Of a stretch of 64,000 nt of DNA, positions 1 through 64,000 are shown in pieces. Each line of letters begins with the position of its first letter. The stretch's first letter is position 1. The notes beneath the pieces are model-generated. The model was not told the DNA's origin, did no database searches, and saw only the letters and a list, made by a program, of their open reading frames with translations. The position numbers and the translations under genes were made by a program. The DNA comes from a virus: positions 1-64,000 of IMG/VR virus record IMGVR_UViG_3300041405_000133; one strand, 5' to 3'.

Positions 1-206
1 AACCTGAGTTTGAAGAAGAAAGGGTTGACAATCTGACTCTGTGGTTACTTGCAGCGGCACTGTCGTTCGGTCTTTCCATCTCGATGGTCTACATCGACTG
101 GCATGATCGGACGAGCCGCTGCGTCGGTTCTAAAGAAGTGGTACGTGCTGGTATCGCACTGGACGTAAGTTCAGGGGTAGTTGTTCGAGACTGCCCAGTC
201 GAATAA
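1..206 (+). CDS. C-terminal part of a small membrane protein (partial)
   Basis: An open frame entering from the left edge (codons begin at base 3) runs 67 residues to TAA at 204-206. It has an acidic start (PEFEEERVDN), one clear hydrophobic segment (LWLLAAALSFGLSISMVYI) and a polar tail with two cysteines. This is the layout of a single-pass inner-membrane protein. The true start lies outside the window, so total length and family cannot be given. It points the same way as the 48-aa gene that follows after 54 bases and probably shares its transcript and terminator. No function recognised. Confidence 0.55.
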   Translation, partial: PEFEEERVDNLTLWLLAAALSFGLSISMVYIDWHDRTSRCVGSKEVVRAGIALDVSSGVVVRDCPVE

Positions 207-216
207 ATTACAGACA
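205..216 (+). promoter_or_regulatory. 12-base motif shared with the 5281 region (possible promoter element)
   Basis: AAATTACAGACA occurs here, 45 bases before the start of the 48-aa gene, and again at 5281-5292 before the gene at 5372. Both are AT-rich stretches following a stop codon or terminator and preceding a plus-strand gene. A promoter or processing signal is a guess from position alone. Confidence 0.25.
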
Positions 217-260
217 GATATCATCCACTCGCAACAATCCCCTAATGCAAGGAGTTTCAA

Positions 261-407
261 ATGCGTGAAGTACTATTGATCAGCTTCGGTATTGGTCTCG
301 GCTATTATATTCGTCATCTGCGTGCGCAGCGCGACGATGAGGAGTTGAAGCTTAAAGGTGCTGAAGCAGCAGCGGCTCGTAAGGCGGCTGAATCGGCAAC
401 TGCCTAA
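261..407 (+). CDS. 48-aa membrane-anchored small protein
   Basis: ATG at 261 follows a good Shine-Dalgarno site (AAGGAG, 249-254). The 48-residue product begins with a short hydrophobic stretch (VLLISFGIGLGYYI) and continues with a charged, alanine-rich helix (DDEELKLKGAEAAAARKAAES). This looks like an N-terminally anchored single-pass protein with a helical cytoplasmic tail. The gene ends directly before a strong terminator, supporting it as a real last cistron. No family recognised; function unknown. Confidence 0.7.
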   Translation: MREVLLISFGIGLGYYIRHLRAQRDDEELKLKGAEAAAARKAAESATA

Positions 408-415
408 ACGGCATA

Positions 416-457
416 GAGAGCGTGGCGAAAGCCACGCTCTCATTACTTCTTTTTTTT
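416..457 (+). terminator. Rho-independent terminator
   Basis: An 11-bp perfect stem (GAGAGCGTGGC / GCCACGCTCTC, 416-426 and 431-441) with a GAAA loop is followed by a T-rich tract at 447-457. It lies between the convergent genes ending at 407 (+) and 474 (-). It closely resembles the terminator at 22126: same GCATA flank, core stem and downstream ACTTC-T8. Confidence 0.9.
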
Positions 458-473
458 GTTTCAATTACTACCT

Positions 474-683
474 TCAACCCAACTCAACACCAATGTCTTC
501 GACTTCTACATTGATGTCACGGGTTGCCAACCATTCGACAGCTTCACGTTTGGCATGTAGTTCGGAATGAAACGTTCGATGTGTGAAGTACCAATGGTCG
601 TCGTGACGGAATGCGTAAGTTGGTTCACCGTTGAACAGATGTCCGGACAACAACATATATTGCTTACTCACGTATACCTCCAT
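474..683 (-). CDS. 69-aa conserved-looking hypothetical protein
   Basis: The start ATG (683-681) overlaps the stop of the upstream DnaB-like gene by one base (TGATG), the classic sign of translational coupling. The protein starts MEVYVSK and is rich in aromatic residues and histidine (FRHDDHWYFTHRTFHSELHAKREAVEWL). It is predicted to be a small soluble alpha/beta protein. An upstream in-frame ATG at 704 lies inside the previous gene and is less likely. It ends convergent with the 48-aa gene, separated by the 416-457 terminator. No function recognised. Confidence 0.65.
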   Translation of the reverse strand: MEVYVSKQYMLLSGHLFNGEPTYAFRHDDHWYFTHRTFHSELHAKREAVEWLATRDINVEVEDIGVELG

Positions 684-2227
684 CAATCGTCGAAGTCGCG
701 CCAATCAGAACCACCTTCGCCATTGGTAGTACGCGCACCTACTTTCTTATACGAAAGATCTTCGTCAAGAAGCAGATCGTACTTGAAGCCCATCATCGGG
801 TAATCCAAGAACTTCAATGCGTAATACTTATCCTGTTCCTGAGTTGCACCGATCTTACGATGCTTACCCCATTGGAACTCAGCCCATGCTTGACCTTGGT
901 GAATAGTCTTCGCGGTAAAGACCTCATAGTCAAACTCGGTGTTGAGCTTCTTGGAACCCTCGTAGTAGCCTTTATCCACCAGACGCTTGATGTAGTCGTC
1001 AGGATAGGTACGGGCCAAGTCACGAGTCGCTGGAGACAGTTGGTGAGCTGTGTACGCAAAGATGTTGTTTGGAGACGTGAACTTACGGACGCGACGGTGC
1101 GCTCCTTGAATCTCGTCACCAGCAACAGCCGCCACGATGTTGTTCTTGGTCAGCAGGTTGATGTAGTCGCAACCAGCCGAAACAATCTCGTAGCCTTCTT
1201 TGATGAATTGCTTCAAGTCATCGATGTAGTCGTCGACGTCTGCACCACGAGTGTAGTCCAGAATCATGACGTGCCAGCCATTGGCTGTCATCTTGTCGAA
1301 AACGTACTGAGCGATCTCACGAGAGTCGACGCCCTTCGTTACGACGGGCAGACCAAACTCGTATTGCATCAACAGTGTGTATAGCTTCTGAAGAACCAGC
1401 TCGGGTTTATCTTCCGCAGTAGCAAACACATGCAGCGGTTTCTTCGTCTCATCAAAGAGCACGGGACTGTTGAAGATACAGAATGCAAATAGCTGATCCA
1501 GCAGAGTACCGGACTTGTTCATACCCGGCAATGCGGATACGTTAGCCCACTCACCGCGCCGTGCGCCTTCCTGATCACCAGTCATCCGGTTAGCGGCCTT
1601 GAAGCCGTACTTGAGGATAGCTCGTGGATCAATGGCAAGCTGAGCCATAGCGTAGACTTCCGACAGGCTTTCAACGTCACTGATGTCAATGCGACGCATC
1701 GCACCACCAGCTTGACGTTTACCAGATAGTGGAAGCTCTGTCATCTTGGCGATGATCTCTTCACGGAAGCGTGCAACATCACCGACCTTCTCACGATCAA
1801 AGCCGAGCTTACGCGCTGCGTCCCGCAGGAGTTTCGTGAACTCCTCTACCCCGATAAAGTCGTACAGCTCGGCTGTTGCTTCATCGAGTTTATCCTTGGC
1901 TGCATCAGGGTCGTCCACCAGAAGAATGGTGCGGGTAAATAGATCATATAGGCGATCATTATCCCCTGCGGCGATTCGGATGCGACCCATTAGGTCGTTA
2001 ATGTCGTACGGATGCTCTGATCCTTTCTTCTTCATCCAGATGACTAAGTTCCGAACTCGGGACAAAGCGTTGTGTTCCCGGTTGGAGTTTGAAGCATCAT
2101 CAGTTAGATGAAGGTGATCGAGTGTACGATCGATTACATTGAGCAAAGCCTCAGGGTCATTCTTGCCCGAATGACTCGAGTAGTACATGGCACTGATGGC
2201 CTTGGCTAACAGTAGCTTAATTTCCAT
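683..2227 (-). CDS. DnaB-like (RecA-fold) replicative helicase/ATPase
   Basis: 514 aa. The N-terminal ~200 residues are helical and acidic, like a helicase N-terminal/linker region. The C-terminal half carries RecA-fold signatures: a P-loop-like LPGMNKSGTLL (233-243), a strand VMILDYTRG (about 320), a Walker-B-like CDYINLL (353-359) that matches the DnaB DYLQL type, and later FAYTAHQLSPATRDLA, corresponding to the DnaB segment holding the glutamine and arginine finger. The P-loop is unusual, with Lys-Ser-Gly instead of Gly-Lys-Ser/Thr. By family knowledge it would act as a hexameric helicase or a related SF4 ATPase in phage DNA replication. The start is preceded by GAGG. It is divergent from the gene at 2266 with a 38-bp gap holding both ribosome sites. 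Confidence 0.7.
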   Translation of the reverse strand: MEIKLLLAKAISAMYYSSHSGKNDPEALLNVIDRTLDHLHLTDDASNSNREHNALSRVRNLVIWMKKKGSEHPYDINDLMGRIRIAAGDNDRLYDLFTRTILLVDDPDAAKDKLDEATAELYDFIGVEEFTKLLRDAARKLGFDREKVGDVARFREEIIAKMTELPLSGKRQAGGAMRRIDISDVESLSEVYAMAQLAIDPRAILKYGFKAANRMTGDQEGARRGEWANVSALPGMNKSGTLLDQLFAFCIFNSPVLFDETKKPLHVFATAEDKPELVLQKLYTLLMQYEFGLPVVTKGVDSREIAQYVFDKMTANGWHVMILDYTRGADVDDYIDDLKQFIKEGYEIVSAGCDYINLLTKNNIVAAVAGDEIQGAHRRVRKFTSPNNIFAYTAHQLSPATRDLARTYPDDYIKRLVDKGYYEGSKKLNTEFDYEVFTAKTIHQGQAWAEFQWGKHRKIGATQEQDKYYALKFLDYPMMGFKYDLLLDEDLSYKKVGARTTNGEGGSDWRDFDD

Positions 2228-2265
2228 ACCGCCTCACCGCAGGCAAATTGAATTGGGGATATCTC

Positions 2266-2793
2266 ATGAGTAAGCCAGTCAGTATTCGCTACATCCCAAA
2301 ATGGTTGAGCGGTGCTATGACGCACTACGGGACTGACATCAAAGAATTCGAAAGCATAGTATCGAGACACGATGTGGATCTTTACAAACTGGCGAACCAT
2401 CTGTTCCGCGCTCGTCTGAACAGTATGGGTCTGGATGAGTTCGTTTTCCCAGATGCCGATGCTGGTAAAGGCTTCAGCTCTGACGATGCTGTGTTCGCAC
2501 TGTTCGGTGGTAATCCACAACAGTTGGCGATCCCGCAATTCGTCCTGGGTTACTTCGACATCTATCCTGACAAGTACGATGGTATCATCATCGTCGAGCG
2601 GGAAGGTGGTGAAGTAAAGGATGTTATGAAAGAACTGCTGAAAGCTGTCGCCCTTTATAGGGGCGTCGATGTGGCTTACGCGTCCGTTGTCTTCAGAAGA
2701 TATCTGGAGAAAGTAAATAAAGACCTTGACCCAGGCAGCAGTCATGCGGTCGAACTTACTCGTGAGTTGACGAACAACGACCAACACGAGTGA
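2266..2793 (+). CDS. Hypothetical protein, 175 aa
   Basis: ATG at 2266 is preceded by GGGGAT; an upstream in-frame start at 2248 lacks a ribosome site. The protein (MSKPVSIRYIPKWLSG...) is acidic and mixed alpha/beta, with the mid region FDIYPDKYDGIIIVEREGGEVKDVMKELLKAV suggesting a small globular fold. No transmembrane segment or catalytic motif is visible. It sits just upstream of the capsid gene, separated by a structured 179-base leader region, and divergent to the DnaB-like gene. The position fits a head-assembly or replication accessory protein, but this is only context. Confidence 0.65.
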   Translation: MSKPVSIRYIPKWLSGAMTHYGTDIKEFESIVSRHDVDLYKLANHLFRARLNSMGLDEFVFPDADAGKGFSSDDAVFALFGGNPQQLAIPQFVLGYFDIYPDKYDGIIIVEREGGEVKDVMKELLKAVALYRGVDVAYASVVFRRYLEKVNKDLDPGSSHAVELTRELTNNDQHE

Positions 2794-2872
2794 TAAGTGA
2801 TACATGTTATGCAAATCACTGCTATTACGGTGATATGTATAAACACACGGTTTCCATAACGCCTGCGGGACG

Positions 2873-2936
2873 TAGGATCGCTGTCTCTAGTCGACTAGTG
2901 ACAGGTCGGCGTCGATCCTAAAATAGAAGCTTCTAT
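2873..2936 (+). promoter_or_regulatory. Structured 5' leader of the major capsid gene
   Basis: A long nested stem-loop precedes the capsid gene. Outer arms TAGGATCG (2873-2880) and CGATCCTA (2913-2920) pair perfectly. Inside, CTGTC (2881-2885) pairs with GACAG (2900-2904), and CTAG/CTAG closes a TCGA loop. It is followed at once by the palindrome TAGAAGCTTCTA (2924-2935). The SD GGAG is at 2963-2966 and ATG at 2973, so the structure leaves the ribosome site free. It could stabilise the transcript's 5' end or terminate upstream transcription. No T-run follows, which argues against a simple terminator. Confidence 0.6.
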
Positions 2937-2972
2937 CCTTCGGCAACACCAAATTGCAATTTGGAGCAATTC

Positions 2973-5159
2973 ATGAGCAAGATCGTAATTGACAAAAAAT
3001 CCGGTATGCCGGATCTGGAACACGTTTCCGCAGTGAAGATCAAAGATCACCTGCTGAACGGCACCGGCTACAGCACCGAAGCTAGCGACCTGTTGGCCGC
3101 TCTGCAAAACGGTAGCTTCGAAGCCCGCGGCACTCTGTCCCAAATCGCCGGTGAACTGGCTCCAGTGCTGCAAACCAGCATCGAGAACCAGAAAGCCGAA
3201 TACGCCAACCCTGCCGGTCTGGCCGCTGCATCGTTCCTGAAAGCATTCGGTAGCAAGCCTTCCGACCTGCTGCGCCTGCAAACCTCGATGGAAGGCAAGT
3301 CGCTGACCGACGGCACCCGTTACGCTCACGCTGACGGCTCCGAATACGACAGCGTCTACTCCACCGAATCGTACGACAACCAGTCGCTGATCGACCACCT
3401 GTCGATTTCGATCGGTCTGAACTACAAGATCGCTCGCCAGGGTCCGGCGATGGAAATGATCTACCGCACCGTGCCTCTGTCCCCAGAGCAAGGCGGTATC
3501 GACATCCAGATCCCGAACCTGTACGTCGAAAACACCCTGCAACACGCCCTGGACGGTTCCGAGTCGGACTTCGGCCTGCGCCGTGTAATGGACTCCGCGA
3601 TCGACTTCACCGTTCTGAACGACAACAGCACTCAGCTGATCCCTGGCTATAACGCCACTTCCGCTGCGAACTTCGTCGCCACTTCGGTTATCACCCCGTT
3701 CGAATACGTCAACGGTCGTCGTACCGTTACCACCTCCGGCCTGGCCGTTGGTAAGACCATCAACCTGCTCGGCATCGGCCAGATCGATTCCGTACAGCGC
3801 GTTGGTCAGGCTGACTACACTGAAGCCCTGGACCGCAACATCGGTATCGAATCCGTGTTCCTGAGCCTCGGCGCAGACACCATTCGTTTCGACACCAAGG
3901 GTCTGCCTTACAGCCGCTTCGTGAAGACTCCAGAGCAAGGCGGTCGCGCCATGGCGCTGAACTTCCCGCTGACCACCCTGGAAATCAACAAAGACACCTT
4001 GACCTACAACGATGCCGCTCCTGCTGGCGCCGTGTTCGGTACTATCGCCAGTGGCGATTACAAGGTTCGTCTGAAGACCATCATCAACGGTCAAGCTGAC
4101 GTTGAGCGCGGCACTGTGAACATCAACGCCGGTTCGCTGGAAGTGATGTACATCAAGAACGCCGCTGGCGACAAGATCGACCTGGCTGCTGGCGTCGGCA
4201 AGACCATCGTTGATGGCCTGGCTGCACTGGCTACTTCCGCCTGGTGGCCTGATGCTCGCCTGACCAACACCAACCACCGTCACCTGGGCCTGATGCTCAA
4301 CGTACGTAACGTGACCGAACGTCTGCTGACCCGTCAGCGCGCGCCGTTCTTCGTACCGTACCCACTGAGCGAAAACCGCGACCAGACCGTAATGGACTGG
4401 CTGACCTTCGCCGTTGGTTCCTACATCAACAACGAAGCGGTGGGCACCCTGATCGGTTACCACGAGCGCCTGATGCGTCTGACTGGCGGCCTGCGTGGCG
4501 AGCTGACCGGTGGTGACTTCGAAATCAACGCACTGCCTATCGAAGGTATTGGCCGCTGGTTGGTCAACCCTTACGTTCAGGAACTGGACGTTGACTTGAT
4601 GGAAACCGCTCAGTCGCAGGAAACTGTGGCAAACGTGGAAAACGGTATCGAAGTGCTGGTCAACACCCTGCGCTCCGTGTCGTTCGACATCCTGCAACGC
4701 ACCAACTACGAAAACGCCTGCCGTTACATGGACGGTGGCGAGATCACTTCGAAGTGGCGCATTGCCCTGGTTACCAGCAAGAAGATCGAGCGCTTCATGA
4801 CGATCCAAGGCGACAGCCGCACCCTGGGTGCCGGCCTGAGCTACCAGCTGGAAGCCGATGTCGACCAGCGTCTGTCGGACGTGATGTACCTCACCATCGT
4901 TCGCGATGGCGAAGGCGTGGACGCTCTGTCCGCCGGTGCAATGCTGTTGACTCCGACCCTCGTGTCGACCATCAGCGTTACCCGTAACAACCGTCCTGGT
5001 AACGAAGCTGTTGTACAGCCTCGCTTCCAGCACTACAACTTCCTGCCGATCATCGTCAAGCTGAACATCAAAGGCGTCGACGAGCTGCTGGAAAGCACCC
5101 TGCCTTTTCGTATCAAAGGCGACATTAATACCACTGATGTTAGCAGCCCCGCTCCGTAA
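2973..5159 (+). CDS. Major capsid protein, phiKZ-like
   Basis: 728 aa, close to the about 747-aa capsid protein (gp120) of phiKZ. It is assigned from overall length, composition and context (followed by candidate nvRNAP beta and other head genes). It is soluble, without membrane segments, rich in beta-strand sequence in the second half, with a helical first ~130 residues that could be a propeptide/delta-domain as in HK97-fold phiKZ capsids cleaved during maturation; cleavage is inferred. Start ATG 2973 has SD GGAG (2963-2966). Codon use is markedly richer in C-ending host-preferred codons than the neighbours (AAC, ACC, CTG, GGT), as expected for the most abundant virion protein. It is flanked by a structured leader and a strong terminator at 5223, so it is probably expressed as its own unit. 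Confidence 0.85.
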   Translation: MSKIVIDKKSGMPDLEHVSAVKIKDHLLNGTGYSTEASDLLAALQNGSFEARGTLSQIAGELAPVLQTSIENQKAEYANPAGLAAASFLKAFGSKPSDLLRLQTSMEGKSLTDGTRYAHADGSEYDSVYSTESYDNQSLIDHLSISIGLNYKIARQGPAMEMIYRTVPLSPEQGGIDIQIPNLYVENTLQHALDGSESDFGLRRVMDSAIDFTVLNDNSTQLIPGYNATSAANFVATSVITPFEYVNGRRTVTTSGLAVGKTINLLGIGQIDSVQRVGQADYTEALDRNIGIESVFLSLGADTIRFDTKGLPYSRFVKTPEQGGRAMALNFPLTTLEINKDTLTYNDAAPAGAVFGTIASGDYKVRLKTIINGQADVERGTVNINAGSLEVMYIKNAAGDKIDLAAGVGKTIVDGLAALATSAWWPDARLTNTNHRHLGLMLNVRNVTERLLTRQRAPFFVPYPLSENRDQTVMDWLTFAVGSYINNEAVGTLIGYHERLMRLTGGLRGELTGGDFEINALPIEGIGRWLVNPYVQELDVDLMETAQSQETVANVENGIEVLVNTLRSVSFDILQRTNYENACRYMDGGEITSKWRIALVTSKKIERFMTIQGDSRTLGAGLSYQLEADVDQRLSDVMYLTIVRDGEGVDALSAGAMLLTPTLVSTISVTRNNRPGNEAVVQPRFQHYNFLPIIVKLNIKGVDELLESTLPFRIKGDINTTDVSSPAP

Positions 5160-5222
5160 CTTGGAGCTACCTCCGGAAGTAGTTCCGGAGCTGCCTAATC
5201 CTTAGTGGGATTAATGGGTGAA

Positions 5223-5254
5223 CATAAAGCCGGGACTTCGGTCCCGGCTTTATG
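5223..5254 (+). terminator. Hairpin terminator after the capsid gene
   Basis: A 14-bp stem (CATAAAGCCGGGAC / GTCCCGGCTTTATG) with a UUCG loop lies 64 bases after the capsid stop. There is no long T-run, only the TTTATG end of the stem. The CATA...TATG flanks recur in several other terminators of this window. Confidence 0.75.
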
Positions 5255-5280
5255 CCGTCTACGGCAATTCACGTATAAAG

Positions 5281-5295
5281 AAATTACAGACATAC
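5281..5295 (+). promoter_or_regulatory. Candidate promoter-like AT-rich motif
   Basis: AAATTACAGACATACATTAC (5281-5300) repeats the 12-mer seen at 205-216 and contains TACATTAC, which also occurs at 21062 ahead of the gene at 21105. It resembles the TATATTAC core described for phiKZ early promoters (known from that phage). Assignment here rests only on sequence likeness and the position between a terminator and the gene at 5372. Confidence 0.3.
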
Positions 5296-5371
5296 ATTAC
5301 TAAAATAGGCGTAGTAGGAAAAGAGTAAAACCATTGGGGACCGTAGTTATATACACAGGGGCAATAAGGTT

Positions 5372-6487
5372 ATGGATAGTTCGGGACGTCGTTTTGTTCC
5401 GTTCGATAAGTTCACCTCTCGTGCAGAGTTGAGCGATCCCGATTTGAAGGGTCGTGAGAACGCAGCGTTTACAATGCGCTACGTTAATGCGTCAAGTCGG
5501 ACTATAAGCGTCAAGACCAGAATGGGCGTGCATTCGATTCTCAAACCGAAGCAGTACACTCAGGGCGGTGAATACATTGACGTCTTTCTCGAATGGACTA
5601 TGACTAAGGAATCTTACAAATCGACCTATGTTGATTTCTTAGACCGGCATCGAAATCCGCAAGGGTTAGCAGCGGAAATCATTAGTGCCTTTGAAGCGAG
5701 ATTGAATTCTTGGTCTCATCAGGGCCGGTTGACTACTCTCACGATTCATGTGGAGATTCAACTGAATGATGTTGTTAATGCCGGGGGTACTGTGTACTTG
5801 GAAGAGTTGGATCTGTTGATCTCGCTCGAACCAGAAGTTGAGAAGTTTGAGGAGCATCCGTTCAGTAACTTTAATCGGTTGCAGTATGGATTAGCCGCTG
5901 ACCTACCTCACTTGGGTAAAGATACTCTGCTGTTCTCGATCAAAGCCGTAGACAATAGTTCTCTTAGGAATAGACATGATCGGTTTATGCTGTTAGGCAA
6001 TACCGTTCACCATATTCCAATTGAACGCGATTTAAGGTTACGTGACGGTGTACATGTCACAACTCGGCGACCAGCCGCAGTGAAGAACGTCATTGGGTCT
6101 GGTGCAACCATCCACACTGAACATCTGTCGTTTGAAGATGCAGATGCTCGGTTCAACTTAGCTGACAGTATTGAGAAAGCCCAAGCTGGTGTTAGTTGGC
6201 AAGAAATGCGTAAAGAAGAAATAGCCCGCAGAGCGCACGAACAGAAAATGAAAGAGTTCGATCGAGCTGGGGAGAAAGCTGACACAGACCACACGTATAC
6301 GCGAGAGAAGACAGAGTCCGAAAGGGCATTCGCTCGCGAGCGTGAGGAATGGCTTCGCTGGAAACATCGCGAAGACGATGTTAAAGAGAAGACTAAAAAC
6401 TTGGGCGACTGGATTCGTTTGGTCGGTGGGATAATCACATCGTCGCTAACTGTGTTAACGATGGTGGCTAAAATGAAACCTTCATAG
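5372..6487 (+). CDS. Virion-associated-like protein with coiled coil and C-terminal membrane segment
   Basis: 371 aa, unknown family. The first ~250 residues look globular and beta-rich. Residues about 265-345 are an extremely charged helix (EEIARRAHEQKMKEFDRAGEKAD, ESERAFAREREEWLRWKHRE), very likely a coiled coil. The C-terminus has a hydrophobic segment (WIRLVGGIITSSLTVLTMVAK) suited to membrane insertion. It sits between the capsid gene and the candidate RNA polymerase beta fragment, co-directional with both, with 16 bases to the next gene. Ribosome site is weak (AGGGGC, 12 bases upstream). Role unknown; a membrane-tethered coiled-coil protein is all the sequence supports. Confidence 0.7.
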   Translation: MDSSGRRFVPFDKFTSRAELSDPDLKGRENAAFTMRYVNASSRTISVKTRMGVHSILKPKQYTQGGEYIDVFLEWTMTKESYKSTYVDFLDRHRNPQGLAAEIISAFEARLNSWSHQGRLTTLTIHVEIQLNDVVNAGGTVYLEELDLLISLEPEVEKFEEHPFSNFNRLQYGLAADLPHLGKDTLLFSIKAVDNSSLRNRHDRFMLLGNTVHHIPIERDLRLRDGVHVTTRRPAAVKNVIGSGATIHTEHLSFEDADARFNLADSIEKAQAGVSWQEMRKEEIARRAHEQKMKEFDRAGEKADTDHTYTREKTESERAFAREREEWLRWKHREDDVKEKTKNLGDWIRLVGGIITSSLTVLTMVAKMKPS

Positions 6488-6503
6488 ATGGGTAGGGGAT
6501 GGA

Positions 6504-8156
6504 ATGCATACTTGGTTATTTGACGACTTGCAGAAGAGGATGCCTGTTTTCAATCAGGACATTCTGGATGGACTCGCCTATCGTGGCTTGGACGATGCTA
6601 AGGGACTCGTAGATCAGACTATTGCGTGTGCTGAAAACAGTTATCCAGATGACTTCGAGTACAACGGATCTTACATCTGTAGTCCTCAGGAAGCGTACAG
6701 CGTTATGTCATCTTCGCTGACACGGTCCGATCGTTCCACCCCCTCCATCGACTTAGCGCAAAGCGATGTCTACATGGTGAAGTATCAGTTCTCCTGTAAT
6801 GGCGTTCCGCTATATCCGCGCTATTTCTGCTTGCCTGCTCCAAGGCGCGGTGGGTTGCTCACCATTACAGGTAAACAGTTCGCCATCGGCGATGTACTAA
6901 CAGACCCTGGCCTATCGATAGGCCAGGACTTTGTGTTCATCCGTATGTCACGCGCTCCGGTTACATTCAAGCGCCTGATCTACACCGTTTTGAAAGATGG
7001 AGAAGATTACTCCGAGTACATTGCTTATTCTTGGCTGCACCACCGGTCCGCCAACAATAACAAGAAGTCGGAAAGTGATACCATCACGCTTGGTAAGGTG
7101 ATGTCTACTCTGCCGCATTATCTCTTCTGCCGGTATGGCTTGAAAGAGACGTTCGCTCGGTTTGCGTATTGCGATGTTGCAATCGTTACCGAAGAGTTCT
7201 TGGCCGAGAACCCCGTTGACCCTGAAAAGTATACCGTAGTCAGATCAGCCAAGTCCCGGCCGGCTGCATTGAAGCTGCGTGTGCATTACCCCGATATCGC
7301 TACAAACCTCTGCCTGATCATTCCTAAAGCTGCTACCAATCAGCTGACCATGGCGTTTGCCTTGGCGTTCTTCTATCTGGTCGATCTGTTCCCTCAGGAT
7401 CTGCTGGTTGAAGACTTGCTCGGCGATGACATCTGGAAGCGCTGGATGGGTTACGTTCTCTTTGGCGACCAGATGTCTGTTGGTAAGCTGGTTGAGAACG
7501 TGGTGAGTCACCTCATCAGCCTGGATGATTACGTGGACATCGAAGTACGCAAGACTCTGCTGGATGAAGAGAACTTGGATGTTGAAAACCTCTACGAGTT
7601 CTTTGCTTACATTCTCGTTCAGATCGATCACCTGATTGATTCGAAAGCGGAATCCATTGGCTCCATGTATGGTAAACGCTTGGTGACTGCGCAGTATGTA
7701 CTGCGTGACATCTACGAGCAGATCTTCCGGTGTCTCTTCGAGATCACGAATAACCGGAAGCGTAAGCACACAGCGGATGACTACAACAAGATCTTGGGTA
7801 AGTTCTTTATGCCCACGATCATCTTCAACCTGCGCAAGACTAGCAGCAAACCGTTTATGTCCAGCGTGTCTACCCCTGGCGACAACATGTTCTTCCGAAT
7901 CACCTCTCGCTTGGTAATGCAGGCGCAAACGAGTGCTGGGCGTAAATCCCAGAACTTGAACGTGAACGATCCACAATCGTGGCTCGACGGTTCGATTGCT
8001 GAAGGGGGTAACCACCTTATCCTTCCGAAGCACTCCCCACTGGGTCGTAATACGATCAACCCGACAGTGGAACTGGACGAGAAGAATACGATTGTGCGGA
8101 AAGAACACATGAAGCCAATCGTTGCACATATCGACGCGGCTATCGGCCGAAACTAA
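6504..8156 (+). CDS. Candidate RNA polymerase beta N-terminal part (non-virion RNAP, phiKZ gp123-like)
   Basis: 550 aa. Several stretches resemble cellular beta in the right order: a strand-rich segment GGLLTITGKQFAIGDVLTDPGLS (about 115-137) like the beta GGTFIINGxERV...PG region, then QIDHLIDSKAESIGSMYGKRLVTAQ (about 373-397) like the beta DIDHLxNRRVRTVGELLxNQFRxG motif, and a Ser/Gln-rich end near 460-490 where fork-loop sequences occur. phiKZ splits its early-expressed RNAP beta into gp123 and gp71-73, and gp123 lies close to the capsid gene gp120, as here. The catalytic lysine/RHGNKG motif is absent, as expected if it lies in a separate C-terminal subunit. The assignment is by eye and needs a profile search. 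Confidence 0.65.
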   Translation: MHTWLFDDLQKRMPVFNQDILDGLAYRGLDDAKGLVDQTIACAENSYPDDFEYNGSYICSPQEAYSVMSSSLTRSDRSTPSIDLAQSDVYMVKYQFSCNGVPLYPRYFCLPAPRRGGLLTITGKQFAIGDVLTDPGLSIGQDFVFIRMSRAPVTFKRLIYTVLKDGEDYSEYIAYSWLHHRSANNNKKSESDTITLGKVMSTLPHYLFCRYGLKETFARFAYCDVAIVTEEFLAENPVDPEKYTVVRSAKSRPAALKLRVHYPDIATNLCLIIPKAATNQLTMAFALAFFYLVDLFPQDLLVEDLLGDDIWKRWMGYVLFGDQMSVGKLVENVVSHLISLDDYVDIEVRKTLLDEENLDVENLYEFFAYILVQIDHLIDSKAESIGSMYGKRLVTAQYVLRDIYEQIFRCLFEITNNRKRKHTADDYNKILGKFFMPTIIFNLRKTSSKPFMSSVSTPGDNMFFRITSRLVMQAQTSAGRKSQNLNVNDPQSWLDGSIAEGGNHLILPKHSPLGRNTINPTVELDEKNTIVRKEHMKPIVAHIDAAIGRN

Positions 8157-8180
8157 TTTAACTCAAGAATAGGAAGATGT

Positions 8181-10133
8181 ATGGCAAGCGACTCTCGTGA
8201 AGCGGAACGGATCTGGGACCTCGTCTTTGACGAGACCATCCGTTACATCGAGGCGAAAGCTGATGGCGTCGATGTTCGGGATGATTTCATTCTGGATCTT
8301 CGTCGCAGTTATGCTGAAAACCTCGGCAAGCATCGTTATAACAACAGCAACATGGACAAGCTGGTCAAACTGACCTTTGCGAATCTTCGTAACATCGAAG
8401 ACGAACTGGGTCAGCGCGGCGATCGCGAGAAGGACATCATCCGTCTTGGCGTTGAAGCGATGGTGGATGGTCACTTCGCTGAATCCGTTTTCGCCGATCC
8501 AAAGCTTGTTCGTGAATTGCCGCGTGATGCTGAGCGCGGTATGGAAGATGCAATGCGTCTGGCTGCTAAGCTGGCCGGCGCTGGACGCCGTCGTGGTGGT
8601 CGTGACGATCGTGATGACGATCGCGATGATCGCCGTGGCGGTGGTGCTCGTTGGAATACCCGTGATGATCGTGATGATCGTGACCGTGACCGCGGTGGTC
8701 GTGATCGTGATCGACGTGATACTCGCCGTAGTGGTCCTCGTGACAGCCGTTCGGTTAACGATGGTGCTGATCACTGGGACGTTCTCTCTGACATCGGTGT
8801 TGCTACTGATGAACGAGATGATCGCGATGATCGTCGGGATGAACCACGTCGCGAAGAACCACGCCGTGAGCGTGAGCCCGAACGTCGTGAACCTGAATAC
8901 GAACATCCAGAAGAACCACTGCCGCATCTGGAAGCTCGCAACACTCACGTAGATGGTCCTGACCATACGCGTGCAAACCCGTACGAAGATTACTGGCTGA
9001 ATGATGAGCATTGGCGTGTCGCTCACTTGTCCGGCTGGAAACTTACTGGCGATGGTGAACAACTGATCACCGCCGTCCCAACCCTTTACGACGTCAACCA
9101 ATACATCAAGTATTACGTCATGGATAGCAGCGGCGAAGTCCGCGAGGAGTTAGTTGAAGTGGATAACGAAAACAAGCAATTGGCACACAGCCTGCGTGAA
9201 GATACCCAATCGATCGATGCTCCTAAAGCAGCACCTACCGGCGGTATCTCGCTGAAGGCGTTGAAAGAAGGCGTTACCGATATCAGCCTGGAGCTGGACA
9301 AGCCTGGTCTGAAGCTGGGTGACCTGATCAAGCAGATCCCTACTGACCAGTTGACCTTCTCCAACGCTCTCGCTGCCGACAGCATTATCAGTGCCGTATT
9401 CCAAGGGCGTGTTCGCCTGAACTCGGAAGATGCACCGGTGCGTGTTGACGTGCAATTCCTGCGTACCCCTATCGCAGTGCAAGACAATGCTCAACTGGAT
9501 CTGGTTGCCAAAGTCGGCGCTGCCAATACACTGACCCAGGCTGCTGAGCTGCTGGAAGAACTGAAGCCACAATTCGAGAAGCCGGTATTCGAGCTTCTGA
9601 ACAAACGCTTCACCGAAAACCTGCTGCGCTCCGCGAAATACCAGTTCCAATTCGACAAGGTTACCAAGCTGGACTTCAGCCGCCACTACGGCCGCTTCCT
9701 GGATGCGTACGGCACCAAGCGTGGCGCTGCCGAAGCAGCACAGTTCGCTCAGCGTGTCGGTCACGTAACCACCCTGTCCACCGCTTACGTCTCCGCTGAA
9801 GAAATCGCCGACATCGCCGGTGATCTGATCACCGACGTGAAGAATCCGAAGGCTCTGGTCTTCTTGGATGTTCTGGCAGTAGCGAGCTTCGCTGCAACCA
9901 TCGACGAACTGGGCATCGGCCTGGCTCTGACCATGGACGAAACCGGTCTGGCTGTTACTCAGTCTTCCAACCGTGAACTCTTCACCACCCTGCGTGGTCT
10001 GTACTCGGCCCTCGAGCAGCAAACCCCGCCGGGCCTGAAGCCTCGCCTCTTGCTGTCCACCTCTGACAACCGCCTGATTGAAGTACTGCCTTACGCTTGC
10101 CGCCTGGAATCTTTCATCCTGGCTGCTGTGTAA
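8181..10133 (+). CDS. Arg/Asp-rich virion-like protein with low-complexity linker
   Basis: 650 aa; SD AGGAAG before ATG 8181. Residues ~1-130 are a charged helical domain. About 135-195 is a low-complexity RD/RG tract (GRDDRDDDRDDRRGGG type) coded by an imperfect GAT/CGT repeat, then an Arg/Glu/Pro-rich stretch to ~250. The remaining 400 residues form a normal mixed domain ending YACRLESFILAAV. The tract is near charge-neutral but densely charged, typical of disordered linkers or RNA/protein condensates. The 3' half has high GC, C-ending codons like the capsid gene, hinting at high expression. Not recognised as an enzyme; a head or internal virion protein is plausible by position. Confidence 0.65.
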   Translation: MASDSREAERIWDLVFDETIRYIEAKADGVDVRDDFILDLRRSYAENLGKHRYNNSNMDKLVKLTFANLRNIEDELGQRGDREKDIIRLGVEAMVDGHFAESVFADPKLVRELPRDAERGMEDAMRLAAKLAGAGRRRGGRDDRDDDRDDRRGGGARWNTRDDRDDRDRDRGGRDRDRRDTRRSGPRDSRSVNDGADHWDVLSDIGVATDERDDRDDRRDEPRREEPRREREPERREPEYEHPEEPLPHLEARNTHVDGPDHTRANPYEDYWLNDEHWRVAHLSGWKLTGDGEQLITAVPTLYDVNQYIKYYVMDSSGEVREELVEVDNENKQLAHSLREDTQSIDAPKAAPTGGISLKALKEGVTDISLELDKPGLKLGDLIKQIPTDQLTFSNALAADSIISAVFQGRVRLNSEDAPVRVDVQFLRTPIAVQDNAQLDLVAKVGAANTLTQAAELLEELKPQFEKPVFELLNKRFTENLLRSAKYQFQFDKVTKLDFSRHYGRFLDAYGTKRGAAEAAQFAQRVGHVTTLSTAYVSAEEIADIAGDLITDVKNPKALVFLDVLAVASFAATIDELGIGLALTMDETGLAVTQSSNRELFTTLRGLYSALEQQTPPGLKPRLLLSTSDNRLIEVLPYACRLESFILAAV

Positions 10134-10229
10134 GCTTTACCATCAGGTTCCTGCTACGCCAAGCACAGAGGTGGCCAGTAATGTGGCCGCACCCATCAAC
10201 TTAACCGTAATACTGTAGGACGAATCCGT

Positions 10230-10280
10230 GGGCCCGTAATGGGCCCTCGGTGCATTATCCGAGAGGTAGTGTTTTTTTTT
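10230..10280 (+). terminator. Probable terminator (two hairpins plus T-run)
   Basis: GGGCCC-GTAAT-GGGCCC (10230-10246) is followed by CTCGG...CCGAG (10246-10263) and a run of nine T from 10272. The T-run is nine bases after the second stem, longer than usual, so strength is uncertain. The rest of the 171-base gap after the 650-aa gene has no gene. Confidence 0.55.
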
Positions 10281-10304
10281 GCCTGAAAACAACAGGGGAT
10301 GACG

Positions 10305-10943
10305 ATGACTTCTATCATCGAACGCTTGGCATTTGCTAATCCTGAAGAAGAAGCTTCTTTTGAAGCCTCCGGGATGGAATACGAAAACGAGATTTACATC
10401 TCGGGTTATGATCTTCAGCAGATCGTCACCACAGCGACGTATCACGAGGGTCAGGAGCAATGGGGGATCTTTGTACCCAAGTCTGATCAGAACGCCTCCA
10501 GCGGCTCTATACGCGTTCGTATGACCGAACACGAAGACAGCTCAGTGGTTTATGAACAAACCACCAAGACTGACGCTAAAGAGAAGGGTAAGCTTGAGAA
10601 TGAGCGTCCTTCTGATGAAGTAATGTTCGGCCAGTTTAAACTGATGGCTGATCAGGGTCTCATCAAGATGCGCTATGTCATCGAAGCTACCACCCGTGAT
10701 GGCGTTCCCTTCAAGTTTGAAGTGGACATCTTCCGTAACGGTAAGGGTGAGGTAGTTCCATGGGCGAAGATCGACGCTGAACTTCCGGATGGTTATGAAC
10801 TGACCCCTGAAGAGATCCCATTCACTCACGATGAACTCATCATCCTGACCCCTGCCATGAAAGTGGACCGTCAGGCTGAAGTGAACAAGAAGGTCGCTAA
10901 GTTGTACGAGACCTACTTCCGCAGTCCTAACGTACACGTATGA
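10305..10943 (+). CDS. CYTH-like (triphosphate tunnel fold) protein
   Basis: 212 aa. The AGGGG ribosome site (10294-10298) is 6 bases before ATG 10305, so the ATG at 10299 is rejected. The order of motifs matches CYTH proteins such as inorganic triphosphatases: alternating charged strand EYENEIYISG (25-34), basic strand SGSIRVRM (66-73), YEQTTK (83-88), a helix with DEVMFGQFKLM, K/R strand LIKMRYVIEA (119-128), then KFEVDIFRN (137-145) and WAKIDAELPD (153-162), equivalent to the EVDxFxG and AEIEL strands of that family. The usual ExExK lacks its lysine. CYTH enzymes hydrolyse triphosphates inside a beta-barrel with metals; the substrate here is unknown. The gene at 10952 follows within 8 bases. 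Confidence 0.6.
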   Translation: MTSIIERLAFANPEEEASFEASGMEYENEIYISGYDLQQIVTTATYHEGQEQWGIFVPKSDQNASSGSIRVRMTEHEDSSVVYEQTTKTDAKEKGKLENERPSDEVMFGQFKLMADQGLIKMRYVIEATTRDGVPFKFEVDIFRNGKGEVVPWAKIDAELPDGYELTPEEIPFTHDELIILTPAMKVDRQAEVNKKVAKLYETYFRSPNVHV

Positions 10944-10951
10944 GGTGCTGC

Positions 10952-11101
10952 ATGTACGCTAACAAACTAGCGCTGGCTATTCATGCTGCGTTGTTTCCTA
11001 CTGAATACAGTGAACAGCAGCGGCGTGAGGACGAAGCGTGGGCTCGGCGGCTCTATCAGATCAAACATCCGAATGCGATGCCGATATACTTCGTTACTTG
11101 A
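10952..11101 (+). CDS. 49-aa hypothetical protein
   Basis: ATG 10952 has SD GAGGTG at 10942-10947, which overlaps the stop of the CYTH-like gene, so the two are probably translationally coupled. The product (MYANKLALAIHAALFPTEYS...) is a short helical, basic protein (EQQRREDEAWARRLYQIKH). It is the last cistron before the strong terminator at 11115. No family recognised. Confidence 0.6.
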   Translation: MYANKLALAIHAALFPTEYSEQQRREDEAWARRLYQIKHPNAMPIYFVT

Positions 11102-11114
11102 TGGCATAAGCCGA

Positions 11115-11163
11115 CATAAAGACCGTGGGTAAACCCACGGTCTTTATGCTCTTTCTTTTTTTT
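11115..11163. terminator. Bidirectional terminator
   Basis: A 15-bp stem, CATAAAGACCGTGGG paired with its complement, with a TAAA loop, followed by a T-rich run to 11163. It sits between convergent genes ending at 11101 (+) and 11189 (-). Confidence 0.9.
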
Positions 11164-11188
11164 GTGTAACCACCCTAGCAGTGAGTTA

Positions 11189-11599
11189 TCACATCGAACT
11201 AAGCACTTTGATCAGCTCGATGATTTCTGGGATGTTCAATCCATTCTTGGCAGCAACCAATGTGGTGACAAACAGAATACCGAGACCAACCAATTTTTGA
11301 AGCTCACTCGGCGACCATGGAGCTGTTGGCGCTTGAGCTGTCGCAGGGGTTTGGAGAGGGGTAGGAGTCGGATTCTGACCACCGGCAGCCACGCCGAGAC
11401 TCGAGGTCAGAATCATATCCTGCGTAGCCACGTCCAGGGTTGCGAGTGCATCCTGGATCTCCTTAGCTTCTGCGGTGCTTGGGTCCAACTGACGATCACT
11501 TGGAAGGAAGCCGTTGACCAATGTGATCAACGTAGGCTCCCAGGTGAAGCCCACCGCCGGGTTCTTTGCCATAAGCGAGATAGCATCTCTTACGTTCAT
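11189..11599 (-). CDS. Pro/Ala-linker protein with C-terminal hydrophobic segment
   Basis: 136 aa starting MNVRDAISLM at 11599 (GGTGG 7 bases upstream); an in-frame ATG at 11629 has no ribosome site. An N-terminal helical domain is followed by a flexible linker rich in Pro, Thr, Gln and Ala (NPTPTPLQTPATAQAPTAP, about 80-100) and a C-terminal hydrophobic helix (LVGLGILFVTTLVAA). This could be a membrane-tethered protein with its N-domain on a flexible arm. It is downstream of the RuvC gene on the same strand. Function unknown. Confidence 0.6.
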   Translation of the reverse strand: MNVRDAISLMAKNPAVGFTWEPTLITLVNGFLPSDRQLDPSTAEAKEIQDALATLDVATQDMILTSSLGVAAGGQNPTPTPLQTPATAQAPTAPWSPSELQKLVGLGILFVTTLVAAKNGLNIPEIIELIKVLSSM

Positions 11600-11669
11600 G
11601 GGAACCACCAGATGTCGTGTGAAGTGCATGACGGCCTAAGGCCATCATTAATCTACATTAACTCCCTGT

Positions 11670-12263
11670 TTATGTAAATGCTTTAGCGGCGTCAAGCGCA
11701 AGGAATCTGCACACAGTGATGCCGTCAACAGAGTGTTCGTCAAGATCCTTGATTGAGATACCCTCCCCCTCAACGATGTTCACATCATCCATAATAAATT
11801 GACGAATTAATTCTTTATCGGTTTTATATTGCCCTTCCGGACACACCGCTTTCTTTGCCTTACCGGGAGAAACTTCGACGAATTGTAATGTCCGTCTATG
11901 TTTATAGCAAGTGTCGTCCAAATACTTCATGGCCGTTACAAGCGTCCGGTAGGTACTGATGTTTAGATGAGAAAACGGAGCCTCACATCCTACGATGTCT
12001 GGGTCGTACTCATCCAGTATTTCTGCAAGGCGGTCATTTACAACAAGCAACCGAGCGTCAAGGTTGCCTCTGTTCGATGCAACCCCCGCGTACTTGTTAT
12101 AAGCTGATTTATCAGCAGTAACAGTTTCAGCAAAGATTACAGTCGATATACCTGTACGAAGATCGTGGTCTACAATCGTAAACCCGACCGTATTGGTGCC
12201 GTTGTCGATACCGAGGATTCGATATATCCAATGGCCGCTGAATCCTGGCTTAAGTTCGAACAT
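11670..12263 (-). CDS. RuvC-like Holliday junction resolvase
   Basis: 197 aa. It begins with the RNase H-fold RuvC signature RILGIDNGTNTVGF (Asp20), has a second acidic strand DIVGCEAPF (Glu94) and ends with DEHSVDGITVCRF (Asp175, Asp180), giving the four acidic residues expected for a two-metal resolvase. The Lys/Arg-rich VSPGKAKKAV segment matches the DNA-binding loop region. Family role: resolves branched DNA during phage recombination and before packaging. No internal start codon is available, so ATG 12263 must be used, although its Shine-Dalgarno site is separated from it by a hairpin (see the 12261-12298 entry). Same strand as the virion block upstream. Confidence 0.85.
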   Translation of the reverse strand: MFELKPGFSGHWIYRILGIDNGTNTVGFTIVDHDLRTGISTVIFAETVTADKSAYNKYAGVASNRGNLDARLLVVNDRLAEILDEYDPDIVGCEAPFSHLNISTYRTLVTAMKYLDDTCYKHRRTLQFVEVSPGKAKKAVCPEGQYKTDKELIRQFIMDDVNIVEGEGISIKDLDEHSVDGITVCRFLALDAAKAFT

Positions 12264-12298
12264 GACTGGTAGGCGCTACCGAAGTAGCGCCACTCCTT
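12261..12298 (-). promoter_or_regulatory. SD-hairpin-ATG initiation region of the RuvC gene
   Basis: On the minus strand AAGGAG (12298-12293) follows one base after the stop of the 294-aa gene. It is separated from ATG 12263 by a 20-base perfect hairpin (8-bp stem GGCGCTAC/GTAGCGCC with a C-UUCG-G tetraloop, 12291-12272) plus 8 bases. Linear spacing is 29 bases; with the hairpin folded it becomes about 9, which is optimal. The known precedent is T4 gene 38. The hairpin could otherwise be a weak terminator lacking a T-run. Confidence 0.6.
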
Positions 12299-13183
12299 TT
12301 AAGCGCCGGTGCCGATCGTTTCAAGGGTAGGGATCGACTGAGTGCCGAGCATCGGGATTTGGTTACCGACGTCGAATTGCAGAGTCAATTCCTGTTCGTT
12401 GTAATACAACGCCTTGTGGTCAGCAGCGAACGCGTAGATTTGAGTACCGATCGCTTCGTTGAACTGGGTAGTACCCGAAGTGGTCTGTACGGTAACGGTG
12501 CGGTCAGCGGCTGTGCAGAGTGCGAACTCCGACATGATCGCATATTCCTCGTCACCACCATACAAGATCTTGGACACGTTGACGTACTCTTGCACGTCAG
12601 TGGTGGACAAGACGACAGGCAGCAAGGCAGATACTGCCAGCTTCACGTCAGTGGTGGTAGAGGCGCCGGTAGATGGCAGCTGGATCGGTTCTGGGTACAG
12701 GTTCGCGGTGTTAGGCACGAACACAACTTCAGTAACGATACCATCTTCGGTAGTGATCTTCTTCATCACTACAGTCACATCATCCGTGGAGACGTGAATA
12801 CGCAGACCGAAGTAAGCGTAGTAGTTGACGCCGTCAACCAGCATCTCTACACGCAGAGCGTACTTGTCGCGGATGGACTTTGGAAAGTCGTCATCCACAG
12901 GACGCATTGCCATCGGCATTGGGTTGTAGAGCGAGGCATTGTCGGCGTAGTGGTCCAAGATCGAAGTCTTGGCAATGCCGTTATTACCGATCGATGCGGT
13001 GTGACCTTTGTTACCGGCCATGAGAATGCAGAGCTTCACACGCTCAGTGGCGGTAGGACGTGCGTTCTCTTGAACTTCAAGACGCTCGTTCATGGTGGAC
13101 TTGGCATCAATCACCGGGTTTTGCCCGAGGAGTAACGAAACCAGAAGCTTAGCGCCGTAGACTGTGGCTTGTACCGTATTCAT
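12299..13183 (-). CDS. Virion structural protein (probable)
   Basis: 294 aa with SD AAGGGA before ATG 13183, overlapping the end region of the gene upstream. The sequence is beta-strand rich, Val/Thr/Ala rich, with few charged clusters (VKLAVSALLPVVLSTTDVQEYV, DRTVTVQTTSGTTQF), a composition typical of tail or baseplate proteins. No catalytic motif. It is the last gene of a five-gene minus-strand block (17909 to 12299) with gaps of 9-18 bases that probably forms one transcript with RuvC. Specific structural role not recognised. Confidence 0.6.
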   Translation of the reverse strand: MNTVQATVYGAKLLVSLLLGQNPVIDAKSTMNERLEVQENARPTATERVKLCILMAGNKGHTASIGNNGIAKTSILDHYADNASLYNPMPMAMRPVDDDFPKSIRDKYALRVEMLVDGVNYYAYFGLRIHVSTDDVTVVMKKITTEDGIVTEVVFVPNTANLYPEPIQLPSTGASTTTDVKLAVSALLPVVLSTTDVQEYVNVSKILYGGDEEYAIMSEFALCTAADRTVTVQTTSGTTQFNEAIGTQIYAFAADHKALYYNEQELTLQFDVGNQIPMLGTQSIPTLETIGTGA

Positions 13184-13192
13184 AGCTGTCCC

Positions 13193-14167
13193 TTAACGTG
13201 AGAAGAGTGGTGGTGTGGATGCGTGGTTAAACGGCAGGTTTCCGGGAACCTTGCTGTCCGAGTACCGGTACGCAATCTTGAGGACACCAGTGATGTTGTT
13301 ACACCATTTGCTCAGATCGAGACAGAACACGTAATTGTACGCTGGATCATTCACGGTGTGCGCAGTGCTCACGAAGCCGTTGTAGATGACTTCTGAGCCG
13401 TGGACGTTGAAAGGCAGTTCCTGATCAGGCACTGACACCCATTCGTCGCCAGTGAGACGACGGAGCAGCTGTGGTAGATTTACGAGGTCTGTCCACACGT
13501 AGCCAGTCGGAATCGTGTACAGATACGACTCAGTTGCCCGACGATCATCGTGGGACATGAAGGCATCCGACAACTTCAGCTCACCATCTTCCAGAATCAG
13601 ATCAACTGGAGGCAAGTCTTGGTTGCTGTCGCTATAGAACTGACGGATGTCCAACAGCGAATCGATAGTCGCACCGAGCAGCGTCAGAGACTGACGCGTG
13701 ATCACTTTGAAGCTACCTGTGAAGATCAAGTGATCGCCAGAGATAGTGATCAGGTAATCTGTGTTCTGAAGAGCTGGCAGCAGTCCCTCACCGATAGGTT
13801 CCTGAGAAACCAGTTCGATGGTGATTAACGCAGACTCCAGGAACAGACCGTACTGTTCGTGCAGTGCAGTGATGATCGCAGCATCTGTAAGTTCAGGAAC
13901 GTGAATCGCACAAGGCTCACCGTTCAAGATTTGATCGATGTCTACTCGGCGATACATCAGGCGCTGAACTTCTTCACTCCAACCGTTGGTCGAGGCGAAC
14001 TTGATATCGACCGACGTCAGTCCTTCCTCACCTTCATTAACTGGAAGACCGAACAGTAACTGCTCAGGTTTCAGCAACCGGTTGTTTGTAGCGTTGATGT
14101 AGTCGACCAGCAGCTCCTTAGAGGGCTTGCTGTATCGAGCTATCCTTGGTTTCTTGAGTGTGTACAT
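13193..14167 (-). CDS. Virion structural protein sharing a domain with the next two genes
   Basis: 324 aa; strong SD GAGGTGAT before ATG 14167. Residues ~55-170 contain the pattern VQRLMYRRVDIDQILNG ... IITALHEQYGLFLES ... FTGSFKVI, which matches in order the domain of the 169-aa and 319-aa proteins just upstream (YRY/YQR-L-x-DVF-G, a Leu-rich 'I...L....GL.L' helix, then L-x-W/F-x-G-strand). The rest is beta-rich. Domain sharing between three adjacent genes suggests they assemble as parts of one tail or baseplate substructure; this is inferred. Confidence 0.6.
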   Translation of the reverse strand: MYTLKKPRIARYSKPSKELLVDYINATNNRLLKPEQLLFGLPVNEGEEGLTSVDIKFASTNGWSEEVQRLMYRRVDIDQILNGEPCAIHVPELTDAAIITALHEQYGLFLESALITIELVSQEPIGEGLLPALQNTDYLITISGDHLIFTGSFKVITRQSLTLLGATIDSLLDIRQFYSDSNQDLPPVDLILEDGELKLSDAFMSHDDRRATESYLYTIPTGYVWTDLVNLPQLLRRLTGDEWVSVPDQELPFNVHGSEVIYNGFVSTAHTVNDPAYNYVFCLDLSKWCNNITGVLKIAYRYSDSKVPGNLPFNHASTPPLFSR

Positions 14168-14182
14168 TTATCACCTCAGGCC

Positions 14183-14692
14183 CTATAAAGCAGGTGGCCA
14201 CAATCCGTCAAGTATATTGTTCGAGAAAGCGTCGGAGAGGAGGATCGAAGTCCCAGGTTCTCCCAGCGTTACTGTCGTTTCACCAACCCATCTCAACGAA
14301 TTCGGTTTGGCCTTGAGGATGAAGCTGCTACCCGTCACGAGTGCGTTCTCAAAGTCCATGTCCGTAATCACCAAGCCTGAAGCCAACGCGATGTTGTTCA
14401 TCACGCCCTTTACCGTAATGGGCGGCGTTAGATCCAGACTCATACCACCGAAGACGTCCGCTACGTGCAATCTATTGTAGCGGTACGTCATCTGACCTGT
14501 ATGCTGTCTATAGATGTTTTCATCTCTAGACTCATGCGTGGTGATCACCACGTTGGTCACAGCACCTTCAACAATCATCGGAGGACCGATGGATGCGAAC
14601 TCTGCTCTCAAGTGGAGATTGAAATGGTTATTGGCCATGATCAGTAACGCCACGGCAGGATCGAACTTCAATAACCGTAGCGTGTCAGTCAT
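14183..14692 (-). CDS. Small virion structural protein, paralog of neighbours
   Basis: 169 aa. Residues ~35-145 carry the shared domain in its simplest form: TYRYNRLHVADVFGGMSLDLTPP, then VKGVMNNIALASGLVITDMDFENA and NSLRWVGETTVTL. The equivalent stretch of the 319-aa protein reads FEYQRLSLPAFLSGVNLS ... DLMGNLF ... DFVEDS ... DSYRWVGEIDCVI. Its ribosome site is weak (CGGA), so translation may depend on the upstream gene. Probably a single-domain tail/baseplate component; function inferred only from paralogy and position. Confidence 0.6.
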   Translation of the reverse strand: MTDTLRLLKFDPAVALLIMANNHFNLHLRAEFASIGPPMIVEGAVTNVVITTHESRDENIYRQHTGQMTYRYNRLHVADVFGGMSLDLTPPITVKGVMNNIALASGLVITDMDFENALVTGSSFILKAKPNSLRWVGETTVTLGEPGTSILLSDAFSNNILDGLWPPAL

Positions 14693-14710
14693 GGGATTAT
14701 CCGTTAGGTC

Positions 14711-15670
14711 TTAAGATGTCCGAGTGTATTCAACCAAGATGGCGCCACAGTAAGCCAACGAGTTGTTAGCAAACGTCACTGGGAAGGAAGCCTTAGCCCC
14801 TACCGCAATAGTAGGCATCGCAGTTGGTTTAATATCAGTCGCTGCAATCACACATCCCATTTGCGCTGAAAGTAACGCAGCGAGTTGTGTCATGTTAGCG
14901 TAGCCTGGTCCACCGAACTTAACAGGGCGTCTGAAGGTCAATGGCCACGATCTGCGACCGTAGTAGACCGTTAGTGCCCCGATGTATGGAACGCCGTTGA
15001 ACGTCAACAGGAGCGCGGTGTTGTCACCGGCATCCTGAGGTCCATTCTCAGATACCTGAGAGATGGTAAACATGTTCGATTGGATCGGCTCTGCCAACGA
15101 GGCAGCATTCATCAAGTTCAGGTGCGTAGCAATCTGATTCTTGATATTAAGGCTAATGAACGCATCGGTGTGAGACAACGTCAGCGTATTAACCAGAATG
15201 CGGCCAGCGATCTCAAGACCCAGACGGGCAATCACGCAATCAATTTCACCTACCCATCGATACGAGTCGGCGGCTGAGATTACTGCGACTGTACCTAACT
15301 GATCGTAGCTGTCTTCAACGAAGTCAGTTTCACCGATTGGAATCCTGTACGGCCAGAAGAGATTACCCATCAAGTCTTTTGGAGTCGATGGTATCTCAGC
15401 CGCTACAGATAGATTCACCCCAGACAAGAAAGCTGGCAGGCTAAGCCGTTGGTATTCGAATGTGAACGTACCCACTCGATCCCACAGACTAACCGGAGCC
15501 TTACTCTTGTCGATCGACACCTTAACGCTGGTATTGACACCGCCAAGCGATACAGGTGCTTCTATCTTCAGATGTGTGGCTTTGAGGGGAGCTTTTAACT
15601 TCTCCCCAATTTGAGCCCTCAACGCATCGAGTGGATGCATCTTCAAGAGTGTTTCTGGTGCAATGCTCAT
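14711..15670 (-). CDS. Virion structural protein with shared domain plus C-terminal beta domain
   Basis: 319 aa; SD AAGGAT before ATG 15670. The N-terminal ~170 residues contain the domain shared with the two genes downstream (FEYQRLSLPAFLSG ... SYRWVGEIDCVI). The C-terminal ~150 residues are a separate beta-rich region (TALLLTFNGVPYIGALTVYYGRRSWPLTF, ANNSLAYCGAILVEYTRTS). No enzyme motif. It lies between the 742-aa protein and the smaller paralog, 10 and 18 bases apart, in one transcription unit. Likely a baseplate or tail-end protein. Confidence 0.6.
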   Translation of the reverse strand: MSIAPETLLKMHPLDALRAQIGEKLKAPLKATHLKIEAPVSLGGVNTSVKVSIDKSKAPVSLWDRVGTFTFEYQRLSLPAFLSGVNLSVAAEIPSTPKDLMGNLFWPYRIPIGETDFVEDSYDQLGTVAVISAADSYRWVGEIDCVIARLGLEIAGRILVNTLTLSHTDAFISLNIKNQIATHLNLMNAASLAEPIQSNMFTISQVSENGPQDAGDNTALLLTFNGVPYIGALTVYYGRRSWPLTFRRPVKFGGPGYANMTQLAALLSAQMGCVIAATDIKPTAMPTIAVGAKASFPVTFANNSLAYCGAILVEYTRTS

Positions 15671-15680
15671 GAGTGCATCC

Positions 15681-17909
15681 TTAGATACCCAGGAAGTTCT
15701 TTCTACGCGCTTCGGTCAGGAGCTCATATCCGACGAGACTATCGTCGATGATCAGACTACCCAGCGGTTGGTCAGGGATCGGAAGATACCCAACAACATC
15801 CGTCTGAACAATCTCGCTGATGTCAGTCTGAGGACTTTCAATCAACGTCATTCTTGGAAGCGGCATGTCGATCTGTTGTTTCAGCTCGATGCTACCTACA
15901 AGCTTGATACCAACGTCAGCAGGGACCTTAGCCATTACCCGTAGGTCTCTGGCGGTCATGTTGACTTTCGGATACGGCATCAACTGCTGCATGTACATCT
16001 TGCCGTTTTCATGAAGATTCATGATAGTAGGCAGAGGGTTCTCTACGTCGTAGTAACTGTCGGACCATTCTTTAGGAACGGAAAGCTTTGGGAACTTACC
16101 ATCAACAATCTTAATAGGACTGTCGTTGATCTGACCGATGTATTGAACCGTGTACGAAGACAGCGCTGTCATGACGCGAAGCATCGCAGAGTGGACTTCA
16201 CGCACCCGCGTTGCGTTAGAAAGATTACTACCTGTAGCTGTGTTGAAGATCTGGTCAGCCATCATGGAGAATTCGAGATCCCCCATTCCGGTAATGTCGA
16301 TGCCGACACTATTCAACCAGTTGTCGTAGTTCATCTCACCCGCAAGGTCAATGCGGATGTCCATGTAGCAATGGTCGATGATCGTGTGCAGCTCACCTTC
16401 GGCTTTGTAGTCGCCGTTGTAGTTCCGCATGTCACGATGATGCAACATCAAAGCTTGAATTTCTTTACAGGTGTCGCGGAATGCTTCGATGCTGACGTAC
16501 GTACCGATCTGCACCTGAGTATCCAGAATGTAGTCGATGTAGTATTCAGGCACCTTCTTACGCGTTGTCATGCTCATCAACCTTTCCTTGGTAGGCAAAG
16601 GGATACGACGAACACGACGAGCGTTCACGATCGGAACATGAGAAAGCTTCTGACCGATAGAACGGTTGTAGGCGTAGAGGTAGAAAATAAAGGCATTCTT
16701 AACCGAGAGACGGTAGAGATCACCGTTTGCAGGGTTAGTGAACACGACCACTGAATTAAAGCGTTTGTAATGCGCCAAGTAGATCCAATGGTTGAGCAAC
16801 ACCTCTGTCAGCGTGAATGGCTCAGCATCAGTCCGGTCAACCACGTTCGATTCGAGTACCTTGGTCTTAAGCCTGTTGCCCTTGAACTTGTTCATCTCAG
16901 CGAAGACATCTTCTACGACGTCGTCCTGAATAACGATGTTGTCACGAGCTAGCGGAGTCTCGAGTTCCAGAAGTTCCTGAGGACTCTTAACGCTGCTACC
17001 CATCGCAGGCTCAATGCCGTTAATGGTCTTACGAACGAATACAACCAGTGGCTTCAGATCAATCGTCAGCCTTTCGTAGTCGTGCTCAAGATCGTAGCCT
17101 GCCAACGAGAAGCCGCGGTCAGTCAGATACTTCTGAGTAATCAGATCGAACGTCTCGCCACGACCGAGGTTCAAGTTCAAGTAACGGATGTTCCGGTACG
17201 TAAACAGTTTCTGCTTCAGCGTCATGAGATCGAACTCATCACCTACAGCTTGGTTAAAGCTGCTGATGTATTGACGCAGGTGGTAACTGTGGGCCTGATC
17301 CGTTTTGCAGACAGCCTTACGACTGTTCAATACCACTTGAGTCAGGCGGGTATAAAGGATACCTAAGAACGCTGGATAGTAGAACGGCTCGAACAATGCG
17401 TAGTCCGAGTTATCCCACCGTTTAAAGCAATGGGTGATGTAACGCTGGATATCAGGAATCAACTGTTGCTCTGAGGCTTCCACCAGAGACGCGTCATACT
17501 TGAGGATAGTATGGTCAGCGGCTTGGATAGCTGTCCCTATGTCAATCGGGTTAACGATCCCGTTGATCAGCATTTGTTGATCCGGGTAAGCCGCTACCAA
17601 TTCCTGATAGTAGCTGCTCCCGTAGGTGTATTCCTTTCTCGTTGCAGCGTGGATCTTTAAGTTGGCTTGTGTGAAGTCAATGATCGTGTTGTCATCGAGG
17701 GAGGTTACTTGCATCATCACGTTACTGGAATGATACAAACCCGCGTTGTTCCTGTAGTACTTCCAGGTGTACGGATCATTGAGATCGACAGCTATCCCCG
17801 CTTTAAGTAACCGCCGGTTCATCATGTCGGCAGTGTAGCTACTTTTAATCACGAGTGTCGCGACAAGCTTTATAATGCTTTTGATGTAAAGCCTGTAGTA
17901 GGCATTCAT
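15681..17909 (-). CDS. Large virion structural protein
   Basis: 742 aa; SD GGGGT before ATG 17909. The N-terminus has an amphipathic/hydrophobic helix (YRLYIKSIIKLVATLVIKSS). The remainder is a soluble mix of helices and strands with many tyrosines, no nucleotide-binding or hydrolase motif, and an Asp/Ile/Pro-rich C-terminus (ADVGIKLVGSIELKQQIDMPLPRM). It is first in a block of five co-directional structural genes and divergent from the portal-like gene by 32 bp, which places it in the head-neck-tail assembly region of phiKZ-like genomes. Exact role not recognised. Confidence 0.6.
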   Translation of the reverse strand: MNAYYRLYIKSIIKLVATLVIKSSYTADMMNRRLLKAGIAVDLNDPYTWKYYRNNAGLYHSSNVMMQVTSLDDNTIIDFTQANLKIHAATRKEYTYGSSYYQELVAAYPDQQMLINGIVNPIDIGTAIQAADHTILKYDASLVEASEQQLIPDIQRYITHCFKRWDNSDYALFEPFYYPAFLGILYTRLTQVVLNSRKAVCKTDQAHSYHLRQYISSFNQAVGDEFDLMTLKQKLFTYRNIRYLNLNLGRGETFDLITQKYLTDRGFSLAGYDLEHDYERLTIDLKPLVVFVRKTINGIEPAMGSSVKSPQELLELETPLARDNIVIQDDVVEDVFAEMNKFKGNRLKTKVLESNVVDRTDAEPFTLTEVLLNHWIYLAHYKRFNSVVVFTNPANGDLYRLSVKNAFIFYLYAYNRSIGQKLSHVPIVNARRVRRIPLPTKERLMSMTTRKKVPEYYIDYILDTQVQIGTYVSIEAFRDTCKEIQALMLHHRDMRNYNGDYKAEGELHTIIDHCYMDIRIDLAGEMNYDNWLNSVGIDITGMGDLEFSMMADQIFNTATGSNLSNATRVREVHSAMLRVMTALSSYTVQYIGQINDSPIKIVDGKFPKLSVPKEWSDSYYDVENPLPTIMNLHENGKMYMQQLMPYPKVNMTARDLRVMAKVPADVGIKLVGSIELKQQIDMPLPRMTLIESPQTDISEIVQTDVVGYLPIPDQPLGSLIIDDSLVGYELLTEARRKNFLGI

Positions 17910-17941
17910 GACTTACCCCGATCTTAGTAGGAGAGGATTAA

Positions 17942-20800
17942 ATGGCAGCAGATGACGAACGCGCGCAGAAGAAAGTCTCGCAGTTCAGGAATTTAAGTAA
18001 GGCTGATGAACGCGTTCTTGGTCGTCTGGTCACTGACCGTACCGATCCGAACCGCGGTAAACTCAAGGATGTCGATCTCAGTGCCGTGGGGGCCGTAACA
18101 CGCCGCACACTTCGTGACGCCACTGACATTCGTAACATCTTCCAAGTTCAGCCGGACTTGAACATTGCTCGAGAAATCCTGGTCAGCGCTGTGGTATCGC
18201 CAGGCGATCTATCGTCGACCACATTGATCTTCAGTAGCAAGATCGACGGCAAAGAAACGGCGCTCACAGCCCAGATGGTGGATGTCATCGAGAAATTCTT
18301 CATTACTGAGAAGAACCTCGACAAGAAGATCACCGGCTGGATTGATGATGCATTGGTTTGGTCGGGCGCACACCCAATCATGATTATCCCCGAGGCTTCT
18401 ATCGATCGGATGATCAACGGCGCTCAATCGGCCAGTATGGAGTCCGTGGCTAGCTTTGACGGCGAATGGATGAATGGCTGGTATAAGCCAAAAGGCATCC
18501 TCGGTCTGGCTCTACCGACAGCAAAGGGCATCGACTACGTCAGCTTGGAGTCAAGCCAACGGAGGATAAACACCACGGATATGGCGGATTATCATACCAT
18601 CAAGATGATGGGTGATACTAAAGAAACAAAGGGTAAGAAGATCTCTCTCCCTATCCGCGTTACCGACAACTTGGCAGCATTCCGTATGCCGGCCGTGATG
18701 GAAGCCAAACGCACCAAGATGCGCGAATCGGTTTACGGTAACCCTTCGATGGAATCCCGTCGCCGCCGTCGGGCTCAGCGTGAAGCTGATGCTTCTCAGA
18801 ATGCTAATGGTGAAGGCACAGGTGTTGGCAAGAAAGCTGCTCAATCTCCGGGCGCAGTTCACAGCCAGTTCTTCAAACCCCCACAGGGAATGAAGCGTAG
18901 CCGCCTTGAGGTCGTGCCTACTCGTAAGCAGGTTGGTGGCGAAGCCATCGGTCACCCTCTTGAGTATCACCTCGCTATCGAAGCTGTGATGCCTATCTGT
19001 GTTCCGGGTGACCCAACCAACATCGTTGGGTATTTGGTAGCTCAGGATCAGAATGGATTCCCGCTATCATTCTCACGGCGGGTGGATTATTACAGCGACA
19101 TTCGTCGCGGTGCAATGGGTGGTGATCAGGTTGGCTCCAGTAGCCAAGTCTCTGGTGAGTTGCTCAACATGGCAAACGAAACCCTCAACGGGGGTATCTC
19201 GAATGCCAGTGATGCATTGATCGACCGTTTGGTTCAGTTGCACGGTGAGGTGGTTGAACACGACATCATCGCTCGGATCTCTTCTGGTCTGCTCGGTGGT
19301 GAAGTTGAAATCGCTCGTAGCGAGCACATCGACAAGTTGATGTTTGCACGTACCATGAAGAACCAGCAAACCATCCTGCTGTACGTTCCTGCTGAGCTCA
19401 TGATCTACATGTGCTTCGATGTGAACGAGTATGGTGTTGGTAAATCGATCCTTGACGACGCTAAGGCGTTGGCAGCAATGCGTGCAACTCTGCTCGTAGC
19501 CAACATCATCGGCGCTGTGAAGAACGCGATTCCTGGTAAAGACATCAACATCACGTTGGACGCTAAGGACGGTGACCCGGTTGGTACGGTTACATTCCTG
19601 TCGAACGAAGCGATGGCGCTGTCGTATCACCAGTTCCCAACTGGTATCATCAGTGTTCAAGGTTTGGCTGAACAACTTCAGATGTCGGGTTACTCGGTTA
19701 ACGTAACGGGCCACCCTGCTTATCCTGAAGTATCGACCACCATTACCCCGCGTGAAAGCAACTACGTGCCTGTTGACACCGACCTGCTGAACTCGCTGCG
19801 TAGTGACCTGCATCGGGTGTTCTCTCTGACGCCTGAGATGGTCGATGGCGTGAATGAACCTGACTTTGCTACGACGGTGGTGGCTAACCATTTGATGCTC
19901 CTGAAACGCGTCATGGTGCTTCAGAACATCGCTAACCCACAGATCACTGACTACGTACGTGTGTTCACGTATAACTCGGGGATTCTGCTGGAACAGCTGA
20001 TGGACATCATTGATAACAACGAGAAGCTCATCCCTGATGAGTACAAGGAAGATCCTGAGGCTTTCCTCGAGGCTTTCCTGAACTCTCTCGTCGTTAACCT
20101 GCCAGCGCCTAGCACTGACAACCTGACCAAACAGATCGAGTTGTACACCAAGTATTCGGAAGCTCTGGATCTCCTCCTGCCAGCCTACGTTACCGAAGAG
20201 TACTTCCACGGTTACACCAGCGACACGGTCAAAGAAGCAATTCCAACAGTTATCGCATCGCTCAAGGGTATCGAGCTGCGTCGTTGGATGCGTGAGCGTG
20301 GATTCTTCCGTGAGTTGGATATCTTCGTCAACACTGAAGATGGCAGCCCACTGATGAACCTCAACGAAGAAATGAAGCAGCACGTTGCAGCGTTGAACGC
20401 TGGTCTGGGTGATTACATCAAGATCGTGGCTGAAGATGCTTATAAGCATCGTAAGGATCAGGAACGTCTGAAGAAGCTTGACCAGAAAGTGAAAGACGCC
20501 ATGGCGGAACTTGGTCAGGATGAACCAGAGCCAGAACCTGACTTCGATGCAGAAGCTCCAGTGCCGGACATTACCGATCCTGATGCAGAAGAACCAGCAG
20601 CTGAAGATGAGCTGTCTCTGGACGAACCTGCACCGGAAGAGGAAGCTCCGGCTGAAGAAGAGAAGCCTGAAGATGCTGAAGAAACTCCTGAAGAGGAGAA
20701 ACCAGTGGAAGAAGAGGCTCCTGTAGAAGAACCTGTTGAAGATGAACCAACTGATGGTAAGCCTGCGGCCCCTGAAGATGAGTTCAAGCTTGACTTGTAA
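17942..20800 (+). CDS. Portal protein (probable)
   Basis: 952 aa, slightly longer than the phiKZ portal gp129. SD GGAGAGG precedes ATG 17942. The body is a large alpha/beta protein with portal-like features: an early RNIFQVQPDLNIAREILVSAVVSPGDL helix, long helices near 560-620 (MLLKRVMVLQNIA, LLEQLMDIIDNNEKL) and a QI-rich stretch before the clip. From about residue 855 the tail is almost entirely Glu, Pro, Asp and Ala (EPEPEPDFDAEAPVPD, EEEAPAEEEKPEDAEE) to the end. The assignment rests on size, position near capsid and tail genes, and general sequence feel, not on a decisive motif. The gene is followed by a strong terminator. Confidence 0.6.
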   Translation: MAADDERAQKKVSQFRNLSKADERVLGRLVTDRTDPNRGKLKDVDLSAVGAVTRRTLRDATDIRNIFQVQPDLNIAREILVSAVVSPGDLSSTTLIFSSKIDGKETALTAQMVDVIEKFFITEKNLDKKITGWIDDALVWSGAHPIMIIPEASIDRMINGAQSASMESVASFDGEWMNGWYKPKGILGLALPTAKGIDYVSLESSQRRINTTDMADYHTIKMMGDTKETKGKKISLPIRVTDNLAAFRMPAVMEAKRTKMRESVYGNPSMESRRRRRAQREADASQNANGEGTGVGKKAAQSPGAVHSQFFKPPQGMKRSRLEVVPTRKQVGGEAIGHPLEYHLAIEAVMPICVPGDPTNIVGYLVAQDQNGFPLSFSRRVDYYSDIRRGAMGGDQVGSSSQVSGELLNMANETLNGGISNASDALIDRLVQLHGEVVEHDIIARISSGLLGGEVEIARSEHIDKLMFARTMKNQQTILLYVPAELMIYMCFDVNEYGVGKSILDDAKALAAMRATLLVANIIGAVKNAIPGKDINITLDAKDGDPVGTVTFLSNEAMALSYHQFPTGIISVQGLAEQLQMSGYSVNVTGHPAYPEVSTTITPRESNYVPVDTDLLNSLRSDLHRVFSLTPEMVDGVNEPDFATTVVANHLMLLKRVMVLQNIANPQITDYVRVFTYNSGILLEQLMDIIDNNEKLIPDEYKEDPEAFLEAFLNSLVVNLPAPSTDNLTKQIELYTKYSEALDLLLPAYVTEEYFHGYTSDTVKEAIPTVIASLKGIELRRWMRERGFFRELDIFVNTEDGSPLMNLNEEMKQHVAALNAGLGDYIKIVAEDAYKHRKDQERLKKLDQKVKDAMAELGQDEPEPEPDFDAEAPVPDITDPDAEEPAAEDELSLDEPAPEEEAPAEEEKPEDAEETPEEEKPVEEEAPVEEPVEDEPTDGKPAAPEDEFKLDL

Positions 20801-20806
20801 GTGATT

Positions 20807-20841
20807 GGGGTGGACAGGATCTTAATGGTCCTGTCCACCCC
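20807..20841 (+). terminator. Terminator after the portal-like gene
   Basis: A 13-bp perfect stem (GGGGTGGACAGGA, 20807-20819, with its complement at 20829-20841) and a nine-base loop, followed by GCTTTATG. It ends the portal transcript 6 bases after the stop codon. Confidence 0.85.
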
Positions 20842-20909
20842 GCTTTATGCTGCGTGTTAATTATTCACTATCACACTTGCTTTTATGTTAAAGAGCTTTC
20901 TTCCTTATT

Positions 20910-21003
20910 CTAGAGAAGACGTAGTAACCTAGACTAGAAGTCTAGGGGACGAAGTCGACGATGGACTAACGTGAAGGAGTCGTAGACGACTGAACCTCTC
21001 TAG
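20910..21003 (+). ncRNA. Structured intergenic RNA element (candidate)
   Basis: The 304-base gap between 20800 and 21105 holds no credible gene but a multi-stem element. The closing stem is CTAGAGA (20910-20916) with TCTCTAG (20997-21003). Hairpin one is CCTAGACT (928-935) with AGTCTAGG (939-946). Hairpin two is AGTCG (978-982) with CGACT (987-991). A weaker AGTC/GACT pairing (953-956, 964-967) lies between. AGTCG also occurs at 953-957, so an alternative pairing with 987-991 is possible. It is followed by a G-rich tract and CTTTTTG (21029). It lacks tRNA features. A 5' leader element or small RNA are both possible; orientation is assumed from flanking genes. Confidence 0.4.
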
Positions 21004-21104
21004 TTCTTTACTAGGGAAGGGGAGGGGGCTTTTTGCTGTATAGTCAAATTTACTTGGGTGATACATTACAAATCCGATAAGCAATCCCCCGAGGAAACAA
21101 CATC

Positions 21105-21731
21105 ATGATCAGTGGCACGATGAGATTCGCCGTAGGCTGCGTAGTTGCTGCTGGTGGCCTCTTGGTGACTTACAAAGCAGGTATGGACCTGTACGAGAAG
21201 CATCAGCAGAACAAAGAGATCCGCGCCTACAAAGAGGCGCTCAGAATCCACAACAGCTATTACGAGGAAGAATACAAACTACCATTAGCAGACTACATGG
21301 AACGGCTGGCTGTACCGTTTCGGTACGTCCATCGCTTTCCGTACGTTAAATGCACAAAGCCCGAGAAGTACGAAATCCTGATGTGTCCTTTCGGGGTACT
21401 CATCAATCATGACGTAGCGCTGATGCTAGCGTGCGCTATGGCGCGTAAGCAGTTCCAGTACGACTACCCTAAGGTTCTTGGCGGGGGTCCTCTGGTGTGG
21501 TCTGTAGCGCAGACGCGTTATGTCACGCAAGACAATCTGGAAAGCGGAATGAGAGACCTGTTCCACGCCGAGTATACGGCTGAGCAGTATCTCGAACAAT
21601 GCTTGCACTTCCGCAAGCAGATGAAAGAACACAAGGGAGAACCAATCGTTCTCTTCGTCCAGAAACAATCCAAAATCATTCGCCACTTACTCAATGATGA
21701 TTCATTCGAACCCGGCGAAGACATGCTCTAA
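21105..21731 (+). CDS. Membrane-anchored hypothetical protein, 208 aa
   Basis: ATG 21105 is preceded by GAGGAA. The N-terminus has one transmembrane helix (FAVGCVVAAGGLLVTYKAG, about 7-25) followed by a charged helix (DLYEKHQQNKEIRAYKEALRI) and a soluble domain with several Cys and aromatic residues (FPYVKCTKPEKYEILMCPFGVL, FLHYLEQCLHFRK-like helices). An N-in single-pass protein with a large C-terminal domain is the simplest topology. It is followed 12 bases later by the 124-aa gene with a strong ribosome site, so the two are likely co-expressed. Function unknown. Confidence 0.6.
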   Translation: MISGTMRFAVGCVVAAGGLLVTYKAGMDLYEKHQQNKEIRAYKEALRIHNSYYEEEYKLPLADYMERLAVPFRYVHRFPYVKCTKPEKYEILMCPFGVLINHDVALMLACAMARKQFQYDYPKVLGGGPLVWSVAQTRYVTQDNLESGMRDLFHAEYTAEQYLEQCLHFRKQMKEHKGEPIVLFVQKQSKIIRHLLNDDSFEPGEDML

Positions 21732-21743
21732 AGGAGAGTAGCA

Positions 21744-22118
21744 ATGCCTGAAGTTAAAGCAACACTCAGTCCAGAAGTGGAACGTTTCCACAATAACCTC
21801 GAGTTCACCCTCGAATGCATCACCACTCCTGAAACAGTAAAGAAGATCCTCGACGATCTGGCTGCGAAGGGCTACCATCTGGAACTGTGGCAGAAGATGG
21901 CGCATCCTCCCAGGCTTCCCGGTGACTTTGACTTCAACGAAACCTACGAACCTGAGCGAGGCGCTCCGGATGCAGACGAAGGCATCTACGCTAACCTGGG
22001 TTATTACATCGCACGATACACCGGTCTGAGCGTCCGTGCTGATCAGGTAGCATACCTGATGGGTCAGATGCGTGAAGAGCTTCAGTACGAGTTCTTCTAC
22101 CGTCCAGTAACCGCCTAA
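21744..22118 (+). CDS. Hypothetical protein, 124 aa
   Basis: Strong SD AAGGAGAG precedes ATG 21744. A small acidic, soluble protein with a helical first third (VERFHNNLEFTLECI, VKKILDDLAAKGYHLELWQKMA) and an acidic middle (DFDFNETYEPERGAPDADEG). It is last in its transcript, ending beside the 22126 terminator and convergent with the endolysin gene. No family recognised. Confidence 0.65.
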   Translation: MPEVKATLSPEVERFHNNLEFTLECITTPETVKKILDDLAAKGYHLELWQKMAHPPRLPGDFDFNETYEPERGAPDADEGIYANLGYYIARYTGLSVRADQVAYLMGQMREELQYEFFYRPVTA

Positions 22119-22125
22119 CGGCATA

Positions 22126-22169
22126 CAGAGCGTGGGGCAACCCACGCTCTGCTTACTTCTTTTTTTTTG
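22126..22169. terminator. Terminator at convergent junction before the endolysin
   Basis: An 11-bp stem (CAGAGCGTGGG / CCCACGCTCTG) with a GCAA loop, then a T-run at about 22160-22168. Sequence and layout are nearly the same as the terminator at 416. Confidence 0.9.
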
Positions 22170-22174
22170 TCTGA

Positions 22175-22855
22175 TTACGCCGCTTTGACGTACTTCGACT
22201 GTGCGCCTTTGGCCATCTTGTTGTTGACCTTGTGCAGACACTCTTGACGCAGGATGATACCGTCGTTGTTCACGTCCAGACCTTTGTTAGGAACGAACTG
22301 AGCATCGCCGGTTTTCCACATGACGTACGAGTCTGGCTTACCAACAGCTACTGGCCAGATGATCGCCATGTACAGATCGCCGAGATTAGAAATCTTCTTG
22401 GCGTACGGCTTGAAGTGCAGGTAGACGTATTCCAACTGCTCGACCTGAGACATCTTCGCCAAAGCTTCGACGGTAGTGCCCAGACCGATAGCAGTAGCCT
22501 TCATGAACTGGATGAGACCAGTCGCCGAAGATACAGGACTACGGGTACTGGCCTTGAACTCCTCACCGGTTTCCCACGCCATGCAAGACATGAAGTCCTG
22601 AATCATGACAGGCGGGAGGTTGAGACGTTTGATGATCTCAGCCAGCTTGGTGAGTTCGGCTTGAGTGAACTTCGTACCCCAGAGGATCTTGTTCACACCG
22701 AATGGACGCGAGGCATCGACGGTACTTGCCTTCAGTGCGTCAAGCGCACCTTGAGACCTGTTACCCCAGATACCATCAGCGATTCCACATGGGAACCCAG
22801 CGGCATTCAGATAGCCCTGGGTCTCCATGATTACTTCTTTCAGAGTTTGTGCCAC
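22175..22855 (-). CDS. Endolysin: peptidoglycan-binding plus SLT lytic transglycosylase
   Basis: 226 aa. The start is GTG at 22855 with SD AAGGAG 7 bases upstream. Residues 1-45 look like a PG_binding_1 domain (TQGYLNAAGFPCGIADGIWGNRSQGALDALK). From ~80 an SLT-type lytic transglycosylase/lysozyme-like domain follows, with the probable catalytic glutamate in MAWETGEEF (Glu95, or 98/99) and the family motif ATGLIQFM (111-118). An N-terminal cell-wall-binding domain is the arrangement of phiKZ gp144 and EL gp188, typical of giant Pseudomonas phages. It degrades host peptidoglycan at lysis. There is no signal peptide, so release needs a holin or similar. It is the last gene of the fibre block, 11 bases after the 207-aa gene. 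Confidence 0.85.
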   Translation of the reverse strand: MAQTLKEVIMETQGYLNAAGFPCGIADGIWGNRSQGALDALKASTVDASRPFGVNKILWGTKFTQAELTKLAEIIKRLNLPPVMIQDFMSCMAWETGEEFKASTRSPVSSATGLIQFMKATAIGLGTTVEALAKMSQVEQLEYVYLHFKPYAKKISNLGDLYMAIIWPVAVGKPDSYVMWKTGDAQFVPNKGLDVNNDGIILRQECLHKVNNKMAKGAQSKYVKAA

Positions 22856-22866
22856 GAGGCTTCTCC

Positions 22867-23490
22867 TTAAATGGTTTTGAGATGAGACAATGCAACTTGC
22901 ACTGCGTCAAACTCACCAGTCGGAAGGATGACAAGGTCAACATGCTGTTGGACCGTATCGCGGGTGTAATCGATACCGAGGTTCTGAGACGTGAGGCTCA
23001 GAGGCTGGCCAGCGACTGCGTTGAACGTCATGGTCAATTCCACAGCGTCCAATCCAGCCCACTTGGCCATGGTTTCGACGAACACCTTGCTTTGAGCCAA
23101 GATGTTTGCTTTCTCAACAGTACCGAGCATCTCAGCCCCTGCTTCCGCGTAATGCGTGTAGTAGGAGTTAACTGCCCAGTATTCTGCCATGATCGGCGTC
23201 GCTACAAGTCCACGGGTAAACGTGTCGAACCACTTAGTACCGTTGGGAGCATCCAGAAGCGTCCCAGCTGCGTACTGCGCGGCGGTTTCTGGCTTACTCG
23301 AGTAAGTCATCACCTGATACTCCAACACGCCCACAGAAGCTCTAGGGCCGTTACAGACCCAGCGTGCTGCGTGGATGCGAGCGTATTGAGCCAGCCCAGG
23401 CGCTCGGTACAGAAACAGCCCACGATCCAGCCCGGCGTACGGGTTAGTCGATTGGACATTGGTAGGAAGTTCTGGTACTGGCTGTGTCAT
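22867..23490 (-). CDS. Tail-fibre-region hypothetical protein, 207 aa
   Basis: ATG 23490 with SD AAAGGAAA. A soluble protein with no shared fibre module visible, containing helices with Ala/Tyr (AQYARIHAARWV, MAEYWAVNSYYTHYAEAGAEML) and a strand-rich end. It sits between the second fibre cassette and the endolysin. It could be a fibre-associated chaperone, a baseplate part or unrelated. No catalytic motif seen. Confidence 0.6.
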   Translation of the reverse strand: MTQPVPELPTNVQSTNPYAGLDRGLFLYRAPGLAQYARIHAARWVCNGPRASVGVLEYQVMTYSSKPETAAQYAAGTLLDAPNGTKWFDTFTRGLVATPIMAEYWAVNSYYTHYAEAGAEMLGTVEKANILAQSKVFVETMAKWAGLDAVELTMTFNAVAGQPLSLTSQNLGIDYTRDTVQQHVDLVILPTGEFDAVQVALSHLKTI

Positions 23491-23513
23491 CTAATCGTTT
23501 CCTTAAAGGATCA

Positions 23514-24251
23514 TTATAGAGGGTTCCACGACGATGGAAGCTTGACGAGGTTGTCGTAGTCGCCGAGTGTGGCAGGAATTGCAGAACCAATCGGGCTATG
23601 GCTGACGCGGAATGTGTCAATCCGCAGACAGTTAGCAAACGACATCGAAACGATACCAGCAGGACCAGTGGTGATCCTGCCGATGTACATTACCGATACC
23701 GATTCAGGTGGAGAGTCAGCCCGACACTGATAAGTAACGATACCGAACGTCGAACGAACGTAAACGTAAAACGTCTTGTTCGCTGGCGCTGGATCGATAG
23801 CCAGTAGGTTGATTGACGTCGGTTGAAGAACGTAGGGTGTTCCGGACAAGATCGTGTTCATCACACGGTTGCACGATGCCACCCATCCGTTAAACGTCCA
23901 CGACGCATTCACCTGCGGATCAGTCAACTCATCCACCCAACCGTAACTGGAGACAGGGACGATCGAGATCGGAACCTTCTGCCCCAATTTGTTGTTGATG
24001 GTGTTAGCTGTATACGAGCCGATGGTATCCATAGACTCGTTGTGCGGATTGTTTCTTAACGCCTTGTGTGCCGCCAGCGCATCGCGCGCCGGCTTCAACA
24101 GACCTAACCAATCAAACGTACCGATCAGATCAGCGTCATCCGCTTCAAGAGCCAATGCGCGCTTACGAGCGAGCAGACGTTTAATCTGCTCATCGTAGTG
24201 CCTGAAGTACTTACTGACCAGGAGATACCCGGCCGTAATAGGACCTGCCAT
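23514..24251 (-). CDS. Tail-fibre module protein (cassette 2, type C)
   Basis: 245 aa starting MAGPITAG at ATG 24251, which has SD AAGGAGGT; a TTG 24 bases upstream is inferior. It has a helical N-terminal element (RKRALALEADDADLIGTFDWLG), a RNNPHN motif typical of tail fibres, and a C-terminal ~125-residue module (KTFYVYVRSTFGIVTY ... MYIGRITTGPAG ... RIDTFRVSHSPIGSAIPATLGDYDN) shared with the proteins at 28618 and 29350 and with the C-termini of the two ~970-aa fibres. Probably a short fibre or fibre tip; last gene of the second cassette. Confidence 0.7.
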   Translation of the reverse strand: MAGPITAGYLLVSKYFRHYDEQIKRLLARKRALALEADDADLIGTFDWLGLLKPARDALAAHKALRNNPHNESMDTIGSYTANTINNKLGQKVPISIVPVSSYGWVDELTDPQVNASWTFNGWVASCNRVMNTILSGTPYVLQPTSINLLAIDPAPANKTFYVYVRSTFGIVTYQCRADSPPESVSVMYIGRITTGPAGIVSMSFANCLRIDTFRVSHSPIGSAIPATLGDYDNLVKLPSSWNPL

Positions 24252-24262
24252 GGTGACCTCCT

Positions 24263-24943
24263 TTAAGTCGTCCAACCACTGTTGATGTTGGAAGGCGCAG
24301 CCTGAGTACCAGTAGATGCAGGGATAGCCAGACCACGAGGAACTTGAGTTACAGCAGCCTGACCTAGTCGAACAATCTGAACCATCGCCGGCGTATAAAC
24401 ACCACCAGCATAGTTCACAGCGCCGAAGATGATCTTGTTCAAGCTCTCAGTCACGTTGGTTGTAACTGCAACCGAAGCTACGCGGTTAGGCGCAAGTCCA
24501 GTGACGTTAACCACCACGTACTGCCTGGCGGCTGTACTCAAGGTGAGGTTAGCAGCCGCTACGTTGACCTTACGACCTTGGAAGATCATGGTAAAGGCAG
24601 GGACGTTCAACATCCCTGCGCCTACCGTTACTGCTACCAAAGGAACCTTACTTACAGGTACTGCATCCTTTGGATAGTAGTTGACCTTCTGAAGATCGAA
24701 CTGAGTCTTCGACATGCCACCCAACAGAGCGAGAGTATCGCCGTGGGCGTTGACCGTGTCTTCGTGAGTCTTGACTTCCCCACGGATGATGGCAACAAGA
24801 TCCGCAAGCGAATACCCATTGATACGATCCGAGTTGTACGCACGAACGGCGAACTGAGCGGCTCGGTCGATGAGGCGTTTTACTTCCTCCTTCCACAACC
24901 CGAACTTGGTCTCTAAGTTCTGCCGGATCTCTTCTTCCGTCAT
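24263..24943 (-). CDS. Tail-fibre module protein (cassette 2, divergent type C)
   Basis: 226 aa; SD GGAGAT before ATG 24943. It shows the same plan as other type-C proteins: N-terminal helix ending RAAQFAVRAYNSDRINGYSLADL, a mid 'His-Gly' region, KVPLVAVTV, then a C-terminal module with QYVVVNVTGLAPNRVASVAV, IIFGAVNYAGGVY and the ending RGLAIPASTGTQ ... NSGW, equivalent to VGSAIPVTT ... LNPAW in the protein at 28618. It is the most divergent copy. Probably part of the fibre complex with the 978-aa protein, 3 bases upstream. Confidence 0.65.
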   Translation of the reverse strand: MTEEEIRQNLETKFGLWKEEVKRLIDRAAQFAVRAYNSDRINGYSLADLVAIIRGEVKTHEDTVNAHGDTLALLGGMSKTQFDLQKVNYYPKDAVPVSKVPLVAVTVGAGMLNVPAFTMIFQGRKVNVAAANLTLSTAARQYVVVNVTGLAPNRVASVAVTTNVTESLNKIIFGAVNYAGGVYTPAMVQIVRLGQAAVTQVPRGLAIPASTGTQAAPSNINSGWTT

Positions 24944-24945
24944 GT

Positions 24946-27882
24946 TTATCTCCAGTTCAGGCGGCCAGGTGTGTTAGGCGTACCGGACGTGAGTGGGATA
25001 CCAGAACCTTGCGATGCACGAGCAAGAACCATTCCACCGATAGCCACCCGCTTCGCAGTGATAACTGCGTTGAGACCAGCGTTCGTAGTGGTGAAGTAAC
25101 CTAGGTACAGAGAAGCCTCGGCAACCGGAGTCGCTGTAGAGCCATCAACGATCTTGTACGACAACACACCAGCGATCTTCACGATCCAGACGTGATACGT
25201 CTTGTTGATGTCCACCCCAGGCGTTAGCTCGTAGGTAGTCTGTCCAATCGACTGATAGACGCCATCCAACATAGCCGGCGCATCATCAGAGAAGTAAACA
25301 GTCCACGCACTCACCGTTTTCTGGGATACGATCACGATCGAGTTGTTGATGTTCGCAATCTGTGCATCGTAATACTGGTTGAGTCCCTGAGACGGCGGCG
25401 CGGATGTAGCCACCAATGTCCCAATCATCTTCGTACCGCAGTCAATCTGACCACGAATAAATTCGGATGATTTCGTGAAGTACAATCCACGGTTAGGGAA
25501 GTTCAAGAATCCGCAAGGTGCGACATGAACGTAGTTCCAGAAGGGATCACCGATGAACGACCAAACACCACCAGTCCATGTGGCGAGAATCATCAGCTGC
25601 TCACGGTCACCTGAAACCAGGTTAACTACCGGTGGCGTCAGGCCGAGTGTATAACCGTTACTGGTTGGACGAATTACAGTTTGACCAGCCTCAGCCCAAT
25701 AATCCAAGGAAATGGAATTACTAGCCCCGTAGACACTATTCACTTGCGCAAATGTACCCGTCTGAAGACTGGCAGCGGTAACGTTTTGACGACTACCTGC
25801 GATGTCCACGCTATAAAGGAACATGCGTGTGACACGATCGCTACCGATATACAGCCCGCTGACGAATGGTGGTAAGCCACCGTATAGCTGAGGTACGATC
25901 AACTCGAACAGCAGGTTCTCAGCGGTGTTCGGTCCGTAGTACAGACCGATACCTCGCGCAGCCAGATTGTTGATGATCTGCTGTTTGAGACTGTTCATCA
26001 CCGCTGGCGATGTTTGCACAGTACCTGAGCTATTCATGTTGGTATCGATGTTGTACGCCCGAACCAACGGCCCATCTCGGCTGGTAAAACGCGCCTGACT
26101 AACGAAGAAGCCACCTGGACCCGATTCATTAAGCAACTGGATGGCATTACCTTCAGCAATACCCAGAGTGTTCAACTGATATCGGTTCTTCGTAGGCGAG
26201 AATCCACGATAGGCGTATGCGGCAGTAACTGACGAGTATTGGTAGTCTGGATTACCTTCCAATACAGATCTAACTCCCCAGCGACCGTATTGGTTAGCTG
26301 AATTCCGCGCGTTGTTCACGCAACTGACCACGTAATCGCCGATGTTGGAGTGAGCTGCAAATGACTCAGTCAAACCGCTACCATACCGACCAGTGAGGTT
26401 AGTGCCGAGGGTTTTAGGTCCCCAGAGTGTGCGAGCATCAAAGATGGTGAACGGGTCAGCGTTCTGAGGATAATCGATACGGTACAGAGTCCGCGATGTG
26501 TAATACGTGGATGTCTGGTGAGTCCACATCTGGTTGAACTTCGTGGTATATATCGATGCTGCCGATTGACCGCCCAGCGTAGACAAGAAAATACCAGACG
26601 TAGCCAGCGGGGCAGCGGGGCTATCGTTGAACGTGAATACGGCGCCATTGTAGTTGATCACAGCCTTTTGGTTGTAATAACGAGCAACGTCAATAACCTT
26701 GTTGTCAGGGATCAGGAAGTTGAAAACGTAGTTCCGACCAACCTCTGAGGTCGCGCCATCCACAGCGTAGAACTGCTGATAGAACTGCTGGAAAACGTTG
26801 ACACGCCCGTCTTCACGAACCATTACCTGTCTACCACAACTCGCGTTAACGAGTGAGTGCATCCCAGCTGGGCTACCAGTCATGACGAACGGAGTTTGAC
26901 CGCTATCGAACAACTGGATGTCATCGCTACCAATAACACCGCCCGATCCACGGTTAATGGTCCAACCAGTTACACGTTCGAATCCACCCAACGAACCTGA
27001 GATCAGATTAGCGACAGGGCATCGCCAAACTCGATAACCGATCTTATTTTCAGCGAAGAGATCGATCAGGAAGTAAGCCCAACCGCCTTTGATGTAACCC
27101 ATAGGCACGCCGAACTGAGCAGGACCGGCGCCGGTATGTTCCATGTAGCTCCGAAGAACTACGTTGAAGAGATAACCTTCAGGAATGAAGAAGCCGGTAT
27201 GTTTCGTGTGGTCCATCGTGTTGTTTGTAAGCGACACGAAGTATCCGTTACGAGCTCCGTCAGACTTGTTACACATCACGCCGATGATGAGATCTTGACT
27301 ACCGTGAAGGATCGCCATTGCTCTCAAGCTGGCTGGGAAATAGGCCGGCTCGTATCGGGTGTTGGACATGATGATTTTAGTGAGGTCCGTCTCTGTCTGC
27401 GCGTTGCGGATGTAACCGTAGTAAACCCCTTTGGAGTCACCGTCAGTACCTGTCCGCAACATCATCAGAGTGCCGTTGTCCTCCATCATCATCGCCACGG
27501 TACTCCAAGGAGTCAGGTTAGAACCCGACTCAAAGGAACCAGTGATGTTCGGTGGAAGGAATTCACGGTCACCGTAGAAAGACATTGGAACGCCAGAGTC
27601 CGCATCCAAGATGAGGTCGAGGCTGGCGTCGAATTCTTCCTTGTTGTAACTGCCAAGACTGTTCGGAACATCCTTGTGGATATTCTGACCTTTCTTGTCG
27701 GTGTGTGCAGTTACTTCAGCAAGCAATTGTGCCTGAACTTGGGCAGCTGTTTTGTTTTCCAGCTTGTCGGCGTAATCAGCATGCTGGGTACGATCAGCTG
27801 GCCGTGCCAGCGCAGCCATGAGTTCAGTTTTGAATTCCCTGAACCCAGCAGCAACAGCAGCAAGGGCTGTAGTCTTCGACAT
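24946..27882 (-). CDS. Large tail fibre protein (cassette 2, type B, 978 aa)
   Basis: SD AGGAG before ATG 27882. Residues 1-60 are a helical attachment segment (REFKTELMAALARPADRTQHADYADKLENKT). A long receptor-domain region follows, beginning FLPPNITGSFESGSNLTPWSTVAMMMEDNGTL, with repeated Gly/Thr/Ser beta-rich sequence, and the C-terminal ~125 residues are the shared module (DINKTYHVWIVKIAGVLSY ... LYLGYFTTTNAGLNA ... GSGIPLTSGTPN). It is a full-length paralog of the 967-aa protein at 30071: same length, same block order, e.g. AMMFEDDGTLVYLR against AMMMEDNGTLMMLR, and SLTNNTMDHTKHTG against ALTNGTMDDSKHTG. By position and architecture it is a trimeric fibre that binds host surface polymers; no hydrolase motif seen. 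Confidence 0.75.
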   Translation of the reverse strand: MSKTTALAAVAAGFREFKTELMAALARPADRTQHADYADKLENKTAAQVQAQLLAEVTAHTDKKGQNIHKDVPNSLGSYNKEEFDASLDLILDADSGVPMSFYGDREFLPPNITGSFESGSNLTPWSTVAMMMEDNGTLMMLRTGTDGDSKGVYYGYIRNAQTETDLTKIIMSNTRYEPAYFPASLRAMAILHGSQDLIIGVMCNKSDGARNGYFVSLTNNTMDHTKHTGFFIPEGYLFNVVLRSYMEHTGAGPAQFGVPMGYIKGGWAYFLIDLFAENKIGYRVWRCPVANLISGSLGGFERVTGWTINRGSGGVIGSDDIQLFDSGQTPFVMTGSPAGMHSLVNASCGRQVMVREDGRVNVFQQFYQQFYAVDGATSEVGRNYVFNFLIPDNKVIDVARYYNQKAVINYNGAVFTFNDSPAAPLATSGIFLSTLGGQSAASIYTTKFNQMWTHQTSTYYTSRTLYRIDYPQNADPFTIFDARTLWGPKTLGTNLTGRYGSGLTESFAAHSNIGDYVVSCVNNARNSANQYGRWGVRSVLEGNPDYQYSSVTAAYAYRGFSPTKNRYQLNTLGIAEGNAIQLLNESGPGGFFVSQARFTSRDGPLVRAYNIDTNMNSSGTVQTSPAVMNSLKQQIINNLAARGIGLYYGPNTAENLLFELIVPQLYGGLPPFVSGLYIGSDRVTRMFLYSVDIAGSRQNVTAASLQTGTFAQVNSVYGASNSISLDYWAEAGQTVIRPTSNGYTLGLTPPVVNLVSGDREQLMILATWTGGVWSFIGDPFWNYVHVAPCGFLNFPNRGLYFTKSSEFIRGQIDCGTKMIGTLVATSAPPSQGLNQYYDAQIANINNSIVIVSQKTVSAWTVYFSDDAPAMLDGVYQSIGQTTYELTPGVDINKTYHVWIVKIAGVLSYKIVDGSTATPVAEASLYLGYFTTTNAGLNAVITAKRVAIGGMVLARASQGSGIPLTSGTPNTPGRLNWR

Positions 27883-27909
27883 CGTAGAAACTCCTGGATG
27901 CGCTTTGGT

Positions 27910-28551
27910 TTAAAGTAACGCCAGTTCGCCAGCGGCTGTTTCGAAGCAGAGAGCGAGCTTCATGCAGAAGTCATCGATCGAATCGAACTTCTTGCCGACC
28001 TGGGTCAGAAGCAGTTGACGAGATGCCAGATCACCGTCGCGGATAGCCGCAGCGATATCAGCATTGGACTCGACAACGTACTTCATGCCGTACAGATCGT
28101 AGGCGCTGTGTAAGTGCGGTGCAGGAACGAACTGAGAAGGAACCCCGATAAGGTCACCCCACGCCACTGGGCGGTTATCATTCTGCAACGCCTCGATGGC
28201 TTGTTTGAGTGCATAGGTAGAGAATGAAAATTCACCACCTACGTACTGGCACGTCAGAAGGATGTTGGTACTGACATCTGGATTAACGATCTGCACTGCC
28301 GAGTAGACAGCTTGGCCGGCGGCGTTAGACGCTTCCCGGTAGTAGTGAACCAGGTTGTAGTCATCGACTGCATCCAGCTCACGACCGTTAGCCGCATCCT
28401 TGATGATGACGTTACCGCCGAAGAATGGACCGTAGTCAGCAACGAAGATCCGACCTTTCACCGATCCAATCGAGTGCGCCTCATCGATCACTTTGTTATC
28501 AGGACTTGTCCCGAAAAGGTCGAGAGGATATTTGAAGATAGTGTTAGCCAT
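27910..28551 (-). CDS. Fibre-proximal baseplate/fibre protein (cassette 2, type A, 213 aa)
   Basis: The protein starts MANTIFKYPLDLFG; GGGGTT precedes ATG 28551. It is a paralog of the 241-aa protein at 32991: YPLD-x-GTSPDNKVIDEAHS aligns with YPLD-ETGAALTNKVINEKRT, then YGPFFGGNVIIKDAANGREL with AGPFFRDTMVLKHTPTGRTL, then a matching YxSxxxxN/DxxxSxxL strand and a Gly-Gly-Phe/Trp segment. Each type-A gene immediately precedes a large fibre, suggesting it links the fibre to the tail or baseplate. Function inferred from position and duplication. Confidence 0.65.
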   Translation of the reverse strand: MANTIFKYPLDLFGTSPDNKVIDEAHSIGSVKGRIFVADYGPFFGGNVIIKDAANGRELDAVDDYNLVHYYREASNAAGQAVYSAVQIVNPDVSTNILLTCQYVGGEFSFSTYALKQAIEALQNDNRPVAWGDLIGVPSQFVPAPHLHSAYDLYGMKYVVESNADIAAAIRDGDLASRQLLLTQVGKKFDSIDDFCMKLALCFETAAGELALL

Positions 28552-28617
28552 TTCAGCATAACCCCGAAAGAAGAGGATTGGAGATTACTAGCCGTCTGAG
28601 TACAAAGGATTTGCGAC

Positions 28618-29337
28618 TTACGAAATCCACGCAGGATTAAGTTGAGCCAACAAGTCAGGCGTGCTGGTAGTAACAGGGATTGCAGAACCTACAGGCGTTG
28701 CAGAGACACGGTACGTATCGATGCGAGTAACCCGTTGGATAGCGAAGGAAGAGATCCCTGCGGCGCCAGTGACGACCTTACCGATGTACATCCTACCGCT
28801 TGTCTCGGCAAATGCATCTGGCGACACCAGATACTTGATTACAGACCCATCGAACCGCAGATAAACGAAGAACGTTTTGTTCGCCGCATTCGGTACGAGT
28901 GCGTTGAGGTCGATGTTGATAATCGGAGCTGGTAAATCGTACCCAGCCATCATCGATGGAACTTGAGCCGTGAAGGACAGAACCCATCCAGAAAACGAGA
29001 TGGGTAGAGCCGATCCAGCGAAATCACCATACCGGCTGATAGGCAGCGATCCACGAGGGATAGCGATACCCAACACTGCATTAACCGTTGCGTTATCCAC
29101 GCCATCAAGACTATCAGCGGTGATTCCGTGCGGGTTATTCCTATCAGCAGCGTGCGTTGTACCAATAGCTGTGCCGGCGTCAATGAGTGTGGTTGCTGTA
29201 TCCGTTCCGATTAGTTTGGAGTTGTCGGCCAAACCAGCGGTATCCGGCTTCCTACTTAATGCCGCTAAGACTTTTACACGAAGCGCATCAAATGCATCGT
29301 GCATTATCTGAATTAGCTGGGAATTATCTTCAGCCAT
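28618..29337 (-). CDS. Tail-fibre module protein (cassette 1, type C, 239 aa)
   Basis: SD GGAG before ATG 29337. It contains the N-terminal helix (LAALSRKPDTAGLADNSKLIG), the fibre motif RNNPHG, LPISRYGDFAG, and the C-terminal module (KTFFVYLRFDGSVIKYL ... MYIGKVVTGAAGI ... RIDTYRVSATPVGSAIPVTTSTPD). It is followed after a 66-base gap by the type-A gene of the second cassette. It could be a short fibre tip, or an assembly partner of the large fibre; no catalytic residues seen. Confidence 0.7.
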   Translation of the reverse strand: MAEDNSQLIQIMHDAFDALRVKVLAALSRKPDTAGLADNSKLIGTDTATTLIDAGTAIGTTHAADRNNPHGITADSLDGVDNATVNAVLGIAIPRGSLPISRYGDFAGSALPISFSGWVLSFTAQVPSMMAGYDLPAPIINIDLNALVPNAANKTFFVYLRFDGSVIKYLVSPDAFAETSGRMYIGKVVTGAAGISSFAIQRVTRIDTYRVSATPVGSAIPVTTSTPDLLAQLNPAWIS

Positions 29338-29349
29338 GAGTTACTCCGA

Positions 29350-30066
29350 TTAACTTAACCAATCGTTACCGATGTGGTCGTTAAAGACCGGCAGGTCAGC
29401 AGTGCTAGGAATCGCCCCACCAACAGCATCTTTGGAGATACGGTAATGATCAAGCTTAGTCACTGCGGTCAGGTTAACTGCTGTAAACGTGTTAGCGTTG
29501 GTCGTTACAGTACCAATGAAGAAGCGAGTCCACGTTTCAATTAGCGTTGTTTCAGACACCGTGTACTGGGCAACGCCGCCGACAATTTCGACGTACACCT
29601 TGTACGTCTTGTTAGCAGGGTCACCGAACAGCGCTACGAAGTCGAGCGATTGCGCAGGGAGGCTGTAATACGTACCCCACATGAGCAAAGGGTTCTCTGT
29701 CAGGAAGTTCAGAACGAACTGAACGTAACCAGTCAAGACGATAGTCCCACCGAGATCACCAAACTGAGAGACGGGAAGAATACCTTGAACCAATTTCTCA
29801 GCCGCTGTTGCATTCACAGCCGCAGGTGTTGGTGCATCCAGAATAACTGGGGTTAACCCATGTGGATTGTTCGTCAACAGAGCGTGAGCTGAGATAGACG
29901 AATCGATTTGAGTTTTCATACTCGACGGAATCACCCCATTGAGCGCGGTACTGTCGTCAGCAGTACCGGCCGTTGGAGCTTTCCGGGTCAAGATGCGAGT
30001 GATTTGGTTGGTGAACGATGTCACCTTCGTCTTCAGCTCTTCAATCTTTTCCAGAAGCGTTGACAT
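29350..30066 (-). CDS. Tail-fibre module protein (cassette 1, type C, 238 aa)
   Basis: SD GGAGCT before ATG 30066. Layout as its neighbour: coiled helix (EKIEELKTKVTSFTNQITRILTRKAPTAGTADDSTALNG), LTNNPHG, ILPVSQFGDLGG, then the ~125-residue module (KTYKVYVEIVGGVAQY ... FFIGTVTTNANTF ... KLDHYRISKDAVGGAIPSTADLPV). It shares every block with the 239-aa protein downstream, 12 bases away, so the two look like a tandem duplication within the first cassette. Confidence 0.7.
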   Translation of the reverse strand: MSTLLEKIEELKTKVTSFTNQITRILTRKAPTAGTADDSTALNGVIPSSMKTQIDSSISAHALLTNNPHGLTPVILDAPTPAAVNATAAEKLVQGILPVSQFGDLGGTIVLTGYVQFVLNFLTENPLLMWGTYYSLPAQSLDFVALFGDPANKTYKVYVEIVGGVAQYTVSETTLIETWTRFFIGTVTTNANTFTAVNLTAVTKLDHYRISKDAVGGAIPSTADLPVFNDHIGNDWLS

Positions 30067-30070
30067 TTGA

Positions 30071-32974
30071 TCAGCTCCATTCCAAGGTGTCTGGGGATGA
30101 AGGCAAGCCGTTACTCACAGGAATCGACGAACCCTTCGCTTCAGTGTTGAGGCGGAAGGTGCCAATGCGAGTGACTTTATCTGTAACGATCGAAGTGATC
30201 TTCACGTCGTTCGTAGTGATAGTACCCAGGTACATCGTACCGATACCCTCTGGAGAAGGACCAGCTTCAATCGCGTACGAGCAGCTATCACCTGACTGCT
30301 TCAGATAAATGTAGAACGTCTTATTCTTCAAGGTTCCTTCCGCAGTAAACAGAAGGGACAAGTCGATGCTTTGCACCGGCATCACGAAGTACTTCCCACC
30401 AATCACAACAGGCACAGGTTCAGAGAAGTAAACGATCCATCCTTGCGCCACTTCTTGGGAAGCGAGAACTGTACGCTGCTCAATAGGTGGTACTGTCGCC
30501 TTAACCCAAGCATCGAACTCAGCTTCAGTTTTAGCGATTGGTAGGAATACCAATTTAGTCGCATCGTCAGAGATACCTGATTCAGCCAACGTAGACCAGC
30601 TATAACCAAACCCTAAGTCAGGTGAAGCGACGAAGTTGCGGGTGTTGGTATAATGGTTGAAGAGAACGTTGTTGAACACGTTAGCGCTGACAAACAACCC
30701 GGTTGACTTCTTGTACTTGAACGCAATGCTGGACAGAGCGGCAGAGCCTGGTACGTTTACGTTCCAGACGTTCGATGCACCAATGAGGAAAGCATCAGCC
30801 ACTTCGTAGATGCAGCAGGCGCCAGCGTTATTCGAGTTAACCGAAGAATATCCAATACTCGCAGCAGTGCTTGTGTACAATATCCCAGGAGCGAGTATCG
30901 CGCCAATGCTGGCAATTGCAATCACGTTACCTGCACCATCAGCAGACAGGTTAACCTGGGCTACAGTGATGCCGTGCTTCTTGTCAGTTGTCATGAAACT
31001 ACACATGACGAACGGTGGACATGTGGTGGCAGTCGGGATTACCAGATCGACTTTGATCGTATCGACGCTATAGCCAAGACCTGTCAGTTGTGAACTGAGC
31101 ATGCCTTCGAGCGAGGTCATCAAAGCAGCGCTGATGGCGACTGTAGGACCTACCGCCAACTCTGGACTGATACTAGACGCACCCGTCAGCTTAACGCCAC
31201 TGATGAACCGCTTACCAGATACGGTAATGACCCCACCCGATGAGACCTCCTGCACCAAACAAACATAGTTCGATTCAGTCAACCCGTCGTCAGCTACATA
31301 TTTCCGAACAGTCGACGGTTTATAGCCAGTCATATCTGACAGATATAGCGACGAGTAATTGTAGGTCGGAGATCCTTCCAATTGGGTATACGCTACACCA
31401 CGTTTCCAATTACCGGCCGCGTCAACACCATCTGACCACAGAAGTAGTTTAGTTGGAGAAACGAGAACAGGGGTTACCAAGTTACCGCCGATTGGCGAAC
31501 CGTATTGAGCCCGGTTAGTCACAGCAGCAACGATAGTGGTTTCTGCAACCAGACACTTAAGCGCATTGAACTTATTCGTCCAACCAGTGACTTTACCGTA
31601 ACTAATACCGACGCCATCTACGGTGTTCTGATTTGAGATCCGCGCCACGTTACCGGAGTCATCGAACGCGTATTGCGATTGCTGAGCGCCTGGTGAAGAC
31701 ATGGCATCGAGAGTCTGACCATCAAATACCGGACCGCTGTAGATATCAGCTGTAACCGTTGTAGATGTAGCGGTGTTCTGAACGTCGAACCCAGGGTCGA
31801 GCTGAGCCACCTTCGTTACTGGATTGTACGTCCAGCTAAACGTCATTGTCTTATACGCCGCGCCAGTCACGACGTAACGAGACTGAGACCAGACCTTAGT
31901 GCGAATAGTTCCATCAGGACCCACAGCCGATGCAAGCGCTGGAACACCGTAGTACATCGCGTTGACCGAGCTGAATGTACCGCTATTGAGAACCATCGGC
32001 TTGTCAGCAGGGACAGTACTCATGAGTTTATCGCAGAACCGCATCGTACTCCTGTTAGAGTACAGTACGTTTCCGAAACCAGTTGTGGTGATATCGGTCA
32101 CTGGAGTCACATCCAGTTCGCCACCGTTTGCTGCAACTACGTCAGCCAGAGGAACCGTAGAGACGTCGACTTCCCATGGATTAGCGCCGGAGCTAACGTT
32201 CGTTAGTCCGTAGTAGATGACGAGATCCCCAGCGACAAAACACTCACCAGTACCACCACCCATCGCCGCGAACGTGGCTTGAGTTACGATACCGCCAGTA
32301 TGCTTACTGTCGTCCATGGTGCCGTTGGTCAACGCTAGGAAATAATCACCTGCAACACCATCGGCATCTTGAAGCTGGCCGAAAACAACAGTGCTCGAGC
32401 ACGAGAATACGGTCTGTGCAGTCATCCCAACTGGAAAGAAGGAAGGATGATACCGTTTGTTTGTCTTCGTCGGTTGTTGGTTTGGTTTACTGGTAGCCCC
32501 TGCAACGTAAGCGTAGAACACACCACGTACAGAACCGTTGGTTGCGTTACGCAGATAAACTAGCGTGCCGTCATCTTCGAACATCATCGCAGCGGTTTTT
32601 GGGTTGAATGTGGTTGTACCAGATTCGAACGTACCCAAGATACCTGTCGGCAGATAGTTGTTACTACCGAACCGAGAGATGGGGCAGATGCCAGATGGAA
32701 GCAGCGGTGCTTGAACAGCAGTCCACTGATCCTTACTGAGGATACCTACCGACGCCGCGCTATCGTTGTGAGCAGCTTTACCGGTCAACCCAACGTGCGA
32801 GTTCACTGCACCGCGAATGAACGCGGTGAGTGCCGTTAACGCCATCCCGCCAACCTTGAGAGTATTGTCGGCCAGTACAGCGAACTTACGTTTGTTTTTG
32901 ACGATATCGGCCGTCAGGCTGTACAGTCGATTCATCGCCGCTTTGTTCTCGGCGATCTTCTCGCTTAAACTCAT
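30071..32974 (-). CDS. Large tail fibre protein (cassette 1, type B, 967 aa)
   Basis: SD AAGGAT before ATG 32974. N-terminal helix (SEKIAENKAAMNRLYSLTADIVKNKRKFAVLADNTLKVGG), an AHNDSAASVGILSKDQW segment, a large central beta-rich domain, and the same ~125-residue C-terminal module (KTFYIYLKQSGDSCSYAI ... MYLGTITTNDVKIT ... RIGTFRLNTEAKGSSIPVSNGL). It is a paralog of the 978-aa fibre. The two have diverged through the mid-region, as expected for receptor-binding parts under selection. It follows the type-A gene at 32991 by 16 bases. Confidence 0.75.
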   Translation of the reverse strand: MSLSEKIAENKAAMNRLYSLTADIVKNKRKFAVLADNTLKVGGMALTALTAFIRGAVNSHVGLTGKAAHNDSAASVGILSKDQWTAVQAPLLPSGICPISRFGSNNYLPTGILGTFESGTTTFNPKTAAMMFEDDGTLVYLRNATNGSVRGVFYAYVAGATSKPNQQPTKTNKRYHPSFFPVGMTAQTVFSCSSTVVFGQLQDADGVAGDYFLALTNGTMDDSKHTGGIVTQATFAAMGGGTGECFVAGDLVIYYGLTNVSSGANPWEVDVSTVPLADVVAANGGELDVTPVTDITTTGFGNVLYSNRSTMRFCDKLMSTVPADKPMVLNSGTFSSVNAMYYGVPALASAVGPDGTIRTKVWSQSRYVVTGAAYKTMTFSWTYNPVTKVAQLDPGFDVQNTATSTTVTADIYSGPVFDGQTLDAMSSPGAQQSQYAFDDSGNVARISNQNTVDGVGISYGKVTGWTNKFNALKCLVAETTIVAAVTNRAQYGSPIGGNLVTPVLVSPTKLLLWSDGVDAAGNWKRGVAYTQLEGSPTYNYSSLYLSDMTGYKPSTVRKYVADDGLTESNYVCLVQEVSSGGVITVSGKRFISGVKLTGASSISPELAVGPTVAISAALMTSLEGMLSSQLTGLGYSVDTIKVDLVIPTATTCPPFVMCSFMTTDKKHGITVAQVNLSADGAGNVIAIASIGAILAPGILYTSTAASIGYSSVNSNNAGACCIYEVADAFLIGASNVWNVNVPGSAALSSIAFKYKKSTGLFVSANVFNNVLFNHYTNTRNFVASPDLGFGYSWSTLAESGISDDATKLVFLPIAKTEAEFDAWVKATVPPIEQRTVLASQEVAQGWIVYFSEPVPVVIGGKYFVMPVQSIDLSLLFTAEGTLKNKTFYIYLKQSGDSCSYAIEAGPSPEGIGTMYLGTITTNDVKITSIVTDKVTRIGTFRLNTEAKGSSIPVSNGLPSSPDTLEWS

Positions 32975-32990
32975 GGGATGGCATCCTTGG

Positions 32991-33716
32991 TTAAATGTTG
33001 GACAGTTGATCGGCTGCGGTGTTGTAAGAGTCAGTCATCGAAACAACCAAGTTCTCAACGTCATCAGCAGATACACCGAAGCCCAATGCTTCAAGACGTG
33101 CGTCGATCTCGTCTGCTGTGTAGAACTCAGACATAAGGATCGGCGGATTCTGCAACCAATCGTTAGTACGTTCACGAATCGCAGATGCGATATCGTAGTT
33201 CGACGCGATCAGTTCAGCCATACCGGTCAAGTCATCTGCCGGGTGGTTGTGCTCGGTCGGTGGATAGACTTCTGGTTTATCACTAACTTCATCGAAGGTG
33301 ACAAAGCGTGGGTCGGCAATCTTGTTCGACATGATCTCGAGGATCTTGTTCTCAGGAAGAGTCCAGTTACCACCAAGGGTCTGGTAGGTCTGAACGAGCT
33401 CGCCGGAGAGAGTCAAGTCGAAAAGCAGGATACTGGCGTAGACGCCGCCAAGCTTATTCTGCAACTCGTAACTCGCAGCATTAAAGCGGTGACCAGGCGC
33501 CCAGTCCGTCCCACGGATCAGAGTCCGACCAGTAGGAGTATGTTTGAGAACCATGGTGTCACGGAAGAACGGACCAGCCCACGGAAGGATGAAGTGGAAC
33601 TCCAATTCTTCTTGCGGAGGTTGTAGTGTGCGCTTCTCGTTGATGACCTTGTTCGTTAGAGCAGCGCCCGTTTCATCCAATGGGTAAAGATATTGCGTGA
33701 CGTCATCGGTAGCCAT
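32991..33716 (-). CDS. Fibre-proximal protein (cassette 1, type A, 241 aa)
   Basis: SD GGGGAC before ATG 33716. It begins MATDDVTQYLYPLDETG and continues with PWAGPFFRDTMVLKHTPTGRTLIRG, then TLSGELVQTYQTLGGNW, a HNHPADDL segment and a helical C-terminus ending TAADQLSNI. It is a paralog of the 213-aa gene at 27910, and is the first gene of the minus-strand fibre block, divergent from the gene at 33797. It is likely the base or adaptor for the 967-aa fibre; this is inferred. Confidence 0.65.
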   Translation of the reverse strand: MATDDVTQYLYPLDETGAALTNKVINEKRTLQPPQEELEFHFILPWAGPFFRDTMVLKHTPTGRTLIRGTDWAPGHRFNAASYELQNKLGGVYASILLFDLTLSGELVQTYQTLGGNWTLPENKILEIMSNKIADPRFVTFDEVSDKPEVYPPTEHNHPADDLTGMAELIASNYDIASAIRERTNDWLQNPPILMSEFYTADEIDARLEALGFGVSADDVENLVVSMTDSYNTAADQLSNI

Positions 33717-33796
33717 TTACTGGTCCCCATTAAAATATGAGCCTCAACGGTTTATCGAGGTAATGAACATATGATTTTTTACTTGAGGTGTTTTAT

Positions 33797-35047
33797 ATGT
33801 ATACCTGCGTAAAAGCACTCATTCGCCAACGAGGCGATAATCAGAGATTGACTGAAGCGCAGGTAGGCGATGCGGCAGTTCGTACTCTGATGGCTGAGAA
33901 CAGTACGGTCTATTTGATCCTGACACATCCGACCATTAATCATCAGGTCGGCTTGGATCTGGATACGATTGAAGATGTCATCTACCGTATTGCTGATGGC
34001 ATTACTGTGGATCAGTGGCTTCAGTCGAGAGGCGATGAAACGCTGCCAACGTCGGACACCTTGATGAAGGTAGAAGCTGCTTCGTGCGGTTACAATGACC
34101 TCTTTGCGGCTGGCTACAAGATCCAACTCCAACACCCAACTGCGGGTGAAGGTACACAACTGCCTGATAGCGAACTTACAGACATTCTGGTAACGAAGTC
34201 TGACTTCGATTACAAGATGTTGTTTGACTACGGCCTTGCCACGGTCAATGGTCTTCTCCACATCACCGATTACTCGACTCGTGGTTGGAAGATCAAAGAA
34301 GGTGGCCGTTCGACTCAGTTTGCCAAGCGTCACGATCTGGGTCTGATCAGCTTCAAGAACGTCGGTAAGTTGACATGTATTCCGATCAAACCTGAGATGG
34401 TCCTGCCTTATGGTGGCCTTCCGATGAAGAACGGTTTCATCATCAACACTCCTGGCGTTGATCTGACCAACAAAGTCGTCATGTTGTCTGTCGGCGGTTA
34501 CCTCCACTTTGCCAATGAATGTTACACCGTCATTGGTGATCGTTCGATTAAGTTCGACTGGTGGAAATACCCGCTGGAACACCGCTACTACAATTCCAAC
34601 AAACTCATCAACATGAAAGCGTTCCTCGATACGATGGTACGCAACGAAGACCATGGCGATGCGCTGGACTTGAATCAAGCGAACAGCGACGCGTCCATCA
34701 CGGCGTACATGTCTTTACCGCAGTCGTTCATCATCCTGCTGGATGCTAAGAACTTCTACTACGAGCGACATGCTCTGGAACGCACCGGTCTGCCTGGTCG
34801 CTACTACAGCTACGAACTGCCGAAGTTCCCAATGCAGCTCGAGAACGGTTTGCTTCCGGCTTACGTGGCGATGCCTGAGTCGGGTATGTACTCCCTCGCA
34901 ATCTACGAGAACCTGATTCGTAACTTCCAGCATGACACGAAGAAGCCTGCCGACGACATGTACTTCAACGGCGCTCGGAAATCTTCCAACCTCGGCCATT
35001 ACGCTTCTGCGTATCTGCTCGAGATGGGGACTGAGTTCCTGACTTAG
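33797..35047 (+). CDS. Virion structural protein, 416 aa
   Basis: ATG 33797 is 6 bases after SD GAGGTG (33785-33790); a GTG nine bases earlier overlaps that site. 416 aa. N-terminal charged region (KALIRQRGDNQRLTEAQVGDAAV), then mixed alpha/beta with recurrent aromatic strand motifs (IIINTPGVDL, SVGGYLHFANECYTVIG, FFYERHALERTGLPGRYYSYELP). No catalytic or membrane motif. It lies opposite the fibre block and convergent with the spike genes, suggesting a baseplate or tail component. Exact role not recognised. Confidence 0.6.
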   Translation: MYTCVKALIRQRGDNQRLTEAQVGDAAVRTLMAENSTVYLILTHPTINHQVGLDLDTIEDVIYRIADGITVDQWLQSRGDETLPTSDTLMKVEAASCGYNDLFAAGYKIQLQHPTAGEGTQLPDSELTDILVTKSDFDYKMLFDYGLATVNGLLHITDYSTRGWKIKEGGRSTQFAKRHDLGLISFKNVGKLTCIPIKPEMVLPYGGLPMKNGFIINTPGVDLTNKVVMLSVGGYLHFANECYTVIGDRSIKFDWWKYPLEHRYYNSNKLINMKAFLDTMVRNEDHGDALDLNQANSDASITAYMSLPQSFIILLDAKNFYYERHALERTGLPGRYYSYELPKFPMQLENGLLPAYVAMPESGMYSLAIYENLIRNFQHDTKKPADDMYFNGARKSSNLGHYASAYLLEMGTEFLT

Positions 35048-35069
35048 CCTTCAGCGTAGATGTGACATA

Positions 35070-35093
35070 AGAGCCGGGGCTTCCCCCGGCTCT
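35070..35093. terminator. Bidirectional terminator
   Basis: A 10-bp GC-rich stem (AGAGCCGGGG / CCCCGGCTCT) with a CTTC loop, flanked by GACATA and CTATGC, between convergent genes ending at 35047 (+) and 35102 (-). No long T-run on either side. Confidence 0.8.
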
Positions 35094-35101
35094 CTATGCT
35101 G

Positions 35102-35368
35102 TTAAGTTGGTAATGTCATCCACGGGTTACCGTTTGCTTCGTGAGTACATGAGGCTTTGTTACCAGTACGGACAACAGGAATACCGTCGATAGTCATCCA
35201 TGCGGAACCTTCAACCATCTTAGGTCCTGCGTGAGAGCCCGTACCGTGTCCTGTAACGTCATCCCCTAGCAAGGATATCGGTTTACCGAGAACGGTCCAT
35301 GTAGGCTTCCCTGGACCGCTAATAACCCCACCTGCTTGCGATTCGCCTACGAGTGAAATAGGTAGCAT
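35102..35368 (-). CDS. PAAR-repeat spike tip protein
   Basis: 88 aa; its ATG (35368) overlaps the upstream stop by one base (TGATG). It has the PAAR pattern: GDDVTGHGTGSHAGPKMVEGS, a central SGPGKPTWTVLG strand and a C-terminal CTHEANGNPWM. The His and Cys residues (HGTGSH, CTHE) are the expected metal ligands of the sharp cone. PAAR proteins cap VgrG or phage spike trimers and pierce the outer membrane. The upstream gene encodes a spike-like protein, so the two form tip plus shaft. Confidence 0.85.
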   Translation of the reverse strand: MLPISLVGESQAGGVISGPGKPTWTVLGKPISLLGDDVTGHGTGSHAGPKMVEGSAWMTIDGIPVVRTGNKASCTHEANGNPWMTLPT

Positions 35369-36186
35369 CAAGTAGTACCTGCGAATTTAGGTGTTTTGAG
35401 GGTAGTGCCGCCGGCGTTCATTGTAAGAACGGAACCACCACCATCAATCACGGATTGTACACCGGCTTTCATTTTAATGTTCTTACCAGCATTAACAATG
35501 AAATCACGTTCAGCCTTAGCGTTGATGTCCTGAGGTGCATATGCCTTGATGTCCATCTGATCAAGCTTAACGAAAGTTCCCTTAGCGTTCTGCAAGTGGA
35601 TCAGGTTCAAAGCACTAGCGAGGAACATGAAGTTACCGATGTCGTCCTTAACAGTGAACGTACCTTCGGCGAAGTCAAAGAACATCTCGTACAGATAAGG
35701 CTCGCCATTCGCCTGACAGCTACGGAACGAGAACATCTTACTGTGGGAAGAGAGTTCGAACCAGTACATGTTGTCAAGACCGAGAGTTGTAGAACCTTCG
35801 TCTTGAGTGGCACTGATACCGAAGATGATCGTCTCAAGCTTTCTGAGGTTGTCATCCAGACCCATGGTCCGCCAATAGTACTTATCGTGGTCCGCTGTTT
35901 GCAGGATCTCCACACGCTCGCCACGACGTACATCCGGTGCAGTCAACCGGTTGGAGCCAGAAGGCAGCCAAGTCGCTGTGATGCTGTTGGAGGAGATCAT
36001 ACCGCCACTCACGGCGTTACCATCGATGTCTTTGGTCTGATAAGTCTCAGCTGTCTCGTTCCCGGTCAATTCACCATCACGCATCGGCAGCCATTCAATA
36101 GGGACCACATCAACGGTCTTGCTACCCAGCTCTTTGTTCGTATCGATACGACCAATACCGACCGTCCTGAAAACGGATACCTCCAT
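35368..36186 (-). CDS. Central tail spike / baseplate spike protein
   Basis: 272 aa; SD GAGGAT before ATG 36186. The N-terminal ~150 residues are beta-rich (an OB-type domain is plausible). The C-terminal ~80 residues have the repetitive short strands of a triple-stranded beta-helix as in gp5/VgrG spikes (FVKLDQMDIKAYAPQDINAKAERDFIVNAGKNIKMKAG..., with Val/Ile/Leu every few residues). Directly followed by the PAAR gene. This architecture is that of a membrane-puncturing spike at the baseplate centre. No lysozyme domain in it; the transglycosylase is on the 2243-aa protein. Confidence 0.75.
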   Translation of the reverse strand: MEVSVFRTVGIGRIDTNKELGSKTVDVVPIEWLPMRDGELTGNETAETYQTKDIDGNAVSGGMISSNSITATWLPSGSNRLTAPDVRRGERVEILQTADHDKYYWRTMGLDDNLRKLETIIFGISATQDEGSTTLGLDNMYWFELSSHSKMFSFRSCQANGEPYLYEMFFDFAEGTFTVKDDIGNFMFLASALNLIHLQNAKGTFVKLDQMDIKAYAPQDINAKAERDFIVNAGKNIKMKAGVQSVIDGGGSVLTMNAGGTTLKTPKFAGTT

Positions 36187-36259
36187 GCTGAGATCCTCTT
36201 AAATCAAATTTAACTAAACGTCTTAATGATACAATAGCACTACTCACGGAGCATCCGCG

Positions 36260-38692
36260 ATGCAGTTCCTGTACATCGAATTAGTAAACTGCAACCGTAC
36301 CGCACTCAACGGAAAGAAGTCCGTAAAGATCACACCTGAAACTAAAACTCAGATGATCTTGGGTACTAACGGTAGCGGTAAGTCAAGTCTTATCAGCATT
36401 GGCTTCTCACCACTCCCTCCTGATCCTGATGATTTCGATAAGGACGGGTACTGGTGCTCGAAGTTTATCCACAAAGGTCACACGTACAAATGCGAGGCAT
36501 GGTACGGGGATAAGAATTCTTATTCATTCATAGTAGACGGTGGTGAGAACCTTAACAAAGGCAGAACCATCACTGCTCAACTCGAGTTGGTCAAGATTCA
36601 TATCGGCTACACTCGCGACCTGCATGCGCTTCTGACGGGTGAGGTTAAGTTCACCACAATGAACGCTCTCCAGCGTCAGCAGTGGATCAGCCGCTTCGCT
36701 ACAGCTGACTTCACGTACGCCTTCGCCAAGTATAAAGAATGGCGTGGGATGTTGAGCAAGGCGAATAACATCGTTGACTGGGTGAGCGATCACTTGGTTG
36801 AGGCTAAGTCCCGTTTGATGGACCCTGTCGATGTCGCTGAGATGCGTAAGAAAGCTGATGAGCTGCATGAGACTCTGGACACGTTGATGCGTGAGCCTAA
36901 GTCTGGTATCGGCGCTATGAATGAGTTCGAGCTTCAAGACCTCATCCGTAAAACTGATCAGGAGATCTGTAACCTGCTGATGGAAGAGTATCCTGAGATC
37001 GCCAACATGCGCAGTCAAGCGGATATGGACTTCACGCTGGCTGAGGTCGACATGATCTTCAACCAGTACACCGGTGAGATGAAGGTCCACGGTGAGCGTT
37101 TGTCTGAGCTGGAAACTCTGAAGGTTAAAGCCCAGCAGATGTTGAAGGTAGATCCTAACATCTTACAGGCCGAGATCGAACAGCTTCGCAAAGACCTCAA
37201 CTCTTTGCCAGCGTTGGTTACCGGTATTCACGAGAGCTTGCTGATTCCAGCCGCTGATGCAATTACTGATCTTCGGATGGGTACAGCTGGACTTCCTCCT
37301 GAGCGTAAGACTCTGGGTGATGTGATGGCCATCTCCGAAGTCATCATGTTTAAGCGCATGAAGGCTAACCAGTTCGGCGGAGCAATCGATGACATCCAGC
37401 GTCAGATCGAACACATCCACAAATGTGAATCGGTTATCTGCCCAAGCTGCACTCATTCGTTTAAGCCGGGGGTTGAACCAGGTACGCTTGAAGAGTTGGA
37501 GACACGCCTGAATAAAGGCGAGGCACTGACTAAGGGTCTTGACGTTGAGTTGGAAGAGTTGTCGGGCAAACTTGAAGAAGTCCAAGAGGTCGCCAATTCT
37601 TACGAACATATGGAAGATCTCAGGAAGAAGTATCAGGGTCGTTATCCGGGATTGTTCTCGTACCTTGATCAGAAGGGCTGGACTTCGATCGGTCGTGGTC
37701 TCTCAGCGGCGTATGCTGCGTATGAGCGTGATGTTCACAACTCAGGTCTGCGGAAGAAAGCGCAAGAACGTCTTGACATCGTAATGGATGCCATCAGTCG
37801 GTTCAACCAAGAAGGCGGTGAGATGTCCGCAGTCATGGAGAACTACTACAAGGCTAAGGCTGCGTACGAAGCTGCATTCGCTAACGTGAGTATGGCTCGT
37901 GATGACAAAGCGAACGTGGTACGCCTGAGCAAGGCGATGCAAGACTACGAACGCCGTTACAGCCACGCTGAAGAGCTGTACGAGACACTTCGCATTGAAC
38001 TGATTCGTTACTGCAACAACCAAGGCGATCTTCTGATTGAAGATCTCATCAAGAAGACCAAGACGTCTATTGGTATTCATGAGAACGCTTTGGCTGAACA
38101 GGATGCTCACGAGACTCTGGTAAAGGATCTCGAGAATCAACTTGTAGCAGCGGCTACTCAGCAAGCAGCAATGAAGAAGCTCGTGGACGCCATGTGTCCT
38201 AAGAAAGGTCTGCTGGCGGAACAGATCACTCACCAGATGCTCACGGTGATCAACGTCGTCAACAAGATCATTCAGCGAGTGTGGGAATACCCGCTCACCG
38301 TTTCACCGAGTAATGTCGATGAAGAGAAGGGGATTGATTACAAGTTCCCGCTCAGAGTCGATAAGGTTCCTCGCAGCGACGTTAGTAAAGGTAATGGTTC
38401 GTCCAAAGATATTGTCGATCAGGCTTTCAGGCTGGCGGGTTACGCTTGCATGAACTTAACCGATTACCCACTATACTTGGATGAGTTGGGTTCTTCCTTC
38501 GATGAAACCCACCAGTACAAGTTACTTCCGTTGATTAAGGAATTGGCTGACGATCCACGGTTCTCCCAGATTCTGATCATTAGTCATGCTTTGATCGGTC
38601 AGACGGCGTTCCCTAGTTCGCAGACGATTATCCTTGACGATCGTAACATCAACTACCCTCACACTTACAATGAACATGTGGAGTTTGCCTAA
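36260..38692 (+). CDS. SbcC/Rad50-like (gp46-like) recombination ATPase
   Basis: 810 aa; SD GGAG before ATG 36260. The N-terminal Walker A GTNGSGKSS (35-43) is followed by long charged heptad-like helices, a zinc-hook CPSC (394-397), a second coiled coil, an ABC-type signature-like segment (SKGNGSSKDIVDQAF, about 708-722), Walker B LYLDELGSSFDE (about 737-748) and a switch His (ISHA, about 775). That is the SbcC/Rad50/T4 gp46 order. With an SbcD/gp47-like nuclease partner it processes DNA ends; the partner was not seen nearby. Coding overlaps the next gene by one base (TAATG). Confidence 0.85.
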   Translation: MQFLYIELVNCNRTALNGKKSVKITPETKTQMILGTNGSGKSSLISIGFSPLPPDPDDFDKDGYWCSKFIHKGHTYKCEAWYGDKNSYSFIVDGGENLNKGRTITAQLELVKIHIGYTRDLHALLTGEVKFTTMNALQRQQWISRFATADFTYAFAKYKEWRGMLSKANNIVDWVSDHLVEAKSRLMDPVDVAEMRKKADELHETLDTLMREPKSGIGAMNEFELQDLIRKTDQEICNLLMEEYPEIANMRSQADMDFTLAEVDMIFNQYTGEMKVHGERLSELETLKVKAQQMLKVDPNILQAEIEQLRKDLNSLPALVTGIHESLLIPAADAITDLRMGTAGLPPERKTLGDVMAISEVIMFKRMKANQFGGAIDDIQRQIEHIHKCESVICPSCTHSFKPGVEPGTLEELETRLNKGEALTKGLDVELEELSGKLEEVQEVANSYEHMEDLRKKYQGRYPGLFSYLDQKGWTSIGRGLSAAYAAYERDVHNSGLRKKAQERLDIVMDAISRFNQEGGEMSAVMENYYKAKAAYEAAFANVSMARDDKANVVRLSKAMQDYERRYSHAEELYETLRIELIRYCNNQGDLLIEDLIKKTKTSIGIHENALAEQDAHETLVKDLENQLVAAATQQAAMKKLVDAMCPKKGLLAEQITHQMLTVINVVNKIIQRVWEYPLTVSPSNVDEEKGIDYKFPLRVDKVPRSDVSKGNGSSKDIVDQAFRLAGYACMNLTDYPLYLDELGSSFDETHQYKLLPLIKELADDPRFSQILIISHALIGQTAFPSSQTIILDDRNINYPHTYNEHVEFA

Positions 38693-38877
38693 TGGTACTC
38701 GGTATCTTCTTTCTGATCGTCTTCCTTATCATCGCTTCGATCATCTGGCGTATGGAGCGTGGGCAGAAGTTCCTGCACAAATTGTGTGCGTCGGTGGGAT
38801 GTAGTTTTGTCATCACCGCGCTCATTGTGTTTGGTGCAGCAAAAGAACTGGCGTCACTGAAGTTCCTCTTCAGTTGA
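38692..38877 (+). CDS. 61-aa two-pass membrane protein
   Basis: ATG 38692 overlaps the SbcC-like stop by one base, so it is translationally coupled. Two hydrophobic helices (VLGIFFLIVFLIIASIIW and FVITALIVFGAAKELASLKFLF) separated by a basic segment (RMERGQKFLHKLC) fit a small hairpin membrane protein. It could be a holin-like or regulatory peptide, but context (recombination gene) does not say. Not recognised. Confidence 0.65.
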   Translation: MVLGIFFLIVFLIIASIIWRMERGQKFLHKLCASVGCSFVITALIVFGAAKELASLKFLFS

Positions 38878-38898
38878 CCCAACATGGAGGAATTAATC

Positions 38899-39144
38899 AT
38901 GGATAACAATCCAGAAGGTTACGTCGGCGAAGCGTTGGTAACGGGTTTCGGTATTAACGAAATCCATATTCGTCTCAGTTACGGTAGGATGCGCTTGCGA
39001 ATTCCTTACAAGACTGAAGAAGCGTTGTGGGAGAAGTATCAAGTGGATGATGTAGTTCACGTCTATCTTACTGCCGGTGATGGATGTGCAGAACTCCGCT
39101 TGAAGACCCCACCGCCTCCGGCTGCATTTCCTCCAGAGATGTAA
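38899..39144 (+). CDS. 81-aa hypothetical protein
   Basis: Strong SD GGAGG (38886-38890) with ATG 38899; the in-frame ATG at 38884 overlaps the SD and is rejected. A small beta-rich protein (VGEALVTGFGINEIHIRLSYGRMRLRIPY) with a Pro-rich end (KTPPPPAAFPPEM). Last in its transcript, before the hairpin at 39153. Unknown function. Confidence 0.65.
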   Translation: MDNNPEGYVGEALVTGFGINEIHIRLSYGRMRLRIPYKTEEALWEKYQVDDVVHVYLTAGDGCAELRLKTPPPPAAFPPEM

Positions 39145-39152
39145 ACAGCATA

Positions 39153-39178
39153 AAGCCCGGCCTTGAGCCGGGCCTTAT
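39153..39178. terminator. Hairpin terminator between convergent genes
   Basis: AAGCCCGGC (153-161) pairs with GCCGGGCCTT (167-176, one bulged C) across a CTTGA loop, flanked by CATA and TTATG. Lies between 39144 (+) and 39187 (-). Confidence 0.75.
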
Positions 39179-39186
39179 GTTTGTCA

Positions 39187-39831
39187 TCAGCCGCCTGGAG
39201 CAGAACCTTCCAGTTCTGCAATGCGATCGTTGAGCTTCTCGATGGTTTCGATAAATGTTGCTTGGGCCGTTTTATAAGCCTCTATCTGAGCCAACAGCAC
39301 GAGGTTCTCAGCGTAAGGGGTGGTACGGATAGTGATGGCAGCAGAACGTGCCGCAGCGTCAGCCACAGCTTGTTCCTGAGTCACCGCATCGGTAGTTGGG
39401 ATCGTGGCAACCGACACCGTGCTCTCAACGCCGATATAATCCGACACCGCTTGCTTTACAGATTGCGTCAAACGGGTGAGATCGTAGCTATCCGGCAAGA
39501 TGCCGAGATCAACAGTCGCTACCATCCAACTGTGAGGAACAACGCCCATGTTCGGATACGACTCGATATACGTATCCGGAACGTAGATTGCTTTCTCACT
39601 GTCAGACATCAGCGTGATGATCGCAGCACCTGCGGCGACGTCAGCCTGATAGTCAGCCTCGACTAAGTTAACAGGCGTGTACACCAGTGCTAGAGGATCT
39701 ACACCGCGAGTGATGAGGTCTTCGAAAGAACGTTCACCAGTAACGCGGTAGACAACCGTTGCTTTGGCATTGAAGGGCGCCCGTAAAACGAACAGACCCC
39801 TCGAACCCAATGGCGGAGTGATTCTAGCCAT
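39187..39831 (-). CDS. Virion structural protein, 214 aa
   Basis: GAGGT lies 10 bases upstream of ATG 39831. The N-terminal half is beta-rich; the C-terminal ~90 residues are Ala/Thr-rich and end in a helix (IEAYKTAQATFIETIEKLNDRIAELEGS) likely to form a coiled-coil trimer or dimer. No enzyme motif. It follows the 443-aa gene by 12 bases on the same strand. Possibly a tail-sheath-associated or baseplate adaptor, but not recognised. Confidence 0.6.
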   Translation of the reverse strand: MARITPPLGSRGLFVLRAPFNAKATVVYRVTGERSFEDLITRGVDPLALVYTPVNLVEADYQADVAAGAAIITLMSDSEKAIYVPDTYIESYPNMGVVPHSWMVATVDLGILPDSYDLTRLTQSVKQAVSDYIGVESTVSVATIPTTDAVTQEQAVADAAARSAAITIRTTPYAENLVLLAQIEAYKTAQATFIETIEKLNDRIAELEGSAPGG

Positions 39832-39842
39832 ACGTCAATACC

Positions 39843-41174
39843 TCATGGAGTGACTGGAATAGTCGCTTGAGCGATATCGACGCTGTACTTGGTAACTACC
39901 AGATACAGGAACTTGTTGAAGCTCTTGGCGATGTAAACCACGTCATCACGAATCAGACGGTTGAAGCCGGTAGGAACGCCAGAGTCACGCGTCATCTCTT
40001 CAGCGTGCATCAGCATCTCAGCGAGTATCAGGCAGAACTGGCGAGTTTCCTCTTTCATCTGCATGAAGTCTACGTGAGTAGTCGGCACGTTGATGTAGTC
40101 AGGGTAACGCTCGATGAACTGATCGATACCGTCACGGTTCTCAGGTCCACCAACAACAGCCAGCATTACGGAACGAAACTGCGAAGGGACGATGTTCAAC
40201 ACCTTATCGATGTGAGCATCGGTGTACTTAACACCCTTACAGGTCTTGTGGCAGATTTGCATCGACTGCTGTACGCCAGCGATGCCGGCCCAGATGCCGG
40301 TTTGACGAACTTCCTGTGGTACAGCCCAGTTCATGTAGAGCGGAGTCGCGATGAACTCAGTCGACGTAAAAAGGTCAGGGAAGATCGTTGCCCAATCGTC
40401 ACGATCATGTTCGCTGTTATCGAGGATATAATCCCGGATAGCTTCTTTGACGGCGTCGAGGTTGTCGCCAGCCGGACCGTAGATCACAGTCACCCAGTTG
40501 GTGTCGATGGTCTTGGTCTTGTCGGTTGGATCAGTCCAGGCAAACACGTCGTTTCGCATGACCGTTTCAGGGAAGACGCCCTTAGCGATGTTCATGCGGT
40601 TAAAGATGTCGGACTGCTGAATCGCCTGAACCATTTCCAGTACGGTATCGTAGTCGTCGAAGAACGAATCGAGTGCCACGACCGGAGGAACCGGCAGGAT
40701 GGTGAACTCGTCGTATTGGTTGTAGAACGAATCATCAGCGAACCAGATCCGCCAGCTTGTAGTAGCCGACTGATTCAATGGTGCGATGTTGATGTATTCA
40801 GGGCAGAAGTAGTTACCGAATGCCGTTTGGATGCCGGAGTCGATCAGATCGAACTGAGTACCGAAGTGCTGAATGAAGGCTTGAGTGAAGCTATCCTTCT
40901 CTTCAGTGAAGGTCCCAAGCTTGGCCTGAGTGTAGATCCAGTTGATCGCAGTCAAGCACGAGAAGGCGATCTCATCCGACACTACGGTCGGTACATCGTT
41001 GACTTTGTAAGAGAACCCTACGAGGGTCTCAGCACCAAAGTCGGAGAAGGAATGCCACGTCTTTTCACGGGCAGCTGTTTTGGATCTGTCAGCCAGCTCG
41101 CCAATCGGTGAGACCACGCCAAGCGTGTTGTCCACCAACGATCCGATCTGGGCAAACGCCTTGAAAATATTCAC
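39843..41174 (-). CDS. Virion structural protein, 443 aa
   Basis: The start is GTG at 41174 with SD GAGGT. The protein is acidic and aromatic-rich, with a long helical central part (FDDYDTVLEMVQAIQQSDIFNRM, DNLDAVKEAIRDYILD) and cysteines near 310 (MQICHKTCKGVKYTD). No membrane segment or catalytic motif. First gene of a two-gene minus unit, divergent to the candidate spanin at 41288. The AT-rich 113-base gap contains a GTAAGT...ACTTAC hairpin and CTATATTATTTTT. Role unknown. Confidence 0.6.
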   Translation of the reverse strand: MNIFKAFAQIGSLVDNTLGVVSPIGELADRSKTAAREKTWHSFSDFGAETLVGFSYKVNDVPTVVSDEIAFSCLTAINWIYTQAKLGTFTEEKDSFTQAFIQHFGTQFDLIDSGIQTAFGNYFCPEYINIAPLNQSATTSWRIWFADDSFYNQYDEFTILPVPPVVALDSFFDDYDTVLEMVQAIQQSDIFNRMNIAKGVFPETVMRNDVFAWTDPTDKTKTIDTNWVTVIYGPAGDNLDAVKEAIRDYILDNSEHDRDDWATIFPDLFTSTEFIATPLYMNWAVPQEVRQTGIWAGIAGVQQSMQICHKTCKGVKYTDAHIDKVLNIVPSQFRSVMLAVVGGPENRDGIDQFIERYPDYINVPTTHVDFMQMKEETRQFCLILAEMLMHAEEMTRDSGVPTGFNRLIRDDVVYIAKSFNKFLYLVVTKYSVDIAQATIPVTP

Positions 41175-41287
41175 TGTTAATACCTCGGTTTGCGAGCGGC
41201 GAAAGGTATGACCGTAAGTGATGTAAAAACTTACACCATGTAGCCTGGAACTATATTATTTTTCAAGAACTTTAGGGGACTATCGTA

Positions 41288-41710
41288 GTGGCACTCTCGA
41301 CCCTGCTACTTTTACTAAAGTCCTTATTTCCTTTTCTGAAAGAAATTCTTCTGCGAGATAAGACTTTAAAAGCATTCGTCGGCGATAACAAGACGGCTAC
41401 CTTCTTGTTGTCTATCTTAGTCCTGGTGTTCATCCTGTTCCTCGCCGTCGTCGATGTCTTATCCGTAAAGAATAAAGAACTCGAAGCGATGAAAGAGTCG
41501 GGTGCTTTCACCACACCACATCTGGAAGATGCGAATAAACGGATCAAGGAGCTTGAAGATCAACTTAAACTCTGCCGACCGGTGCAACCTGATGTTAGTC
41601 AGGGGAATCACCATCCAACCACCAACGTAGCGAGCGAAGGCAAGAAAGGTAAGTCCCTAAAGGACTACGCCTCGTCGCGTCTGAAGAGTCTCGATGATAA
41701 CGGTAAATAA
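41288..41710 (+). CDS. Candidate inner-membrane spanin (i-spanin)
   Basis: 140 aa; the start appears to be GTG at 41288 with AGGGGA 7-8 bases upstream. A strongly hydrophobic helix lies at about 37-59 (ATFLLSILVLVFILFLAVVDVL). After it comes a charged periplasmic region with a coiled-coil segment (NKELEAMKESGAFTTPHLEDANKRIKELEDQL) and a Lys/Ser-rich tail. N-in, C-periplasm topology and the helical coil match i-spanins (Rz type). The next gene, 2 bases away, encodes a small lipoprotein, as in Rz/Rz1 pairs. No sequence match is claimed; assignment is from architecture and pairing. Confidence 0.5.
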   Translation: MALSTLLLLLKSLFPFLKEILLRDKTLKAFVGDNKTATFLLSILVLVFILFLAVVDVLSVKNKELEAMKESGAFTTPHLEDANKRIKELEDQLKLCRPVQPDVSQGNHHPTTNVASEGKKGKSLKDYASSRLKSLDDNGK

Positions 41711-41712
41711 CC

Positions 41713-42093
41713 ATGTTGAACTTACGTCTAAATATGCGTCTGATGTTGCAACTTCCATTGCTTCTCTTGGGATCATGCACGCCGGTGATTCCAAGTACAT
41801 CGATCGTCATTTATACGGTTGAGAGCCCTGCGCCTCAAGTGCAGCACAAGAAATCTCAGCCGGTGCAAAAGAAGCAAGCGCGTAAAGTCACCGATAATGC
41901 TGAGAAGTGCGAACGCATGGAGCTGGCTGTTATCGAGACATACAAGATCCCTGACCTACCGGATCTCACTAATCTCTCTCCAGACGACGACCCAGCCGTA
42001 GTGGACGCGCTGTATGAACACATCAAGCTGTTGCGAAGTGAGCTCAAGCGTGTGATGGCAGATTACAAATGTACGGTAAGTGGTACTCCGTGA
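41713..42093 (+). CDS. Candidate outer-membrane lipoprotein spanin (o-spanin)
   Basis: 126 aa; ATG 41713, weak ribosome site, 2 bases after the preceding stop. The N-terminus is a lipoprotein signal: a basic start, hydrophobic LQLPLLLLGSC, and lipobox Leu-Gly-Ser-Cys with Cys22 as the lipidation site. After cleavage the mature protein is a Pro/Lys-rich linker (QHKKSQPVQKKQARK) and a helical acidic C-domain (VVDALYEHIKLLRSELKRVM). Position +2 is Thr, favouring outer-membrane sorting. It would link the outer membrane to the inner-membrane partner at lysis. Confidence 0.5.
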   Translation: MLNLRLNMRLMLQLPLLLLGSCTPVIPSTSIVIYTVESPAPQVQHKKSQPVQKKQARKVTDNAEKCERMELAVIETYKIPDLPDLTNLSPDDDPAVVDALYEHIKLLRSELKRVMADYKCTVSGTP

Positions 42094-42157
42094 GTGGTTG
42101 ATTCAAAAGATACAAAACTGACCAATACTCTAGGCGTACCTCTTAAGGAATTCAAGA

Positions 42158-43645
42158 ATGGCTGATACACCAGTAGCAACTGGAGCGGTCCTTTATACGG
42201 ACGGCGGTTTCTTAGCCGATAAACGTATCGGCGGATGGGGTGTTCACGGTTACACTTTCATCGATGAAGCTCCAAAGAAAGGCACGGGTAACCCGAAAGC
42301 CGTGCCTTCTGATAAAGGCTATCTCGGTGACAATATCGTGGGCAACAAGGTCACTCCGATCGAGTACATCGATCTGATTGGCGGCCGCAGGGATTACGGG
42401 AGCAACAACGAGGTCGAACTCGAAGCAATGTATCGTGCATTGCTGTGGCTTCAAGAAAACCCTGAGATCATCAAAGCGGTATTGCTCAGTGATTCGATGT
42501 TCGTGGTGAAGGGTACTGACTTCCTACCGGCATGGGCAGAGGGTGGTAAGTGGCTCAATAAGAAGGGCGGTCCAATTAAGTACCGCCCTCTGTGGGAAAA
42601 GTACAAAGAGGTCTGGGATGACCTGAAGTCGAAGATCTCCATTGAGATGAACCACGTCAAGGCTCACAATGGGGAAATGGGCAACACCATCGCTGACTCC
42701 CACGCCGGGAGAGGTTTGGTGTTAGGAACGAAGAAGGACGATACGATCATCCGCGATCGTAAAGTTGCTCAAGGGTATTGGAGTAACAAGAACGTCATCC
42801 CGCGTATTCTCCAAGCCCCTCGTTGGTATTTCGCAACAAACGATCTCGAGTACAAACGAGCAGACGGCACAACTGTCTACTACGTTGGTTCGCACGGCAC
42901 GAAAGATAAGGAAGACGAACTGTACGGCAAACCGTACGCTGACAACTTCCTTGGCGTGGTACGGGTCAAAGAGCCCGATCCAGTAATGGAAACCTTGCGT
43001 CTCACAGCTATCGCAAAAGATGCCAAGCAGTACGGCGCTATTGTGATTGCGCACTTGGATGCAATCTTCTCTCCCAAGACGTACAAAGAGCTTTCTGACT
43101 ACAACACCACCTTCCTGTATCCGTCCAAGAAAGGCGTCGACTTGCTCGATTCCAAGGACGTTCCAGTACTGGTGGAGATGCGGCCAGCAGGCTTAGGTTT
43201 CAGGGGTGTGCAGTCTTGGGACGGCATGAGTAGGGTTCTAGATGGAGTCCTTGAAGGTGATGATTACTACGTCCTCACCGACATTACGGACTTACTCTAT
43301 GAGGAGAAGGGCGATAAGAAAGTCGTCCGGAAACTCAAGCCGAGTATTTCCCAAATTGTCAAATACCTCGATGTAGGGGTGACATTCAACTTGGAGAAAG
43401 CTAAGGATGAACCCAAACCGTTCATCGGTAAAGTGCGTTTGGTCTTGGGTGGCGATATACTGACACGGAACCAGTTGGCGGCTCTGGCAGAGGACGTTAA
43501 GTCCGTTAAAGTAGTGTGCTGGAGGGAATCTGATAACGTAGGACGTTACGCTACCATGGTAGAGCTGTTGTCTGGTGATGTCGGCATTTGGGCACGGACA
43601 GCATCAAACATCTACTATCACACGATCAAGCAGAAGACTAACTGA
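42158..43645 (+). CDS. RNase H-like protein with large C-terminal domain
   Basis: 495 aa; SD AAGGAA before ATG 42158. Residues ~10-190 are an RNase HI fold: YTDGGF (Asp14-16 region), NNEVELEAMYRALLWLQ (catalytic Glu), LLSDSMFVV (catalytic Asp) and MNHVKAHNGEMGNTIADSHAGRG (histidine and final Asp). phiKZ encodes a comparable RNase H. The remaining ~300 residues form a second, unrecognised domain with strand-rich sequence and a basic tail. It could remove RNA primers from the phage genome or process RNA; the extra domain may set substrate or localisation. Confidence 0.8.
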   Translation: MADTPVATGAVLYTDGGFLADKRIGGWGVHGYTFIDEAPKKGTGNPKAVPSDKGYLGDNIVGNKVTPIEYIDLIGGRRDYGSNNEVELEAMYRALLWLQENPEIIKAVLLSDSMFVVKGTDFLPAWAEGGKWLNKKGGPIKYRPLWEKYKEVWDDLKSKISIEMNHVKAHNGEMGNTIADSHAGRGLVLGTKKDDTIIRDRKVAQGYWSNKNVIPRILQAPRWYFATNDLEYKRADGTTVYYVGSHGTKDKEDELYGKPYADNFLGVVRVKEPDPVMETLRLTAIAKDAKQYGAIVIAHLDAIFSPKTYKELSDYNTTFLYPSKKGVDLLDSKDVPVLVEMRPAGLGFRGVQSWDGMSRVLDGVLEGDDYYVLTDITDLLYEEKGDKKVVRKLKPSISQIVKYLDVGVTFNLEKAKDEPKPFIGKVRLVLGGDILTRNQLAALAEDVKSVKVVCWRESDNVGRYATMVELLSGDVGIWARTASNIYYHTIKQKTN

Positions 43646-43662
43646 TCGTAGAGGTCTCACTA

Positions 43663-44079
43663 ATGAACGTCGACAGACTGGCATCGGGTAATTATCCGGT
43701 AGTTGTACAACATCATCCAGTCAATGATGGTGAACTAAGTCCGAAGCACAGCATAAAACGATTTATCTTCGTTACATCGCTGTGGTGCTGGATGAATCAT
43801 ATCGACAAACCCACCGCTTGTGCGATGGAGGAGTTGAATGATCGGTTCAAGTTAGTTATGAGGTCGAAAGCGTTATTGTTCCCTGCGGCCATGAGCAAGA
43901 TGGTCTGGGGTAAGATCGACCTCGCGACCATTCATACTCGCTACAGACAACGGAAGATTCGGATCGAAGATGCAGTTACCGAGCTGATGCGTTGCGCGCC
44001 CTCTTGGGTACGCTACGACAGTGACGAGTTGCTCCTTCGGGACGTTGAGGCGATCTTCCGTAGCGTCAAAACGGTGTGA
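43663..44079 (+). CDS. Hypothetical protein, 138 aa
   Basis: SD GAGGT before ATG 43663. A small basic, helix-rich protein (IDKPTACAMEELNDRFKLVMRSKALLFPAAMSKMVW, IRIEDAVTELMRCAPSW), not recognised. It directly follows the RNase H gene (17-base gap), so may be a replication or transcription accessory. Convergent with the 286-aa gene through the 44085 terminator. Confidence 0.6.
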   Translation: MNVDRLASGNYPVVVQHHPVNDGELSPKHSIKRFIFVTSLWCWMNHIDKPTACAMEELNDRFKLVMRSKALLFPAAMSKMVWGKIDLATIHTRYRQRKIRIEDAVTELMRCAPSWVRYDSDELLLRDVEAIFRSVKTV

Positions 44080-44084
44080 GCAGC

Positions 44085-44120
44085 ATACACTCCCCAGCAG
44101 ACAACTGCTGGGGAGTGTAT
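44085..44120. terminator. Bidirectional terminator
   Basis: A 16-bp perfect stem (ATACACTCCCCAGCAG and its complement) with an ACAA loop, flanked by GC...GC, between 44079 (+) and 44127 (-). It is the longest stem of the set. Confidence 0.85.
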
Positions 44121-44126
44121 ATGCCC

Positions 44127-44987
44127 TTATGACTTCAATGCGACGACAATATCGTCACGAGCATTCATCATGGCGCTGGTGAACTGTTCAGTCATATCGA
44201 CCAATACAGCACCTGCGGTAACGGTAATGCCGACCTTGTAGAACAGGTCAGAAAGCTGGGAGGTGACGAGACCAGACATCTCATCGCCATCTTTGCCGTC
44301 CAGCTCTTTACGCAGTTCCGTAACCAGAACAACCAGACGGTTGATCAGCTTCTGGATATTGACGAAGTCTACCGCACCGACGTCAGCATTCAGTTTGTTG
44401 ATCAGGATGAACGCTTCTTCGATGTCAGCATTACGCTCGACTACTTTGCCGAGTGTAGTCTGATTACGACCGCCGTTCTGGAAGAAGCCTTTGATCTTGT
44501 CAAAGTCTTCCTGAGGAATCAATGCGAGGTTCTTCGCCAGATCCCTGATACCCGATTGTGCCTTGAGGCGATCAGGTTCATTGAGAGCAACCGCCAGCTT
44601 GGTGTTGACCGCCTTGAGAGTGATCTCAGTGGTCTCAACAGCTGGGAGGATGGTCTCGATCAGGAAGCGCAGGAAAGGCACCCACTGACCGCTGAAGCCT
44701 GGTGGAACGGCAACGTAGATACCGCGGGTCTTCTGGTAGTCTTTACCAACCAGAACTTCCTTCAGTTCTTCGGTGTCGATCTTCTGCTTGACGTAGTTGC
44801 CAAGCTTCAGGCCGTTGCAGTACGTGGTGAAGTTTTCGATGTAGCTCTTGAAGGTGGTCGCAAGACCGGACAGGAAGGCCAGAGCTTTCGACTCAGTGGA
44901 CAGCATGCTGCCTTCTTCGATCAAGCTTGGAAGGGTGCTAGCGGATTCAGACGTGTAGTCAGCCAGCGTCTTGTTAACTTTCGACAT
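44127..44987 (-). CDS. Virion structural-like protein, 286 aa
   Basis: SD GGAGCA before ATG 44987. Helix-rich and amphipathic, with runs such as FLSGLATTFKSYIENFTTY, ETILPAVETTEITLKAVNTKLAV and FVNIQKLINRLVVLVTELRKELDG, and a hydrophobic end (VGITVTAGAVLVDMTEQFTSAMM). No enzyme motif or lipoprotein signal. The pattern suggests a helical bundle, perhaps an inner-body or head protein, but this is a guess. It is isolated between terminators and divergent from the RecA-like gene. Confidence 0.6.
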   Translation of the reverse strand: MSKVNKTLADYTSESASTLPSLIEEGSMLSTESKALAFLSGLATTFKSYIENFTTYCNGLKLGNYVKQKIDTEELKEVLVGKDYQKTRGIYVAVPPGFSGQWVPFLRFLIETILPAVETTEITLKAVNTKLAVALNEPDRLKAQSGIRDLAKNLALIPQEDFDKIKGFFQNGGRNQTTLGKVVERNADIEEAFILINKLNADVGAVDFVNIQKLINRLVVLVTELRKELDGKDGDEMSGLVTSQLSDLFYKVGITVTAGAVLVDMTEQFTSAMMNARDDIVVALKS

Positions 44988-45090
44988 GAGCAGATGCTCC
45001 CTCAGAGTGCAAAATTAGGTAAACCCATAGCAGAGTCTATTTATTTACGCAACGTGTGTATGTTGTGTGAAATTATCAACGGAGCAGGAC

Positions 45091-46587
45091 ATGTCTTACG
45101 CATCTCTCTGGAAACCCGCGCCAGCGTTCTACCCAATGCCAAACACCGGCACTGTCCTTGACATCTCGTCGGGTAGCTGGGTAAAGGGTCACAAAGGACA
45201 AATGATCTTGAACGGCGGCTTCGCCCTGTTCTGGTCTATTGCTGCATTGCCAAACATGGGTAAGTCCACCATCGCAGCCGGTTGCTGCGGTGCGGTACTG
45301 CGCGCTTTCCCTGATGCTGCACTTCACGTACATGATACTGAAACCACCATGGTGGCCGAACGTGTCGAACGTCTTACCCGTTTGGGTATGGGTGCTCCAT
45401 CGAAGTACAACCGTGTTCCTGAATGTCTGATGTCTGAAGGCCGGATGTTCTTCACCAACTCCGTTGACTACGATGGTACTCAATGGTTCGAGCTGGTCAA
45501 GAAATTCGCCAAGCAGCGCTTCAAAGAAGAGAAGCGTATTCAGCTTGAGATCCTGAACCCTCAGGACGGTAAGCCGTACGAGTACTTCAACCCGGTCATC
45601 GAATTCTGCGACTCCTTCTCTGGCCTGAAAGCCGAGAACGCCGTAGCGATGTTGGCTGAGAACGAAGTCGGCACCAAAGACATGAACATGTTGGCGATGC
45701 GTGTCAACAGCGGTAAGAGTCAGATCGTCGATCAGATCAACGACCTTGCTGCACGTCATGCGATCTACTTCCTCGGCACGGCGCACGTCGGTGCATCGTA
45801 CCAACTTGACCCACGCTCCCCTACTATCAAGACGTTGAAGTGGCTGAAGGGCGATATCAAGCTCAAGCGTGTGCCTGAGAACTTCTCGTTCCAGACCGGC
45901 AACTGCTACATCATCACTCACTTCTCGCCAATGTTAAACGGCAGTGGTAAAGATGCAATGCCAGAGTACCCGTACGAGCCGGGTGACGAGGATAAGCAGA
46001 CCGACCTGATCGAGATCAAGGTTACCAACCAGCGTGGCAAGTTCGGCATCTCAGGCGTTCCTATCCCTCTGGTTATTTCTCAGAAGGACGGCTTCCTGCC
46101 GTACATGTCTAACTTCGTCTTCCTGAAAGAAGAAGGCGGTAAGTTTGGTTTCGAAGGTAACGACCGCAACTACGCGCTGTCGCTCTGCCCTGACATCAAA
46201 CTGCAACGGACCAACGTTCGTCAGAAGTTCCGCGAGAACCCACGCCTGCAACACGCGGCTTACATTCTCGTAACCCTGTACTGGATGTTCACGTACTGGA
46301 CTGAGTTCGATGACGGCCTACGCTGCACTCCGGCGCAGTTGTATGAAGAAATCAAGGCCATGGGGTACGATTGGGATGCGCTGCTGGATTCTCGCTATTG
46401 GTTCATGCCAATCGAAGCCGGTAAGGACATTCCGTTCACATCCGCTATGGACCTCCTTCGTATCCGGGCCGGTCGGTATCACCCTTACTGGTATCCAAAA
46501 TCACGTAAAGAAATGGGACTCCCAGAGCCAGTTGACATTGCCGTAGTCGCTGAGTGTGTGGTTCCAAAGGAATCAACAGGAAAATAA
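45091..46587 (+). CDS. RecA/UvsX-like recombinase or RecA-fold ATPase
   Basis: 498 aa. ATG 45091 follows SD GGAG; a GTG 24 bases earlier is rejected. The Walker A is ALPNMGKSTIA (52-62). After it, the HVHDTETTM strand (79-87) corresponds to the RecA IDAEH segment, then EFCDSFSGL (171-179) is the likely Walker B. Between them is an unusually long insertion. Motifs are consistent with phage UvsX/gp152 in phiKZ, which is a RecA-like strand-exchange protein, but the extra C-terminal ~200 residues lack a known match. It would bind ssDNA and ATP in phage recombination. Confidence 0.7.
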   Translation: MSYASLWKPAPAFYPMPNTGTVLDISSGSWVKGHKGQMILNGGFALFWSIAALPNMGKSTIAAGCCGAVLRAFPDAALHVHDTETTMVAERVERLTRLGMGAPSKYNRVPECLMSEGRMFFTNSVDYDGTQWFELVKKFAKQRFKEEKRIQLEILNPQDGKPYEYFNPVIEFCDSFSGLKAENAVAMLAENEVGTKDMNMLAMRVNSGKSQIVDQINDLAARHAIYFLGTAHVGASYQLDPRSPTIKTLKWLKGDIKLKRVPENFSFQTGNCYIITHFSPMLNGSGKDAMPEYPYEPGDEDKQTDLIEIKVTNQRGKFGISGVPIPLVISQKDGFLPYMSNFVFLKEEGGKFGFEGNDRNYALSLCPDIKLQRTNVRQKFRENPRLQHAAYILVTLYWMFTYWTEFDDGLRCTPAQLYEEIKAMGYDWDALLDSRYWFMPIEAGKDIPFTSAMDLLRIRAGRYHPYWYPKSRKEMGLPEPVDIAVVAECVVPKESTGK

Positions 46588-46591
46588 CATC

Positions 46592-46873
46592 ATGGCCAAT
46601 TCACTGGTTACGAAGGTCAGCGACCTGCTGTCTAATCAGAACGCGAAACTCGCGGCTAACTTTAATGCCACGTTCCATGTGAACGCGGAGACAGAAGAAG
46701 ACGAACTCCGGGCACTCAACAAGTACTTCCGTCACGAGTTGAGCAAAATCCGGATCTCTACACTGGACGAGTGTGAGTGTCTGCGAAACGATATCGCGCC
46801 AGTGTATTGGCTGAAGTATTTCGAGACTCACGTCCTGCCGACTCTGGTGCGTTTCAATCTTCCCGAGGGCTAA
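46592..46873 (+). CDS. 93-aa hypothetical protein
   Basis: ATG 46592, 4 bases after the stop of the RecA-like gene, with AACAGG upstream. A small helical protein (SLVTKVSDLLSNQNAKLAANF, DELRALNKYFRHELSKI) with Cys residues (DECECLRND). Tight packing suggests it is translated with the RecA-like and beta-like genes. Function unknown. Confidence 0.6.
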   Translation: MANSLVTKVSDLLSNQNAKLAANFNATFHVNAETEEDELRALNKYFRHELSKIRISTLDECECLRNDIAPVYWLKYFETHVLPTLVRFNLPEG

Positions 46874-46879
46874 TTCCAC

Positions 46880-47617
46880 ATGAACGCTAAACGTAAGAAA
46901 GTCACGGAAAAGATGTTGGAGCGAATCGCGTCCATCATTCCCGGCGACGATACGAACGTGAAGATCTTCAGGGAAAAACTCGAGGCAATGAATGATGACG
47001 AGTTTGAATCTTACTTGCGTAAGCTCAAGCCCGTCAAAACTCAGGAAGACATCGCTAACCGCGAGTGGATTCCATTCTACGTTCCTAACCTCTCAGGTAA
47101 GCGGGTAAGTATTGCTCGCAACTACCAGATTGCGAAAGGCATGGGACGTAGCTTGGATCACCGTCTGGTAATGACTGACCCTTCAACGGGTTTGCAGTAC
47201 GTCACTCCGCACGCGTATCCGGTTCTCGATCTTCCAGTGCGTCGACAGGCTCAGACGGTCGCTAAGAAGCGATCTATCCCTGAGCATAACCAACGTATCG
47301 ACGACCTGACCGAACAGCCTACAAGCGAGTCTAAGGGCAGCCGTATCTCCTCTCCTGAGGGTGTGGCGCTCTTGTCTCGTGGTCTTGACAACACGATGCT
47401 TGAATTCGTGAAGATCCGTGGTGGTGACACCGCAGGTTATCGCGAGTACAAACGTCTGCTGATCGAGACGGGTGAGGTCAGCTACGCACAGTTGGACGGG
47501 TTGGGTATCGCTAAATCTACCAAGACTGCATCGATTATCTTTAATTGCATGCACATTGGTAACAACCTCGATCCAAGTACTAAGGTGCCTGCCGATGCCA
47601 TGCCCGACACGCTCTGA
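46880..47617 (+). CDS. Candidate RNA polymerase beta C-terminal part (phiKZ gp149-like)
   Basis: 245 aa. The C-terminal half resembles the end of cellular beta: QRIDDLTEQPTSESKGSRISSPEGVALLSRGLDNTMLEFVKIRGGDTAGYREYKRLLIETG (about 130-200) matches in order the SLVTQQP...[35 protein letters not shown] segment, and LDGLGIAK is like the LxxLGIN end. phiKZ virion RNAP beta is split into gp178 (N) and gp149 (C). The catalytic lysine/RHGNKG motif is not seen, so the split would lie further toward the C-terminus than in phiKZ. Only a by-eye match; needs a profile search. Confidence 0.45.
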   Translation: MNAKRKKVTEKMLERIASIIPGDDTNVKIFREKLEAMNDDEFESYLRKLKPVKTQEDIANREWIPFYVPNLSGKRVSIARNYQIAKGMGRSLDHRLVMTDPSTGLQYVTPHAYPVLDLPVRRQAQTVAKKRSIPEHNQRIDDLTEQPTSESKGSRISSPEGVALLSRGLDNTMLEFVKIRGGDTAGYREYKRLLIETGEVSYAQLDGLGIAKSTKTASIIFNCMHIGNNLDPSTKVPADAMPDTL

Positions 47618-47618
47618 A

Positions 47619-48086
47619 ATGATGAAGCTGATTACCGATATCGTGTTCAGGTATTGCAGTACGCCTGAACGCATCGGTTCGATGCTGACTCTCGCCACTG
47701 CTTCGAAGCTACAGATCAACTTCCGGACTTCCCTGCACTCTAAAACAGGCTGCTTGAAGCTTTGGGATTTCATCGAGGTCCAAACGGACGTCAGTGATCC
47801 TGAGTTCATGGAAGTTCTGATGAACATGGTTGGCGAGTTTATGTTCCTTGCCGAGGTGGATGACACCGCCTTCAACACTGAAATCGCCGGTCCTCTGGCC
47901 AGAACTCTGGCGTGGGTGAAAGACGCTGCCGGTACGCCTGACTCACTACGTGAGATGGCTGCCAATGTCGAGACGTATCGTGAGATGCTCAACTTCAACA
48001 AGTGGGCGGCTTTCGTCTACCTGATGTCGATGACCGATCTGATGCGCGTATTGACAGCGTTAAAGAACGAAGCTGCTAAAGGTTAA
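47619..48086 (+). CDS. 155-aa hypothetical protein
   Basis: ATG 47619 (second ATG 47622) comes one base after the stop of the beta-like gene, without a Shine-Dalgarno site, so coupling is likely. An upstream in-frame start would overlap the preceding gene by ~150 bases and is rejected. An all-helical acidic protein (LREMAANVETYREMLNFNK, AAFVYLMSMTDLMRVLTALKNEA). No family recognised. Confidence 0.6.
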   Translation: MMKLITDIVFRYCSTPERIGSMLTLATASKLQINFRTSLHSKTGCLKLWDFIEVQTDVSDPEFMEVLMNMVGEFMFLAEVDDTAFNTEIAGPLARTLAWVKDAAGTPDSLREMAANVETYREMLNFNKWAAFVYLMSMTDLMRVLTALKNEAAKG

Positions 48087-48100
48087 CTCCGAGGTTCTCA

Positions 48101-48826
48101 ATGAGACAAAGGGCGCTTATCGACATCGATATGATCCTGGATACTCGGTACGGCACACTCAAGCGCATCGACGAAAAACTCGCCGATGCGCTCGTGCTTA
48201 CCAATCTGTATCGTGACCGGACGGATGATCATTTCGACCTAATTACCAACGGGGCTATTGACCGTGAGCAGTACAAAGCTCTTTATGCTGCTCGCGACAC
48301 AGAAACCCTGTTCAACTCGAAGATGACAGACTTCGTCTATCATTTCCGAAAAGACATCAATGAGGGGTTGACCCGCATCGATCGTAAGGTAGACATCGAG
48401 TCCATCGAGGTGGATATCAACGTCTATCCCTACAATCTGGAAGCCCATGAAGCGGATGTTATCCGTGCATCGATGGAGCATTACTTCCAGTGGCCGGCTG
48501 TCGTCAACATCGTAAGACTCGCTCCTGAGGATTTGAGTGCACCGTATGTCGACAACAGTTACGAGCTGATGGCGTATTACAACCATGAGGATTGGCTTGG
48601 CCCAAACACTCAGAGCGTAATCGACAAACGCATTCCGCTGGTGACACTGATCACGCCTCGAATCTCGACGTCGGGTAATGTGCCAAAGCCAGATCAACAA
48701 ATCAGAGACCCATTCGCTACACGGTCTGCGTATCTGGTTAAGTTCTTGGCCTTGCACTTCATCCCAACGTCGTGGGCTTGTTACAACCCGTTTATTCTTC
48801 AGCAGTTACAAAGTTCGAGATGTTGA
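48101..48826 (+). CDS. 241-aa hypothetical protein
   Basis: SD GAGG before ATG 48101. Mixed alpha/beta with an acidic helical start (TLKRIDEKLADALVLTNLYRDRT) and a mid segment IDRKVDIESIEVDINVYPYNLEAHE. No catalytic motif. Its last 35 bases overlap the end of the opposite-strand gene at 48792. It belongs to the run of plus-strand genes following the RecA-like gene. Confidence 0.6.
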   Translation: MRQRALIDIDMILDTRYGTLKRIDEKLADALVLTNLYRDRTDDHFDLITNGAIDREQYKALYAARDTETLFNSKMTDFVYHFRKDINEGLTRIDRKVDIESIEVDINVYPYNLEAHEADVIRASMEHYFQWPAVVNIVRLAPEDLSAPYVDNSYELMAYYNHEDWLGPNTQSVIDKRIPLVTLITPRISTSGNVPKPDQQIRDPFATRSAYLVKFLALHFIPTSWACYNPFILQQLQSSRC

Positions 48827-49250
48827 GGATATTCTCACCCTGAGCATCTTCACCTTCGATGAACGATACCGCTGGGAGTGCGTTGACATCCAGTGGCGAA
48901 CGGGTACGTGGTTTGACTGGGCGGTTATCTGCGTCTTGACCCATCATCTGTTTGAGTTGACGGAAGGTGTCGATAACCAGACGACCGTCAGTCGAATCAC
49001 TTTCAGCGATGTCGAGTTCACGGGTGGTCAGGGCTGCCTTGTCCATGTCGCGAAGAACGCTGGTCAGGTCTTTGATGTCAGCCGGGATACGGCGTTCTTC
49101 GCCGAGTAGGTCATCGACGATCCGATAACGAAGTCCTTGAGTAAACTTGAGGACATCGCTTGGGTCTGTCGATGCTGACGCTACTGGAACTTTGGCGTGG
49201 AGCAGCTCACCTTCAAGGATCTCTCCGTCACTTACAAAATCTTCTTCCAT
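48792..49250 (-). CDS. Acidic hypothetical protein, 152 aa, overlapping a convergent gene
   Basis: SD AAAGGAG before ATG 49250. A largely acidic protein (MEEDFVSDGEILEGELLHAKVP, GEDAQGENILNISNFVTAEE) with a helical core (IKDLTSVLRDMDKAALTTRELDIAES, FRQLKQMMGQDAD). Its end overlaps the 48101 gene by 35 bases with no terminator between, an exception among convergent junctions here. It shares a promoter region with the divergent 49282 gene (31 bases). Not recognised. Confidence 0.55.
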   Translation of the reverse strand: MEEDFVSDGEILEGELLHAKVPVASASTDPSDVLKFTQGLRYRIVDDLLGEERRIPADIKDLTSVLRDMDKAALTTRELDIAESDSTDGRLVIDTFRQLKQMMGQDADNRPVKPRTRSPLDVNALPAVSFIEGEDAQGENILNISNFVTAEE

Positions 49251-49281
49251 TTCTATCTCCTTTACCCTCTAAGGAGGGGTT

Positions 49282-49791
49282 ATGTTTCTCAAACGATTAA
49301 AGACATGGTTGTTAGGCGAGGAGGTGTTACTACCCACACAATGGCCTGAAGATGCGTGGGACCGCATGTTGATGATGGCTCACTACGCACAGGACTTTAA
49401 GCTTGGTCCGATCGGTGTCCATCATTACGATATCACCGTTGAGGTAATGTCGACGAATGTGGATGAGCTTTTCGCTCAACTTGAAACATTGATCCACTGC
49501 ACTGCCAACGAGGAGGACGTTCCTGACGGCTGGAACGACCGTGATCGTACGAAGTGGATCGATCCTTTACCAGATTACTATTTCAGTACTAAGGCCGGCT
49601 ACAGGCAGCCACAGGACGTTCTGGATATAGTGATCGAAAAGGTCATGGTCATACATAACCTACTTGAATCACATGAGATAGTAGTTATCCATCCGTACTA
49701 CAGTTACATGCGGAGAGAGTTCTACTCTGTTGTTTGTGATGTTGTTGAAGTGCTGAACGCCAGTTACGAGTTGCATAAGCTGGCAAAGTAA
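49282..49791 (+). CDS. 169-aa hypothetical protein
   Basis: Very strong SD AAGGAGGGG before ATG 49282. A soluble, aromatic, acidic protein (FLKRLKTWLLGEEVLLPTQWPEDAWDRMLMMAHYAQ) with a helical end (VIEKVMVIHNLLESHEIVVI). Divergent to the gene at 49250. Followed by 68 bases without a gene and then the 157-aa gene. Not recognised. Confidence 0.6.
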   Translation: MFLKRLKTWLLGEEVLLPTQWPEDAWDRMLMMAHYAQDFKLGPIGVHHYDITVEVMSTNVDELFAQLETLIHCTANEEDVPDGWNDRDRTKWIDPLPDYYFSTKAGYRQPQDVLDIVIEKVMVIHNLLESHEIVVIHPYYSYMRREFYSVVCDVVEVLNASYELHKLAK

Positions 49792-49859
49792 TAACCATCT
49801 GTCCTCATTGCCGATCCATCGCTCCCGCGTAAGGTCGGACACGCCCAAAGGATACATTG

Positions 49860-50333
49860 ATGCCAAAGCCTCCGAAGAACTCAACGTTCAGGGAATTGCT
49901 ACGAGATCCAAACAAGAAGTACGATGAGACTTCTCATGCGTTGGCTAAGCTACTCCGCGATATGCTTGCTAACAGTGGGATCGGTCCCGGTGAATGGGAC
50001 AAGCTCATCGAGCGTTACTACAAGAAGATGTACACGAATCGTAAGGGTGAGATCGATCTGATCAAGGTTAACCAAGAGAAGTCTAACCTCACCCGTGCTC
50101 TGGCTAAGGACAAGGTGCCTTGGTATCGACTCGATACAGCGATCCAGATTCTTGGATCGGCGAGCTACACAATCTCGATCGAGCGAGAAGATGCACGAGG
50201 CGTGAAGTTCACCAGTAAACTGAAGATCAAGAACCGGTATGTAATCATGCCTGAGATGAATGAGGGGGAAGATGACGGCATTGACGTACTCACCTCCGAC
50301 AATCAGAAGGGCGATGATAGCGATGAAGACTAA
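49860..50333 (+). CDS. Hypothetical protein with charged N-domain and acidic tail, 157 aa
   Basis: ATG 49860 follows AAAGG. The N-terminal ~85 residues are basic and helical (FRELLRDPNKKYDETSHALAKLLRDMLANSG). Then comes a strand-rich region (YTISIEREDARGVKFTSKLKIKNRYVIM), ending in an acidic tail (EMNEGEDDGIDVLTSDNQKGDDSDED). This could be a DNA- or RNA-binding head/terminase accessory protein. It overlaps the NADAR-like gene by 11 bases, indicating co-expression. Confidence 0.6.
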   Translation: MPKPPKNSTFRELLRDPNKKYDETSHALAKLLRDMLANSGIGPGEWDKLIERYYKKMYTNRKGEIDLIKVNQEKSNLTRALAKDKVPWYRLDTAIQILGSASYTISIEREDARGVKFTSKLKIKNRYVIMPEMNEGEDDGIDVLTSDNQKGDDSDED

Positions 50334-50769
50334 AGTTCCTGATCCCATGCTGGATGGTGAAGATCACATCAACGTCTGGACCAAGGCCAAGACGCGCTTA
50401 GGGCGACTCCTGACCAATCCAGCGGACGTTGCAGTAACCCATCCTACGTACGGTCGCTTTCGTACGATGGAAGGGTTACACTTCTATCTGAAGACGGGGA
50501 TGATTTACGAAGACCTTCGCTCCATGAACGGCTATGAGGCACGTCGTTTTGGAGGCACGTTGAAGACGGTCTGGTTCCCTAACTTCATGGAAGAGATCAA
50601 GATTGGCATTCGGTGCAAGATTGATCAACATCCTGAGCTGAAAGAATTGATGGAGGAATCCATCTTGCCTTTCGAACATTACTACGTATACCCGACGAAC
50701 GTGGTGGTGCCAAAGAGCTCTAAAGCTTTCTGCCAGTTGCTTGAAGAGATCCGCGCAGAGATGCGTTAA
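50323..50769 (+). CDS. Candidate NADAR-domain (DUF1768/YbiA-like) protein
   Basis: 148 aa; ATG 50323 overlaps the end of the preceding gene by 11 bases. The pattern resembles NADAR proteins: GRLLTNPADVAV, then PTYGRFRTMEGLHFYLKTGM (aligned to the F/Y-x-T-x-E-x-x-x-x-x-x-K segment of that family), EARRFGGTL, a helix FMEEIKIGIRCKIDQHPELKELMEES (aligned to K-x-x-Q-x-P-x-L-x-x-L-L), and EHYYVY near the end. NADAR domains are N-glycosidases acting on ADP-ribose- or riboflavin-related substrates; some phage and DarT-linked members remove ADP-ribose from guanine. No active-site proof here. It ends before the 50770 terminator. Confidence 0.5.
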   Translation: MKTKVPDPMLDGEDHINVWTKAKTRLGRLLTNPADVAVTHPTYGRFRTMEGLHFYLKTGMIYEDLRSMNGYEARRFGGTLKTVWFPNFMEEIKIGIRCKIDQHPELKELMEESILPFEHYYVYPTNVVVPKSSKAFCQLLEEIRAEMR

Positions 50770-50815
50770 ATAATGGGAGACTTCGGTCTCCCATTATCCC
50801 CACTTCTTTTTTTTT
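50770..50815 (+). terminator. Rho-independent terminator
   Basis: A 12-bp stem (ATAATGGGAGAC and its complement) with a UUCG loop and a nine-T run at 50807-50815. Confidence 0.9.
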
Positions 50816-50851
50816 GTCTATGGTGTGACAGTTACACTCAGGATGATGACC

Positions 50852-51892
50852 ATGGCCGCTTCATTAGCTAACACGATTTTCCAAGGCAACTCCCGTGACG
50901 CGATGGTTGTTTCCGACGCGTACAAGATCTCAAAGAACGAGACTCGCAACAGCATGTACGATTCCGTTAAGGGGATCTACAGTGGTGCAGTCGACGGGCT
51001 GTTTGCTAACAAGAGTTCTATCACGACTCTCGCAGGTTTGGTTAAACAAGCCAAAGGCGGGAACATCGATAAGATCGGGATGCTCAACACAGCTCTCGGT
51101 GCGATGGGTTCCAGTCTACCGAGTCTGCTCGGCACTCTAGGTGGTTCTCTCAAGAATGTCTTGGGTGATGCCGCTGGGTCGTTGATCGGTCCAGGTGCTA
51201 CGAAGGGTATCGAGGTACTCTACAAGAACGCCAGTATGCTTATCGGCGCTGCTGATATCGATAGCACTAGCGATCTGTTGAAGTTCGTGAATGCGATGGC
51301 TGGCGATAGTGAGCTGACTCAGTTCATCAACATCGAAGCCGAAAGTGCAATCATCGGTGGTATCGCCAAGAACCTGATGGACTACGGTCTGGACGATCTT
51401 GTCGATGAAGCTATCGAGATGGGTCGTACCGAACAGGTCAGACAGAATGCCTTCGCTTACATGTCGGTGGCTGCTGTTAATGGACCTCTTGGTTCTGGCG
51501 TCGGTGGTTCTAACCTCGACATGATCAACAAGGTCATCGATAACATCGGGATCACCAAGTTCCTCGAATACAACCCTGATGCCGTGGCTTCCATTATCGC
51601 AGGCTACAACTTCGATCCGACCTACACCGTTGCCGATTATCCAGCGCAACGTACGAAACTTCTCGACACACTGGTTCGTATCAATGCTAACTGGGATAAG
51701 AAACTTCGTGGTGCTGAATACATTCCGAACTTGGGTCCTTTCCTGAAGCAAAGCGCTTCATCGAAAACTCTGTTCTGTATGTCTCCTCCGCTGCGTACTC
51801 TCTCGTTGGCTGCCACCGGTAAGGCTACCGCTAACGTCGGTACAGTCGTGAAGACACTCTACCCGAATGCTTACATGCCGGGCATCAAGTGA
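50852..51892 (+). CDS. Virion structural-like protein, 346 aa
   Basis: ATG 50852 is 8 bases after AGGA (50840-50843). It is preferred over upstream ATGs at 50843/50846 that lie within the ribosome site. Beginning MAASLANTIFQGNSRDAMVV, it has a Gly/Ser-rich, hydrophobic central part (LGAMGSSLPSLLGTLGGSLKNVLGDAAGSLIGPG) and a helical C-terminus. The mix of small residues with hydrophobic ones is typical of tail tube, tape-measure-adjacent or membrane-active virion proteins. It directly precedes the 51897 terminator and faces the 648-aa gene. No specific function. Confidence 0.6.
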   Translation: MAASLANTIFQGNSRDAMVVSDAYKISKNETRNSMYDSVKGIYSGAVDGLFANKSSITTLAGLVKQAKGGNIDKIGMLNTALGAMGSSLPSLLGTLGGSLKNVLGDAAGSLIGPGATKGIEVLYKNASMLIGAADIDSTSDLLKFVNAMAGDSELTQFINIEAESAIIGGIAKNLMDYGLDDLVDEAIEMGRTEQVRQNAFAYMSVAAVNGPLGSGVGGSNLDMINKVIDNIGITKFLEYNPDAVASIIAGYNFDPTYTVADYPAQRTKLLDTLVRINANWDKKLRGAEYIPNLGPFLKQSASSKTLFCMSPPLRTLSLAATGKATANVGTVVKTLYPNAYMPGIK

Positions 51893-51896
51893 CATA

Positions 51897-51918
51897 AGGC
51901 CGGGGTTTCCCCCGGCCT
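51897..51918. terminator. Bidirectional terminator
   Basis: A 9-bp GC stem (AGGCCGGGG / CCCCGGCCT) with a TTTC loop, flanked by GACATA and TCTATGC, between 51892 (+) and 51928 (-). Confidence 0.8.
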
Positions 51919-51927
51919 CTATGCTAT

Positions 51928-53874
51928 TTACGAACGATCCGTCGGATTGGATAGCGCTTTGATGAGATCCCCTGACAGACCAGACATGAGTCCAGATGCC
52001 ATGCGATAAGGGGAACGCCATTGAGCGGCTTCCGCACGGCTACGCGCCATGTTGAGTTGCCACTTCCGAGTACCGTTGATCTGCACGTCCAAAGGAATGG
52101 ACGCCATCACCGCCATGAAGTCGGTCCACTTGTTATCTTCACCGTAGGTTGCCTTGGTCAGTGCAGCCGCAGTAGCTTCACCAGCCGATCCGCCCAATGC
52201 GCTAGCCACGGCACTAATAGCACCAGTGACGCCACTCACGTTCGGGTTGATAGGAACCGACAGTACGTTGGATAGGTCATCGATAGTAACGTTAACGTCA
52301 ATACCAAGAACCTTACCGCCCTTAGCGTAACCAACGTCACCCACACCACGTTCGATACTGATCGAGGAGATCAGACCTTCACGGATGATAGTACGACCTT
52401 GGTTGTAGACTTCCAACAGGAACGGACCGTCATACGAAGCACGACCAGTTGCACGAGGAAGACCCAACGCCAAGATAGCGCCCAACGGAATGAACAGGTT
52501 CTGCAAACGAACCCAGTCATCTGCTGCCCACGATCTCAGGTGGATAGTGAACGTGGTACGGCCAATATCAGCCGAGGACGTTTCATACACCTTTTGAATG
52601 TCAGCGAAGGCGTTACCAGCCAGAGCGATGAACCCTTCTACCTGAGCAGCATTCAAGATACCCTTGGCGACGTCTCCGACGATATCCATAACCGCACCGA
52701 TAGGTCCAGCGATGTTACCATCAGCGATGTTGAATCGCGCCATACGAGCCTTGGATGACATCGCGTTGATTTCGGTCTTGATGGACGGTTCAGTGATGGC
52801 GTTGTTGAAGCTATCGGAGTTAGTGCCAGTGTTGTTCACACGGAACGTCACAAAGTCAGCACCCATACGTGCTTCAGCTTTAGCCTGCTTCGCCATTTTA
52901 GTGACGTAGCTTTCTTCACTGGAGTCCTCATCCGTCTTCGGTGGTTTGCTTGCATCGTACTCACCACCAAACGCCATGTACGCTTCTTCGTACTCAGCCA
53001 GAGAGAAGCCTGGGTCACTGAGTTGAATCGTACCTGTCTCGATGGCTTGACCCATCATCTTCTGGAACTGCTCAGCCCGCTGTGCAGGGTCAGCAGTCAG
53101 ACCGGACATGGCGTTGTCCATCATCGCACGATACTGGTTAGCCAGACGCTGTGCTTTGGTAGAGAACGCAAACACGTCGATACCACCAGCCGACATTACA
53201 ATGTCAGGCATGATGCGGTGCATCGAATCGGAGTCAGCCTTATCCGGAACAGCCAGCGGGTCAAAGAACCGTTTCTGTTCATCGTTAACGAAGTGAGGAG
53301 ACAAACCCAAGTTAACGAACATGCCGTTTACGAAACTACTTACCGCCCACCAGTACGGATACATGGTTGGTTTCAGATAGTAATACTTCGAACGTGGCAT
53401 ACCTGCAAAGAAGTCAACCATCTGTCCAGCGAGAATGAACGGCTGGAAAGGGATCGTACCGATGAAGCCTGCAACCTCACCTGCTTTAAACCACACAGAC
53501 GGAGCGCGACCTGTACGAGCCATCGAGCCTGCGTACACGTTGTAGAAGTTACCGAAGAAGTTCGTCATCGAGTTGAACTTCGGAACACCTGCCCGAATGT
53601 GGATCTGTTGAGAGTTGTCGTCAAGCACCTCACTCCACCAACGACCTACGCCGTAAGATTTGGAATAAAGGGATTTGTGCTTCAAGTCACAGTTGCCTGT
53701 AAACTGAGGCAGAGGGTTTACTTGGAAATGTCCTCCCATCGAGGTGTCGATGAACTTGCGAGAAGAAGTGGTGTAGTAACGTCTGGTGTTGTTCGTGGCA
53801 TCGGACAAAGCGCTGGCAGGAGCCAGGAACGCATTACCCGCCCACGTTCTATCGAGGATATATTTCCGAGCCAT
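51928..53874 (-). CDS. Baseplate/tail structural protein, 648 aa
   Basis: The protein starts MARKYILDRTW at ATG 53874, with AGGA 8 bases upstream; a longer start at 53916 would reach into the upstream hairpin. It carries an N-terminal Tyr/Arg-rich region, mixed helices, an acidic linker (PPKTDEDSSEESY), and a C-terminal beta-rich domain where GRTIIREGLISSISIERGVGDVGYAKGGKVLGIDVNVTIDDLS resembles the tail-tube-cap pattern of T4 gp48/gp54-like proteins; that is a weak likeness. Downstream neighbour of the 2243-aa protein, separated by a hairpin (53899-53920). Role likely in tail-tube or baseplate assembly. Confidence 0.55.
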   Translation of the reverse strand: MARKYILDRTWAGNAFLAPASALSDATNNTRRYYTTSSRKFIDTSMGGHFQVNPLPQFTGNCDLKHKSLYSKSYGVGRWWSEVLDDNSQQIHIRAGVPKFNSMTNFFGNFYNVYAGSMARTGRAPSVWFKAGEVAGFIGTIPFQPFILAGQMVDFFAGMPRSKYYYLKPTMYPYWWAVSSFVNGMFVNLGLSPHFVNDEQKRFFDPLAVPDKADSDSMHRIMPDIVMSAGGIDVFAFSTKAQRLANQYRAMMDNAMSGLTADPAQRAEQFQKMMGQAIETGTIQLSDPGFSLAEYEEAYMAFGGEYDASKPPKTDEDSSEESYVTKMAKQAKAEARMGADFVTFRVNNTGTNSDSFNNAITEPSIKTEINAMSSKARMARFNIADGNIAGPIGAVMDIVGDVAKGILNAAQVEGFIALAGNAFADIQKVYETSSADIGRTTFTIHLRSWAADDWVRLQNLFIPLGAILALGLPRATGRASYDGPFLLEVYNQGRTIIREGLISSISIERGVGDVGYAKGGKVLGIDVNVTIDDLSNVLSVPINPNVSGVTGAISAVASALGGSAGEATAAALTKATYGEDNKWTDFMAVMASIPLDVQINGTRKWQLNMARSRAEAAQWRSPYRMASGLMSGLSGDLIKALSNPTDRS

Positions 53875-53898
53875 AGATACATCCTGTTGGGAAAGAAG

Positions 53899-53920
53899 CC
53901 GGGTGAGTTTCCCCACCCGG
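53899..53920 (-). terminator. Hairpin between the giant protein gene and the 648-aa gene
   Basis: CCGGGTG (53899-53905) and CACCCGG (53914-53920) pair across an eight-base loop. On the minus strand it is followed by CTTCTTTCCC, so it could act as a partial terminator or processing site between co-directional genes. Confidence 0.45.
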
Positions 53921-53925
53921 TATTG

Positions 53926-56900
53926 TTACGTCACAGCGTTAGCACGCGTGTTGTCCAGAGGAGTCCGGCGCGCTGGTTCTGCTTTCGGTGGAGTAGGAGC
54001 GCCAGCTTGAGGAGTCCCACCACCAAGGTTATCCAATTTAGCCAAGATACCGTGAAGTGTGGTGTTAGAGTCCTGGTTGACTTCCAGTAGTTTCTGCATC
54101 ACGCCACTGAGGTCAACATTAGCTGCTTCCTGCGTCTTCATTGCAGATTGTTGCGACGCAGTGGCTGCCGCTGCCGATGCAGACGGTTGAGGGATCATTG
54201 GGGATGGAGTGGTTACAGCGGGAGCGCCTGTACCTGCACCATTACCACCTTTGATCTCAGCGATAGCTTCTGCCGATGTGCTACCAGTAGCAATAGCGCT
54301 AGGAGCCGCGCCACTACCAGCCGCTGAAGAGGATGCTGCCGCTGCCGCATTAGCACTTGCGGTAAGACCACCCGCTGCGGCGACAGCGCCACCTACCGAA
54401 GTAGGACCTTCAGCTTCCTTAGGTTCATCAGCTCCAGCTGCACCACCGGTGCCAGGCGCGGCCGTTGCAGCCGTTGCAGTAGCAGCCATGTCAGCCGCAC
54501 CAACGTCCTTAGCGATACCCGATTGAGTAGTTGTAGACGACTGCCCAGCTTTCTTACGGCCGATATCTACACGACGATCCAGTTCAGCAATCGTTTCACC
54601 AACCGTACGCATCCGCCCGCCTTTATCACGGAATACCGATGCGTTGTTCTTGATAGCGGCAGCACTGGCGTACTGATCAGCCGAAGCGTCACGAGGAGCG
54701 GAGAGGAACTTACGTGCCCCGCCAAGACCCAAGAAGTGAGCAGCGTACAGATCGACGTCAGTTACTTTACCGCCAAGAGTTTTGCTAAGACCGTTGTAGT
54801 TCTCTTTCAGGTAACACATACCCAAGATGGCGTTAGCCCGAGGATCTGTGATCGGCGTATTGGGAGCGATCCCATATGTCGCGCCGTACTTGGTCATCAT
54901 ATCGCCCCAAGTACCTTTAACGAACTGATACAACCCATGCGCAATACCGCTAGACGCATTCGGATCGAATCCGGACTCAACACCAGCTACAGCCGCAGCG
55001 ATCTTAGGATCGAAACCAACCATCTCAGCCGCAGCTGTAATGATCGGACCCATCGCAGCCCAACCTTTACCGCTACCATTAGGGAGCTTGTTGATATCCC
55101 CGCCAGTACCACCACCCGGATGCACGACCTCAGCACCGTACTTGCCAGACATCAGCAATGCACCAGTACCTTGGCCAGCCGGAGCTTGACCCGCTACACC
55201 ACCAGCGACTTGTTGGCCACTGAACACCTTACCCATGTTCGACAGAGTAGGACCGGTTACCCCGATATTTCCACGGTTGCCGTTAGCCGAGGTATTACCC
55301 ATGGCAATGTTGCTCAGCTTAGTGCCATAGTCCTGACCCGCTGTACGCTTCTGAGTTTCCATCCCGTCTACGTTAAGGACCTTGCTCTTATCACCAGTAT
55401 CAATGCCGTCAAGATACAACGTCACTGACCCAGGAAGAGTTTCCAACTCATAACCAACCCAAGGGCTGTTAGTGATGGACCACACACTCACCGAAGACAT
55501 CATGGTGGCTGTAGTAGTCTGGACGGTCTCTTGTAGAACCTCCTTCATCAACACACCCGTAAGGTTACGGGATGCATCTTTCGCAGCGCCATTGAAACGA
55601 CGACGAGACGAGATGCAGTATTGGAGGAAGGTTGGGATGAAACGGTAGTTCAACCACCGCGTAGCATCTTCGTGAGCTTGACCATCAGCAGGCTTGAAGA
55701 TAACCATGACCTTTTGAGCCAGCTCTTCTTGATTGCCGCCAATCATCGCTTTGTCAGTGCCCGAATACTGCACTGCTTCCCAGTAGATGTCTTCCACGGC
55801 TTGGAGCTGCTGAGCTTTATCCAACGACATCTCTTTCAAACCGTACGTCTTGAAACGCACAGCCGTTGGGATATCGAGGTTCTTCTTCGCAGCACTGGCA
55901 ACTCGGTTACCCACCTGAGCAGCTGCACCGAAACCACCTACGATACCAGGAGCGATAGTCAGCCCCTTAGCGATGTCGTTTGGAGCCTGGCCATTAGCAG
56001 CCACACCCAACGTGGTGTTCTTAGCAACCTGAGCGGCTGCACCTGTAGCGATACCACCTGCTACGGCAGCGGCTTTATTCTCAGCCTTCTGTTCCTTACG
56101 ATCACGAACCATCTTGATCGCATCTTCAACGTCATCCGCATCGCAATCGAGATCGCTATCGAATGGAGAAGTATCAGTATCGTCGTAAACCTTCTGCATG
56201 TTAGCAAGGTCAACGATCTGAAGGAATGCAGAGAGGTCACCGTTACCGATACCTTCATCGGCACTCACCAGATCCGTAGTACCACGGATAGACTGCATGG
56301 CAGTACAGTGAGCCAAGAACACTGGCCGGAAGCGAGTAGCGATCCAAGACAACAGGTTGTGCTGTTCTTCAGGACCTTTGGTTGGGAAGAGTTTCAGGAA
56401 TGCGTCAGCGTCAATGGCTTTAGGGTCCATCGAAGCCTTACCATCACGAGTGACAGTTACAGCACCCTTACACAGGCTCTCGAGAGCAAGCACCTGTTTC
56501 ACTCGATCCTCATCGGTAGGAGCCACCCCATACTGCGTCATCCGAAGATAGAGCAGGGGGAACTTCTTCGCCTGAGACGATTTGTAGTAGCGATACCCTA
56601 GATAAGCAATACCACCAACCGCAACCGCACCAAGGATCAACGGCATCCCGAGAACACCAACCACAGCACTACCAGCAGTAGCCAAGGCTCCACCGACAGC
56701 AGTAGCACCGGTCATCAGCGCACCACCTACTGCGGAAGCACCAGCTCCAAGCGTGGCCATGCTTGGTAACATCCCAGCAGCGGCAATAGCACCACGTCCG
56801 AGCCAACCAGCTGCGCGACCCATCGACCCAACGCCTGGGATCTTCTTCAGACCACGACCAACCTTACTGGCGGCGTTACCGATCTTCCCACGGACTCCAC

Positions 56901-59900
56901 GGCCAGACCTGAATCCTTTCTTAGGCCGACCCTTCTTCCCACGTTTACCATCACCACCATCACCACCACCCAGATCAGAAAGATCTGCGGCATCTTCCAG
57001 TAAGCTTGACTCGCCGGCTTCTTCAGTGACTTCAGCAAGGTTATCGAACTTCTTGTCCATGTCCTTGTTCATGGTTTTGATGGCATCTACGATAGCTTCG
57101 CTACCAGCACCACCCTTACCAGCCATCTTGCTTTCTTTCTCTTCCTTCCTACGCTTCAGGATGTCAGCCCACGAGTTGTCCCGGTCACCGTCACCATCGA
57201 CGTCACCGTGAACACCTTCAGGATCGAGCTTGGCCTTCAGGAGGTTGAAGATCTGGCCTTGTACTTTCAGTTGTTCAACACCGATCTCGATAGAGGCAGC
57301 AGCCATCTCCTCATCGAGCATCCCGATACCGCCGTTCTTACCGAACCGCCCAGCCACGAACTTGTAAGCACCACCAACGACTTTGCCAATTCCTTTAGCA
57401 ACGCCTTTGTACATCTTGATAGCAAACTTACCGTACGCCAACGCAGCCTTAGCTGCGAGCTGTGCAGCTTTCACACCGACTTGAGCAAAGCCCTTACCGA
57501 TGGTGAACAGTAGCGAACCATTACGAGTATAGAACGACTTGTACTTATCGATCTCTTCCTGAGAAACGATTTCGTTCATCTCACCCTTCTCGGACATCTC
57601 AAAGACTGGGCCTTTGATTTCCTTGAGGGACATGATTGGGGACCCGTCAGCGTTACGGTACTTACCCTTCTTCATAAGGTTCGAGCGGATACGTGGTTCG
57701 GTGTCGCCTGGGAAGTAAGCATCGAACTGAGTGAATTGGTTGACGGCGAAGTTACTCACCATCTTGATACCTTTCCACATCAAGCCGTACGTACCACCGA
57801 TGTAAGCAGCGCCAAGTTTAGCGGCGATACCACCGGCCTTAGCCCCCAGCTTCAAACCGTAACTCGCGAGGGATTCACCTTTACCGTTGTAGAGCCCTTT
57901 CTCGAACTCTTCTTTGGTAATGATTACGTTCCCTTCCCGGTCTTTAACTTCACCGGTAATGTCCTTGATGGACATGATGGTCTTCTGAGTCGCAACGTCG
58001 AAGTACCACCCCTTCTTAATGCCTTTCGCCAGCAGCGATGGTTCTTCATCACCCATGACGTGAACGTCAGATACACCAAGACCGCTGATGCCTTTGAACG
58101 GAAGCTTAGCTGCACCAAAGCCAGCCTTCGCACCGAACTTACCGACCTTCCACATCGCGCCGTAAGTACCCTTGATGTAACCGAGGATACCTTTACCGGC
58201 GACCGCTGTAGCCTTAGCGCCATGAGCCGCAGCATTACCGATGGAATAGTCTCTCCACCGACGCTTCTTCGGACCATCAGAAGGACCAGTACCACCATCA
58301 CCTGGGACTTCAGTGTCGTCACCCATCGCACCGGACGCTTTGTGCGCCAAGTAATCGAGGAAGCCGTTAGCCGCGCCAGCAGCTGCTACTAATGCATCGA
58401 GGCGTTTGTGCGTCTCTTCATCAGAAGCTTTGAAGAGTTCTGGGAACTCAACGATTGCCTTGATCGACTCCGGCATTACGACGTTGGCTTGAACCTGCGC
58501 TGGAAGCGGAGGGGCGAGGTCAGGACGGTTCTTCTTCGGACGATTCGAGCTGCTGCTCTTACGTGGAGGACGAGGACCTTTACCGTCACCATCTTGATAA
58601 GCACGAAGATCATCATCGTCTTCAAGGTCAACAGAACCTCGCTCACGAATCTGACGCTTCTCTTCTTCAGCCTTCAGACGTTGCAGCTTCTCCTTAGCGG
58701 TTTCCTTCTTGTCCTCTTTCTTAACGATGTCGGTCTCATCACCAGCCAATAGCGCTTGGTAGAGTTCCTTCATCTGGATCGAGTCAGATTGGTTACCGTT
58801 GTATCGGGTCAGCCCAAGCTCACGCCAAGTACGACGACCAGTGGCAGATGTAAGCTCGCCCATTGCCTTACCGAAGTCAGGCAAGCTGTTCGATACGTCG
58901 ATGAACTTATCACGCACGTCGTTGTGGAACGACAGGTTATCCTGGTCACCGATGTGTTGCTTGGTTTCCTTATCCAGTTTGAACTTGTCATGGAAGAAGT
59001 CCATGATTTCGCTCGCGACGGATGGATCTGTCTTATCCCACGTATTCTTCTCGACGTAACGCTCAGCCTTGAAGTCCATGCCTTCTTGAAGGTCGCCAGT
59101 CAACTGCAAGCGCAGAGCACGGCGGGCTTCGCCGGAGAGTTCACCTGCCCCCATCTCACCAAGGATCTCATCCACCATGCCACGTACGTTTGGCAGGTTT
59201 CCTTTAAGTGTGAGCTTGAGGTGCTGACTCTTGAGCGTGGAACGTGAAACCAAACTACCGGTGTGATGACTGAACGCGGTCTCTTCCTGATCTTGACCGG
59301 TCGCCATGGTTTTAACCCAGCGATCGATGGATGCCAAGTGAGCAGGGATGATCTCCACTACCGACTTGTGGAAGATGTTGTCGAACTGCGCAGGCTTATC
59401 GAGATCCATGATCCCGTTGCCATTCACGGTACGAGCAGTCTCGTGCGTATCGATCAGGCCTTTAGCGCCCTCATGAAGTGCCCAATACTTGTTATCGTAA
59501 TCCGTGTCAGACTTAGCGTAGTCGTTAATCCGCTGGAAGATACCACCGAACAGTTGGCGCAACATGTTGTCGCCTTTCTGCACGCCAGCCATCTTGCCCA
59601 ACTTAGGTTTGATCTTCTTCGCTGCCCAGTTACCAGCGTCTTCAGCTTTATCACCTACCCAGTCTGCTGCAAGAGAACCGAGGATGCTACCCGCCATCTG
59701 AGCGCGGTTAACACCCATCTCGGAACCTTCATTCAACGACTGGTTAAACTGAAGACCTTGACCGAGCATGTCGGAGGCATTCTGTTTGATCCCACCGAAG
59801 AACTTCTTCGCAGATCCAGCAACACCCTGCATGGCAGCGCCAGCAAGACGTTGTTTCAATTGTTGCTCGACCAATTCGGTCGTTCTCATCTTCAGGAAGT

Positions 59901-60657
59901 CTGGCAAGCCAGTGTTCTTGAGGATGTCCTTCAGCAACATCTCACTCGTGTGATAGTGCTGTTGGTGAAGCTTTAAGGTACGGATACCGACGTCGAGTTG
60001 ACGATAGCCAATCTCGATGCTCTTCCGATGGTAGTTAACCAGAACAGTGTCCTGATAGCCAACCAGTCGACCGATACCTTTAGCTGTTGCTGTGGAGACT
60101 TTCATCTCCGCAGTAAAGCGTTTCTTCTCGCGAACGTCTTTTACAGCTTCGCGGTAATCGCCTTGCATCTGCTGCTTGGCTTGGAAACCAAGAAGCTTAT
60201 CAATGCCGTCGATGTTCTGAGTAAGTTCATCAGGACCTTCGTCGTGGCGGTACGGTTCGTCTGCTGCGTCAACGGCATCGCGGATGGACCCAGGAATCAA
60301 TCTCCGAAGAGTTGGATTCATCCGGTCCATCTTTTGTTTTGATTTGATCAGGTAAGGATTCAGCTCGGAAGCGTTATCCTTCATGATGTCGGCAATCGTC
60401 GAGTCTAATGCATCGTATGCATCAAAGGCTTGGACGTAGCCTTTACCGACGACTTTCTTGATCATCCGCTTGATGAAGCCGGGATCGGTTAACTTCGATT
60501 TAACGTTGGTCTTAAACGTGTCTTTGAAATGCTCGACAGGTTTGCGACTGTCTTTCATCGAGTCTTCGCCGAAATCCATATCGTCGAAGTTGAGATCATC
60601 GAAGTTCAAGTCGTCTAAGTCGTCCTTCCCTAAATCGAATTCGTCTTTCTTGGCCAT
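53926..60657 (-). CDS. Giant virion protein with lytic transglycosylase domain (phiKZ gp181-like)
   Basis: 2243 aa, close to the length of phiKZ gp181 (about 2237 aa). N-terminal ~800 residues are helical with coiled coils and an acidic DDLNFDD start. About residues 820-1110 contain two tandem copies (spacing ~115 residues) of a membrane-like unit ending GD-x-EP...G-x-Y...I-S-x-K-(D/E)-I-x-G. A long Gly/Ala hydrophobic stretch lies at about 1290-1356. Two related ~85-residue modules are at about 1370-1457 and 1598-1688. A transglycosylase-like domain is at ~1870-2000 (AAVAGVESGFDP with catalytic Glu near 1895; GIAHGLYQFVKGTWGDM), followed by an Ala/Ser/Pro-rich tail. Likely a tape-measure/tail protein that opens the cell wall during injection. 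It is divergent from the RNAP beta' gene. Confidence 0.8.
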   Translation of the reverse strand: MAKKDEFDLGKDDLDDLNFDDLNFDDMDFGEDSMKDSRKPVEHFKDTFKTNVKSKLTDPGFIKRMIKKVVGKGYVQAFDAYDALDSTIADIMKDNASELNPYLIKSKQKMDRMNPTLRRLIPGSIRDAVDAADEPYRHDEGPDELTQNIDGIDKLLGFQAKQQMQGDYREAVKDVREKKRFTAEMKVSTATAKGIGRLVGYQDTVLVNYHRKSIEIGYRQLDVGIRTLKLHQQHYHTSEMLLKDILKNTGLPDFLKMRTTELVEQQLKQRLAGAAMQGVAGSAKKFFGGIKQNASDMLGQGLQFNQSLNEGSEMGVNRAQMAGSILGSLAADWVGDKAEDAGNWAAKKIKPKLGKMAGVQKGDNMLRQLFGGIFQRINDYAKSDTDYDNKYWALHEGAKGLIDTHETARTVNGNGIMDLDKPAQFDNIFHKSVVEIIPAHLASIDRWVKTMATGQDQEETAFSHHTGSLVSRSTLKSQHLKLTLKGNLPNVRGMVDEILGEMGAGELSGEARRALRLQLTGDLQEGMDFKAERYVEKNTWDKTDPSVASEIMDFFHDKFKLDKETKQHIGDQDNLSFHNDVRDKFIDVSNSLPDFGKAMGELTSATGRRTWRELGLTRYNGNQSDSIQMKELYQALLAGDETDIVKKEDKKETAKEKLQRLKAEEEKRQIRERGSVDLEDDDDLRAYQDGDGKGPRPPRKSSSSNRPKKNRPDLAPPLPAQVQANVVMPESIKAIVEFPELFKASDEETHKRLDALVAAAGAANGFLDYLAHKASGAMGDDTEVPGDGGTGPSDGPKKRRWRDYSIGNAAAHGAKATAVAGKGILGYIKGTYGAMWKVGKFGAKAGFGAAKLPFKGISGLGVSDVHVMGDEEPSLLAKGIKKGWYFDVATQKTIMSIKDITGEVKDREGNVIITKEEFEKGLYNGKGESLASYGLKLGAKAGGIAAKLGAAYIGGTYGLMWKGIKMVSNFAVNQFTQFDAYFPGDTEPRIRSNLMKKGKYRNADGSPIMSLKEIKGPVFEMSEKGEMNEIVSQEEIDKYKSFYTRNGSLLFTIGKGFAQVGVKAAQLAAKAALAYGKFAIKMYKGVAKGIGKVVGGAYKFVAGRFGKNGGIGMLDEEMAAASIEIGVEQLKVQGQIFNLLKAKLDPEGVHGDVDGDGDRDNSWADILKRRKEEKESKMAGKGGAGSEAIVDAIKTMNKDMDKKFDNLAEVTEEAGESSLLEDAADLSDLGGGDGGDGKRGKKGRPKKGFRSGRGVRGKIGNAASKVGRGLKKIPGVGSMGRAAGWLGRGAIAAAGMLPSMATLGAGASAVGGALMTGATAVGGALATAGSAVVGVLGMPLILGAVAVGGIAYLGYRYYKSSQAKKFPLLYLRMTQYGVAPTDEDRVKQVLALESLCKGAVTVTRDGKASMDPKAIDADAFLKLFPTKGPEEQHNLLSWIATRFRPVFLAHCTAMQSIRGTTDLVSADEGIGNGDLSAFLQIVDLANMQKVYDDTDTSPFDSDLDCDADDVEDAIKMVRDRKEQKAENKAAAVAGGIATGAAAQVAKNTTLGVAANGQAPNDIAKGLTIAPGIVGGFGAAAQVGNRVASAAKKNLDIPTAVRFKTYGLKEMSLDKAQQLQAVEDIYWEAVQYSGTDKAMIGGNQEELAQKVMVIFKPADGQAHEDATRWLNYRFIPTFLQYCISSRRRFNGAAKDASRNLTGVLMKEVLQETVQTTTATMMSSVSVWSITNSPWVGYELETLPGSVTLYLDGIDTGDKSKVLNVDGMETQKRTAGQDYGTKLSNIAMGNTSANGNRGNIGVTGPTLSNMGKVFSGQQVAGGVAGQAPAGQGTGALLMSGKYGAEVVHPGGGTGGDINKLPNGSGKGWAAMGPIITAAAEMVGFDPKIAAAVAGVESGFDPNASSGIAHGLYQFVKGTWGDMMTKYGATYGIAPNTPITDPRANAILGMCYLKENYNGLSKTLGGKVTDVDLYAAHFLGLGGARKFLSAPRDASADQYASAAAIKNNASVFRDKGGRMRTVGETIAELDRRVDIGRKKAGQSSTTTQSGIAKDVGAADMAATATAATAAPGTGGAAGADEPKEAEGPTSVGGAVAAAGGLTASANAAAAASSSAAGSGAAPSAIATGSTSAEAIAEIKGGNGAGTGAPAVTTPSPMIPQPSASAAAATASQQSAMKTQEAANVDLSGVMQKLLEVNQDSNTTLHGILAKLDNLGGGTPQAGAPTPPKAEPARRTPLDNTRANAVT

Positions 60658-60722
60658 AAATCCGTCTCTCTATAAGGGAGGCAATCGTTCATACAACTTT
60701 GTTTCTAAATGAGGTGAGCGTC

Positions 60723-62393
60723 TTGAAACCTGACATGCTACCCGCGTTGCTCTGGATTCTGCATGCCTCGGATGCAGACCTTAAGCACATCGCTCCAATT
60801 ACACGACTTGACATCACCGAGGGCGCTACTAGCGACTTCCACGATGACGGTCTTTATTCCACTCGAATCTTCGGGATGGTTGGTTCTACCGAACGTGATG
60901 AGATTTACGGCAAGATTGATCTTAAAGTAAACATCATCCACCCCAAGGTCTATCGTGACTTGGTAGGTCAGCGTGATCTGTACAAGACTATTCTTGACGG
61001 CACCCGCATGGCTAAGTTCGACGAGGCTGAAGGTGACTTCGTTGCGAGCATTGATGAGGATGCTGAAACTGGCTTCTCGTTCTTCATGCGCTACCTCGAC
61101 AAGATCCAGCTGAAGACTAACAAATCTCCAGCGCGTAACGAGCGGATCAAGTTCCTTGAGAAGTGGCGTCACCGATGGTTGATGAAGAACCTCATCGTTA
61201 TGCCTGCTGGTTTGCGTGACGTGGAGATGGGTGAAGATGGTCGCGTGACTAAACACGAGATCAACGAGTATTACTTCAAAGCGATTTCCATCACCAACAC
61301 GATTACCCGCTCAAGCGACATGGAGTCGTCGGCGTACGATCAGGCACGTCTTTCCCTGACCTTGATCATCAACGAGCTGTACAAGTATCTGGAGCGCTTC
61401 CAGGGCGGTAAAGATGGCTTCCTTAAAGATAAGTGGGCATCCCGCCGTGTACGTGAAGGTACTCGTAACGTATTGACCTCCATGAACACCACCGGTGTCA
61501 GTTTGGACTCCCCTAACGTACCGAGCTTTGACAGTACGGTGTTGGGTGTTTACCAGACAGCAGTGGGTCTTGCGCCGTTGGTCATACACTGGCTCCGCAC
61601 AGGATTCCTGTCGAAGGTCATGGCGGCTGGTGAAGGTGACGTTTCTCTGGTCGATCCGAAGACTCTCAAACGTACGTGGGTTTCCCTCTCGGCGTATGAG
61701 CGTGACCGTTGGATTACTGAAGATGGTCAGCGTGATGTCATCAACCACTTGATCGATAACGAAGCTCGTGGTCGTCCTATCATGATCAACGGCTGCTATC
61801 TGTCGTTGGTTTATCTGGGCGAGGATACCTTCAAGGTGTTCGATTCCATCGATGAGCTGCCGGCAGGCTTTGATAAAGCCAATGTCCACCCAATGACGTT
61901 GATCGAACTGATCTACCTCTGCGGATATTCCAAGTGGAGCAAGTACTTCACGGACATCGTTCGTTATCCGGTTACCGGCGATGACTCGACTTACCCGTCC
62001 CGCATCTACGTTAAGTCCACATCTGTTGGCGAAGTTCGCTGGGAGTTGGATGAGAACTGGGAGAAGCAGACTGGCGATGAGTTCATGGCCGTTGAGTATC
62101 CGAAGTTCGGCTTGACCACGTATCACGATTCTGAATCACCGCACCCAAGCCGTCTTAGCGGCCTCGGCGCTGACTTTGACGGTGACACCGGTTCGTCCAC
62201 CAAAGTCATGATGAAAGAATCGCTCGAAGAAACTGAGCGGTATCTCGGAACACGCGCTGCATGGGTGAAGCCTTCTGGCGCTCCTCGTGCGTCTGTTGTT
62301 TACGATACCTCCGAATTGGTCATTCGTAACCTGACCAGTCGATTCAATCATGTCGTTCAGAACGCTGACACTATTCGTAGGTCGGTTGACTGA
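60723..62393 (+). CDS. RNA polymerase beta' N-terminal part (virion RNAP, phiKZ gp180-like)
   Basis: The start is most likely TTG at 60723, 6 bases after GAGGTG (60711-60716), giving 556 aa; an upstream TTG at 60699 and ATG 60735 have poorer spacing. It contains the universal RNAP metal-binding motif as GADFDGDTGS (at about nt 62166-62195) preceded by HPSRLSGL; the cellular form is NADFDGDQM. The 'clamp'-type regions are unusual in size. phiKZ splits beta' into gp180 and gp80, and gp180 sits beside gp181, exactly as here. It would catalyse the first transcription after injection, from the virion. Followed 20 bases later by the beta gene. Confidence 0.85.
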   Translation: MKPDMLPALLWILHASDADLKHIAPITRLDITEGATSDFHDDGLYSTRIFGMVGSTERDEIYGKIDLKVNIIHPKVYRDLVGQRDLYKTILDGTRMAKFDEAEGDFVASIDEDAETGFSFFMRYLDKIQLKTNKSPARNERIKFLEKWRHRWLMKNLIVMPAGLRDVEMGEDGRVTKHEINEYYFKAISITNTITRSSDMESSAYDQARLSLTLIINELYKYLERFQGGKDGFLKDKWASRRVREGTRNVLTSMNTTGVSLDSPNVPSFDSTVLGVYQTAVGLAPLVIHWLRTGFLSKVMAAGEGDVSLVDPKTLKRTWVSLSAYERDRWITEDGQRDVINHLIDNEARGRPIMINGCYLSLVYLGEDTFKVFDSIDELPAGFDKANVHPMTLIELIYLCGYSKWSKYFTDIVRYPVTGDDSTYPSRIYVKSTSVGEVRWELDENWEKQTGDEFMAVEYPKFGLTTYHDSESPHPSRLSGLGADFDGDTGSSTKVMMKESLEETERYLGTRAAWVKPSGAPRASVVYDTSELVIRNLTSRFNHVVQNADTIRRSVD

Positions 62394-62413
62394 TCCACGG
62401 GGATATCTCAATC

Positions 62414-64000
62414 ATGTCTGAAATGTTAAATCTCGACGCATACGTCAGACAGTTCAGTTTGTGGCGGCAATCGGAGATCAATGCTCCTAAGTTGTATCCG
62501 ATTGCCAAACTCTGTCTGCCAAAGTTGTCGATCCTGCATTACGCCAACGTTGACGGTGTGTCCGTAGGTCCTCAAGCGTCTGACCAGATCTTCTTGACTC
62601 GTCAGGCGCTCCTGTACATCGATCACATGCGTCGCTATGTCGATCCAATTGGGAACCCTGTGAAGACCCTCAGCAACGTCGAGGGTATGATCACTGAGTA
62701 CCGCCGCCGGAACCGAGCGTTTCGTCCCATGCGTAAGCTGGAGCGCTTAGAGACTGATAAACAGTCGCTGATCGTCTTCAACTATTCCATGCTGGCGCAC
62801 ATCGTCAAGTATTCGGCATCGTTCCGCGCATCGTACTTCATGTGGTACAACATCTACCACGAAGTTATTCTGAACATGAACCATTTGGCGAAGGTTAGTA
62901 ATCGCCAACAGTTCATCGAGGTTGACCTCCCTGATGTCATCCCTCCTCTCGCTGCATTGCGTGAGTATTCGAATAACCTTACCGCTCAGACGTTGGCTAA
63001 GTTCCGCACACCTGAAGCTAAGCTCTTGGCTGATCTCTTCATGTGGGCTGGTCCTGAACGCTCCAAGAGTCTGTTCGGTAAACTGGAGTACGACAACCTC
63101 AGCAAGATCAACCTGATCGTTCGTCGTTTGAACGGCTGGGTGGTGATCAACCTCGGATGGTTGGATTCATTCCGTTCTGAGAAGAACCTTCCTGCGGACA
63201 CAGATCCAAAGGAAAAGAAGCAGCGTGAGAAAGGTGAAGAACCAAAGACCTTTGCTCTGCGCTTCCTGAAGCTCATGACCACGATCCACCAAGGCACTAC
63301 TCCTATCGCCACCGAAACTGGCGACGCTGTATTGGAAGAGCCTCTGGTTGAAGTTAACCCAGATGACGCGAAGATCGACTCGCAAGACTTCGACCTCGAA
63401 GACGACCTGACCGCCCTGGGTGATTCCAATCAGCTGATGGACGACGACGTTGAACTCTCCAAGCTTGAGAAAGAACTGGAAGAGCTCGACAAGCTGAAGG
63501 ACATGTACGCCACTTCCGAACAAGTCGACGAAGAAGGTGACCTGATTGAACAGAAGGTTATCAACGTTGACCTCATGGCCCAGAAAGCAGGCGTCGCCAA
63601 AGAAGGCGAGGCAATGCTCAACAAGGCCGATGAGCTGTACGGCAAGGGGTTGCTTACCCAAGGTGAGTATCGTCGCTTAGAGCGCCTCTCAACCGTCTAC
63701 GAGACACTCCCTAACCCCTACGGTGGTGAAGGTAGCTTCGTTGACGCGATGAAGATCACTCGTGAAGACGTTTTGGTCGATCCTAAGGAGTTGACCAACG
63801 ATTCCGTGGTGACTGATAAGTCGCTGGCATTTAGCCGTGTGGATGCTGTTGATCAGAAGTACATCAAGTCTGTACTGAAGAAAGACATCATGCGTGCTGT
63901 GTCTTCGATGCAGAAAGGCGCCGTAGCGATTACGAGTTACGTGGTTGATCGTAAGATCGATGCCGTGAACGATCGTGAGATGCACATCGTCAAGTTTGCG
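62414..64000 (+). CDS. RNA polymerase beta N-terminal part (virion RNAP, phiKZ gp178-like), partial
   Basis: ATG 62414 begins MSEMLNLDAYVRQF; the frame runs open to the window edge (529 codons). Features: N-terminal helical region (YRRRNRAFRPMRKLERLETD), aromatic-rich mid region (SASFRASYFMWYNIYHEVILNMNHLAKV), a Glu/Asp-rich acidic stretch (about 325-375: DAVLEEPLVEVNPDDAKID...), and a helical segment. It is identified mainly by its position after beta' in the phiKZ gp180-gp178 order; by-eye motifs of beta are not clear in this part. The acidic insert has no counterpart in cellular beta. Confidence 0.6.
   Translation, partial: MSEMLNLDAYVRQFSLWRQSEINAPKLYPIAKLCLPKLSILHYANVDGVSVGPQASDQIFLTRQALLYIDHMRRYVDPIGNPVKTLSNVEGMITEYRRRNRAFRPMRKLERLETDKQSLIVFNYSMLAHIVKYSASFRASYFMWYNIYHEVILNMNHLAKVSNRQQFIEVDLPDVIPPLAALREYSNNLTAQTLAKFRTPEAKLLADLFMWAGPERSKSLFGKLEYDNLSKINLIVRRLNGWVVINLGWLDSFRSEKNLPADTDPKEKKQREKGEEPKTFALRFLKLMTTIHQGTTPIATETGDAVLEEPLVEVNPDDAKIDSQDFDLEDDLTALGDSNQLMDDDVELSKLEKELEELDKLKDMYATSEQVDEEGDLIEQKVINVDLMAQKAGVAKEGEAMLNKADELYGKGLLTQGEYRRLERLSTVYETLPNPYGGEGSFVDAMKITREDVLVDPKELTNDSVVTDKSLAFSRVDAVDQKYIKSVLKKDIMRAVSSMQKGAVAITSYVVDRKIDAVNDREMHIVKFA

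Follow-up and report, generated by a model that had tools for sequence, protein, structure and literature searches.

Phages are already known to exchange modules behind fibre anchors and to have fibre genes in tandem, and the T-even gp37–gp38 system pairs an exchangeable adhesin with a cognate fibre end. In phiKp24, a relative of the phiKZ type, many receptor-binding proteins are proposed to attach to a primary fibre in a hyperbranched arrangement, and the published description attributes this docking to T4 gp10-like domains of the depolymerases (PMC9700779). For SPN3US, a published account places gp168-170 among the baseplate or fibre candidates that were not detected in a tailless mutant (PMC5694885). 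SPN3US gp168-170 belong to the family of phiKZ gp131/gp133-135, which also comprises PhiPA3 gp150 and gp152-154 and phiKp24 gp357 and gp356. Among the records listed in a literature search, with most subscription papers outside its reach, none described two paralogous anchors that share cargo through matched ends.

Here we describe a locus with two genes, A1 and A2, that resemble this family in having a homologous N-terminal domain. The window, a stretch of 64,000 nucleotides, covers positions 1 to 64,000 of the IMG/VR virus record IMGVR_UViG_3300041405_000133, which is 129,947 bases long. A virion protein (17942-20800, phrog_3004) shares 34% identity with one from Pseudomonas phage DT01 and finds matches in 271 phage records, phiKZ relatives among them; together with a member of the phage polymerase family phrog_2943 and a gp130-type neighbour of A1, it fits a phiKZ-type jumbo phage. 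The gp130 homologue matched the gene beside A1 in all six named phages compared (E 5e-27 to 3e-63), and the order gp130 homologue-A1-A2 was found in each of them; in PhiPA3 a small gene separates A1 from A2. The same locus occurs at about 99% identity on a contig of 253,921 bases, and the named phage collection held no phage DNA nearly identical to the window.

On the minus strand the genes run A1-B1-C1a-C1b-A2-B2-C2a-C2b, then D and Y, with spacers of 2-66 bases (Table 1). A first-pass annotation had described eight minus-strand genes, A-B-C-C twice over, and its positions, lengths and order were all correct. B1 and B2 both match phrog_3573 (E 1e-143 and 4e-77, respectively), and Y has weak matches to transglycosylase families.

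Table 1. Coordinates of the fibre locus and its flanking genes in the window
Feature	Position	Strand	Description and basis
A1, 241 aa	32991-33716	-	Anchor domain and C-terminal end
A1 anchor domain (residues 1-186)	33159..33716	-	phiKZ gp131-class N-terminal domain; HMM domain map, A tree, phrog_2163
A1 C-terminal helical end (residues 187-241)	32994..33158	-	Proposed socket for B-C-C; end pattern, AF2 helices
B1, 967 aa	30071..32974	-	N 1-104, predicted propeller-like middle 105-838, T 840-967
C1a, 238 aa	29350..30066	-	N-T protein (B without middle)
C1b, 239 aa	28618..29337	-	N-T protein
A2, 213 aa	27910-28551	-	Anchor domain and C-terminal end
A2 anchor domain (residues 1-172)	28036..28551	-	Second A class; HMM domain map, A tree
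A2 C-terminal helical end (residues 173-213)	27913..28035	-	Proposed socket for B-C-C; end pattern and profiles
B2, 978 aa	24946..27882	-	N-M-T protein, separate B lineage (15-row clade)
C2a, 226 aa	24263..24943	-	Divergent N-T protein
C2b, 245 aa	23514..24251	-	N-T protein; start 24251, AGGAGG upstream
D, 207 aa	22867..23490	-	Conserved behind fibre genes; 16/16 backbone-set contigs
Y, 226 aa	22175..22855	-	phrog_4928, phrog_196 (baseplate hub); 15/16 backbone-set contigs
phiKZ gp130 homologue (phrog_3337)	33788..35047	+	Syntenic marker, other side of A1

Homology inside the window is quoted from all-against-all blastp, because some of the sequences matched by our T, N, M and A profiles had also gone into making them. 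A1 and A2 are 26% identical over 234 aa (E 9e-21), and B1 and B2 align in two segments, at 34% over residues 35-232 (E 3e-30) and at 26% over residues 518-966 (E 2e-27), which bears out the earlier view of each pair as homologues. Among the C proteins, C1b and C2b are 35% identical (E 7e-38), C1a and C1b 34% (E 1e-36) and C1a and C2b 26% (E 2e-22); C2a is distant, with E 5e-5 against C2b and 2e-8 against the N terminus of B1. The similarities within A, B and C are far above chance, and two paralogous sets of fibre type are supported. C matches both ends of B (residues 24-104 and 844-966 of B1) and corresponds to B minus about 740 middle residues. We name the first 104 or so residues N, the last 125 or so T and the middle of B M, so that B is N-M-T and C is N-T. 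An ending of about 125 residues common to all C proteins and both B proteins had been proposed from the motif MYxGxITT with GSAIP; the common domain is real, and the motif is looser than written, being exact in C2b only, with variants in C1b, B1 and B2 and the counterparts FFIGTVTT/GGAIP in C1a and IIFGAVNY/GLAIP in C2a.

The two anchors fall into separate classes in both A trees that we built. The final tree (59 rows, careful mode), from which ten fused rows of L069, L071 and L072 had been removed and to which ten rows from named phages had been added, supports the split at 100/100. Class 1 unites A1 with the first A gene of phiKp24, Moabite, LucasX and PhiPA3 (gp150), and class 2 unites A2 with later A genes of phiKp24, Moabite and LucasX (one each) and PhiPA3 (gp152-154), the PhiPA3 rows lying on long branches. 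Annotation of PhiPA3 likewise records gp150 as similar to phiKZ gp131 and gp152-154 as similar to phiKZ gp133-135, and N-terminal homology and placement in the A1 clade (100/100) assign A1 to the gp131 class. The same gene pair is present in DT01 and FLC8, which lie outside the tree. No match to M or T, and so to B or C, was found in the scanned loci of phiKp24, Moabite, LucasX, PhiPA3, DT01 and FLC8, in which the A genes have longer distal parts of their own. A1 and A2 are ancient paralogues that are also neighbours in phiKZ-type phages whose scanned loci lack B and C, and their split predates the phiKZ-type phages sampled.

What follows each anchor varies among relatives. Profiles for A, N, M, T, D and Y were mapped on 45 loci, some sharing a contig, and near-identical or refetched contigs (for example L013, L017, L021, L026, L031, L035 and L070) were not counted twice. 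Eight contigs carry both sets in the order of the window (L012, L014, L015, L029, L030, L032, L033 and L034; L031, which is near-identical, is uncounted); L014 starts inside B1 at a contig end and has no A1, and the 28.8% entered for it under A1 belongs to its A2. Seven have A1 and set 2 only (L047, L050, L060, L062, L064, L065 and L068), and L092 and L093 have A1, A2, D and Y with neither B. The order is A1-C-B-B followed later by A2 in L036 and L044, and A1-A2-C-B-B, with the module behind an A2-class gene, in L048 and L059. Slot 1, the stretch between A1 and A2, contains in place of B-C-C a protein of about 597 aa, X, in L047, L050 and L065, a glycine-rich protein in L060, L062, L092 and L093, and nothing in L064 (a short A1 kept, no module) and L068 (an A1 of 460 aa). 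X also follows A2 in L092 and L093, where slot 1 is adhesin-like; copies of X in slots 1 and 2 are 53-56% identical and belong to phrog_11065, a family of virion structural proteins. Four glycine-rich proteins were submitted to Pfam: those of L092 (39.7 bits) and L060 (28.3 bits) passed the 25-bit cut-off of the Gp38 tail-fibre adhesin family (PF05268), and those of L062 and L036 had no match to it. The protein of L093 is 53% identical to that of L092 over the first 120 residues, and the adhesin-like label of L062 was assigned by eye. A radical-SAM cluster is another content behind anchors in relatives; a single-protein scan with its linked protein found no relatives, and a scan with a two-row alignment found two loci, one of them new. 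The anchors behave like two slots, behind which relatives have B-C-C, C-B-B, X, an adhesin of the Gp38 type or a radical-SAM cluster, or have nothing at all.

Elsewhere the same domains are joined in single chains. A is fused to M-T or to T in Ea35-70, L053, L056 and L069-L072, SPN3US gp168 is A-M-T and SPN3US gp170 has A and T; such fusions indicate that the A, M and T domains belong together. M-T genes stand in tandem in CBB, XbC2 and 121Q, the last of which also has a T-only gene. Tandem copies across these relatives show that tandem fibre-type paralogues are ordinary in jumbo phages and that it is their arrangement that differs.

Anchors before B-C-C extend only 41-89 residues beyond the anchor domain. 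Their ends share a pattern, two small residues and then ..L..L/I, that we composed post hoc from inspected ends; it was present in 21 of 21 A proteins before B-C-C (7 A1 and 14 A2), in none of 13 before other cargo and in 5 of 954 unrelated open reading frames. These counts omit L014, L063, L048 and L059, which were examined separately: the A2 proteins of L014 and L063 have the literal pattern, and the anchors of L048 and L059 lack it, as do all but one of the four anchors before C-B-B. All four C-B-B anchors were nevertheless matched by a profile made from the A1 ends that precede B-C-C, namely the A2-class ends of L048 (2.5e-8) and L059 (3e-6) and the A1 ends of L036 (4e-5) and L044 (3e-4). 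Nothing significant was found with this profile in the other A proteins of the C-B-B contigs (best 0.44) or in window-type A2 ends before B-C-C (best E 0.04), and the reverse search of A1 ends with an A2-end profile gave 0.002 at best. The A1 and A2 ends of the window itself are short and are not significantly alike by profile.

Ends that accompany other cargo cross between the two classes. When a profile was built from the A1 ends of L047, L050 and L065, all of which precede X, it matched the A2 ends of L092 and L093 (E 7e-26 and 9e-23) and a separate gene of 124 aa just before X in L036 (2e-20). A profile of adhesin-type A1 ends matched the A2 end of L036 (1e-15). The adhesin-type profile also matched A1 ends before B-C-C weakly (1e-4 to 0.01), near the anchor, and the A2 profile matched those A2 ends that precede X in their opening 16 residues (4e-5), weak cross-matches that point to shared flanks. 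As a prediction, we looked for the X-type end in six further phages, drawn from 15 listed among 79 records with X. It stands beside X in five, directly upstream in DT01, Noxifer, PS119XW and SCTP-2 and directly downstream in Psa21; HRDY3 has X, and the X-type end was not found there. Independent contrasts between end and cargo number 4 + 1, at which a sign test cannot reach 0.05. The C-terminal end of A tracks the cargo rather than the class of A, and for the X-type end and X the evidence is clear.

Modules and anchors also differ in their trees. A backbone tree of 16 contigs, built from the anchor domains of A1 and A2 with D and Y, implies at least five changes in slot 1 and at least one in slot 2. 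It groups L030 with L047/L050/L065, and L012/L015/L064 with L032/L033/L034. For AU tests on groupings named post hoc from the trees themselves, the B1 tree rejects L012/L014/L015 with L032/L033/L034 (p-AU 5e-7) and the B2 tree rejects both backbone groupings (p-AU 2e-55 and 3e-7); the backbone in turn rejects L030 with L032/L033/L034 (7e-21), a single clade of slots 1 with B-C-C (6e-10) and a single clade of adhesin-like slots 1 (5e-4). Anchor and module trees thus conflict. Between the window and L034, A1 is 67% and A2 74% identical and the B and C proteins are 36-55% identical, the anchors being the better conserved part.

The first-pass annotation read the repeated order as one tandem duplication of the whole A-B-C-C cassette, with the C-C pair of set 1 as the newest step, and looked to a tree for each class for its confirmation. 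A recent event of this kind in the present lineage would account for an identical order twice with every class homologous. For A, the tree rejects it: A1 and A2 are not sisters and lie in two deep classes (100/100), whose split is older than the sampled phiKZ-type phages. In the B tree (52 rows, quick mode), B2 forms a clade of 15 rows and the 8 rows of B1 join the second B of L036 at 99%; an exclusive clade of B1 and B2 costs 16 log units and is rejected at the borderline only (p-AU 0.057), which leaves recent duplication some room. The C tree that we used (53 rows, quick mode) leaves out the B ends, which add long branches to an alternative tree of 87 rows. In it C1a, C1b, C2a and C2b each form one clade across the genomes that hold the type, and C1a and C1b remain separate clades across eight two-set contigs. 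All three pairings tried are allowed (C1a with C1b, p 0.21; C1a with C2a, 0.449; C1b with C2b, 0.471), so a newest C-C duplication in set 1 finds no support in either C tree. Paralogues in the window are also only 22-35% identical, against 36-100% for orthologues in relatives with two sets, and we regard a recent duplication of the cassette as very improbable. Moving the same duplication back before the phiKZ-type phages split, with repeated loss of B-C-C afterwards, has three points in its favour: one clade of B1, B2 and the L036 B costs 1.4 log units and is not rejected (p 0.405), the pairings of C1a with C2a and of C1b with C2b are both allowed, and A-M-T fusions exist in distant relatives. 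It would require both slots to have lost B-C-C in phiKp24, PhiPA3, LucasX, Moabite, DT01 and FLC8, the phages with those longer distal parts in their A genes, and it meets the conflict between module and anchor trees; we judge it unlikely, though less so than the recent event.

A different alternative concerns function: the A, B and C proteins could belong to the baseplate or serve as decoration, and take no part in host binding. The ten window proteins have no match in Pfam and relatives of B are annotated mostly as hypothetical or structural proteins, as such a role would allow. Against it, the module is replaced in situ by a Pfam Gp38 tail-fibre adhesin, modules diverge faster than anchors, and A matches tail and C tail-fibre families in PHROG. 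Predicted structures bear on the same question. The A1 model (pLDDT 75), with helices at residues 201-210 and 217-240 of its end, aligned by VIA with a DT57C neck chain (Z 8.1), a T5 portal-complex chain (Z 7.5) and T7 gp17 (7boz_b; Z 6.8, 2.2 Å over 67 residues), and Foldseek found nothing under 0.001 for it (best E 0.04); its predicted fold shows a moderate resemblance to attachment domains of phage necks and fibres. The B1 model (pLDDT 82, pTM 0.75) has N-terminal helices and propeller-like repeats. By VIA it matched the fucose lectin 1iub/1ofz (Z 12.9, 4.1 Å over 241-243 residues), glycosidases and sialidases (Z 10.6-12.8) and the endosialidase of phage K1F (Z 11.2), values to be read with the caveat that for repeat folds a Z below about 13 may reflect a common arrangement alone. 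The best Foldseek match was to DDB1 (E 6e-6, TM about 0.2), and searches of solved structures with the sequences of B and C gave no credible match, the weak hits being unrelated. From the model, we infer that B may bind or cleave glycans, and the likeness to lectins, glycosidases and phage endosialidases further argues against a purely structural role, which we consider quite unlikely.

We prefer, and think probable, a plug-and-socket reading in which this phiKZ-type jumbo phage has a fibre locus with two slots. It starts from the observed homology, slot contents, tree conflict and co-occurrence of socket and cargo. A1 and A2 would be old anchors, each fastening a fibre to the tail by its N-terminal domain, a role suggested by their fold and by the published tailless mutant of a relative. 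Each anchor would end in a cargo-specific socket, both ends in the window belonging to the helical kind found with B and C genes, and B and C would dock on it through their helical N domains. The predicted beta-propeller of B would be turned towards the host surface, where it would bind, or cut, a glycan; the T domain common to B and C would likewise be presented to the host and may serve as a cap, in trimerisation or in binding, and C would form short B-like fibres without a propeller. The unit of socket, B, C and C would have been placed on both anchors long ago and later exchanged between phage lineages, other modules such as X and the Gp38-type adhesin having been placed on either anchor, so that the exchanged unit would be the end of A plus its cargo. 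Docking and receptor binding are conjectural steps, and two receptors for the two sets, as had been suggested earlier, are plausible.

More tentatively, with the odds slightly against it, the locus could exemplify a general docking system in which two fixed anchors carry a small code of C-terminal sockets, one cargo class per socket (the B/C propeller fibre, X, a Gp38 adhesin or a radical-SAM-modified protein). Phages would then change hosts by moving socket and cargo together between phages and between the two anchors of one phage, and recombination would have its boundaries within the anchor gene. If the plug-and-socket reading is right, the recombination point of a fibre module in phiKZ-type phages could be read from sequence, at the junction within the anchor gene where a slot-specific plug gives way to a cargo-specific socket. 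It would also provide a rule for matching anchors with receptor-binding genes in jumbo phages and explain why one genome has two fibre sets of possibly different ages. Repeated gene order by itself is poor evidence for duplication of a cassette.

Compared with described systems, the window shares with PhiPA3 and phiKp24 the same two A classes and a gp130 homologue adjoining the family. In contrast to the phiKZ gp131 family, A in the window is reduced to an anchor with a short end, B and C genes supplying the distal parts separately; in SPN3US gp168, A, M and T form one chain. Unlike the window, phiKp24 has no B-C-C after its own A genes. Proteins of the phrog_3573 type in Mimasvirus and Asteriusvirus (CBB_147-149 and 121Q 499-501) match the middle and end of B, the best copy at 28-29% identity across 90% of B1, and lie in tandem as in the window, with a T-only, C-like gene in 121Q; unlike in the window, no N or A domain was found in the fetched loci. 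As in the T-even gp37–gp38 pair, an adhesin is among the exchangeable parts, since the cargoes of the window's relatives include a Gp38-family protein, whereas here two paralogous anchors and several unrelated types of cargo come together in one locus.

Comparison of the window with the near-identical locus L012 showed no amino-acid change in the anchor protein A1, and 11 base changes but no amino-acid change in its paralogue A2. The fibre-type protein B1 differed at 8 of its 967 residues, and seven of these changes fell between residues 582 and 822. The conserved protein D, which is encoded behind the fibre genes, gave a weak tblastn match to the region of the last C gene, C2b (E 5e-5), that blastp did not support (0.35). 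Elsewhere in the window, GC skew was negative across 54–60 kb, where a large protein is encoded.

We also observed variant A1 anchors in relatives, one of which (L064) has no module genes behind it and may be either an orphan anchor or a recent module loss. In L036, a small gene is located between B and the gene for the virion structural protein X, an alternative cargo. Its N terminus, ahead of the X-type end, resembles the start of B and C by eye, and this protein may be a converter that allows X onto a B–C-type fibre. Pseudomonas phages, by name, account for 72 of the 79 phage records with X in the phage collection, a hint of the hosts of X-bearing relatives.

Coordinates of the features discussed
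Feature	Locus	Position	Note
Protein D, 207 aa	window	22867-23490	
2,243-aa protein	window	53926-60657	tail-fibre and transglycosylase PHROGs
124-aa gene between B and X	L036	12912-13286	carries X-type end
Short A1, 219 aa	L064	8505-9164	no module behind
A1 end in two consecutive copies	L030	9167-9988	two matches to the profile of A1 ends preceding B-C-C
Radical-SAM-type cluster after A2, DT01	L098	2737-13627	
Radical-SAM-type cluster after A2, FLC8	L099	10989-23830	
Radical-SAM-type cluster after A2, L044 contig	L100	8412-19592	
Radical-SAM-type cluster after A2	L101	7568-18217	

The clusters behind A2 in four relatives are related to one another and encode a cupin/JmjC-like protein, 2OG-Fe(II) oxygenase-like proteins and at least four proteins related to radical-SAM proteins annotated in DT01. 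All four clusters also encode a protein of 178–190 aa with a C-terminal CHxxCHxxCHxxRGRR motif. This looks like a peptide-maturation (RiPP-like) cluster within the fibre locus. The window's own virus record, possibly a fragment, contained no radical-SAM match. A literature search on the Cys-His tail returned nothing among the matches listed, and the available portions of PMC12390700, PMC8541153 and PMC11898562 do not mention it; the abundance of radical-SAM genes is already reported in those same portions.
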